Under the pieces are notes generated by a model. It was not told the DNA's origin and ran no database searches. It saw nothing but the letters and a program-made list of their open reading frames with translations. From contig NZ_PZKC01000019.1 in assembly GCF_003034845.1 (NCBI RefSeq), forward strand, positions 1-35,621: DNA of 35,621 nt. Direction: 5' to 3'. The translations under genes and the position numbers were made by a program. This DNA comes from Pseudothauera lacus (GTDB lineage Bacteria > Pseudomonadota > Gammaproteobacteria > Burkholderiales > Rhodocyclaceae). Within the stretch, counting starts at the first letter, position 1. The number at the start of each line of letters is the position of its first letter. This document shows, in pieces, positions 1 to 35,621 of the stretch.

Positions 1-92
1 GTCGGTGTTGGTGGCGCAACAGCCGCATGCGATTGAACCGTGCGATGCCTATCGCCTACTTCGACCGGCTCGGTGTGCCTCGGCTCTCATGA
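1..92 (+). CDS. Group II intron reverse transcriptase/maturase, C-terminal fragment (runs off the window)
   Basis: Reading the third frame from base 3 gives about 29 residues ending in the TGA at 90-92. The segment contains WWRNSRMRLNR and ends YFDRLGVPRLS. This pattern, aromatic-rich then Y-F-x-x-L-G-V-P-R-L at the extreme C-terminus, is familiar from proteobacterial group II intron-encoded proteins, which copy and splice the intron RNA. The start and all catalytic motifs lie outside the window, so activity cannot be judged. The adjoining domain V RNA supports the identification. Confidence 0.65.
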   Translation, partial: RCWWRNSRMRLNRAMPIAYFDRLGVPRLS

Positions 93-105
93 CCTCAACT
101 GCTCG

Positions 106-176
106 AACCGCCCGGTGCGGACCCGCACGCCGGGTGGTGTGGGAGGGGAACGGTCAGGTAAGCTGACCGCCCCTAT
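106..176 (+). ncRNA. Group II intron domains V and VI
   Basis: Bases 106-139 form a 34-nt domain V hairpin. The lower stem pairs 107-115 with 130-138, there is a two-base CG bulge at 128-129, the upper stem pairs 116-119 with 124-127, and a GACC loop closes it. The catalytic triad position reads CGC (109-111), a variant I associate with class C introns. Bases 145-173 form a domain VI-like stem: GGTCAG 152-157 pairs with CTGACC 163-168, extended by GGGG and CCCC. The fold was worked out by eye. Confidence 0.7.
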
Positions 177-325
177 CCCGATCGTCTCAAGGTTGATCAT
201 TGTCATGCACTTTGCCGGGCTTGCGCGCCGGGCGCTAACTTGCGCCCTCGCGATTCAAGCCCGTCCCCGCACCCTGGCGCAGCGCCGGGAAGGAGACGAG
301 CCCGCTCACCTTCCCTGGAGTCCTC

Positions 326-2401
326 ATGCGCAAGCGCAGCTCTTCCGTCCCCTCCACCCCTGTCCTCACCCGCCTCGCCACCGCGCTGCTGCTCACCCCG
401 CTGTGTGCACCGCTGCTCGCGGGCGCCGAAACGACCCTGGCGCCACTGGTGGTAACCGCCGCCCCCGAAGCCGAGCCCCTCACCGTGGTGACCGATCCGC
501 GTTCGCCACGGCAACCCATTCCTGCCCTCGACGGCGCCGACATCCTGAAGACCATTCCCGGCTTCACGGTCATCCGCAAGGGCGGCACCAGCGGCGATCC
601 GGTGTTCCGGGGGATGGCCGGTTCGCGGCTCAACATCCTCCTCGACGGCGAACACATCCTCGGCGGCTGCGGCGGCCGCATGGACCCGCCCACGGCCTAC
701 GTGTTTCCCGAATCGTACGACCGCATGGTGGTCCTCAAGGGGCCGCAGAGCGTCATCCACGGCCCGGGCAGTTCGGCCGGCACGGTACGTTTCGAGCGTG
801 ATCGCGAAACCGTTGATGCAAGCGGCCAACGCATCGGCGCCAGCCTCACCGCCGGCAGCTTCGGTCGCCTCGACCTGATGGGCGATGCCCGTTACGCCAC
901 GCCGGACTTCTATGTCCGCGGCACTGCGACGCGTACCCGCGCCGGCGACTACCGCGACGGCGACGGTGACAAGGTCCATTCGGCCTACAAACGCTGGAGC
1001 GGTACCGTGGCACTGGGCTGGACGCCCGGCGACGACACCCTGCTGGAACTCAGCCTGGCGCGCAGCGACGGTGAGGCCGCCTACGCCGACCGCATGATGG
1101 ACGGCTCCGCGTTCGACCGCGAGAACATCGGCCTGCGCTTCGAACAGCGCCGCATCTCGCCGCTGCTCGCCAAGCTGGAGGCACAGGTGTATCGCAACTA
1201 CATCGACCACGTGATGGACAACTTCACCCTGCGCTCGGGTACCGCACCCGCTGCCCGCAGCGTCAGCAACCCCGACCGCCTGACCCGCGGCGGACGTGTG
1301 GCCGCCGATCTGGACCTGGCCCCTGCCACCCGGCTGACGGTGGGTATCGACGCTCAGGACAATGAGCACACCGTGCGCACCGGCGCCGGCGTGAATGCCG
1401 CAGCCCTCTACAAGGCCGCCCGCCGCACCACCGACGCCAGCTTCCGCAACTGGGGGGTATTCGGCGAGTTCACCCATGAACTGGGCGACGCCGACCGCGT
1501 GATTGCCGGGCTGCGCCAGGACCGCTGGAGCGCCAAGGATCACCGCAGCACCACGGTGACCGCCGGACAGCGCCGCAGCGACACCCTGCACAGCGGCTTT
1601 GCACGCTGGGAACACGAGCTCGCCGCCGTCGGCGGCACCGCCTACGCCGGCATCGGCCATGCCGAGCGCTTCCCCGACTACTGGGAGACCATCGCCCAGG
1701 GCAAGCACAGCGAGACCACCAACAGCGCCTTCCTCACCAAGCCTGAGAAGACCACTCAGCTCGACCTCGGCCTGAGCTGGCGCGCCGGCACGCTGAACGG
1801 CAACCTGTCGGCCTTCTATGCCCACATCGACGACTACATCCTCACCGACAGCTTCAACACCAATGTCCGTTTCGGCAGACCCACCGCCACCACCAACGTC
1901 GTACGCAACATCGACGCACGCAGCTACGGCTTCGAGGCCGGCACCACCTGGCGCTTCGCCCCTCACTGGCAGGCTGACGCCTCGCTCGCCTGGGTGCGCG
2001 CAAGCAACCGCACGGACGGCACGCCGCTGGCCCAGACGCCGCCGCTCGAAGCGCGCTTCGGCCTCAACTGGGATAACGGCATCTGGTCGGCCGGCGCCCT
2101 GTGGCGCGTGGTCGCCGCGCAGAAGCGCATCGACCCGGGCAAGGGCAACATCGTCGGCCAGGACCTGCGCGTCGGCGGCAGAACGGCCGGCTTCGGCGTC
2201 TTCTCGGTAAACGGCGGCTACCGCCTGAACAAGCAGCTGAGCTTCACCGCCGGCATCGACAACCTGTTCGACAAGAAGTACGCCGAACACCTGTCCAGGG
2301 GTGGCTTTGCCAACCTCGCCGCTGCCGGCTACCAGGTCGATACCCGGGTCAACGAGCCCGGTCGCACCTTGTGGGTGAAGGCCTCGCTGGCCCTCGACTG
2401 A
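326..2401 (+). CDS. oprC: TonB-dependent copper receptor, OprC/NosA type
   Basis: A 691-aa outer-membrane receptor. Residues 1-34 form a signal peptide ending LLAGA, followed by a plug domain and a 22-strand-type barrel ending in a hydrophobic strand (LWVKASLALD). OprC binds copper through a CxxxM-HxM site; this protein has C115-G-G-R-M119 and H295-V-M297, so the site looks intact. NosA/OprC supplies copper for enzymes such as nitrous oxide reductase in denitrifiers. The start is backed by GGAG five bases before ATG. A strong hairpin and a repeat follow the gene, and the next receptor has its own Fur-like site, so this is probably a separate unit. I see no clear promoter or copper-regulator site. 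Confidence 0.88.
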   Translation: MRKRSSSVPSTPVLTRLATALLLTPLCAPLLAGAETTLAPLVVTAAPEAEPLTVVTDPRSPRQPIPALDGADILKTIPGFTVIRKGGTSGDPVFRGMAGSRLNILLDGEHILGGCGGRMDPPTAYVFPESYDRMVVLKGPQSVIHGPGSSAGTVRFERDRETVDASGQRIGASLTAGSFGRLDLMGDARYATPDFYVRGTATRTRAGDYRDGDGDKVHSAYKRWSGTVALGWTPGDDTLLELSLARSDGEAAYADRMMDGSAFDRENIGLRFEQRRISPLLAKLEAQVYRNYIDHVMDNFTLRSGTAPAARSVSNPDRLTRGGRVAADLDLAPATRLTVGIDAQDNEHTVRTGAGVNAAALYKAARRTTDASFRNWGVFGEFTHELGDADRVIAGLRQDRWSAKDHRSTTVTAGQRRSDTLHSGFARWEHELAAVGGTAYAGIGHAERFPDYWETIAQGKHSETTNSAFLTKPEKTTQLDLGLSWRAGTLNGNLSAFYAHIDDYILTDSFNTNVRFGRPTATTNVVRNIDARSYGFEAGTTWRFAPHWQADASLAWVRASNRTDGTPLAQTPPLEARFGLNWDNGIWSAGALWRVVAAQKRIDPGKGNIVGQDLRVGGRTAGFGVFSVNGGYRLNKQLSFTAGIDNLFDKKYAEHLSRGGFANLAAAGYQVDTRVNEPGRTLWVKASLALD

Positions 2402-2411
2402 AGCCTTCCCC

Positions 2412-2527
2412 AGCCCCCATTTCTCACCCCGTCCCTACTGCGGGTGTCGAGAACGCGTGAGAGAGTACGGCGTGCTGCGGCAAGTGCGTCGGCACCCGCA
2501 GCACGGACGGGAAAATGAATGCGGGCC
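2412..2527. repeat. Short diverged relative of the 180-bp repeat
   Basis: This stretch starts with a form of the 180-bp element's terminal sequence (CATTTCTCAC at 2418) and ends with the complementary form (ATGAATGCGGGC at 2515-2526). Its right half (about 2454-2500, GAGTACGGCGTG, then GGCACCCGCAGCA) closely matches one end of the copies at 6456-6635 and 31234-31413. The left half resembles the inverse of the same end, as if the central part had been deleted to leave a fold-back form of about 115 bp. It begins 11 bases after the oprC stop codon. Confidence 0.6.
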
Positions 2528-2530
2528 AGT

Positions 2531-2582
2531 TCACAGCGCCCGGCGACTCACCAGAGCAGTTGTGAGTCGCCGGGCGCTGTGA
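2531..2582 (+). terminator. Perfect 21-bp hairpin after oprC
   Basis: Bases 2531-2551 are exactly complementary to 2562-2582 with a 10-base loop. No T-run follows, so it may be a factor-independent terminator variant, a bidirectional structure or an mRNA-stabilising element. It separates the two receptor genes. Confidence 0.5.
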
Positions 2583-2613
2583 CGTGCACAATGCCTCCTG
2601 CCGAATAAATGTT

Positions 2614-2632
2614 AATTGTTCTCGTTTACATT
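2614..2632. promoter_or_regulatory. Fur-box-like site upstream of the second TonB receptor
   Basis: Read on the minus strand this is AATGTAAACGAGAACAATT, close to the Fur-type pattern AATGATAACGAGAATCATT. It lies 57 bases before the receptor start, where a repressor would overlap the promoter. Matched by eye only; it implies induction under iron limitation. Confidence 0.5.
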
Positions 2633-2688
2633 CAGCATGAATTACCATTACGATATCAGGGAGAACTAATACAAAGGATCACCCCCCC

Positions 2689-4788
2689 ATGTCTCCCCTC
2701 CCCCGCGCCATCCCCGCCTTGGTGCCGCTTGCCCTCTGCTGCGCCGCGCCACCACTTCTCGCCCAGGAGGCGCCGGAACTGTCCGCGGTGATCGTCACTA
2801 CCGCAACCCGCAGCGAACGCGACATTACCGCCACCCCCGCCCCCATCCAGCTCATCGACGCCGCCGACATCGAGGCCATGGGCGCTGCCACCCTGCGCGA
2901 CATCCTGGAGCTGAGCAGCGGCCTGTACGTCGCCCCCAGCGGACGCAACCTGCAGATCCGCGGACTCGGCCATTCGGATAGCGTCTATCTGCTCGATGGC
3001 CGCCGCATCAAGGGCGAGTTCAGCAACGCCTACGAGCTCGAACGCATCTCCGCCACCCAGATCGAACGCATCGAGATCCTCCGCGGGCCAGCCAGCGTGC
3101 TGTACGGAGCCGATGCCCTCGGCGGCGTCATCAACATCATCACCCGACGCCCGCGCAGCGGCCTGGAGATTTCCCTCGACGCCCAGTACGGGGCCAACAG
3201 CGATGGCGACGGCAGCCGGCGCACCGGCGCGGTGGCCATCCGCGGCGGCAGTGAAGTGCTGCGCTACGCCCTGCACGCCAGTGCCCTGCGTCAGCGCCCC
3301 TACGCCGAACGCGAAACGACCACCGTCACTGCCCCCCAGGCCGGCGTGCAGATTCCCCCTTCGACCCACCCCAATGCCCTGATCCGCACCCGACTCAAGG
3401 ACCACTACACGGTAGACGTCGACTACCGCGACCAGGCCGCCGTCGACACCCTCGGTGGCGAGATCGAAGTCCACCCGAGCGCCACCCTCACCCTCGCCCT
3501 GGCCTTCAACTACCTGCAGGAAACCCGCGAAGGCGACTACGTCAGCAGCCGCTACGCCACCACCGTAGCCGGCGGTGGCGGCAACTTCATCCAGGCCGCC
3601 AACATTCCGGCGCGTCAGTACGACGACAACGAACGCCGCGATCTCACCGCACGCGCCGACTGGCGCCCTGCCGACTCCCTCGCGCTTGCTTACCGCCTGC
3701 ACTACAGCCGTTACGACAAGGACCGCGTGGTCTATGCCCTGCCGTGGGCGGATCTCGGTTACGGCAGCCGCGAAGCCTCGGCCAGCTCGCGCAACCGCTC
3801 CACGCTCTCCCACCTCATCCACGATCTCACCGCCACCTGGCGCCCCGACACCGCCCACACCGTTGTTGGCGGGATGGAACACCGCAGCAACAAGGTCGAC
3901 TCCACCGCCTACGATGCCGACGGCAGGACCTTCAAGTCCGCCTTCCTGCAGCACGAATGGCAACTCGCCGAACGCTTCAACGCCGTCTATGGCGCGCGCT
4001 ACGACGACGTCTCGGTAGGAGGCAGCCAGGTCTCGCTGCAGGCCGGCGCGGTCTGGCAGGCCGCGCCGCTGGCCCGCCTGCGCTTCAACTACGCCCAGGG
4101 CTTCAAGGCCCCTGACGACCGCGTACTCTACGTCGACCAGACCAACCCCCAGGGCGTGCCCATGCTGGGCGCCGAGGTGATCGCCGCCGCACGCGGCAAG
4201 ACCACCGCCCACGCACTGAAGCCGGAAACCAGCGAAACCTGGGAGGTCGGCCTCGCCGGCGGCAACACCCAGTGGCAGTACGGCCTCAGCCTGTTCCGCA
4301 GCGATATCGAGGAACGCATCGAGCAGGTCCGCGAAGGCAGCGCGCCGCTCACCTACAACACCTTCCGCAACATCAGTGCAGCACGCATCCGCGGCATCGA
4401 AGCCGAGGGCAGCTGGCGCATCCGTCACAACCTGCGCGCCCGCATCGGCCTCACCCGCCTGCGCACCGAAAACCTCGATACCGGCGCACGTCTGCTCGCC
4501 ACCCCGCACACCCTCGCCAACCTCTCAGTGGACTACACCCCCACCCAGCACTGGATGCTGCAGGCCATCGTGCGCCACACCGGCAGCCAGGACTACAGCG
4601 GCACCACGGCCACCGAGCGCGCCGATGCCTACACCCTGGTGAACCTGAAAGCCAGCTACCTGCCCCCCTCCTCCCCGGGCCTGGAGATCTATGGCGGCAT
4701 CAACAACATCTTCGACGAAAAAATAGACACCGCCCTCGGCTCCGACCCCGGCCCCTACCTCTACGCCGGCATCCGCTACCGCTTCTGA
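2689..4788 (+). CDS. TonB-dependent outer-membrane receptor (iron-siderophore/FepA-BtuB type)
   Basis: A 699-aa receptor with a 26-residue signal peptide ending LLAQ. A TonB-box-like stretch (LSAVIVTTATR) follows, then a plug with the typical runs LQIRGLG, VYLLDGRRIKG, IEILRGPASVLYGADALGG and VINIITRRP, then a long barrel ending in IRYRF. This organisation fits FepA/CirA/BtuB relatives that import ferric chelates with TonB energy. The ligand cannot be deduced. Iron is favoured because a Fur-like box precedes the gene; cobalamin is less likely because no riboswitch is present here. A Spy/CpxP-like gene starts 18 bases after the stop and is likely cotranscribed. The start has AAAGGA about ten bases upstream. 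Confidence 0.85.
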   Translation: MSPLPRAIPALVPLALCCAAPPLLAQEAPELSAVIVTTATRSERDITATPAPIQLIDAADIEAMGAATLRDILELSSGLYVAPSGRNLQIRGLGHSDSVYLLDGRRIKGEFSNAYELERISATQIERIEILRGPASVLYGADALGGVINIITRRPRSGLEISLDAQYGANSDGDGSRRTGAVAIRGGSEVLRYALHASALRQRPYAERETTTVTAPQAGVQIPPSTHPNALIRTRLKDHYTVDVDYRDQAAVDTLGGEIEVHPSATLTLALAFNYLQETREGDYVSSRYATTVAGGGGNFIQAANIPARQYDDNERRDLTARADWRPADSLALAYRLHYSRYDKDRVVYALPWADLGYGSREASASSRNRSTLSHLIHDLTATWRPDTAHTVVGGMEHRSNKVDSTAYDADGRTFKSAFLQHEWQLAERFNAVYGARYDDVSVGGSQVSLQAGAVWQAAPLARLRFNYAQGFKAPDDRVLYVDQTNPQGVPMLGAEVIAAARGKTTAHALKPETSETWEVGLAGGNTQWQYGLSLFRSDIEERIEQVREGSAPLTYNTFRNISAARIRGIEAEGSWRIRHNLRARIGLTRLRTENLDTGARLLATPHTLANLSVDYTPTQHWMLQAIVRHTGSQDYSGTTATERADAYTLVNLKASYLPPSSPGLEIYGGINNIFDEKIDTALGSDPGPYLYAGIRYRF

Positions 4789-4806
4789 ACCCAGGAATCT
4801 CACCCC

Positions 4807-5235
4807 ATGACTACGCTTCGCCAAGCCTTCGCCACCGCCCTGTGCGCCGCCGCACTGCTGGCGCAACCGCTCGCCCACGCCCACGACCACCCGGTGGACG
4901 ACCTCCTCGACCTCCCCCACCCGATGCGCGTACTCAACCGTGCTCACTGGCAGGAGCACCTCAGCACCGAACAAAAGGCGGCCATTGCCGCCTTGCGCAG
5001 CGAGATCCAGCCGCGCTACCTGGCCCTGATGAGCGAGGCCATTCCGCTGCAGGAACAGTTGCACGCCGCGGTCTTCGCCCACGATGCCGCCGCACCCAGC
5101 CGCGAAGCGCTGGAAACCTTCGCCGATCTGCGCGTGCGCATGACGGAAGTCCAGACCGGTGCCTACGCCCGCCTGAAAAGCGTGCTCGGTGCAAGCGACT
5201 GGGAGAAACTGCTGCAGGAACTCCAGCAGCACTGA
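4807..5235 (+). CDS. Small periplasmic LTXXQ (Spy/CpxP-like) protein
   Basis: A 142-aa protein with a signal peptide (about 1-25) ending in AHAHDHP, a His/Asp-rich start of the mature chain. The rest is predicted almost wholly helical. The motif LSTEQKAAIAALR matches the LTxxQ signature of Spy/CpxP-type periplasmic helical proteins, which act as chaperones or metal-stress sensors. AGGAA precedes the start. It follows the TonB receptor by 18 bases and precedes the Cys-rich peptide by 24, suggesting a three-gene unit. The role in metal uptake is inferred from position only. Confidence 0.65.
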   Translation: MTTLRQAFATALCAAALLAQPLAHAHDHPVDDLLDLPHPMRVLNRAHWQEHLSTEQKAAIAALRSEIQPRYLALMSEAIPLQEQLHAAVFAHDAAAPSREALETFADLRVRMTEVQTGAYARLKSVLGASDWEKLLQELQQH

Positions 5236-5259
5236 AATCACCCCTCAGGGAGACCTCGA

Positions 5260-5325
5260 ATGAGCAAGAAATGCTGCGAAAAACGCAAACCCTGCAAGCG
5301 CTGCCCACGCCAGCACAAACGCTGA
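5260..5325 (+). CDS. Predicted 21-residue Cys/Lys/Arg-rich peptide
   Basis: A very short frame with a good ribosome-binding site (AGGGAGA, 6-7 bases before ATG) encodes 21 residues: four Cys, four Arg and six Lys, beginning MSKKCCEKRK and continuing with PCKRCP. The pattern CC-x5-C-x2-C could bind one metal ion. It begins 24 bases after the Spy/CpxP-like gene on the same strand, behind a Fur-box-preceded receptor. I do not know a function; a metal-binding or regulatory peptide is a guess. Without expression data or conservation it could be chance, but the start context is convincing. Confidence 0.5.
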   Translation: MSKKCCEKRKPCKRCPRQHKR

Positions 5326-5427
5326 CCAGCGCGTACCGGGGATGCGTGCCGGGAATGCCACGGGCGGAGCGCTGACCAGGCTGGCGGCGCACGAGCGCCT
5401 GCACACCGCAGACCCGGGCGCGCGCTC

Positions 5428-6366
5428 TCAGCGCAGCGAGCCGCGCTCCATCTGCAGGAAGACGTTGTAGGCATTGCCGCGATTGGCCTCGCGAAAGGCC
5501 GGCAGCTTCGCCCAGCGGCTCCAGTCGACCTCGTCGTAGGCCTCGTCGAAGGACTTCAGCTCCGCCACCGCGCGGCCCATCTCCTCGCGCAGGAACTGCA
5601 GGTAGTCCCGCGTCAGCACCAGATCGGCGCGCGGATTGGTGGATGCCGGCCCGTGCCCGGGCACCAGCACGGCCGGGCTGGCCTCGATCAGGCGCTCCAG
5701 CGCCAGCAGCCAGCGCGCGGTATCGGCCTCGCCGACGAAGGGCACGCGGCCGCGGAACAGCATGTCGCCGGCGTAGAACACGCGCTCTTCGAGCACCTCC
5801 ATGCCCATGTCGTCCGGCGAATGCGCCGGCCCCAGGTGCATCAGGCGAAACGTCAGCCCGCCCAGGCGGAACTCGCTGTCGCCCGCCAGCCAGCGGTCGG
5901 CCGCCACCAGGCGGGTGGTGTCATCGACGAAGGGGAAGAGGTCCGCCCGGCGTTGCGCCAGGCGCGCCTGCGCGCCCTCGGACTCGAGCAAGGCACGCCC
6001 GGCCTGATGCGCCCACACCTCCGCGCCGATCGTCTTGAAGGCCTGCAGGCCGTAGTAGTGGTCGGCATGGTAGTGGCTGACGATCACCCGGCGGATCGGC
6101 TGCGCGGTGAGCTTGCGGATCTCGCCGATCAACTGCTCGGCCAGCGCCGGCGTGCCCAGCGCGTCGAACACCACCACGCCCTCGTCGGTGATGACGAAGC
6201 CGGCATTCGACATGAAGCCCTCGTTGGCCGCCGAGGCCATCCCCGCCTGCCCCATCACGTACCAGCTGTGCGGCCCCACCTGCACCGGGGTCATCTCCGC
6301 CGCGCGCGCCGCGCCCCCCGCCAGCACAGCGCACCACACCATCACTACCGCCAGCAGAGTACGCAT
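5428..6366 (-). CDS. Exported metallo-beta-lactamase-fold hydrolase (SoxH/quinoprotein-relay-like)
   Basis: A 312-aa zinc hydrolase of the metallo-beta-lactamase fold. A signal peptide spans 1-23 (AGGAARAA), so it acts in the periplasm. All metal ligands are present: H98-x-H100-x-D102-H103, H182 in GPAHS, D201 in YAGDM and H238 in VPGHG. The best match I recognise is the family of exported hydrolases linked to SoxH and to quinoprotein relay systems; the substrate is unknown. The start at 6366 is preferred over an upstream ATG at 6396 because GAGGGGG lies seven bases before it and the signal peptide begins there. It stands alone, with the 180-bp repeat just upstream. Confidence 0.75.
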   Translation of the reverse strand: MRTLLAVVMVWCAVLAGGAARAAEMTPVQVGPHSWYVMGQAGMASAANEGFMSNAGFVITDEGVVVFDALGTPALAEQLIGEIRKLTAQPIRRVIVSHYHADHYYGLQAFKTIGAEVWAHQAGRALLESEGAQARLAQRRADLFPFVDDTTRLVAADRWLAGDSEFRLGGLTFRLMHLGPAHSPDDMGMEVLEERVFYAGDMLFRGRVPFVGEADTARWLLALERLIEASPAVLVPGHGPASTNPRADLVLTRDYLQFLREEMGRAVAELKSFDEAYDEVDWSRWAKLPAFREANRGNAYNVFLQMERGSLR

Positions 6367-6455
6367 CGCCGCCCCCTCGCATCGGAATATCCGCATACGC
6401 TAACGGATCGCCGCCGCGCGGTCGATCTGCGCCGCAACATCGCGGCCGCAAGGCT

Positions 6456-6635
6456 AGTCCGCACTTCTCACACCCTCACGTCGCGAGGGGGTCGAGGCGC
6501 CGCCGTGGTGCGCCGCACGGACCGATCGACGCCGAAGGCGTAGCTGACACTACGTCGAGGCGACGTGAGGGAGTACGGCGTGCCACGGCGAGTGCACCGG
6601 CACCCGCAGCAGGGATGGTGTGAGAAGTGCGGGCT
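6456..6635. repeat. 180-bp MITE-like element, copy A
   Basis: Bounded by 19-bp terminal inverted repeats (6456-6474 and 6617-6635; 18 of 19 match, core CTTCTCACACC / GGTGTGAGAAG). It is about 95% identical, in inverted orientation, to 31234-31413, which is also exactly 180 bp. No protein is encoded. Its right end runs into the stop codon of the DUF3096-like gene, and TA dinucleotides sit at both edges here. Small size, terminal repeats and dispersed copies fit a non-autonomous transposable element. Confidence 0.75.
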
Positions 6636-6789
6636 AACGCAGATGGATGCTGCCGATCCCCAGCAGGCCCATCACGCCGATCACGATCAGGTAGATGGCG
6701 ACGATGTAGTTGAGCAGCTTCGGCACCAGCAGCACGAGGATGCCGGCGATCAGCGCGAGCAGCGGGGCGAGACTGATGTTGAGGTTCAT
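6634..6789 (-). CDS. DUF3096-like 51-residue membrane protein
   Basis: This small gene reads M-N-L-N-I-S-L-A-P-L then two hydrophobic helices (LLALIAGILVLLV and LLNYIVAIYLIVIGVMGLLG), with a short Pro-Lys turn between them. Length and sequence fit the DUF3096 family of tiny inner-membrane proteins of unknown function. AGGGAGA lies six bases before the ATG. The TAG stop (6634-6636) overlaps the last bases of the 180-bp repeat, so the element's insertion may have set or preserved the C-terminus. It lies 116 bases upstream of nothing else on its strand except the repeat and the hydrolase gene. Confidence 0.8.
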   Translation of the reverse strand: MNLNISLAPLLALIAGILVLLVPKLLNYIVAIYLIVIGVMGLLGIGSIHLR

Positions 6790-6905
6790 GCGGTGTTCTC
6801 CCTATGGCATCGACCACCGGCCGACATGCCGGTGGTGCAGGAGGGCGGAGTGTGCCGCCGGCGCGGCCGGCGGGCAAGCCGCCCGGCGGCCTCCGCCGCA
6901 GGCCC

Positions 6906-8023
6906 CTACTCCCAGCTCAGCGCGCCGCCGGTCTGGTACTCGGTGACCCGGGTCTCGAAGAAGTTCTTCTCCTTCCTCAGGTTGGCCTGCTCGTCCAGCC
7001 AGGGCAGCACGTTCTGCGCGCCGGGGAAGGGTTCGTCCAGCCCCAGCTGGCGGGCGCGGCGGTTGGCGATGAAGTGGAACTGGTTCACGTGCAGCGCCGC
7101 CGAGTAGCCGAGGATGGGTTCGCGCAGGATGTAGCCGGCGTAGGCCGCCTCCGCGGCTTCGGCCTCGTCCCACAGTTCGCGCAGGCGCAGCGGGTCGAGG
7201 GTGAGATTCTCCTCCTGCAGCAGCTGGCGCACCACGCGGATGCCGAAGGCGCAGTGCAGCACCTCGTCGCGCATGATGTATTGCAGCTGCTCGGCGGCGC
7301 CCTTCATCAGCCCGCGGCGCTGCAGCGCGAAGATGGGGGTGAAGCCGTTGTAAAACCAGCAGCCTTCGAAGATGCCGGCGAAGAACAGGTAGGAGAGCGC
7401 GAATTCGTGCAGGTTGTCGCGGTTGGTCATATCGAAGTCCGAGCGCATCACGCGCTCCAGGCGGCGGTTGGCAAGCGCGATCTTGCCGTGGATCTCGGGC
7501 ACCACGCGGTAGCGGTTGTAGATCTCCTGCTGGTCCAGGCCCAGGCTCTCGATGCAGTGCTGGTAGGTCCAGGTGTGCAGCGCTTCCTCGTACACCTGGC
7601 GGGCCTGGTAGATCTGCAGCTCGGGCGCGCTCATCTTCTCCATCACCGCCAGGCCGATGTTGCGCATGGCGAGGATGTCGGAGGTGGTGAGGTAGGCGAG
7701 CACGTTCTCGAACACGTGGCGTTCGGCCGGCGTGAGCTTGTGGTGGTAGTCGTGCACATCCTGCGCCATGGAGATTTCCAGCGGCGTCCAGTGGTTCTTG
7801 TTGGCGTTGAGGAAGAACTCCCACGCCCACGGATAGCGGAAGGGGGCGAGCTGGTTGATGTCGGCGTGGCCGTTGACCACGCGCTTGTCCATCGGGTTGA
7901 CCGGGGCCAGCGCCGGGCGCGGGGCTGCCGCCTGGGGAGCGCTCGCGGAAGCGACCGCCGGCGCTGCAGGCGCAGCCACGGGCGTGGCGGGTCGGTCGTC
8001 CCAATCGTCGAAGCGGAAGGCAC

Positions 8024-8027
<4 letters not shown>
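6906..8027 (-). CDS. nrdB: Class Ia ribonucleotide reductase, beta subunit
   Basis: A 373-aa radical-generating subunit of aerobic ribonucleotide reductase. The di-iron ligands are D117, E148, H151, E221, E255 and H258. The tyrosyl-radical residue is Y155 in EEALHTWTY. The overall sequence is closest in style to the Chlamydia-type R2 (EEA-x-H-T, CIESLGLD), but Asp at the first ligand and Tyr at the radical site indicate an ordinary iron/tyrosyl enzyme. Residues 12-45 are an Ala/Pro-rich linker. The start is fixed by the ATGA overlap with the nrdA stop, so the two are translationally coupled. An open frame continues upstream but overlaps nrdA in another frame and is not real. Confidence 0.96.
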
Positions 8028-10849
<2,822 letters not shown>

Positions 10850-10979
10850 GCTTGCACTCCCTTAGCATCGGGGCGCAATGCCGGCACGACGGGATGCACT
10901 GCGGACGGGCCGCAGGCTCCGCCATGGAGACACCCCGCCCCAGGTCAGAAAACCGCCCCGTCACACGGGCCGGCACGGC

Positions 10980-11188
10980 GTCGGCAGGTCTCCTGGCTCA
11001 CGGGTCCTCGCCCGCCACCGGCCTTCCCGGAAGTGCTGTCTTCCAGTGGCTCGAATCGGTGGCGGACTCGCCGTCTACAGTTGCGGGGGCAGCTCCGGCA
11101 TCGGCGCGCGGGCGGTGCTTGCGCATCACCGCGGCATCCTGACCGGATTCCCTTTTCATCCCGGATGGGAACCGTCGCAGGGCGCAGT
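10980..11188 (-). promoter_or_regulatory. Cobalamin riboswitch in the nrdAB leader
   Basis: Read on the minus strand the conserved parts occur in order: AAAGGGAA and CCGGT near the 5' end, the GCTGCCCCCGCAACTGTA core, GCCACTGG, CGGGAAGG, and the B12 box AGCCAGGAGACCTGCC at the 3' end (plus strand about 10983-10999). It ends about 130 bases before the nrdA start. Binding of adenosylcobalamin should lower nrdAB expression. Confidence 0.95.
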
Positions 11189-11222
11189 GTAGTCCCGAAG
11201 GCAAGCTTGCCGCAAGGCAAGC

Positions 11223-11269
11223 ATACAAGATATCGGACAAAGATCAGACAGAACACCCATATCTAGTAA
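11223..11269 (-). promoter_or_regulatory. Possible pair of NrdR boxes upstream of nrdA
   Basis: Two sites, CAAGATATCG (11226-11235) and CCATATCTAG (11257-11266), each match 8 of 10 core positions of the NrdR pattern CWATATATWG, and their cores are exactly 31 bp apart. NrdR sites usually come as pairs about three helical turns (31-32 bp) apart. They lie just upstream of the riboswitch, where the promoter should be. I do not see a clear -35 element. Matched by eye. Confidence 0.5.
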
Positions 11270-11286
11270 CCCCGCCCGACCCTCGA

Positions 11287-11898
11287 TCAGAAGTCGATGC
11301 CTGCCTGGGCCTTCACCCCTGCCTTGAAGGCGTGCTTGCGGTCGGCGATCTCGCTTACCGTATCGGCCAGCTCAACCAGTTCCGGCTTTGCCGCGCGGCC
11401 GGTGACGATCACCGTCTGCAGCGGCGGACGGGCGCGGATCGCGTCGAGCACCGCGGCGGTGTCGAGGTAGTTGTACTTCAGCATGTAGGTGAGTTCGTCG
11501 AGCACCACCAGGCTGAGCGCCGGATCGGCCAGCATGCCGGCGGCCTGCGCCCAGGCCTCGTCCGCGGCGCGCTTGTCGGCATCCCAGTTCTGCGTGTTCC
11601 AGGTGAAGCCGGTGGCCATGGCGTGGTAGCGCACTGCGGCGCTCGCCGGGTGCTGCTGCAGGAAGATCACCTCGCCGGTGGCCTGGGTGCCCTTGATGAA
11701 CTGCACCACACCGGCGCGCTGGCCGTGGCCCAGCGCGCGGTACAGGGTACCGAAGGCGGAGGTGGTCTTGCCCTTGCCGTTGCCGGTGATCAGGATGACG
11801 ATGCCACGCTCTTCCTGCGCCCGGCCGATGGCCGCATCGACGACTTCCTTCTTGCGCTGCATGCGCTCGTTATGGTTCTGCTTGCGGTCTTCTTCCAT
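11287..11898 (-). CDS. cobO: Cob(I)alamin adenosyltransferase (CobO/BtuR)
   Basis: A 203-aa enzyme that transfers adenosyl from ATP to cob(I)yrinic acid diamide or cobalamin, making the coenzyme form. The Walker A loop is TGNGKGKTT (38-46), followed by the family runs VVQFIKGTQ, VLDELTYMLKY and VIVTGRAAK. The N-terminus is charged (EEDRKQNHNERMQRKK), as in CobO proteins. Start at 11898 is chosen because it gives the family length and has GGAG about ten bases upstream; a longer frame to 12030 runs through leader RNA. The second cobalamin riboswitch lies upstream. It points the same way as nrdA but has its own leader. Confidence 0.95.
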   Translation of the reverse strand: MEEDRKQNHNERMQRKKEVVDAAIGRAQEERGIVILITGNGKGKTTSAFGTLYRALGHGQRAGVVQFIKGTQATGEVIFLQQHPASAAVRYHAMATGFTWNTQNWDADKRAADEAWAQAAGMLADPALSLVVLDELTYMLKYNYLDTAAVLDAIRARPPLQTVIVTGRAAKPELVELADTVSEIADRKHAFKAGVKAQAGIDF

Positions 11899-12059
11899 CC
11901 TGCGGGCTCCACGGTTTTCCGTGCGCCGGGATGGAGAGGGAGACGATGGTCGCGCTTTGCGGAGCGGGTGCTGCACCCGAAGCACGGCGGGATCTGGAGC
12001 CCGCAGAACCCATCGGCAACCGGCCCACACCCCGGGGCAGCTGTGCTGACGAAATCGAG

Positions 12060-12258
12060 CGGGTCGGTCTTCTGGCTCACCGTCATCCGGTCGCCGTCAC
12101 CTTCCCGAAGCAACACGCTTCAGTGGTATTGATTTGACGGCGCCGTCAGGCTTACAGCAGCGGGGGCTGCGCCGGAATGGCGCGAGCATGGACTCGCGCG
12201 TCACCGGACTTCCCGTTTCACCCCTGGCGCGGACGCGCCGCGGGGCTCCCGATCGATG
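12060..12258 (-). promoter_or_regulatory. Cobalamin riboswitch in the cobO leader
   Basis: On the minus strand: GAAACGGGAAGTCCGGTG, then CAGCCCCCGCTGCTGTAAGC, CCACTG, CGGGAAGG, and a B12 box reading GAGCCAGAAGACCGACC. The core has GCTGCTGTAA rather than the usual GCAACTGTAA, and the B12 box has AGAAGACC rather than AGGAGACC, so it is a diverged but recognisable member. It ends about 160 bases before cobO. Expected to reduce cobO expression when coenzyme B12 is plentiful. Confidence 0.88.
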
Positions 12259-12345
12259 CTGGCCGAACTATACGCCGTCAGCGCCCGAAGCGGCAATGCG
12301 GGGCTGCCAGGCGCTGCCGCCGGATGACGCAGGTGCAGCAAAAGT

Positions 12346-12387
12346 TTGACCAACGTCAGACACGGCGCCGGCGCGGCAGGCTATGAT
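12346..12387 (+). promoter_or_regulatory. FNR/ANR-type promoter of the fez-feo operon
   Basis: TTGAC-CAAC-GTCAG (12346-12359) is an FNR/CRP-family dyad close to TTGAT-N4-ATCAA. A TATGAT -10 box lies at 12382-12387. If transcription starts seven bases after it (12394), the dyad centre (between 12352 and 12353) is exactly at -41.5, the class II activator position. This predicts induction when oxygen is low. The remaining leader to 12593 is about 200 bases, GC-rich, with no recognised RNA element or reading frame of note. Confidence 0.55.
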
Positions 12388-12593
12388 GCTTTCCGCGTAG
12401 GCAGCACCTTGCGGACGCCATCGTCCGCCGCTCTCAGTGCACGCCGTCCGCTGCAGCAGGTTCGCGTAGCCAGCTTCGGTCAGCCAGGAACCCGTCCCGT
12501 GTGGAGCCCCGCTCCACCGTGCGGAGGCTTGTCTGATCGCGCCAGGCGCGTTGGCCTACGGGTACCTGACAACCGGCTGCGCTGGACCCCGCC

Positions 12594-12932
12594 ATGCCCG
12601 AATTCGAAGAGCTGCGCACCTTTCTCCGCAACATCCGCATCGCCCACCACATCCGCGGGCGCATCCGCCTCAAGCTCGACGGCGAGATGCCGGCCATGGA
12701 GATGCCCGGCGAACAGGCGCGCGCACTGCGTACGGTGCTTGATCGCAGCCCCGGCATCGTCGACGTCAAGGTCAACCTGCTGGCACGCTCGTGCACCGTC
12801 ATCTACGACCCCGGCACCATCCCCGAGCAGGCCTGGAGCGAACTCCTCGGCGGCTCGGCGAGCGCGGCCGCGGCACTGCTGGAAGACATCCTGCGCGACA
12901 CCTACCGGGAGATCGCTCATGCAGAACCATGA
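12594..12932 (+). CDS. HMA_2-like small protein, first gene of the ferrosome-like operon
   Basis: A 112-aa protein with a ferredoxin-like heavy-metal-associated fold of the type lacking CxxC. The signature is R21-G-R-I-R-L-K-L, then PGIVDVKVNLLARSCTVIYDPG, ending with a helix. The same pattern occurs at the N-terminus of the ATPase five genes downstream and in the convergent gene at 20500-20928. These domains probably guide metal delivery or protein contacts rather than binding Cu by Cys pairs. Start: GGA nine bases before ATG, weak. The stop overlaps the next start by 14 bases. It would correspond to an HMA component of a fez cluster; which Fez protein it matches I cannot say. Confidence 0.7.
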   Translation: MPEFEELRTFLRNIRIAHHIRGRIRLKLDGEMPAMEMPGEQARALRTVLDRSPGIVDVKVNLLARSCTVIYDPGTIPEQAWSELLGGSASAAAALLEDILRDTYREIAHAEP

Positions 12933-13614
12933 CGAAATCATCCTGCGCACCCGCCGCATCGACCCTGCTGCGCCCTACCCGGTCGTCCACCAGGCGGTCC
13001 GCATTGCGCTCTACGACGAATACGCCGCGCGCGCCTTCTACCAGCGCGTGACCGAGGCCTACGGCGCGCGCGCGCCCTTCGCCAACATCCAGCGCGCCGA
13101 GGAACAGCACGTCGGCGCGCTGTACAGCCTGTGCGAGCGCTACGGCATTCCCCGCCCGCTCGACCCCTTCCCCGCGGAAACCACCATTGAAGCGGGCTGG
13201 CTGGCCAACTGCCAGCGCGGGGTCGCCGGCGAGATCGCCAACGTCAGGCTGTATGCCGAACTCCTCGCCCAGATCGGCGAGGCCGACGTGCGCCGGGTGT
13301 TCGAGAACCTCCAGGCCGCCTCGCTGCACAACCACCTCCCCGCTTTCCAGCGCGCCGTTGCCGCAGCGCAGGCCCAGGAGCGCTATCACGCCGCACACGG
13401 CATCGCCCCGCAGCAGGCCTACGCCCGCCACGGCCCGGTATCCGACTTTCTCGAACGCGCCTTCGCGCAGCTCGGCCAGCACGCCGGGCCGCTCGGCCTG
13501 TTCAGTCCGCTTCTGCGTCACGCACACCCCGCCATGCTGGCCGGCATGGCCGCGGGTGGCGCTGGAGCCTATCTGCTGAAGAGCAGGCTCGGCCGTCATC
13601 GCAAGGAGATCTGA
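12919..13614 (+). CDS. Ferritin-like (DUF2202-type) protein with C-terminal membrane tail
   Basis: A 231-aa protein. Residues about 15-155 form a ferritin-like four-helix bundle of the DUF2202 kind. Candidate di-iron ligands are the Asp/Glu in YDEYAARAFY, EEQH in RAEEQHVGALY, Glu in EIANVRLYAELL and the E...H region of FENLQAASLHNHLPAF. The C-terminus (about 195-231) has a hydrophobic GxxxG-type helix (AMLAGMAAGGAGAYLL) followed by basic residues, so it is likely membrane-anchored. Start at 12919, overlapping the previous gene by 14 bases, gives the family-length protein. Inside an iron organelle or at its membrane it could oxidise or bind Fe(II); this is inferred. Confidence 0.72.
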   Translation: MQNHDEIILRTRRIDPAAPYPVVHQAVRIALYDEYAARAFYQRVTEAYGARAPFANIQRAEEQHVGALYSLCERYGIPRPLDPFPAETTIEAGWLANCQRGVAGEIANVRLYAELLAQIGEADVRRVFENLQAASLHNHLPAFQRAVAAAQAQERYHAAHGIAPQQAYARHGPVSDFLERAFAQLGQHAGPLGLFSPLLRHAHPAMLAGMAAGGAGAYLLKSRLGRHRKEI

Positions 13615-13615
13615 C

Positions 13616-13945
13616 ATGTTCCCGCTACTGCCCTTCGTCGCCGGCGTGGTCACCGGCGCGGTCGCACTGCGCCTGCTCAGGACCGACAAGACCCGCGGCA
13701 GCCTGGAAAAAGCCCAGGACAGCCTGCGCAGCGCCACAGTGTCCAGTCTGGAAGCCATCGAGAACGCCTCCGCGCGTGCACGCCAGCGTCTCGCCGCCCC
13801 CGCCCCTGCCGGGGACGCCGCTGCAGCGCCGGCAAGCACCACCGCGGCGGCCGCAACGCGCAAACGCACCAGCAGCAAGCCCGCGGCCAGGAAGACCGCG
13901 GCCCCCAAGCGCACGCCGGCAACCCCCGGAGGCGCTGAATCATGA
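13616..13945 (+). CDS. Small membrane protein with Lys/Ala/Thr-rich tail
   Basis: A 109-aa protein with a single hydrophobic segment at residues 1-20 (FPLLPFVAGVVTGAVALRLL), a short helix (about 28-58), then a low-complexity tail rich in Ala, Lys, Arg, Thr and Pro (for example RKRTSSKPAARKTAAPKR), like a histone H1 tail. AAGGAGA lies before the ATG, which follows the ferritin-like stop by one base; the gene ends in an ATGA overlap with the next. No family recognised. Its place in the operon and topology suggest a structural protein of the organelle membrane, the basic tail contacting polyanions (phosphate is abundant in ferrosomes). Confidence 0.65.
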   Translation: MFPLLPFVAGVVTGAVALRLLRTDKTRGSLEKAQDSLRSATVSSLEAIENASARARQRLAAPAPAGDAAAAPASTTAAAATRKRTSSKPAARKTAAPKRTPATPGGAES

Positions 13946-14247
13946 GGGCAGTCGTTGCTCCGCCGCGCAGCGCCAGCTTTGCCCAGGGCTTCGTCGCCGC
14001 AGGCTGTGTATCCGCCTTCCAGGATCGCGCCACACCGTGCTCCGCCGCCGACCTCAGGCGCATCCTGCGCCACGCCCTGCAGGGCGGCACCGCGCTGAGC
14101 GCCGGCAGCCGCGCCGCCCAGGCGCTGCACCGGCGCGACTACGGCAGCGCCCTGCTGGCGGTGGCGACGGGTGCCGCCGGGGTGATGCTCATCGAACACC
14201 TGCTGCGCGCGCCTGCGCAGACCAACACGGAGAACGACCATGGCTAA
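13942..14247 (+). CDS. Small hydrophobic protein of the ferrosome-like operon
   Basis: A 101-aa protein. A central amphipathic part (SAADLRRILRHALQGG) is followed by one clear membrane segment near 72-91 (GSALLAVATGAAGVMLIEHLL) with small-residue spacing, and a polar end (TNTENDHG). The ATG overlaps the previous stop as ATGA, and its own stop lies inside the next gene, so translation is coupled. No family recognised. It may be equivalent to one of the small membrane proteins in fez clusters, judged only by position and size. Confidence 0.62.
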   Translation: MRAVVAPPRSASFAQGFVAAGCVSAFQDRATPCSAADLRRILRHALQGGTALSAGSRAAQALHRRDYGSALLAVATGAAGVMLIEHLLRAPAQTNTENDHG

Positions 14248-14644
14248 GAAACACAAGAAACGCTGCAAGTGCGGCGGCATCAACCACGGCCACTATGGCT
14301 ACACCGGCATGGGACCCGGTGCGGCAATGGGCGGCATGCCAGGCGCAGAAGGCAGCTTTGCCGCAGGCTACGACCCCGCCGGGCTGCAGGCCGGCCTCGG
14401 CGCTGCCGGCATCGACGCCGGACTGCTGCAGGGCATGCCGGCCTTCCTGCGTTCGCGCACCACCGAGCAGTTCCTGCTTGGCGCACTGATCGGCGCAGCG
14501 GCGGCCTGGGTGCTCAGCGACGAGGAACTGCGCGGCAAGATCGTCAAGTCTGCACTCAAGCTGTATGCCGGCGTGGCCGGCGGCGTCGAGGAAATGAAGG
14601 AACAGATGGCCGACATCCGCGCCGAGGTCGAAGCAGAGCGATGA
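14240..14644 (+). CDS. Membrane protein with Cys/His/Gly/Met-rich N-terminus
   Basis: A 134-aa protein. It begins M-A-K-K-H-K-K-R-C-K-C-G-G and continues with His, Tyr, Gly and Met residues (about 1-40), a likely metal-binding or mineral-contacting head. A membrane segment lies near 75-92 (QFLLGALIGAAAAWVLSD), with glycines as in magnetosome-type and YtxH-like proteins. The C-terminal third is a charged helix (EEMKEQMADIRAEVEAER), possibly a coiled coil. The start overlaps the previous gene by 8 bases and the stop overlaps the ATPase start as ATGA. No family named with confidence. A role in organelle membrane shape or iron nucleation is inference. Confidence 0.65.
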   Translation: MAKKHKKRCKCGGINHGHYGYTGMGPGAAMGGMPGAEGSFAAGYDPAGLQAGLGAAGIDAGLLQGMPAFLRSRTTEQFLLGALIGAAAAWVLSDEELRGKIVKSALKLYAGVAGGVEEMKEQMADIRAEVEAER

Positions 14645-16773
14645 CACCGGCCTGGCTGTGCGCCCTCGAACCCATGCACCAGACCCGCGGGCGGGTGCGC
14701 TGGCGCTACCGCTGCGAACGCGGTACGGCGCCCGCGGCGGTGTTCATCGAGCGCGCCGTGGCCACCCTCGACGGCGTGCGCAAGGTGCGCGTCAATGCCG
14801 CCGCGCGCGCGCTGGTGGTTGAGTTCGACCCCCAGCGCAACAACGCCGATGCGCTCGCACTCGCCATCCTGCGCATGGTGCCGGCAGCGGCGCGCGGGCA
14901 CTCCGCCAACGGGGCGCCCAGCGCCGCGCCGCTGGCGCTGAGCGCCGCAACCCTGCTGGCCTCGCGCACCCTCGATGCGCGCCTGCAGGCGCCGGTGGCC
15001 CTCGGCACCGCCATCCCGCTGCTCGGCGAGGCCTTCGACGACTTCTTCGAGAAGGGCGTCACTTCCCACGTCCTCGAAGCCCTCGCGGTGGTCATCTCGA
15101 TCGGCCGCCAGGACTACCTGGCAGCCAACACCACCTCCTTCCTGCTCGCCCTCGGCGAGTATCTGGAAGCTTCCATCGAACGCCGCTCCGACGACCTCCT
15201 CAAGCACCTGCTGAAGCCTGCCACCGATGCGGTCTGGGTGGAGCGCGACGGCGCCGAGGTACAGGTGGACGCCACCGAGCTGCGGGTCGGCGACACCGTG
15301 ATCGCCGCCACCGGCAGTGTCATCGCCGTGGACGGCACGGTGCTCGGCGGCGAGGCCACGGTCAACGAGGCAGCAATGACCGGCGAGAGCGTCGCCGTCG
15401 AGCGCCGCCGCGGCGACCGCGTACTGTCCGGCACCCTGGTCGAGGAAGGCCGTCTGCGCATCTACGCCGAACACGTCGGCGCACAGGCGGCAGCCGCACG
15501 CATCGCCGACTTCGTCGAGCAGTCGCTGGCGGTAAAGAGCCGCACCCAGCTCGAAGCCGCGCGCATGGCCGACCGCCTGGTGCCGATGGTGCTCGGGCTC
15601 GCTGCGGCGACCTGGCTGGTATCGCGCGACTGGCAGCGCGTCGCCGCGGTGCTGCAGGCCGACTACTCCTGCGCCCTGAAGCTGTCCACGCCGGTCGCCT
15701 TCAAGGCAGCGATGTTCGAAGCCGGCAAGTCCGGCATGCTGGTCAAGGGTGCCAAGGCCCTCGAACGCCTCGCCGAAGCCGACACCTTCGTCTTCGACAA
15801 GACCGGCACGCTGAGCACCGGCAAGCTCGAAGTCACCGACTCGGTGGCCTTCAAGCCCGGCTACACCCCGGAAGACCTCATCAACCTCGCCGCTTCGGTG
15901 GAAGAGCACTACTTCCACCCCCTCGCCCTGGCGGTGGTCGAGGCCTCGCGGCGGCTCGACCATCCACGCCACTTCGATCACAAGGAAGTCGAGTTCATCG
16001 TCGCCCACGGCGTCGCCAGCGTCATCGACGGCCGCCGCATCGTCGTCGGCTCGCGCCACTTCGTCGAAGACGACGAAGGCATCTCCATCGCCGCCCACCA
16101 CGAGATCGTCGACCGCCTCCATGGCGAGGGCAAGACCCTGCTCTTCATCGGCTTCGGCGGCGAGCTGCTGGGCGTGCTGGCGCTGCGCGACAGCCTGCGC
16201 GAGAACAGCGCCGCCACCCTGCGGCGGCTGCGCAAGCTCGGCGTCGGACGCATCGTGATGCTCACCGGCGACCACCCCGAACGCGCCCGCGCCACCGCCA
16301 CCGCGCTGGGCCTCGACGGCTTTCACGCCGGCCTCCTGCCCGAAGACAAGGCCCGCATCCTGCAAACCATGGCCGCCGAAGGCGCGCGCATCGCCTTCGT
16401 CGGCGACGGCGTCAATGACGCCCCCGCGCTCAGTGGCGCGCACGTCGGCATCTCCATGCACAACGGCGCCGACGTCGCCCGCCTGGCCGCCGACGTCGCC
16501 CTGCTCGAGGACGACATCGCCCGCGTCGCCGACGCCAAGGCCCTGGCCATCGCCACCCAGCACCTGATCGACAGCAATTTCAGACTCACCGTCGGCCTCA
16601 ACACCACCATCCTCTCCGCCGCCGCCTTCGGCTGGCTGAGGCCGGTGGCGGCCTCGGCGCTGCACAACGGCACCACCATCGCCATTTTGCTGCGCGCACT
16701 TGCCGGTGCCGGCCTGCCGCGCAACCGACGCTCCCGCCCTCCACGCCCCACCACTACCCACACAACGCAATGA
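14641..16773 (+). CDS. fezB: P1B-type metal ATPase, FezB-like (P1B-6 type)
   Basis: A 710-aa metal-pumping ATPase. The N-terminus (about 12-62) is an HMA_2-like domain with R16-G-R-V-R and no CxxC. The actuator motif is T247-G-E-S250, phosphorylation D386-K-T-G-T-L, HP motif in HYFHPLALA, and hinge GDGVNDAP (588-595). The metal-site helix reads Y342-S-C344-A-L-K-L-S-T-P instead of the CPC, CPH or SPC of Cu, Zn or Co pumps. I associate this motif with the P1B-6 group, which includes FezB, thought to load iron into ferrosomes. Last of six coupled genes that resemble a fez operon; FeoA follows with an ATGA overlap. A CtpC-like Mn/Zn pump is the main alternative. Confidence 0.75.
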   Translation: MTPAWLCALEPMHQTRGRVRWRYRCERGTAPAAVFIERAVATLDGVRKVRVNAAARALVVEFDPQRNNADALALAILRMVPAAARGHSANGAPSAAPLALSAATLLASRTLDARLQAPVALGTAIPLLGEAFDDFFEKGVTSHVLEALAVVISIGRQDYLAANTTSFLLALGEYLEASIERRSDDLLKHLLKPATDAVWVERDGAEVQVDATELRVGDTVIAATGSVIAVDGTVLGGEATVNEAAMTGESVAVERRRGDRVLSGTLVEEGRLRIYAEHVGAQAAAARIADFVEQSLAVKSRTQLEAARMADRLVPMVLGLAAATWLVSRDWQRVAAVLQADYSCALKLSTPVAFKAAMFEAGKSGMLVKGAKALERLAEADTFVFDKTGTLSTGKLEVTDSVAFKPGYTPEDLINLAASVEEHYFHPLALAVVEASRRLDHPRHFDHKEVEFIVAHGVASVIDGRRIVVGSRHFVEDDEGISIAAHHEIVDRLHGEGKTLLFIGFGGELLGVLALRDSLRENSAATLRRLRKLGVGRIVMLTGDHPERARATATALGLDGFHAGLLPEDKARILQTMAAEGARIAFVGDGVNDAPALSGAHVGISMHNGADVARLAADVALLEDDIARVADAKALAIATQHLIDSNFRLTVGLNTTILSAAAFGWLRPVAASALHNGTTIAILLRALAGAGLPRNRRSRPPRPTTTHTTQ

Positions 16774-17015
16774 CCACCTCCACCCCAGCCGACAACTTTC
16801 CCCTCGCCATGGCCAGCGAAGGCGAAACCGTGCGTGTCGTCGCCATCCTCGGCGGCAAGGCCATGACGCTGCGGGTCTCCGAACTCGGCCTCAACATCGG
16901 CAGCGAAGTGGTGGTGCGCCAGCGCCAGGGCGGCGGCCTGGTCATCGGCCGCGGTGAGACCCGCTTTGCCCTCGGCGGCGGCATGGCGCACAAGATCCTG
17001 GTCACCCGTGCATGA
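16770..17015 (+). CDS. FeoA-like SH3 protein (first of two)
   Basis: An 81-aa FeoA-type SH3 domain: VRVVAILGGKAMTLRVSELGLNIGSEVVVRQRQGGGLVIGRGETRFALGGG in outline, with the typical L-x-E-L-G-L-x-x-G-S turn. FeoA proteins bind or regulate FeoB. The start overlaps the ATPase stop as ATGA, so it belongs to the same transcript and is separated from the canonical feoA by about 80 bases. Two different FeoA proteins suggest one may serve the ATPase instead of FeoB; that is a hypothesis. Confidence 0.85.
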   Translation: MTTSTPADNFPLAMASEGETVRVVAILGGKAMTLRVSELGLNIGSEVVVRQRQGGGLVIGRGETRFALGGGMAHKILVTRA

Positions 17016-17098
17016 GGTTTACCCGCACATGCCCCTTTCATCCGGGCTGAGGGTGGGGCACAATACGCCCAAACTCGCAAATGAGAGAGGTAATGCGA

Positions 17099-17326
17099 AT
17101 GATGCTCAAGAATCTTTCCGTCGGAGACCGCGCCAAGGTCTGTGGCTTCTCCGCCGCCGGCGGCCCCTATCGCCGCAAGCTGCTGTCCATGGGGCTCACC
17201 CCGGGCGCGGAACTGCAGGTGGTGCGCGTGGCGCCGATGGGTGATCCGGTGGAGATCCGCGTGCGCGGTTTCGCCCTCACCCTGCGCAAGAACGAGGCCG
17301 ACGCCCTGACGGTGGAGAAACTCTGA
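17099..17326 (+). CDS. feoA: FeoA, ferrous iron transport accessory protein
   Basis: A 75-aa SH3-fold protein: LSVGDRAKVCGF, YRRKLLSMGLTPGAELQVVR and VEIRVRGFALTLRKNEA are standard FeoA runs. Several in-frame ATGs lie at 17081, 17093, 17099 and 17102. GAGAGAGG (17083-17090) is best placed for 17099. The stop overlaps the feoB start by one base (TGATG). The 66-base gap to the previous FeoA-like gene could hold an internal promoter (CACAATA near 17059), not firmly seen. Confidence 0.92.
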   Translation: MMLKNLSVGDRAKVCGFSAAGGPYRRKLLSMGLTPGAELQVVRVAPMGDPVEIRVRGFALTLRKNEADALTVEKL

Positions 17327-19650
17327 TGAGCACCGGACACATCATCGCCCTGGTGGGCAATCCCAACTGTGGCAAGACCACCCTCTTCAACGCCCTCACC
17401 GGCTCGCGCCAGCGCGTCGGCAACTGGCCCGGCGTCACCGTCGAGAAGAAGAGCGGTGAATACCACTACGACAAGCTGCGCTTCGAGGTCGTGGACCTGC
17501 CCGGCACCTACTCGCTCGACGTCGTCGACCGCGAGGTCTCGCTCGACGAGAGCGTCGCCCGTGACTACGTGCACGCCAACGAAGCCGGTCTGGTGATCAA
17601 CATCGTCGACGCCGCCAACCTTGAGCGCAACCTCTACCTCACCACCCAGCTCGCCGAAATGCGCGTGCCGCTGGTGGTGGTGCTCAACATGATGGACGTT
17701 GCCGGCAACAAGGGCCTGCAGGTGGACCCGCAGGCCCTCGCGCGCCAGCTCGGCTGCCCGGTGGTGCCGGTGGTGGCCTCGACCGGCGAGGGCATCGACA
17801 CCCTCCGCGAAGTGATCCGCAAGGCCGTCGATGCGCCCGCCGCGGCGAATGTCGAGGTCGCCTACCAGAGCGAGCTCGAAGATGCCGTCGGCGCGCTCAT
17901 GCCCCAGCTCGAAGAGGCCGCCCGCAAGGCCGGCAGCGCGCCGCGCTGGCTCGCCGTGCGCCTGCTCGAAGGTGACGACCTCGCCCGCCGCATCGCCGGC
18001 AGCGCGGTCGAAGAACAGGCCAGCGCCCTGCGCGGCAAGCTCGGTGACGACATCGACATCATGGTCGCCGATGCGCGCTACGGGCTCGCCAACCGCATCG
18101 CCGGCAACACCGTGAGCGCCGGCGCCCGCATCGGCCACGACCTCACCGACCGCATCGACCGTGTGGTGCTCAACCGTGCGCTGGGCGTGCCGATCTTCCT
18201 GCTGATGATGTACCTGATGTTCCTGTTCACCATCAACATCGGTGGCGCCTTCATCGACTTCTTCGACCTGTTCACCGGCGCCCTGCTGGTCGACGGGCTG
18301 GCGGAAGTGCTCACCGCCATGGGCTCGCCGGAATGGCTCACGGTGATCCTCGCCCAGGGCATCGGCGGCGGCATCCAGGTGGTCGCCACCTTCATCCCCA
18401 TCATCGGCTTCCTCTTCCTCTTCCTCTCCATCCTCGAAGACTCCGGCTACATGGCGCGCGCCGCCTTCGTCATGGACCGCTTCATGCGCTGGGTGGGCCT
18501 GCCCGGGAAGTCCTTCGTACCGCTCATCGTCGGCTTCGGCTGCAACGTCCCGGCGATCATGGCCACCCGCACCCTGGAGCACCGCCGCGACCGCCTGATG
18601 ACCATCGCCATGGCGCCCTTCATGTCCTGCGGCGCGCGCCTGCCGGTGTATGTGCTGTTCGCCGCGGCCTTCTTCCCCACCGGCGGACAGAACGTCGTCT
18701 TCGCGCTCTACCTGATCGGCATCGCCGTGGCCGTACTCACCGGCCTCGCCCTGCGCCACACCCTCATGAAGGGCGAACCCACCCCCTTCATCATGGAGCT
18801 GCCGCCCTACCACCTGCCCACCGTGCGCGGCGTCCTGCGCCTCGCCTGGGAGCGCCTGAAGGCCTTCATCGTGCGCGCCGGCCGGGTCATCGTGCCGATG
18901 GTACTGGTGCTCAACGTGCTCAACTCGGTCGGCACCGACGGCAGCTACGGCAACGAGGACAGCGACGCCTCCGTGCTCGCCGAGATCGGCCGCAGCATCA
19001 CCCCGGCCTTCGCGCCGATGGGCCTCACCGAAGAGAACTGGCCGGCAGCGGTGGGCATCTTCACCGGCGTGCTCGCCAAGGAAGCGGTGGTCGGCACGCT
19101 CAACGCCACCTACTCCGCGCTCGCCGCGCAGGATGCCGGCGAAGAGGCGGAAGAAGAGGCGTTCAGCCTGCGTGAAGCGCTGGCCGAAGCCTTCGCCACC
19201 ATCCCCGCCAACCTCATCGACACCCTCGGCGCGTGGGCCGATCCGATGGGCCTGGACGTCGGCGACCTCAGCGATGCCGAAGCGGTGGCCGAAGAGCAGG
19301 AAGTCTCGGTGGGCACCTTCGGCGCCATGGCGACACGCTTCAGCGGTACCGCCGGCGCCTTCGCCTACCTGCTGTTCATCCTCCTGTACACCCCCTGCAC
19401 CGCCGCCATTGCCGCGGTCTATCAGGAATCCGGCGCACGGTGGACGCTCTTCGTGACGGGCTGGACCAGCGGCCTCGCCTACGGCGTGGCGACCATGTAC
19501 TACCAGGCCGCCAACTGGGCCCAGCACCCGGCGAGTTCGGCAGCGTGGATAGCCGGCATACTCGCCGCCCTCGCCGCCACCCTGTGGTTCCTGCGCCGCC
19601 AGGGCGCCCGCGCCGACGGCGGGCGCATCCCGCTGCCGCAGCAGGCCTGA
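17326..19650 (+). CDS. feoB: FeoB, Fe(II) transporter
   Basis: A 774-aa inner-membrane ferrous iron permease. The N-terminal G domain has G1 GNPNCGKTT (11-19), G3 DLPGTYSL and G4 NMMD, followed by the GDI helical domain. The membrane part contains the Gate motifs with conserved Cys (GCNVPAIMATRTLEH and APFMSCGARLPVY) and a C-terminal Gate (YTPCTAAIAA). Residues around 600-620 form an acidic insert (AGEEAEEEAF). Length is standard. It sits directly after feoA and ten bases before feoC, and is probably cotranscribed with the fez-like genes. Confidence 0.97.
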   Translation: MSTGHIIALVGNPNCGKTTLFNALTGSRQRVGNWPGVTVEKKSGEYHYDKLRFEVVDLPGTYSLDVVDREVSLDESVARDYVHANEAGLVINIVDAANLERNLYLTTQLAEMRVPLVVVLNMMDVAGNKGLQVDPQALARQLGCPVVPVVASTGEGIDTLREVIRKAVDAPAAANVEVAYQSELEDAVGALMPQLEEAARKAGSAPRWLAVRLLEGDDLARRIAGSAVEEQASALRGKLGDDIDIMVADARYGLANRIAGNTVSAGARIGHDLTDRIDRVVLNRALGVPIFLLMMYLMFLFTINIGGAFIDFFDLFTGALLVDGLAEVLTAMGSPEWLTVILAQGIGGGIQVVATFIPIIGFLFLFLSILEDSGYMARAAFVMDRFMRWVGLPGKSFVPLIVGFGCNVPAIMATRTLEHRRDRLMTIAMAPFMSCGARLPVYVLFAAAFFPTGGQNVVFALYLIGIAVAVLTGLALRHTLMKGEPTPFIMELPPYHLPTVRGVLRLAWERLKAFIVRAGRVIVPMVLVLNVLNSVGTDGSYGNEDSDASVLAEIGRSITPAFAPMGLTEENWPAAVGIFTGVLAKEAVVGTLNATYSALAAQDAGEEAEEEAFSLREALAEAFATIPANLIDTLGAWADPMGLDVGDLSDAEAVAEEQEVSVGTFGAMATRFSGTAGAFAYLLFILLYTPCTAAIAAVYQESGARWTLFVTGWTSGLAYGVATMYYQAANWAQHPASSAAWIAGILAALAATLWFLRRQGARADGGRIPLPQQA

Positions 19651-19659
19651 GCACAGGCG

Positions 19660-19896
19660 ATGATCCTCACCCGCCTCAGTACCCTGCTGCGCGAACGCCA
19701 GCGCGCCACCCTGGCCGAGCTGGCGCGCGGCGTCGATGCCAGCCCGGAGGCGTTGCAGCCAATGCTCGCCACCCTCGAACGCAAAGGCCGCATCCGCCAC
19801 CTCGGCGCCGGCTCGCGCTGTTCCTCGGGGTGCTGCAAGTGCGACCCGGCGACGCTGGACGTCTATGAGTGGATCGCCGACGCCGCCGCAGACTGA
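19660..19896 (+). CDS. feoC: FeoC-like winged-helix protein
   Basis: A 78-aa protein. The first 50 residues form a DtxR/FeoC-type winged helix (LLRERQRATLAELARGVDASPEAL). A Cys cluster follows, C-S-S-G-C-C-K-C, typical of FeoC, where it can hold an oxygen-sensitive Fe-S cluster and affects FeoB stability. It starts ten bases after feoB and overlaps the next gene by 32 bases. Confidence 0.85.
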   Translation: MILTRLSTLLRERQRATLAELARGVDASPEALQPMLATLERKGRIRHLGAGSRCSSGCCKCDPATLDVYEWIADAAAD

Positions 19897-20470
19897 AGAG
19901 CGCCGCGCGGCACCGCCCGCAGCCCTCATCGTCGTCGGCATCCACCGCGAAGAGCGCGACTTCGGCCACGAGGTCGCGCTCACCCTGCCCGCCGACGAAG
20001 CCGAAGTGCTGGAGATCCCCGAAGGACTCTCCAACCACCGCCCGCGCCCCGACGAGCGCTTTCGCCACGAGGTCCTCCACCAGGCCCTCTACCTGCAACT
20101 GCTGCCCCAGCTCAAGCCCGCCCACCGCCTGCTCATCGACCTGCACACCGGCAGCGACGGCAACGGCCCCGCCGCCGACCTGCTGTGCGCCGACCCGCGC
20201 CTGCGCGCCGCCCTCAACGCCGCCCTCGGCAATGCCGCGGAGCCCTGCGCCGCGCAGGTGCGCGTCATCCCTCTGGGCACGCCGGCAGGTCTGCGCGCAC
20301 GCACGGTGATCCCCGAAACGGTGTGGAACAACCCCGCCTTCGCCTACCTCGGCATGGAGATCTACCTCCCCGGCACGGCCAGCGGGCGGCAACAGGGTGT
20401 GGACCTCGCACGGCGGCTGATCCGCCTCGCCATCCGCCTCAGCGGCGCGCTCTCCGACAGCTCCGCGTAA
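19865..20470 (+). CDS. M14/succinylglutamate-desuccinylase-like protein
   Basis: A 201-aa protein of uncertain role. It shows VVGIHREE (H-x-x-E) and, about 80 residues later, LLIDLHTGSDG, the arrangement of zinc ligands in aspartoacylase/succinylglutamate desuccinylase-type M14 hydrolases. A possible catalytic Glu lies near the end (GMEIYLPG). It is shorter than typical members. The start at 19865 lies inside feoC in another frame, so coupling is likely; a later start cannot be excluded. Why such an enzyme accompanies feo is unclear. Family call is moderate. Confidence 0.55.
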   Translation: MSGSPTPPQTEERRAAPPAALIVVGIHREERDFGHEVALTLPADEAEVLEIPEGLSNHRPRPDERFRHEVLHQALYLQLLPQLKPAHRLLIDLHTGSDGNGPAADLLCADPRLRAALNAALGNAAEPCAAQVRVIPLGTPAGLRARTVIPETVWNNPAFAYLGMEIYLPGTASGRQQGVDLARRLIRLAIRLSGALSDSSA

Positions 20471-20499
20471 AGCACGCCCGCAGCGGCCCTTCTCCCCTC

Positions 20500-20928
20500 T
20501 CAGCGCAGCAGCGCGTGGCGCCGCAAACCGACGTGCACGGCCAGGCAGGCCAGGAACACCCCACCGCTGAGCACATGCCAGCGCTTCGCCCCGGCTGCCG
20601 CAAACGCCAGCGACACCCCCAGGCTGCCCAGCATGCCGATCTTCGCGGCGCGGTTGGCACGCGCCCCCGGCGAGCGTGCCGCGCGCCGGCGCGACGCCGC
20701 AATCACCTCATCGACCAAGGCATCCACGCGACGCTCGAAAACCTCCACAGCAAGCGCCGCAGCGTCGTAATGCACCACCAGCGAGCCCGCGCCGGCATTC
20801 GCCCGCATCGCCCCCACACCCGCCAGCGCCCCCACCCCGGCCTCCAGCGCGCGCAGGCGCTCACGGTCGCGCAATGCCGCATCGCGGATGCGCAAACGGC
20901 CGGGAATGGAGGAAGCAATGCGGGCCAT
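20500..20928 (-). CDS. HMA_2-like protein with two membrane helices
   Basis: A 142-aa protein. Residues 8-60 carry the same HMA pattern as the fez-operon proteins: I-P-G-R-L-R-I-R-D, then a helix, LAGVGAMRANAGAGSLVVHYD. A basic linker (ASRRRAARSPGARANRAAK) and two hydrophobic helices (about 97-112 and 118-135) follow. AGGA lies nine bases before ATG. It is convergent with the M14-like gene, 29 bases apart. It is likely a further component of the ferrosome-like system, resembling the membrane-bound HMA proteins of such clusters, but this rests on motif and location. Confidence 0.65.
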   Translation of the reverse strand: MARIASSIPGRLRIRDAALRDRERLRALEAGVGALAGVGAMRANAGAGSLVVHYDAAALAVEVFERRVDALVDEVIAASRRRAARSPGARANRAAKIGMLGSLGVSLAFAAAGAKRWHVLSGGVFLACLAVHVGLRRHALLR

Positions 20929-21081
20929 GGCAGGTGTCCTGGGAGCAGCGGCAAGGGAGTTTCACCGTATCACTGCGGGCGGGGCCGGGCAAGCGCCCCC
21001 TCCGCCGCCTTGCGTCGCCATGCCCATGTACTACCATGAGCTGACAACAGCGCGCCCCGCGCCCCCCAGAGGAGACAGCCG

Positions 21082-22569
21082 ATGAGCACCCCGCTCGCCC
21101 CCCATTACCCCATCATCTACGTGCGCGGCTACGCCATGACCCCCGGCGAGGTCGCCGAAACCGTTTCCACCCCCTACATGGGCTTCAACCTCGGCGCCAC
21201 CAAGCTGCGCCAGGCGTGGGACGGCAGGGTGCTCAAGCACGTCTTCGAATCGCCGCTGATCCGCCTGATGAAGGACTACGGCTACCGCGACACCTTTGCC
21301 GACGGCAGCGAGAGCGAAGCCCGCCTGCCCGCCCGCAGCGTCGTCATCTACCGCTACTACGAAACCGCCGACGCCGATCTCGGCACCGGCAAGGCGCTCT
21401 CCATCCCCGAAGCCGCCGCCGGCCTCAAGACCCTCATCCACCGCGTCCGCGAACAGGTCTGCGGCGACGATGCCGGACTGCGCGCCCAGTTCAAGGTGCA
21501 TCTCGTCGCCCACTCCATGGGCGGACTGGTGGTGCGCGCCTTTTTGCAGAACGACCACATCAGCAACGCCGCCGATCGCGCCCTGGTCGACAAGGTGTTC
21601 ACCTACGCCACCCCCCACAACGGCATCGAAGTCGCCGGCATGAACATCCCCGCAGTGCTCGGCCTGTGGGACATCAACAACTTCAACCGCAGCAAGATGG
21701 CCGAATACCTTGGCCTGAGCGGCAAGCCCGCGCGCGTCGACAGCCTCGACGGCAAGTTCGACCCCCAGCGCTTCTTCTGCTTCGTCGGCACCAACCACCG
21801 CGACTACGACGTTGCCCTCGGCATCTCGCGCCGCCTCGCCGGCGAAATGAGCGACGGCCTGGTCAAGATCGACAACGCCACCGTGCGCGGCGCCCCGCGC
21901 GCCTTCGCCTACCGCAGCCACAGCGGCCCCTACGGCGTGGTCAACTCCGAAGAGGGCTACCAGAACCTCGTCCGCTTCCTGTTCGGCGACGTCCGCGTCG
22001 ACGGCCACCTCGAAGTCGCCGCCCTGCCCCTGCCCCCCTCCGTGCAGAAAGCCAAGGACCAGGGCCGCAGCATCCGCGCCTCCTACTATTTCGAAGCCAC
22101 CGTCGTCCCCCGCGGCACCTTCAGCTTCCGCCTCAGCGAACGCCGCCGCGACACCAACAGCGCCATCCTGCGCAGCTACGACGAACTGCTCGACACCCGC
22201 CGCGCCAACATCGACGCACCGCGCTCGCCGGTGCTGTTCAGCGCCTTCCTCGACACCGCCCACATCACCACCGGCCGCACCCTCGTCTTTGCCCTCGAAC
22301 TGGCCGTCTCCACCACCGGCTACACCATCGACCGCAAACTCTGGCCCGACCAGCACCTCGAAGGCGAATACCTCTTCCGCGACACCCTCACCCTGCGCCT
22401 CACCCGCAACCCCGACGGCTTCAGGCTGCGCTACCTCAGCAGCGACGAGAACTGGAGCGAAAACACCGGCACCCTCGCCGAAGCCACCGACGGCGGCTAC
22501 GCCATCGCGCTGTCGTCGAAGAAGGGCTTCAAGGCTACGTTGAGGCTGGTGGTGCGAACAGCGGGGTAA
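21082..22569 (+). CDS. Lipase-like alpha/beta hydrolase
   Basis: A 495-aa protein with no signal peptide. It starts PIIYVRGYAMTP (oxyanion-type loop) and has the nucleophile elbow V-A-H-S-M-G-G, the Ser being the likely catalytic residue, then YATPHNGIEVAG as in lipases and PGAP1-type esterases. Asp and His candidates are D in MSDGLVKIDN and H in YRSHSGPYG. The last 170 residues form a beta-rich C-terminal domain of unknown type. AGAGGAGA precedes the ATG. It appears monocistronic. Substrate unknown. Confidence 0.75.
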   Translation: MSTPLAPHYPIIYVRGYAMTPGEVAETVSTPYMGFNLGATKLRQAWDGRVLKHVFESPLIRLMKDYGYRDTFADGSESEARLPARSVVIYRYYETADADLGTGKALSIPEAAAGLKTLIHRVREQVCGDDAGLRAQFKVHLVAHSMGGLVVRAFLQNDHISNAADRALVDKVFTYATPHNGIEVAGMNIPAVLGLWDINNFNRSKMAEYLGLSGKPARVDSLDGKFDPQRFFCFVGTNHRDYDVALGISRRLAGEMSDGLVKIDNATVRGAPRAFAYRSHSGPYGVVNSEEGYQNLVRFLFGDVRVDGHLEVAALPLPPSVQKAKDQGRSIRASYYFEATVVPRGTFSFRLSERRRDTNSAILRSYDELLDTRRANIDAPRSPVLFSAFLDTAHITTGRTLVFALELAVSTTGYTIDRKLWPDQHLEGEYLFRDTLTLRLTRNPDGFRLRYLSSDENWSENTGTLAEATDGGYAIALSSKKGFKATLRLVVRTAG

Positions 22570-22691
22570 GGGCGGCGGGAGTGTGGAACACGAGTGATTG
22601 TTGCTGACAGCAACATCCTGATGTAGCTGCACCTGCACGGTGAACTCACCGCTGCTGCCGAAGCCTTGCCGGAACGGGAACCTGGTCTGAC

Positions 22692-23240
22692 TCAAGTACC
22701 CGGATCGGCAACCCCCTGTCTTGAGAAGTGACGGATCAACGCGACCTCCTCAGGCGGTATCCCCAGAGACTCGAGAAAGTCCTGATGTGCAGCAGGAGAC
22801 ATCTTCTCGAACTCCATGTGCCATCTGTCCATTCCCGCTTCATCCAACCCGGTGGACGCAAGCAAGGCAATCCACTGTTCCTTGTTCATTGAGCGGCTTT
22901 CCCGCAGCACATGCCCATCACCAAGGAGTTTGGCAATGACGTGCTGCTGCTGCCGCAGCCTTGCGATAGCAGCGCTGACACTGTGCAAATGACGCTCAAG
23001 TACCGTGGAAGCAGAAGTCTCATCGGCCTGCAGCAGGCTCGCGATGGCATCCAGCGGGAGCCCCGCTTCGCGATAGAGCATTATCCGCTCCAAGCGCCGC
23101 ACATCACCTTCGGAGTACAGGCGGTAACCGCACGCACTGCGCATTGACGGCGAAAGAAGGCCGATTCCGTCGTAGTAGAGCAGCGCACTGCGAGACAGCC
23201 CTGCACGCTTGCCAAGTTGGCCCACCGTATACATGCCCAT
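22692..23240 (-). CDS. MerR-family transcriptional regulator
   Basis: A 182-aa regulator. Residues 3-70 are a MerR winged helix (YTVGQLGKRAGLSRSALLYYD, CGYRLYSEGDVRRLERI), followed by a coiled-coil helix (about 80-115). The C-terminal about 58 residues (MNKEQWIALLASTGL, MDRWHMEFE, HQDFLESLGIPPEEV) form a small domain that is homologous to the separate 64-aa protein encoded just upstream. No metal-binding Cys are present, so this is not a classic metal sensor. Start at 23240 is chosen for GGGAG nine bases upstream. Ligand unknown. Confidence 0.8.
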   Translation of the reverse strand: MGMYTVGQLGKRAGLSRSALLYYDGIGLLSPSMRSACGYRLYSEGDVRRLERIMLYREAGLPLDAIASLLQADETSASTVLERHLHSVSAAIARLRQQQHVIAKLLGDGHVLRESRSMNKEQWIALLASTGLDEAGMDRWHMEFEKMSPAAHQDFLESLGIPPEEVALIRHFSRQGVADPGT

Positions 23241-23293
23241 GCCGACAACTCCCAGGTGGAGAAGGCCCCCAAGCGGGGGCCTCCCCAGACTCA

Positions 23294-23488
23294 TCAACCA
23301 ACCCGCGAGGCCGCCCTCACGCTCCGGAGGTCCTCTTCGGACAGGCCGATCCATTGCAGGAATGCTTGATGTTGCGCCGGATAACGGCGTTCAAACTCAA
23401 CGTGCCATCTGTGCATCATCGCGTCATCCAGCCCCGTGGCTCGAAACACCTCTATCCATTGCTCCCGAGTCATGCCGTACACGCCCAT
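23294..23488 (-). CDS. Stand-alone copy of the MerR-regulator C-terminal domain
   Basis: A 64-aa protein beginning MGVYGMTREQWIEVF and containing MMHRWHVEFERRYPAQHQAFLQWIGL. Aligned by eye, over 55 residues it matches the C-terminal domain of the neighbouring MerR protein (REQWI/KEQWI, RWH-EFE, HQAFL/HQDFL). A good AGGAGA lies seven bases before ATG. It precedes the regulator gene by 53 bases on the same strand, so they are probably cotranscribed. It could form mixed complexes with the regulator or share its ligand. Confidence 0.72.
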   Translation of the reverse strand: MGVYGMTREQWIEVFRATGLDDAMMHRWHVEFERRYPAQHQAFLQWIGLSEEDLRSVRAASRVG

Positions 23489-23639
23489 GTGATCTCTCCT
23501 GAGTAGTGGTAACTGACGACACCACGCCGTCAGCGAGCAACTCTGGCGTATCAAGCAATAGACAGGTCAAGCGGCTTCTATCAGAAGCGGAGCCTGGGCG
23601 CGGTTGATGGGGGCACGACACCCCGCCCCGCCAGCCCTC

Positions 23640-24266
23640 TCAACGACTGAAGATCAGCCGCAGCCCCAGCGCAATGAACAGCCCCCCGGCAAGACGGTCC
23701 ATGAGCATGCCCGCCCCCGGGCGGGTGCTCAACCACTGGCCGACGGTTCCGGCAAAGTAGCCCAGCAGGGTGAAGATGAGGGCCGCCTGGGCGGTGAACA
23801 GCAGCCCCAGCAGGGCCATCTGCAGGCCGACGCTGCCCTGCGCGGGGGCAACGAACTGAGGCAGGAAGGAGAGGAAGAAGACGATGACCTTGGGGTTGAT
23901 GGCGTTGGCGACGATGCCCCTGGCAAAAAGGGCCGCCGGCGTCAGGGTGCTGCCGGGGCGGGCGCTGAGGGTGGTGCCGCGGGCGTTGCGCAGGACCTTG
24001 TAGCCCAGCCACAGGAGGTAGAGACCGCCGCACAACTTGAGCGCGCCAAAAGCCTGCGGCGAGGCGGCGATGAGGGCGCTGACCCCGGCGACGGCGAGCG
24101 CGGTGTGGCTGAGGCAACCCAGCGCGCAGCCGAGCCCGAAGGCAATGCCGTGGCGGCGGCCTGTGGACATGCCGGTACCGAGCACCATGAGATTGTCCGG
24201 GCCGGGGGCGGCGGTGACCAGCACGGCGGCCAGCAGGAAGCCGAAAAACTGTTCGATGGACAGCAT
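23640..24266 (-). CDS. LysE/RhtB-family amino-acid or metabolite exporter
   Basis: A 208-aa inner-membrane protein with six predicted helices. The LysE signature is P-G-P-D-N-L-M-V-L in helix 1-2, followed by GLGCALGCLSHTALAV, LGYKVLRNA and a NAINPKVIVFFLSFLPQFV run typical of RhtB/LeuE members. These export amino acids or related compounds; the substrate cannot be read from sequence. Start at 24266 (MLSIEQ) is favoured; ATG at 24272 is possible. It is divergent from the riboswitch-led thioesterase. Confidence 0.85.
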   Translation of the reverse strand: MLSIEQFFGFLLAAVLVTAAPGPDNLMVLGTGMSTGRRHGIAFGLGCALGCLSHTALAVAGVSALIAASPQAFGALKLCGGLYLLWLGYKVLRNARGTTLSARPGSTLTPAALFARGIVANAINPKVIVFFLSFLPQFVAPAQGSVGLQMALLGLLFTAQAALIFTLLGYFAGTVGQWLSTRPGAGMLMDRLAGGLFIALGLRLIFSR

Positions 24267-24339
24267 GCGCATCGCCTGCCGTGATGGGGATGGGGTCATT
24301 GTAGCGCCCACGCAACCGGGCACCGCACACGGCCGCGGT

Positions 24340-24368
24340 TTGACAGCTGCTGCAGTGCAGCGATAGAG
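24340..24368 (+). promoter_or_regulatory. Sigma-70 promoter of the thioesterase leader
   Basis: TTGACA (24340-24345), a 17-base spacer and ATAGAG (24363-24368) form a strong -35 and a moderate -10. Transcription would start a few bases before the riboswitch, as expected. Confidence 0.6.
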
Positions 24369-24371
24369 TGC

Positions 24372-24556
24372 TTCCGCCTACGGTTCGTCCGCTGCATGCG
24401 CGGCGGCGATTAAAAGGGAACCCGGTGACGCGCGCTGCGCGGATCCCGGGGCTGCCCCCGCAACTGTAAGCGGTGAGTTGCACGTCCATCGAAGCCACTG
24501 GCGCAAGCCGGGAAGGCGGACGTGCCGCGATGACCCGCGAGCCAGGAGACCTGCCG
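24372..24556 (+). promoter_or_regulatory. Cobalamin riboswitch in the thioesterase leader
   Basis: All conserved parts are present in order: AAAAGGGAACCCGGTG, GGGGCTGCCCCCGCAACTGT, AAGCCACTGG, CGGGAAGGCGG, and the B12 box GAGCCAGGAGACCTGCC ending near 24555. A GC hairpin follows (GGGGCGGGGTGTCCCC, about 24581-24596) that may act as expression platform. The first gene downstream is the hotdog thioesterase, 148 bases later; no transporter or B12-synthesis gene follows on this strand before 25673. Confidence 0.95.
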
Positions 24557-24703
24557 TGAGCAATTCGTCAATCCAGACAGGGGCGGGGTGTCCCCGGTGG
24601 AGGAATCGTGGCTCATCGCCGGCCAGTGCCGGCAGTGCGCGCGTGCCGTGGGGCCCGCCCCCATCCTTCTCCTGCCCCTCCCTGTCGCTCATGGGAGATG
24701 CGC

Positions 24704-25531
24704 ATGTCGCACGCAAGCACACAAGCCGTCGTGGGGACGGCTCCTGACGTTTCCGTAGAAAACCTCCGCCACCCGGCAGCCGACGAGGCCGCCACGGTGA
24801 TGATAGACGTGGTGTTTCCGGAGAGTGCCAATCATCACGGCACGCTCTTCGGCGGCGCCGCACTGTCGATGATGGACAAACTCGCCTTCGTGGTGGCAAC
24901 GCGGTGCACGCGGCGCCGCATGGTCACCGCCTGCAGCGGCGGGATCGACTTCGTCACGCCGATCCAGCAGGGCCGGCTGGTGGAGCTGCGCGGCCGGGTG
25001 GTGCGCCGCGGGCGCCGTTCGCTGGACGTGGAGGTAGGACTGGTGGCCGAGGATCTGGGCAGTGGCGAACGCAGCCACAGTCTCAACGGCCGCTTCACCC
25101 TGGTGGCGGTGGACGACGACGCGCCCCGCCAACGTGCCGTACCGGCAACAGCCGGGGAGGATGACGGCGGCGAGCGCACGACGATGGTAGAGCCGGTGTT
25201 TCCCGGCCACACCAACCACCTGGGCACCCTGTACGGCGGCCAGGCGCTGGCCTGGCTGGGCAAGGCGGCCTTTGTCGCGGCCTCGCGGCGGGCGCGCATG
25301 CCGGTGGTGATGGCGGCCTCCGAGCGCATCGACTTTCACGCGCCGGTGCTGGAGGGCGAACTGGTCGAACTGGATGCGCGGGTGGTGCGCGTGGGCAATG
25401 CGTCGATGTGCGTGGAGGTGAGCATGCACGCCGAAGACCTGCTCAGCGGCCAGCGCCGCCTGTGCACCCGCGGCCGCTTCACCATGGTGGCCCTGGGCTA
25501 CGACGGCCGCCCGGTGCCGGTGCCGCGCTGA
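24704..25531 (+). CDS. Tandem hotdog-fold acyl-CoA thioesterase
   Basis: A 275-aa protein made of two YciA/ACOT-type hotdog domains (about 31-137 and 158-266). Domain 1 has N43-H-H-G-T-L-F-G-G and D58 in MMDKLAF. Domain 2 has N171-H-L-G-T-L-Y-G-G but Gly186 at the position matching D58. Two-domain thioesterases often keep one working site made of residues from both halves, so loss of one Asp is plausible. Such enzymes release CoA from acyl-CoAs. GGGAG precedes the chosen start; ATG at 24698 is an alternative. The B12 riboswitch in the leader is the striking point. A GC-rich hairpin follows the gene. Confidence 0.85.
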   Translation: MSHASTQAVVGTAPDVSVENLRHPAADEAATVMIDVVFPESANHHGTLFGGAALSMMDKLAFVVATRCTRRRMVTACSGGIDFVTPIQQGRLVELRGRVVRRGRRSLDVEVGLVAEDLGSGERSHSLNGRFTLVAVDDDAPRQRAVPATAGEDDGGERTTMVEPVFPGHTNHLGTLYGGQALAWLGKAAFVAASRRARMPVVMAASERIDFHAPVLEGELVELDARVVRVGNASMCVEVSMHAEDLLSGQRRLCTRGRFTMVALGYDGRPVPVPR

Positions 25532-25560
25532 ACCGCGGCACCTCTCAGCGCCTGCGCCCG

Positions 25561-25583
25561 CGCCGCCCCACGCCGGGGCGGCG
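25561..25583 (+). terminator. GC-rich hairpin after the thioesterase gene
   Basis: CGCCGCCCC (25561-25569) pairs perfectly with GGGGCGGCG (25575-25583) across a five-base loop. No T-run follows, so this is a possible, not certain, terminator. It separates the thioesterase from the YcaO gene. Confidence 0.4.
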
Positions 25584-25672
25584 CGGGGCGGCGGGCGGAA
25601 CCGGTTTCCGAAGTGGAAAACGGTGATAATGGCGGCCATTTTTCGCGTTCAGCGCCATTTCAGGATTCCCGC

Positions 25673-27868
25673 ATGGAGATCAAGGTCAATTTTCTCGACA
25701 AGCTTCGCCTTGAAGCCCGCTTCGATGATTTCGCGGTAATCGCCGATCAGCCCATCCGCTACAAAGGCGACGGCTCGGCGCCGGGACCGTTCGATTACTT
25801 CCTCGCCTCTTCGGCGCTGTGCGCGGCCTATTTCGTCAAGCTGTACTGCGAAACGCGCAATATCCCGACCGACAACATCCGCCTGTCGCAGAACAATATC
25901 GTCGACCCGGAAAACCGCTACAAGCAGGTCTTCAAGATCCAGGTCGAGCTGCCGGAGGATATCTCCGCCGCGGACCGCCAGGGCATCCTGCGCTCGATCG
26001 AGCGGTGCACGGTGAAGAAGGTGGTGCAGACCGGGCCCGAGTTCGTGATCGAGGAAGTCGCCAACCTCGATGCCGACGCCCAGGCCCTGCTGGCGCTGCA
26101 GCCGGATGCGCAGGCCAGCACCTGGATCGCCGGCAAGGATCTGCCGCTGGAGCAGACCATCGCCAACATGTCGCGGGTGCTGGCCGACCTCGGCATCAAG
26201 ATCGAGATCGCCTCGTGGCGCAACCTGGTACCCAATGTGTGGTCACTGCACATCCGCGATGCGCACTCGCCGATGTGCTTCACCAACGGCAAGGGGGCGA
26301 CCAAGGAAAGCGCCCTCGCCTCGGCGCTGGGCGAATATATCGAGCGCCTGAACTGCAACCATTTCTACAACGACCAGTTCTGGGGCGAGGACATCGCCAG
26401 CGCCCCCTTCGTGCATTACCCCGATGAGCGCTGGTTCCAGCCCGGCGCGGACGACGCCCTGCCCGCCGGCCTCCTCGACGACTACTGCCTGCCGATCTAC
26501 GACCCCGACGGCGAACTGCGCGCCTCGCACCTCTACGACACCAACTCCGGCAACACCGCACGCGGCATCTGCGCGCTGCCCTATGTGCGCCAGTCAGACG
26601 GCGAGACGGTGTACTTCCCCTCCAACCTGATCGACAACCTCTACCTGAGCAACGGCATGAGTGCCGGCAATACCCTGGCCGAAGCGCAGGTGCAGTGCCT
26701 GTCGGAAATCTTCGAGCGCGCGGTGAAGCGCGAGATTCTCGAACACGAGCTCGCCCTGCCCGACGTACCGCCCGCAGTGCTGGCAAAGTACCCGGGCATC
26801 GTCGCCGGCATCGAGGCGCTGGAGCAGCAGGGTTTTCCGGTGCTGGTCAAGGATGCCTCGCTCGGCGGCGTGTATCCGGTGATGTGCGTGACGCTGATGA
26901 ACCCGCGCACCGGCGGCGTCTTCGCCTCCTTCGGCGCCCACCCGAGCCTTGAGGTGGCGCTGGAACGCAGCCTCACCGAACTGCTGCAGGGGCGCAGCTT
27001 CGAAGGCCTCAACGACCTGCCCCAGCCCACCTTCGAAAGCAATGCGGTAACCGAGCCGAACAACTTCGTCGAACACTTCATCGATTCCAGCGGCGTCGTA
27101 TCGTGGCGCTTCTTCAGCGCCAGGGCCGATCACGAATTCGTCGAATGGGATTTCTCCGGCCACGGCGAAAACTCCAACGCCGACGAAGCCGCCAGCCTGC
27201 TCGGCATCCTCCAGGACATGGGCAAGGAGGTGTACATGGCCGTGTACGACCAGCTCGGCGCCATCGCCTGCCGCATCCTCGTACCCGGCTATTCCGAGAT
27301 CTATCCGGTCGAAGACCTGATCTGGGACAACACCAACAAGGCACTGCAGTTCCGCGCCGACATCCTCAACCTGCACCGCCTCGACAACGCCGCCCTCGCA
27401 GCCCTGCTGGCACGGCTCGAAGACAGCGAACTCGATGACTACACCGACATCATTACCCTGATCGGCATCGAGTTCGACGAAAACACCGTCTGGGGCCAGC
27501 TCACCATCCTGGAGCTGAAGCTGCTCATCCACCTCGCCCTGCGCCAGTTCGAAGCCGCCAAGGAACGGGTCGAGACCTTCCTGCAATACAACGAAAACAC
27601 CGTCGAGCGCGCCCTGTTCTATCAGGCCCTCAACGTAGTGCTGGAGGTCATGCTGGACGACGAACTGGAACTCGCCGACTACGAGCCCAACTTCCGCCGC
27701 ATGTTCGGCAACCCGCGCATGGATGCAGTGCTCGGCTCAGTAGACGGCAGCGTGCGCTTCTACGGCCTGACGCCGACCAGCATGAAGCTGGAAGGGCTGG
27801 ACCGGCACCAGCGCCTGATCGACAGCTACCGCAAGCTGCACACGGCACGGGCCAGACTGGCGGGCTGA
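25673..27868 (+). CDS. OsmC-YcaO fusion protein
   Basis: A 731-aa protein. Residues about 1-140 resemble an OsmC/Ohr-like domain (VNFLDKLRLEARF, GPFDYFLASSALCAAYFVKLYCE with a Cys; second Cys in IERCTVKK). Residues about 165-570 are a YcaO domain (TNGKGATKESALASALGEYIERLNC, LSNGMSAGNTLAEAQVQCLSEIFERAVK, the ATP-binding Glu-rich runs), and the rest is a helical C-terminal part. YcaO enzymes activate amide bonds with ATP; the stand-alone E. coli YcaO is linked to ribosomal protein S12 modification. No peptide-modification neighbours are seen, so a housekeeping role is more likely than natural-product synthesis. Start chosen at MEIKVNFL; an upstream in-frame ATG exists at 25613. Confidence 0.88.
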   Translation: MEIKVNFLDKLRLEARFDDFAVIADQPIRYKGDGSAPGPFDYFLASSALCAAYFVKLYCETRNIPTDNIRLSQNNIVDPENRYKQVFKIQVELPEDISAADRQGILRSIERCTVKKVVQTGPEFVIEEVANLDADAQALLALQPDAQASTWIAGKDLPLEQTIANMSRVLADLGIKIEIASWRNLVPNVWSLHIRDAHSPMCFTNGKGATKESALASALGEYIERLNCNHFYNDQFWGEDIASAPFVHYPDERWFQPGADDALPAGLLDDYCLPIYDPDGELRASHLYDTNSGNTARGICALPYVRQSDGETVYFPSNLIDNLYLSNGMSAGNTLAEAQVQCLSEIFERAVKREILEHELALPDVPPAVLAKYPGIVAGIEALEQQGFPVLVKDASLGGVYPVMCVTLMNPRTGGVFASFGAHPSLEVALERSLTELLQGRSFEGLNDLPQPTFESNAVTEPNNFVEHFIDSSGVVSWRFFSARADHEFVEWDFSGHGENSNADEAASLLGILQDMGKEVYMAVYDQLGAIACRILVPGYSEIYPVEDLIWDNTNKALQFRADILNLHRLDNAALAALLARLEDSELDDYTDIITLIGIEFDENTVWGQLTILELKLLIHLALRQFEAAKERVETFLQYNENTVERALFYQALNVVLEVMLDDELELADYEPNFRRMFGNPRMDAVLGSVDGSVRFYGLTPTSMKLEGLDRHQRLIDSYRKLHTARARLAG

Positions 27869-28206
27869 GTCTCGTCCTGGTCGGGGGCGGCGGGTGCTTG
27901 GTCGGAGCGGCAGTTCTGCGAACGGGCATACTTGCGCGCCTGTTCCTTGCCGACGAGTGGATTCTTGTCTGCGGCCTTGGCTTCGAGGACGAGCAGGGGA
28001 AAGCTCCTCTCGTCGAGGAGGAGGAAGTCGACAAACCCTTTTCCTGACTTCTCGAAGTTCTCTCCGAGACCATCGAGATCGGTCGACTTGATGGTGACAC
28101 TGGGTTCGAGGCGGATGTTGGCGGGGCCGTCACTATCCGCAAGGAAGCGCCAACCTGCTGCTTCGAGCAGCTTGTTGATCTTGATACGGGCGGTGGCTTC
28201 TTTCAT
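27826..28206 (-). pseudogene. Type I restriction enzyme R subunit (HsdR), N-terminal remnant
   Basis: Residues 1-100 match the start of HsdR: KEATARIKINKLLEAAGWRF, then the PD-(D/E)xK nuclease core GFVDFLLLD ... LLVLEAKA, then KEQARKYARSQNCR. After that (position 27907) the similarity stops and the frame runs on for 27 unrelated codons into the end of the YcaO gene on the other strand. Full HsdR is about 800-1100 aa, so the motor domains are lost. It follows the Fic gene on the same strand, as in many hsd operons. Confidence 0.75.
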
Positions 28207-28257
28207 GGGCCCGGAGCTTCCTTGTTGTTCTTCGGATGGCAATTGACGAAATGCACG

Positions 28258-29328
28258 TTACTTCAACTCGTACCAGACGCCACGACCACTACCCTGCTGT
28301 TCGAGGTGACCACGTTCGACCAGGGCACGAAAGTGCTGTTTGAGCGTGTTGCGACTACTCCCGGTCAGGCGGATCGCGTCGCCCATGGTAATGCGGCCGT
28401 GTTCGCGGGTGAACTCGACGATCTGCAACGACAATTCCGGCAGTGCAGCCAGGACCAGCCTTTCGCGCTCGACCTTGCGGTTGAGACGGCGCACTTGCTC
28501 GGCCAGAGCGCGCAGGAAGAAGGTCAGCCAGGGCTGCCAATTTGGGGCGTCGCTGCGAATCGTGCCCTGCGTTTGCCGTAACGCGAGGTAGTAGGCTTCC
28601 TTGCTCTGCTCGATCACGCTCTCCAGCGAACTGTAGGGGACATAGGCGTAACCGGCTTGCAGCAACAGCAAAGTGGTGAGGACGCGGCTCAGTCGGCCAT
28701 TGCCGTCCTGGAAAGGATGGATCTCAAGGAAGACCACGACCCAGATGCCGATCAGCAGCAGCGGGTGAAGTCGTTCCGCAGCGCGTTCCTCATTGAACCA
28801 GGTGATCAATTCGGTCATCAGGGGCTGCGTGTCGAATGGCGTTGCGGTGGCGAAGACGACACCCAGTTGATTGCCATCCTCGTCGAAGGCCACCACGCTG
28901 TTGGTGGAGGTCTTGTAATTGCCCCGGTGCCAGGCATCCTTCTCGCTGTAGGTGAGCAGATCGCGGTGCAGTTGCTTGACGTGATTCTCGGTCAGCGCAA
29001 TGTCCTGCCAGGACGAGAACACCAGTTCCATGACCCCGGCGTAGCCGGCGACCTCTTGTTCGTCGCGGGTGGTGAACGACTTGATCTGCAGATTGGACAG
29101 CAGGCGCTCGACATCGCGATCGGACAGTCGGCTACCCTCGATGCGCGTGGATGAGCCGATGCTCTCGATGGTTGCAACCCGCCGTAGAGCAGACAGCCTG
29201 TCCGGTGCCAGCGTGCCCAGGGCACGCCAAGCACCCTTGAACTCATCGATACCGGCGATGAGGGCAAGGATCTCCGGGGTTATATGAACGGCATCCGATC
29301 GGATCATGGGCGCCAATATTACACCCAT
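28258..29328 (-). CDS. Fic-family AMP-transferase with N-terminal inhibitory motif
   Basis: A 356-aa Fic protein. The catalytic loop is H204-P-F-Q-D-G-N-G-R-L-S-R, the complete HxFx(D/E)GNGR motif. An inhibitory helix motif S/T-x-x-x-E-G is present as S-S-T-R-I-E-G (59-65), so this is a self-restrained class II Fic. The C-terminal 60 residues form a winged helix (RITMGDAIRLTGSSRNTLKQHF), common in Fic proteins near restriction systems. Start is uncertain: ATG at 29328 lies in a tandem repeat, ATG at 29307 is the alternative, and neither has a strong ribosome-binding site. It appears intact next to an HsdR remnant. Confidence 0.88.
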   Translation of the reverse strand: MGVILAPMIRSDAVHITPEILALIAGIDEFKGAWRALGTLAPDRLSALRRVATIESIGSSTRIEGSRLSDRDVERLLSNLQIKSFTTRDEQEVAGYAGVMELVFSSWQDIALTENHVKQLHRDLLTYSEKDAWHRGNYKTSTNSVVAFDEDGNQLGVVFATATPFDTQPLMTELITWFNEERAAERLHPLLLIGIWVVVFLEIHPFQDGNGRLSRVLTTLLLLQAGYAYVPYSSLESVIEQSKEAYYLALRQTQGTIRSDAPNWQPWLTFFLRALAEQVRRLNRKVERERLVLAALPELSLQIVEFTREHGRITMGDAIRLTGSSRNTLKQHFRALVERGHLEQQGSGRGVWYELK

Positions 29329-29700
29329 TTACACCCATTCAGAAACCCCACGCGCTTCCGTGCTCACTGCGGACCGCTATGCAGCGCAAGGGGATTCGGC
29401 AACCCAACGGCGGACGAAACGAAGACACTGACTTAGATAGACGCCCAAAGACCAGCATGACTCAGGGACCCATCGGCGACCACTTCAGGATCAGTTACCG
29501 GCCGTTCGTGCCAATCCAATTTCCCCTGTTTCAATGCCTCTTACTGGCCGTAGCTGACGATTCGTCACGTCGGCGCAAACGAGCGCTCCGGCAGACAACC
29601 CCCTGTTCACCTCTCTATTCACCAGCCGTTTGTATGATCCCGACGCCCACGCGCCCAGCCCTCCGCCAGCCAAAAGCTATTCACAAAGCTATTCAAATCA
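29329..29700. other. Intergenic stretch between Fic and the HipA-like remnant
   Basis: The 372 bases hold a tandem 10-mer at 29321-29340 (ACACCCATTT / ACACCCATTC) overlapping the Fic start, and a tandem 12-mer at 29673-29696 (AAAGCTATTCAC / AAAGCTATTCAA) just before the HipA-like gene. Both could be operator sites. I see no gene or RNA in the rest. Confidence 0.5.
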
Positions 29701-30189
29701 GTGAGCCGCCATTCCGGCTCGATCCGCCTGCTGCTCGGCAGGCAGGCGCCAAGCGCGCGCCAACTCGTTGAAAAGGCGGGGATCAGCCAGCCGACGGTTT
29801 CGCGTGCACTGGCGGCGCTGGGGGATGAGATCATCCGCATTGGCTCAGGCCCATCTATTCACTATGCCCTGCGGGATGCCTCCCGCGGCTTTGCGTCGGC
29901 TCCGGTTTACCGTGTCAGTGAGGCGGGGCGGATTGAGGACCTGGGCTTGCTCGTACCTGTTTGCCCGGCAGGGTTCGTCATGGTGCAGGCCGATGGCTTG
30001 ACGCGCCACAGCGACGGGTTGCCGTGGTGGTTGTTCGACATGCGCCCGCAGGGTTTTCTCGGCCGGACCCATGCGTCTGCGCATGCTGCCGGACTTGGCC
30101 TGCCTCCGAACCCGGAGCACTGGGCGATACGGAGATGTGATACAGCGGCGCCCTGGGCTGCGCCGGCCTGTGGCCTTGCGCCGGCCTGA
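29701..30189 (+). pseudogene. HipA/YjjJ-like toxin gene, N-terminal fragment
   Basis: The first about 142 residues match the start of YjjJ-type HipA-family proteins: a winged helix (RQLVEKAGISQPTVSRALAA, LGDEIIRIG), then VYRVSEAGRIEDLG, and LPWWLFDMRPQGFLGR followed by LGLPPNPEHW. After about 30130 the frame becomes low-complexity (CDTAAPWAAPACGLAPA) and stops, so the kinase-like HipA domain (about 300 residues) is missing. The start is GTG at 29701, four bases after a tandem 12-mer repeat. A remnant rather than a working toxin. Confidence 0.7.
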
Positions 30190-30220
30190 AGCCGCAGTTC
30201 TCGCCCTGGCAGCCAGCCGC

Positions 30221-30508
30221 TTAGGGCGCCCCGGCCTTGCTGCCGCTGCCCGAGCCGAAGTGCATCCGCTGGGCGTCCCGCCACTGGCGCAGCAGGGCCT
30301 CGCAGGCCGAACGCACTTCGGCGTGCACGGCCGGGTTGGTGGCCAGCATGTCGAGGTGGCGGATGAGGTTGCGCATGCGCCCGCGGCACACGCCGATGAT
30401 GGCGGCCTGCGAGAGCAGATGCAGGGTGCGCGCGGTGATCAAGCCGGGGTCGGCGTTGCCGGGGTGCTGTTCGATGCCGCCCGCGGGCGGCCCGCCGTGC
30501 TTGGACAT
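30221..30508 (-). CDS. Small protein of unknown function downstream of the flavodoxin gene
   Basis: A 95-aa soluble protein: a Gly/Pro-rich start (SKHGGPPAGG), a helical middle (ARTLHLLSQAAIIGVCRGRMRNLIRHLDML, EVRSACEALLRQWRDAQRM) and a Gly-Ser end. No family recognised. AGGCC lies six bases before the ATG. It starts 15 bases after the flavodoxin stop, so the pair is surely an operon, which suggests a role in the same redox pathway. Confidence 0.6.
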   Translation of the reverse strand: MSKHGGPPAGGIEQHPGNADPGLITARTLHLLSQAAIIGVCRGRMRNLIRHLDMLATNPAVHAEVRSACEALLRQWRDAQRMHFGSGSGSKAGAP

Positions 30509-30523
30509 GGCAGGCCTCCGCGC

Positions 30524-31114
<591 letters not shown>

Positions 31115-31118
31115 CTAC

Positions 31119-31182
31119 GGGCGTCGCCAAAACCATTTTGATCTCATGGTTTTCATGAGTATCTGCAAATGCTTCTCAATTC
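31119..31182 (-). promoter_or_regulatory. Regulatory sites upstream of the flavodoxin gene
   Basis: On the minus strand AATTGAGAAGCATTTGCA (31164-31181) resembles a Fur box. Closer to the gene, AAAACCAT and ATGGTTTT (about 31129-31157) form an inverted repeat with a nine-base centre. Both lie within 120 bases of the start. No -24/-12 (GG/GC) nitrogen-fixation promoter was found. Confidence 0.4.
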
Positions 31183-31233
31183 GTCAACTGATTTCGACGC
31201 TGCGCTGCCTGGTAGTGTCCCCTCAACTTGCCT

Positions 31234-31413
31234 AGCCCGCATTTCTCACACCACCCCTGCTGCGGGTGCCGATGCACTCGCCGTGGCACGCCGTACTCCC
31301 TCACGCCGCCTTGACGTAGTGTCAGCTACGCCTGCGGCGTCGATCGGTCCGTGCGGCGCACCACGGCGGCGCCTCGACCCCCTCGCGACGTGAGGGTGTG
31401 AGAAATGCGGGCT
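31234..31413. repeat. 180-bp MITE-like element, copy B
   Basis: Perfect 19-bp terminal inverted repeats (31234-31252 and 31395-31413, AGCCCGCATTTCTCACACC). It is inverted relative to copy A at 6456-6635 and differs at about 8 of 180 positions. A TA pair borders the left end only. It lies between the flavodoxin promoter region and the DUF3817 gene and carries no real gene. Confidence 0.78.
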
Positions 31414-31535
31414 TGGGCGTGTTTGCCCTGGCGGGGAAAGGCCGTTACTATCAGCATTTCCATATGTACTGATAATTACTCCGCGCCGCCGCCTTCACGG
31501 CCCGGACACAGGCACGGTTCAACCACGGAAACCCG

Positions 31536-31838
31536 ATGCACACCCATCGCAAGATCATTTACCGACTCGCCTTTCTCGACGGCATCGCCCTGCTGCTGCT
31601 GGTCTTCATTGCCGTACCGGTGAAGTACCTGCTCGACCTTCCGCTGGGCGTGAAGGTACTCGGCCCGCTTCACGGCACGCTGTTCCTGTCGCTGATGGTG
31701 GCGAGCCTGGCTGCCGTGGCCCGCGGGGCACTGCGCCCCGCTCTGGCAGCCCTGCTGTTCGTCGGCGCCCTGCTCCCGCTGGGCGCCTTCTACGCCGACT
31801 ACCGCCTGCGTCAGGCCTACCCGGACCTGGCCCACTGA
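31536..31838 (+). CDS. DUF3817 membrane protein
   Basis: A 100-aa inner-membrane protein with three hydrophobic helices (about 9-33, 41-63, 66-84). The family pattern is YRLAFLDGIALLLLVFIAVPVKYL followed by GPLHGTLFLSLMV, where the G-x-x-H-G is characteristic of DUF3817. Function unknown. A TATCAG/CTGATA dyad (31449-31474) lies upstream. It is convergent with the DUF2325 gene. Confidence 0.8.
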   Translation: MHTHRKIIYRLAFLDGIALLLLVFIAVPVKYLLDLPLGVKVLGPLHGTLFLSLMVASLAAVARGALRPALAALLFVGALLPLGAFYADYRLRQAYPDLAH

Positions 31839-31880
31839 GGCGGCAGCGGGACGAGGGGCGCGCCGCCGGGGGTGCTGCGC

Positions 31881-32534
31881 TCAGCGGCTGCCGGCACGCC
31901 CCTCTGCCGTGAGCGTTTCCACCTCCGCGCGCTGCGCGGCATCGACCAGCACGCATTGCTTGCCGGTGCGGCGGCAGTGGTCCTGCACACGCCAGTAGGC
32001 GTCGTGGCCGATGCAGCCGGTCTGGCAGATCACCAGGTCGGCGGCGGCCAGACTGGCTTCGAGGGCGTCAAGGTCGTGCTCGTCGGAGACCGGCTGGAGG
32101 ACGAACTCACCCCCCGCGCGCTCGACCATCTTCTGCGCTGCCCTGATCTCCGCGACCTCGTTGCCGACGCAGAGCACCGCCTTGCGGTGCAGGCGCCCCA
32201 CCACCACCCTGGCTTCGGGACGCGTGTGGGCGCGCAGTTCGCCCATCAGCGCATGGACCTTCTCCATCAGGCTGTCCACGCGGCGGGCAAGCGCTACCCG
32301 GCGGGGCAGACCGGGAAGCGCCGCTTCCAGTGCCGCACGTTCTTCGCGCGCCAGGGCCAGGGCGGTGTCGCGGGCGATGAGCTCACCGCGCAGGCGCATC
32401 ACTTCGGCCTGCAGGCGGTCGATCTCGCTCTGCTGGGCGCTGAAGAGTTCGGAGCAACGGCGTTGCACGCCGGCAAACTGGGCGACGAGGATGCGGTATT
32501 CGTCGGCGACGGGGTCGAGCAGGACGGTCTTCAT
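31881..32534 (-). CDS. DUF2325 protein with coiled-coil N-terminus
   Basis: A 217-aa protein. Residues about 25-95 are a coiled coil (SAQQSEIDRLQAEVMRLRGEL). The C-terminal about 100 residues are the DUF2325 domain: KAVLCVGNEVAEIRAAQKMVERAGGEF in outline, then ADLVICQTGCIGHDAYWRVQDHC with several Cys and His that may bind a metal or respond to redox state. A Fur-like box lies 39-58 bases upstream, and a Fur-family gene lies next on the same strand. Function not known; an iron- or oxygen-linked role fits the setting. Confidence 0.75.
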   Translation of the reverse strand: MKTVLLDPVADEYRILVAQFAGVQRRCSELFSAQQSEIDRLQAEVMRLRGELIARDTALALAREERAALEAALPGLPRRVALARRVDSLMEKVHALMGELRAHTRPEARVVVGRLHRKAVLCVGNEVAEIRAAQKMVERAGGEFVLQPVSDEHDLDALEASLAAADLVICQTGCIGHDAYWRVQDHCRRTGKQCVLVDAAQRAEVETLTAEGRAGSR

Positions 32535-32572
32535 CGTGGCTCCGTGCGGGCGAGATAAACATCCTGCATGTT

Positions 32573-32592
32573 AATCGATAACGGTTCTCATC
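32573..32592 (-). promoter_or_regulatory. Fur-box-like site upstream of the DUF2325 gene
   Basis: On the minus strand GATGAGAACCGTTATCGATT, near the pattern AATGAGAATCGTTATCATT. Its position, about 40-58 bases before the ATG, fits promoter overlap. Confidence 0.55.
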
Positions 32593-32622
32593 TCCAGTGA
32601 CAACATGCAACACTGCCCCGCC

Positions 32623-33009
32623 CTATCCGCGCAGACACTCCGCGCAACGCCCGTAAAGGGTCAGCTCATGGCCGTCCACCGCAAAACCGGGCGGTGCATA
32701 GGCGGCCAGGCTGGGCGGACAGCCCGGCACGTCGAAGACGCGCCCACAGGCCCGGCACTGGAAATGGTGGTGGTGAGGCCGGTCCTTGAGTTCGTAGCGC
32801 GCGCTTTCGCCGGGCAGGTTGACCGTTTCCAGCACCGCCTCGGCGAGTAGTACCTTGATGGTGCGATAGACCGTGGCGATACCCAGGCCAGGACAGTGCA
32901 CGCTCGCCAGGGCATGGACGTCTGCGGGCAGCAGCGGATGGGGGTGCTCGCGAAAGGCGGCAAGGATTGCTGCACGCTGCTGCGTGGCGCGTTCAAGCTG
33001 GAGGGCCAT
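32623..33009 (-). CDS. Fur-family metalloregulator
   Basis: A 128-aa regulator. The winged helix (about 8-75) includes LPADVHALA and GIATVYRTIKVLLAEAVL, the DNA-recognition helix of Fur/Zur/PerR. Metal-site features are the HHHHFQC stretch, structural Cys pairs C-R-A-C and C-A-E-C, and H in VDGHELTLYG. Whether it senses Fe, Zn or peroxide cannot be told. The start at 33009 gives a normal length and has GAGG eight bases upstream. It is divergent from a TonB receptor across a region with a strong Fur-like box. Confidence 0.88.
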   Translation of the reverse strand: MALQLERATQQRAAILAAFREHPHPLLPADVHALASVHCPGLGIATVYRTIKVLLAEAVLETVNLPGESARYELKDRPHHHHFQCRACGRVFDVPGCPPSLAAYAPPGFAVDGHELTLYGRCAECLRG

Positions 33010-33150
33010 GGTGCAAGCCTCGGGAGGTGTGTCGATGTGCCGCAACCCGGGGGCGCGGGCTGCTCGGGGCACAGCTTAACGCGCTGCGCCGGGCGTGCGC
33101 CACTGCCTGCTTGCCGGCATCGATCGATGTGCCGGGCTGCGACACTTATT

Positions 33151-33172
33151 GATAATGCGTTATCGTTCTCAT
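33151..33172. promoter_or_regulatory. Fur-box-like site between the Fur-family gene and the third TonB receptor
   Basis: GATAATGCGTTATCGTTCTC and the following AT contain an excellent match to Fur-type sites (minus strand ATGAGAACGATAACGCATT). It lies 77 bases before the receptor start and about 140 before the regulator start, so it could control both. Confidence 0.6.
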
Positions 33173-33248
33173 ATCATTGATCGCTGATGCTGATGATGCA
33201 AGGCCACCGCCCCCTCCCCGCTCTTTCATGCAAACCGGAACCCTTTCG

Positions 33249-35312
33249 ATGACCCGCCGACACCCCCGCCGCCCCAACCCGCTGCTTCTCGCCACGCTGC
33301 TCGGTGCCTCGCCGGCACTGGCCCAGACCACCGTCACCCTGCAGCCGGTGGTGGTCAACGCCGATGCCATCGGCGGCGCCAGCGAACAGCACATTGATGT
33401 CGAGGCCGTCCGCGCCGGGCTGGGCCGCGACCTGCAGGACGTGTTCGCCGCGGAGCCGTCGGTGGTGGTCGGCACCGGCGCGCGCAACGGGCAGAAGATC
33501 TTCCTGCGCGGCATCGAGGACCTCAACCTCAACGTGCAGATCGACGGTGCGCGCCAGGGCGCCAACAACTTTCACCACCAGGGCCGCCTGGCTGTCGACC
33601 CCTTTCTGCTGCGCGCGGTCACCGTCAACACCGGCGCCGCGCCGGCCGACGGCGGCCCCGGCGCCCTCGGTGGCAGCGTGCGTTTCGAGAGCGTCGATGC
33701 CCAGGATCTGCTCGGCCCCCGGCAAACGGCGGGCATGCGCCTGGGCGCCCAGTATGAGAGCGCCGACCGCAGCATCGGGGGTTTGGCCACCGTCTATGGC
33801 CTGCTGGGGGATGCGCTCGGCGTCCTCGCCCACGTGCGCCGGGACCTCGCCGACGAATTGCGCGTGGGCGGCGGCGAACGCCTGCCGGCAACCGATGGCA
33901 AACGCGGCAGCTACCTGCTCAAGGCCAGCCTGCTCGATGTCAACGGACACAGCGTGACCGGCTCTGCCGAACGCAACACCAATACCGGTGGCCCGCTGCG
34001 CGCCAACTGGCCGTGGCTGACCAGCAACGCAGTGCAGCGCTCCGACCGCCAGGAGAGCTGGCGCGACACCTACACCCTGCGCTACGGCTACCGTGCCGCC
34101 GACAACGGCCTGATCGACCTGCAGGCCACGCTGTACGGCAACGAAACCGGCATCCGCCTCGCTGACAACCCGATGACCACCACCGTCGCCGGCGACCCCA
34201 CCGAGTGGCTGACCCGCAGCCACGGCATGGATCTGCGCAACACGCTGCGCTTGCGCAGCGGCGCGGTTCTCCATCAACTGACCGTGGGCATCGACTACTT
34301 CAGCGACCGCGGCATCCGGCGCGACGCCACCCGCAGTTGGGACGAGCGCGCCCGCAATGTCGGCCTGTATGCCCAGGAGCGCATGGAGTTCGGCGCTTTC
34401 CGGGTTTCCGGCGGCCTGCGCGTCGACCGCTACGACACCGACTACGCCAACGGCTACGGCACCTCGGGCACCGCCACCTCGCCGAACCTCAGCGCGGAGT
34501 GGGACCTGCTGGGGGCAGACAGCGGCCACGACCTGACGCTGTATGCCGGTTACGGCGAATCGATCCGCGGTGGCAAGCTCAATCAGGCCGGCTGGCTGGA
34601 CAAGTACTTCCTGCCGCCGGACTTCCGCACGCCACGCCCGTTCACGCTCGGCGACAATGGCAAGCTCGACCCCGAACGCGGCATCCAGCGCGAGGCCGGC
34701 ATCAAGTGGCACACGCATGGGCTGCTGCGCGCCGACGACCATGCCGGCGTGGACCTCGCCGTGTTCCGGACCACCCTGCGCGATTACCAGATCATTCCCG
34801 GCGAGGGCGTTGGCGGCATCACCGACCGCATCACCAACGCCTCCGGCGACATCCGCACACGCGGCTATGAGATCCGTGCGCACTGGGGCACGCCGACCTT
34901 CCTCATCAACGCGGCCTACAGCCACAGCAAGAGCCGCGACTACGACGGTCAGCCACTCGACACCACCGGCGACTCGGCGCGCATCGGCGCGTCGGTGGGT
35001 GACCGCCTGCTGGTCGACGTCGATTGGCAAGTGGCAACGGCGGTCAGACTGGGATACAGCCTCGAAGCCGTTGCCCGGCTGAAGGACGTCCGCCCGGGCC
35101 GCCCGGAGAAACCCGGCTATGCGGTGCACGGCCTGCGGATGAACTGGCAGCCTCTCAGTCGCGAGAAGCTGACCCTGACCCTTGCCGTCGACAACCTCTT
35201 CGACCGCCGCTACGCCGCCCATTCCTCCGTGCGCGCCTACTATGCCGGCAGCGAGATCAGCAACTGGGAGAGCGGACGCAACGTCAAGGTCGGCGTGGAG
35301 TGGATATATTGA
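33249..35312 (+). CDS. TonB-dependent outer-membrane receptor (possible haem type)
   Basis: A 687-aa receptor. The signal peptide ends SPALAQ (about 26), followed by a short N-terminal segment (TLQPVVVNAD, TonB-box-like), a plug (KIFLRGIEDLNLNVQIDGARQGANNFHHQGR in outline; GALGGSVRFE) and a barrel ending VGVEWIY. The plug style and the FHHQGR stretch resemble haem/haemoglobin receptors, but no clear FRAP/NPNL motif was seen, so the substrate is open. The start at 33249 is preferred for GGAA eight bases upstream; ATG at 33228 is possible. The upstream Fur-like box and the divergent Fur-family gene indicate iron control. Confidence 0.82.
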   Translation: MTRRHPRRPNPLLLATLLGASPALAQTTVTLQPVVVNADAIGGASEQHIDVEAVRAGLGRDLQDVFAAEPSVVVGTGARNGQKIFLRGIEDLNLNVQIDGARQGANNFHHQGRLAVDPFLLRAVTVNTGAAPADGGPGALGGSVRFESVDAQDLLGPRQTAGMRLGAQYESADRSIGGLATVYGLLGDALGVLAHVRRDLADELRVGGGERLPATDGKRGSYLLKASLLDVNGHSVTGSAERNTNTGGPLRANWPWLTSNAVQRSDRQESWRDTYTLRYGYRAADNGLIDLQATLYGNETGIRLADNPMTTTVAGDPTEWLTRSHGMDLRNTLRLRSGAVLHQLTVGIDYFSDRGIRRDATRSWDERARNVGLYAQERMEFGAFRVSGGLRVDRYDTDYANGYGTSGTATSPNLSAEWDLLGADSGHDLTLYAGYGESIRGGKLNQAGWLDKYFLPPDFRTPRPFTLGDNGKLDPERGIQREAGIKWHTHGLLRADDHAGVDLAVFRTTLRDYQIIPGEGVGGITDRITNASGDIRTRGYEIRAHWGTPTFLINAAYSHSKSRDYDGQPLDTTGDSARIGASVGDRLLVDVDWQVATAVRLGYSLEAVARLKDVRPGRPEKPGYAVHGLRMNWQPLSREKLTLTLAVDNLFDRRYAAHSSVRAYYAGSEISNWESGRNVKVGVEWIY

Positions 35313-35621
35313 GTCCGCAGACGACTTGCCGCCAATCACGCTGAGGGACAGGCGCCTGTGGCGACTGAAGGTGGGATTGCGGCACAGAGGGCACACGGCA
35401 CTCCGGCGCGATAGCAACCGGCATGGGCGCCAAGCTTGATTATTAACCCGGCAATCAAATACCGTTCGGGCTGAGCCTGTCGAAGCCCGTTCGCAGGCAC
35501 TGCCATCAAGTGCCCTTCGACAGGCTTGTATGGTCTATACCGGCTCTTTTACTTCGTAGGAGGAAGGCGAGGAGCCGGGGTGGAGGGACATCGACTGGCA
35601 TCGGCAGCGGGGCCGCTGACC
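35313..35621. other. Intergenic end of the window
   Basis: No supported gene is seen in the 309 bases after the last receptor. It contains the REP-like inverted repeat listed separately. Short frames on both strands lack start context and family resemblance. Confidence 0.5.
35464..35527. repeat. REP-like inverted repeat
   Basis: AGCCTGTCGAAG (35474-35485) is exactly complementary to CTTCGACAGGCT (35515-35526), preceded by GTTCGGGCTG. This CTTCGACAGGCT core is a familiar intergenic repeat in many Proteobacteria. It may end the receptor transcript. Confidence 0.6.

Follow-up and report, generated by a model that had tools for sequence, protein, structure and literature searches.

The window analysed here, a stretch of 35,621 nucleotides of Pseudothauera lacus DNA, very probably contains a fez gene cluster of the Rhodopseudomonas palustris type into which the feo importer of ferrous iron has been joined. 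Ferrosomes, which hold iron within a membrane, have recently been recognised as a class of bacterial organelle, and we know of no established route by which iron reaches them. The feoB of this locus is the single FeoB match in its own genome at an E-value of 1e-40, and with the only FeoB found encoded together with ferrosome genes, a route from import to storage would be directly testable by deletion. If the reading proposed here is true, two known bacterial modes of iron storage, the lipid-bounded store and the ferritin fold, would meet in one machine made during iron import. The tailed ferritin-like protein encoded by the second gene is a new candidate ferrosome component.

The locus consists of ten tightly packed genes on the forward strand (12594-19896), all of them open reading frames that score as coding. 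As an earlier note on this DNA had described, a run of six genes (12594-16773) is followed by an FeoA-like gene, feoA, feoB and feoC. The run includes A (12594-12932), which encodes a small HMA_2-like protein of 112 aa; B (12919-13614), a DUF2202 ferritin-like protein of 231 aa; C (13616-13945) and D (13942-14247), small one-helix membrane proteins of 109 and 101 aa, respectively; E (14240-14644), a YtxH/DUF5132-like small protein of 134 aa; and F (14641-16773), a FezB-type P1B ATPase of 710 aa. The feo cassette begins with G (16770-17015), a second FeoA-domain protein, and continues with feoA (17081-17326, its start possibly at 17099), feoB (17326-19650) and feoC (19660-19896). The start of A is at 12594, position 12346 being an upstream TTG in a different frame that runs into B. 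A and B overlap by 14 bp, B and C are separated by 1 bp, and the overlaps that follow are of 4 bp (C/D), 8 bp (D/E), 4 bp (E/F) and 4 bp (F/G). Between G and feoA there is a gap of 65 bp, or 83 bp with the later feoA start, while feoA and feoB overlap by 1 bp and feoB and feoC are 9 bp apart. A further forward-strand gene, X (19865-20470), overlaps feoC by 32 bp; its counterpart is kept in the composite operon of the genus-mate G1029 with 46% identity (L199, 5234-5830), and its only Pfam match is AstE_AspA_cat (E 0.062). Next to it, on the opposite strand, lies the FezC-like gene H (20500-20928). A contig-end artefact or foreign DNA was also considered and dropped, the GC content being 0.69-0.70 at 12001-22000 and 0.60-0.70 in the window, and the genome 99.99% complete.

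The order A-B-C-D-E-F was also found at four other loci (L198, L199, L027 and L062), and it is shared by L028 except for D, which was unmatched by tblastn and in whose position a 60-aa ORF sits; this recurrence indicates that the grouping exceeds chance. The operon used for ferrosome synthesis in R. palustris CGA009 comprises six fez genes, RPA2333-2338, according to the part of PMC12016538 consulted. The comparison with this operon was made via the genome G979 and three sister genomes (the loci L169-L172 among the copies) in place of CGA009 itself. G979 was assigned to R. palustris from its reaction-centre M protein: at all 7 sites where this protein differs from that of G950, its residues are those of PDB 6z5r, an entry tied to R. 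palustris through a search listing; G979 gave one match at E ≤ 1e-100 among the 4 of 26 candidates scored. The R. palustris-type order is H-A-C-D-E-F, and homologues of all six genes are present here, C and D being weakly matched. Since the ATPase also falls in the FezB clade (below), the locus is taken to be a fez locus. The search against R. palustris that the earlier note had called for thus gave a relative in that operon for every small gene, and the six-gene fez operon that it had proposed holds as a fez locus but not in its membership, because the ferritin-like gene comes on top of the R. palustris set, and that set is completed by H on the reverse strand, a gene within the span of the note that it left undiscussed.

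Among the small fez proteins, E is the best conserved, with 63-67% identity over 59-60 aa to Rhodopseudomonas, and its matches to YtxH (E 0.0019) and DUF5132 are both sub-threshold. A is the homologue of the second gene in the Rhodopseudomonas operon, with 39-44% identity to four copies, and it matches Pfam HMA_2 with 30.0 bits, exactly at the cut-off of 30. C has 39% identity over 71 aa (E 4e-12) to the L171 copy and was matched to the L169, L170 and L172 copies by blastp only (E 1e-5, 1e-6 and 3e-5, respectively), and D has 41-45% identity over 56-59 aa (E about 3e-5). No credible Pfam family was found for C or D, and most of their matches to R. palustris are weak, with E about 1e-5. The three small membrane proteins of the earlier note are reduced to two by hydropathy: among A-E, only C and D pass the threshold for a membrane helix, and E, like B, has Gly/Ala-rich segments below it.

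H has an HMA_2-like domain and two helices, and it is the homologue of the first gene in the Rhodopseudomonas fez operon (30-40% identity). Its matches to HMA_2 (27.7 bits, cut-off 30) and DUF4405 (E 0.007) are both below the Pfam cut-off. It has two conserved His, and the pair was found in 13 of the 20 usable alignment rows (out of 21, the L177 row being left out). Because H is inverted at the end of the cluster, it would lie outside the operon message; in G1029, the 18 kb surrounding the composite operon yielded no H.

The ATPase F has an N-terminal HMA-like domain, an LHNGTT motif and a DYSC motif where CPC is expected, and is 60-61% identical to the Rhodopseudomonas FezB-type proteins, a class presumably corresponding to the label P1B-6. 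Its named relatives and the control pumps came from a contig scan with patterns common to all P-type ATPases, an arbitrary sample of at least 80 loci. The controls have CPC, SPC, CPG, CSC and CPD motifs, classes which we take to carry Cu, Zn, Cd or Co. The tree that the earlier note had asked for, built with 22 of the 77 CPx-type rows (at most 8 per motif class) and with L035, L038, L059, L198 and L199 left out, separates 41 D-motif rows from those 22 with a support of 99, and places F together with four Rhodopseudomonas proteins in a 14-row clade (SH-aLRT 99), apart from the CPx-type pumps sampled. With the relatives found for the small genes, neither of the two outcomes that the earlier note had named as refuting its reading was seen.

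P1B ATPases are in general metal exporters, and F could accordingly be an efflux pump that exports Fe(II) across the cell membrane against overload, with the small proteins as helper subunits and no organelle. An importer as neighbour could suit export equally well, and the locus is known here from its genes, from which an organelle would have to be deduced. This explanation is nevertheless quite improbable, because it is the full six-gene set, and not the ATPase alone, that matches the ferrosome operon of R. palustris (PMC12016538, seen in part), and because an importer and an exporter on one message would work against each other in a futile cycle if the pump did not load a store inside the cell.

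The feo cassette is well defined, with adjacent FeoA, FeoB and FeoC genes that are all supported by Pfam. G (FeoA, 55.6 bits) is 63-66% identical to the first gene in the standalone feo loci of two genus-mates, G330 and G381, to which feoA (FeoA, 78.6 bits) has 79-83% and feoB (FeoB_N, 219.9 bits, plus Gate, FeoB_C and FeoB_Cyto) 72-75% identity; feoC scores 66.4 bits against FeoC. From the 4-bp overlap between the fezB gene and the first feo gene, it is proposed that import and storage are probably expressed from one message, so that iron uptake and storage are probably switched on together. Alternatively, the fusion may be an insertion accident without functional coupling, with a promoter of feoA's own in the 65-bp gap. 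In G330 and G381 the feo cassette stands alone, and another genus-mate, G1028, has the fez genes and B with no FeoB match at 1e-60, which means that the coupling is not obligatory; in a further one, G1030 (86% complete), no F match was found. The best Fur-like match, 13/19, lies at 17089 beside feoA, as a separate promoter there would lead one to expect, but this score was equalled or exceeded in 4 of 20 shuffles and the best match at feoA of G1029 is 9/19. On the other hand, G1029, a second species, repeats the fez-B-feo operon with the 4-bp F/G overlap among different neighbours, at an identity to the window of 71% for F and 75% for feoB, and its next junction is a 4-bp overlap too. Moreover, feoB adjoins FezB-type genes on several branches of the tree. 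An accidental fusion is therefore considered rather unlikely.

Of the 41 FezB-type genes, the one in the window among them, 6 have a feoB within 6 kb, in each case on the same strand; the corresponding figure for the control P1B loci is 1 of 77 (Fisher p 0.007, uncorrected for the relatedness of the loci). The feo coupling that the earlier note had offered as a possible novelty is seen here as gene linkage, which recurs in G1029 and is not unique to this locus. Genes for the FTR1 iron permease lie near two FezB-type copies, L030 (also within the feoB count) and L031. The ferrosome passages found in a literature search on ferrosome and feoB, with the original ferrosome paper outside the search and the sources seen in part, make no mention of feo. 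Fur-responsive fez expression in C. difficile is described in the part of PMC12574912 consulted. Upstream of A no Fur box was found above chance (best 9/19), and the corresponding matches are 12/19 in G1029 and 9/19 in G1028. A promoter scan found a single site, which lies on the opposite strand; 0.5 would be expected from shuffled sequences.

B matches Pfam DUF2202 (PF09968) with 28.4 bits (cut-off 22) and the profile of PDB 3q4n (MJ0754) with E 8.7e-7, and it is 71-73% identical to the copies in two genus-mates. It has about 80 extra C-terminal residues that end in a Gly/Ala-rich hydrophobic segment. The ferritin-like member with a membrane tail in the earlier note is thus borne out in its family and in its tail, which is present in all six fez-linked copies, though the segment is below the helix threshold. 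These six loci comprise five in the window's family and one on a plasmid of Arcobacter (Campylobacterota), L062, in which DUF2202 scores 18.1 bits, below the cut-off; L028 has no DUF2202 match. An AlphaFold2 single-sequence model of B (mean pLDDT 40.5) was unusable for fold comparison. DUF2202 is unnamed in the literature searched, which excluded the original ferrosome paper.

Two functions were weighed for B. As a working ferroxidase or ferritin, it would mineralise iron at the ferrosome membrane, and the five putative ligands E34, E61, H64, E105 and H139, assigned by inference and not from a structure, all occur in three of the six fez-linked copies, those of the window, L199 and Arcobacter. 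However, L027 keeps four of them, L028 three and L198 two, though conservation holds elsewhere in the protein (dN/dS 0.33 between the window and L198), and R. palustris-type operons have no B, so that this function is possible but somewhat doubtful. Descended from a ferritin-like DUF2202 protein, B could instead serve in scaffolding or sorting, and would then depend on its tail more than on an iron site. The presence of the tail in every fez-linked copy, the lack of a similar hydrophobic end in six standalone DUF2202 relatives (judged from their ORFs), and the partial loss of ligands in three of the six copies argue for this role, which, with a localisation that is only putative and a structure model of such low confidence, is held at slightly less than an even chance. 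The standalone DUF2202 genes were also considered as hidden fez loci, and this was rejected since tblastn gave no homologue of A, C, D or E in the regions of five of the six. P-type ATPase stretches were seen in the regions L040 (47 aa, at the region end), L041 (29% over 592 aa) and L043; L042 gave an HMA-like match of 46 aa, and L043 also an FeoA-like one of 37 aa.

For the fez-feo locus as a whole, a working scheme is proposed from the gene content. FeoB would import Fe(II) into the cytosol, from which the HMA-like A and the HMA-like N-terminus of F may pass iron to the pump, and F (FezB) would then pump it into a vesicle whose membrane C, D and E may shape and populate. H could be a haem protein that acts across the vesicle membrane to tune the redox state of iron, and B, with its hydrophobic tail on that membrane, a local iron binder or scaffold. 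Tentatively, the tailed B would reside in the ferrosome membrane, take Fe(II) from the co-expressed FeoB and hand it to FezB, and it would act as a scaffold without an iron site in some lineages. Ferrosomes would thus be formed and import coupled to storage within the cell.

Among known systems, the FezC/DUF4405 cytochromes (PMC10979944, seen in part) are similar to H in the HMA_2-like domain, the spaced His pair and the weak DUF4405 match, and differ in that both Pfam matches of H are below the cut-off and its haem binding is only putative. Vibrio, Mailhella and Lachnospiraceae loci were used as the nearest named stand-ins for S. putrefaciens CN-32, D. magneticus and C. difficile. The gammaproteobacterial FezB-type operons (Vibrio plasmid pTHAF190c_a, G620 and G710) share the A-like and E-like genes and F with its DYSC motif, but a longer second gene (about 240-264 aa) replaces DUF2202 and F is 38-39% identical. 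The operon of the Arcobacter plasmid p133_DSM_115972 (CP129951) has the same order of A, DUF2202, C, D, YtxH-like and P1B ATPase genes, with F 45% identical and neither feo nor H in the 10 kb covered. The six-gene fez operon of R. palustris has its six homologues here, of which five keep the order; it lacks the DUF2202 gene, has no feoB in the 11-16 kb retrieved, and begins with H, which in P. lacus is separate and inverted.

Ten packed genes, A to feoC, occupy positions 12594 to 19896 on the same strand and encode an HMA_2-like protein (A), a DUF2202 ferritin-like protein (B), three small proteins (C, D and E), a P1B ATPase (F), a second FeoA (G) and, after it, feoA, feoB (identity confirmed with Pfam) and feoC. 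From A to G, neighbouring genes either overlap by 4 to 14 bp or are 1 bp apart; at F/G the overlap is 4 bp. An eleventh gene, X (19865-20470), overlaps feoC and has only a weak AstE/AspA-like match in Pfam (E 0.062), and a twelfth, H (20500-20928), lies on the opposite strand. The packed run of ferrosome-like (fez) and ferrous-iron import (feo) genes described in the earlier note was borne out, with its start moved from 12346 to 12594 and its "membrane" labels altered in strength.

The sixth-helix motif of F is DYSCALK, with LHNGTT further along; control pumps carry CPC, SPC, CPG, CSC or CPD at the sixth-helix place. A tree built from 63 P1B ATPases splits at a branch with SH-aLRT of 99.3 into 41 rows whose motif begins with D and 22 CPx-type rows; F belongs to a clade of 14 rows (99) that also contains four Rhodopseudomonas proteins, one from an Azospirillum plasmid and relatives from its own family. 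FezB itself is labelled P1B-6. The window genome has three other P1B matches, and the two classified are both CPC pumps on other contigs. Two further P1B ATPases, L178 (G1013) and L179 (G941), have VDYGTGIR in place of CPC/DYSC and ISNGSA in place of LHNGTT, lacking the cysteine, and group with the FezB-type pumps on a long branch.

Across six genomes of the genus, the fusion is found in two, fez alone in one, feo alone in two and neither in one. In G330 and G381 the cassette G-feoA-feoB-feoC stands by itself. G1028 carries the run A-B-C-D-E-F facing a convergent H, and no FeoB was found in it at 1e-60. The window arrangement looks like that of G1028 with G-feoA-feoB-feoC-X set between F and H. 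The full composite, A to feoC followed by X, is also found in G1029, where F/G and G/feoA each overlap by 4 bp and the flanking genes differ from those of the window; H was not seen in the 18 kb around it. G1030 yielded nothing for F and, for FeoB, just a distant match, and the window genome has one FeoB at 1e-40. The X-type gene, of about 200 aa, is kept 3' of feoC, overlapping it, in both composite operons (5234-5830 in L199, the G1029 locus); no X homologue was seen behind the two standalone feo loci.

Beyond the genus, feoB lies within 6 kb of a FezB-type gene in 6 of 41 loci (the window, L030, L033, L036, L057 and L177), always on the same strand (6/6) and distributed over several tree branches. 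Among 77 control P1B loci there was 1 such case (Fisher p 0.007 in a test that ignores relatedness; the searched flanks averaged about 10 kb in either set). In L033 (G325, 4313-9078), from a genome of the same family as the window, the FezB-type gene lies 3' of feoA-feoB and one small gene. This FezB-type gene belongs to a branch with Lachnospiraceae and Mailhella, and L033 is a second, separate pairing with feo in the family. R. palustris-type fez genes adjoin FTR1-type iron permease genes in L030 (6699-15328) and L031 (3986-10176), and divergent FeoB and FeoA also adjoin them in L030, which suggests fez coupling to other iron importers.

B matches DUF2202 in Pfam (28.4 bits), and a nine-sequence B profile matches MJ0754 (PDB 3q4n) at 8.7e-7. 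Fez-linked copies are found in the window, the genus-mate loci L198 and L199, L027, L028 and the Arcobacter plasmid L062; tblastn found no B homologue in 28 of 31 loci searched, of which some are short contigs. Copies linked to fez have a C-terminal extension ending in a Gly/Ala-rich, hydrophobic stretch, which is missing from six standalone DUF2202 relatives (ORFs of 133-166 aa). The window, L199 and L062 have the full set of putative ligands (E34, E61, H64, E105 and H139); L027 has four of them, L028 three and L198 two. B shares 73% and 71% identity with the genus-mate copies (dN/dS 0.33 and 0.25), and since it is kept in sequence despite this partial loss of putative ligands, a structural role competes with an iron-site role as its explanation. 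DUF2202 relatives occur in 6 of 273 other genomes of the class sample, and no A, C, D or E homologues were found in 12-15 kb around five of the six. Plasmid records gave 14 DUF2202 matches, two of them, from Arcobacter, in records also holding F. L062 (CP129951), a plasmid from a chicken-meat Arcobacter, has a complete six-gene operon including the DUF2202 gene.

PMC10979944 describes FezC as a DUF4405-like haem protein. H combines an HMA_2-like domain with a weak match to DUF4405 (E 0.007), and the spacing of its His pair is that of the Rhodopseudomonas copies. This pair is present in 13 of 20 usable alignment rows, namely all 12 aligned rows of the R. palustris-type clade and one Desulfovibrionaceae (Mailhella) copy, and is missing from the other seven (Cereibacter, Rhodobacter capsulatus and five further genomes).

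Of the 121 genomes sampled from the family, 12 match F at 1e-90: ten D-motif proteins including that of the window, an SPC pump (L034) and one left unclassified. The class sample gave 4 of 274 at 1e-90 (the window, the FezB-type G247, a CPC pump and one left unclassified). Of 398 genomes sampled from the phylum, 9 matched at 1e-85, namely the window, seven with D-motif proteins and one with a CPG pump. Because this pattern is patchy and FezB-type genes are carried on plasmids (Azospirillum, Arcobacter, Cereibacter and Vibrio), horizontal spread is suggested.

These comparisons show the gene identity of the window fez-feo locus, and we infer the organelle, the metal and a single message. FeoB would import iron, HMA-like domains would transfer it onward, FezB (F) would pump it into a vesicle and H would adjust the redox state, with C, D, E and possibly B doing membrane work. 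The genome has four ferritin-family (PF00210) genes elsewhere, so a ferrosome store from this locus would be additional. No regulatory site above chance was found at the locus. Fur-like 12/19 matches at 186-204 and 2605-2623, with scores within the shuffle range, immediately precede two genes for TonB receptors (Pfam; starts 326 and 2689).

For comparison with the R. palustris fez operon, 248 genomes from the family to which an Afipia genome belongs were searched, and 15 had a match at E 1e-100. In four of the 15 the protein is 71-72% identical to the Azospirillum protein, and all four genomes have photosynthetic reaction-centre genes. All 277 positions of G950 PufL agree with PDB 6z5r. The PufM proteins of G979 and G950 differ at seven places, and at these the 6z5r chain has the G979 letter. 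As PMC7806223 links 6z5r to R. palustris, G979 was taken as this species and as a stand-in for strain CGA009. A single protein of G979 matches at 1e-100, with 4 of 26 candidates scored, and its gene lies in a six-gene operon, H-A-C-D-E-F. In strain CGA009 the six fez genes are RPA2333-2338 (PMC12016538), and PMC6879726 lists rpa2333-2338 among genes that, together with iron genes, are lowered under low light. All six genes of the G979 operon have window homologues, with identities of 39% for A, 45% over 56 aa for D, 64% over 59 aa for E, 61% for F, 40% over 58 aa for H and 44% over 45 aa for C (E 1e-5), the last matched in G979 by blastp only. Window C is 39% identical over 71 aa to the copy in the sister locus L171 (tblastn, E 4e-12).
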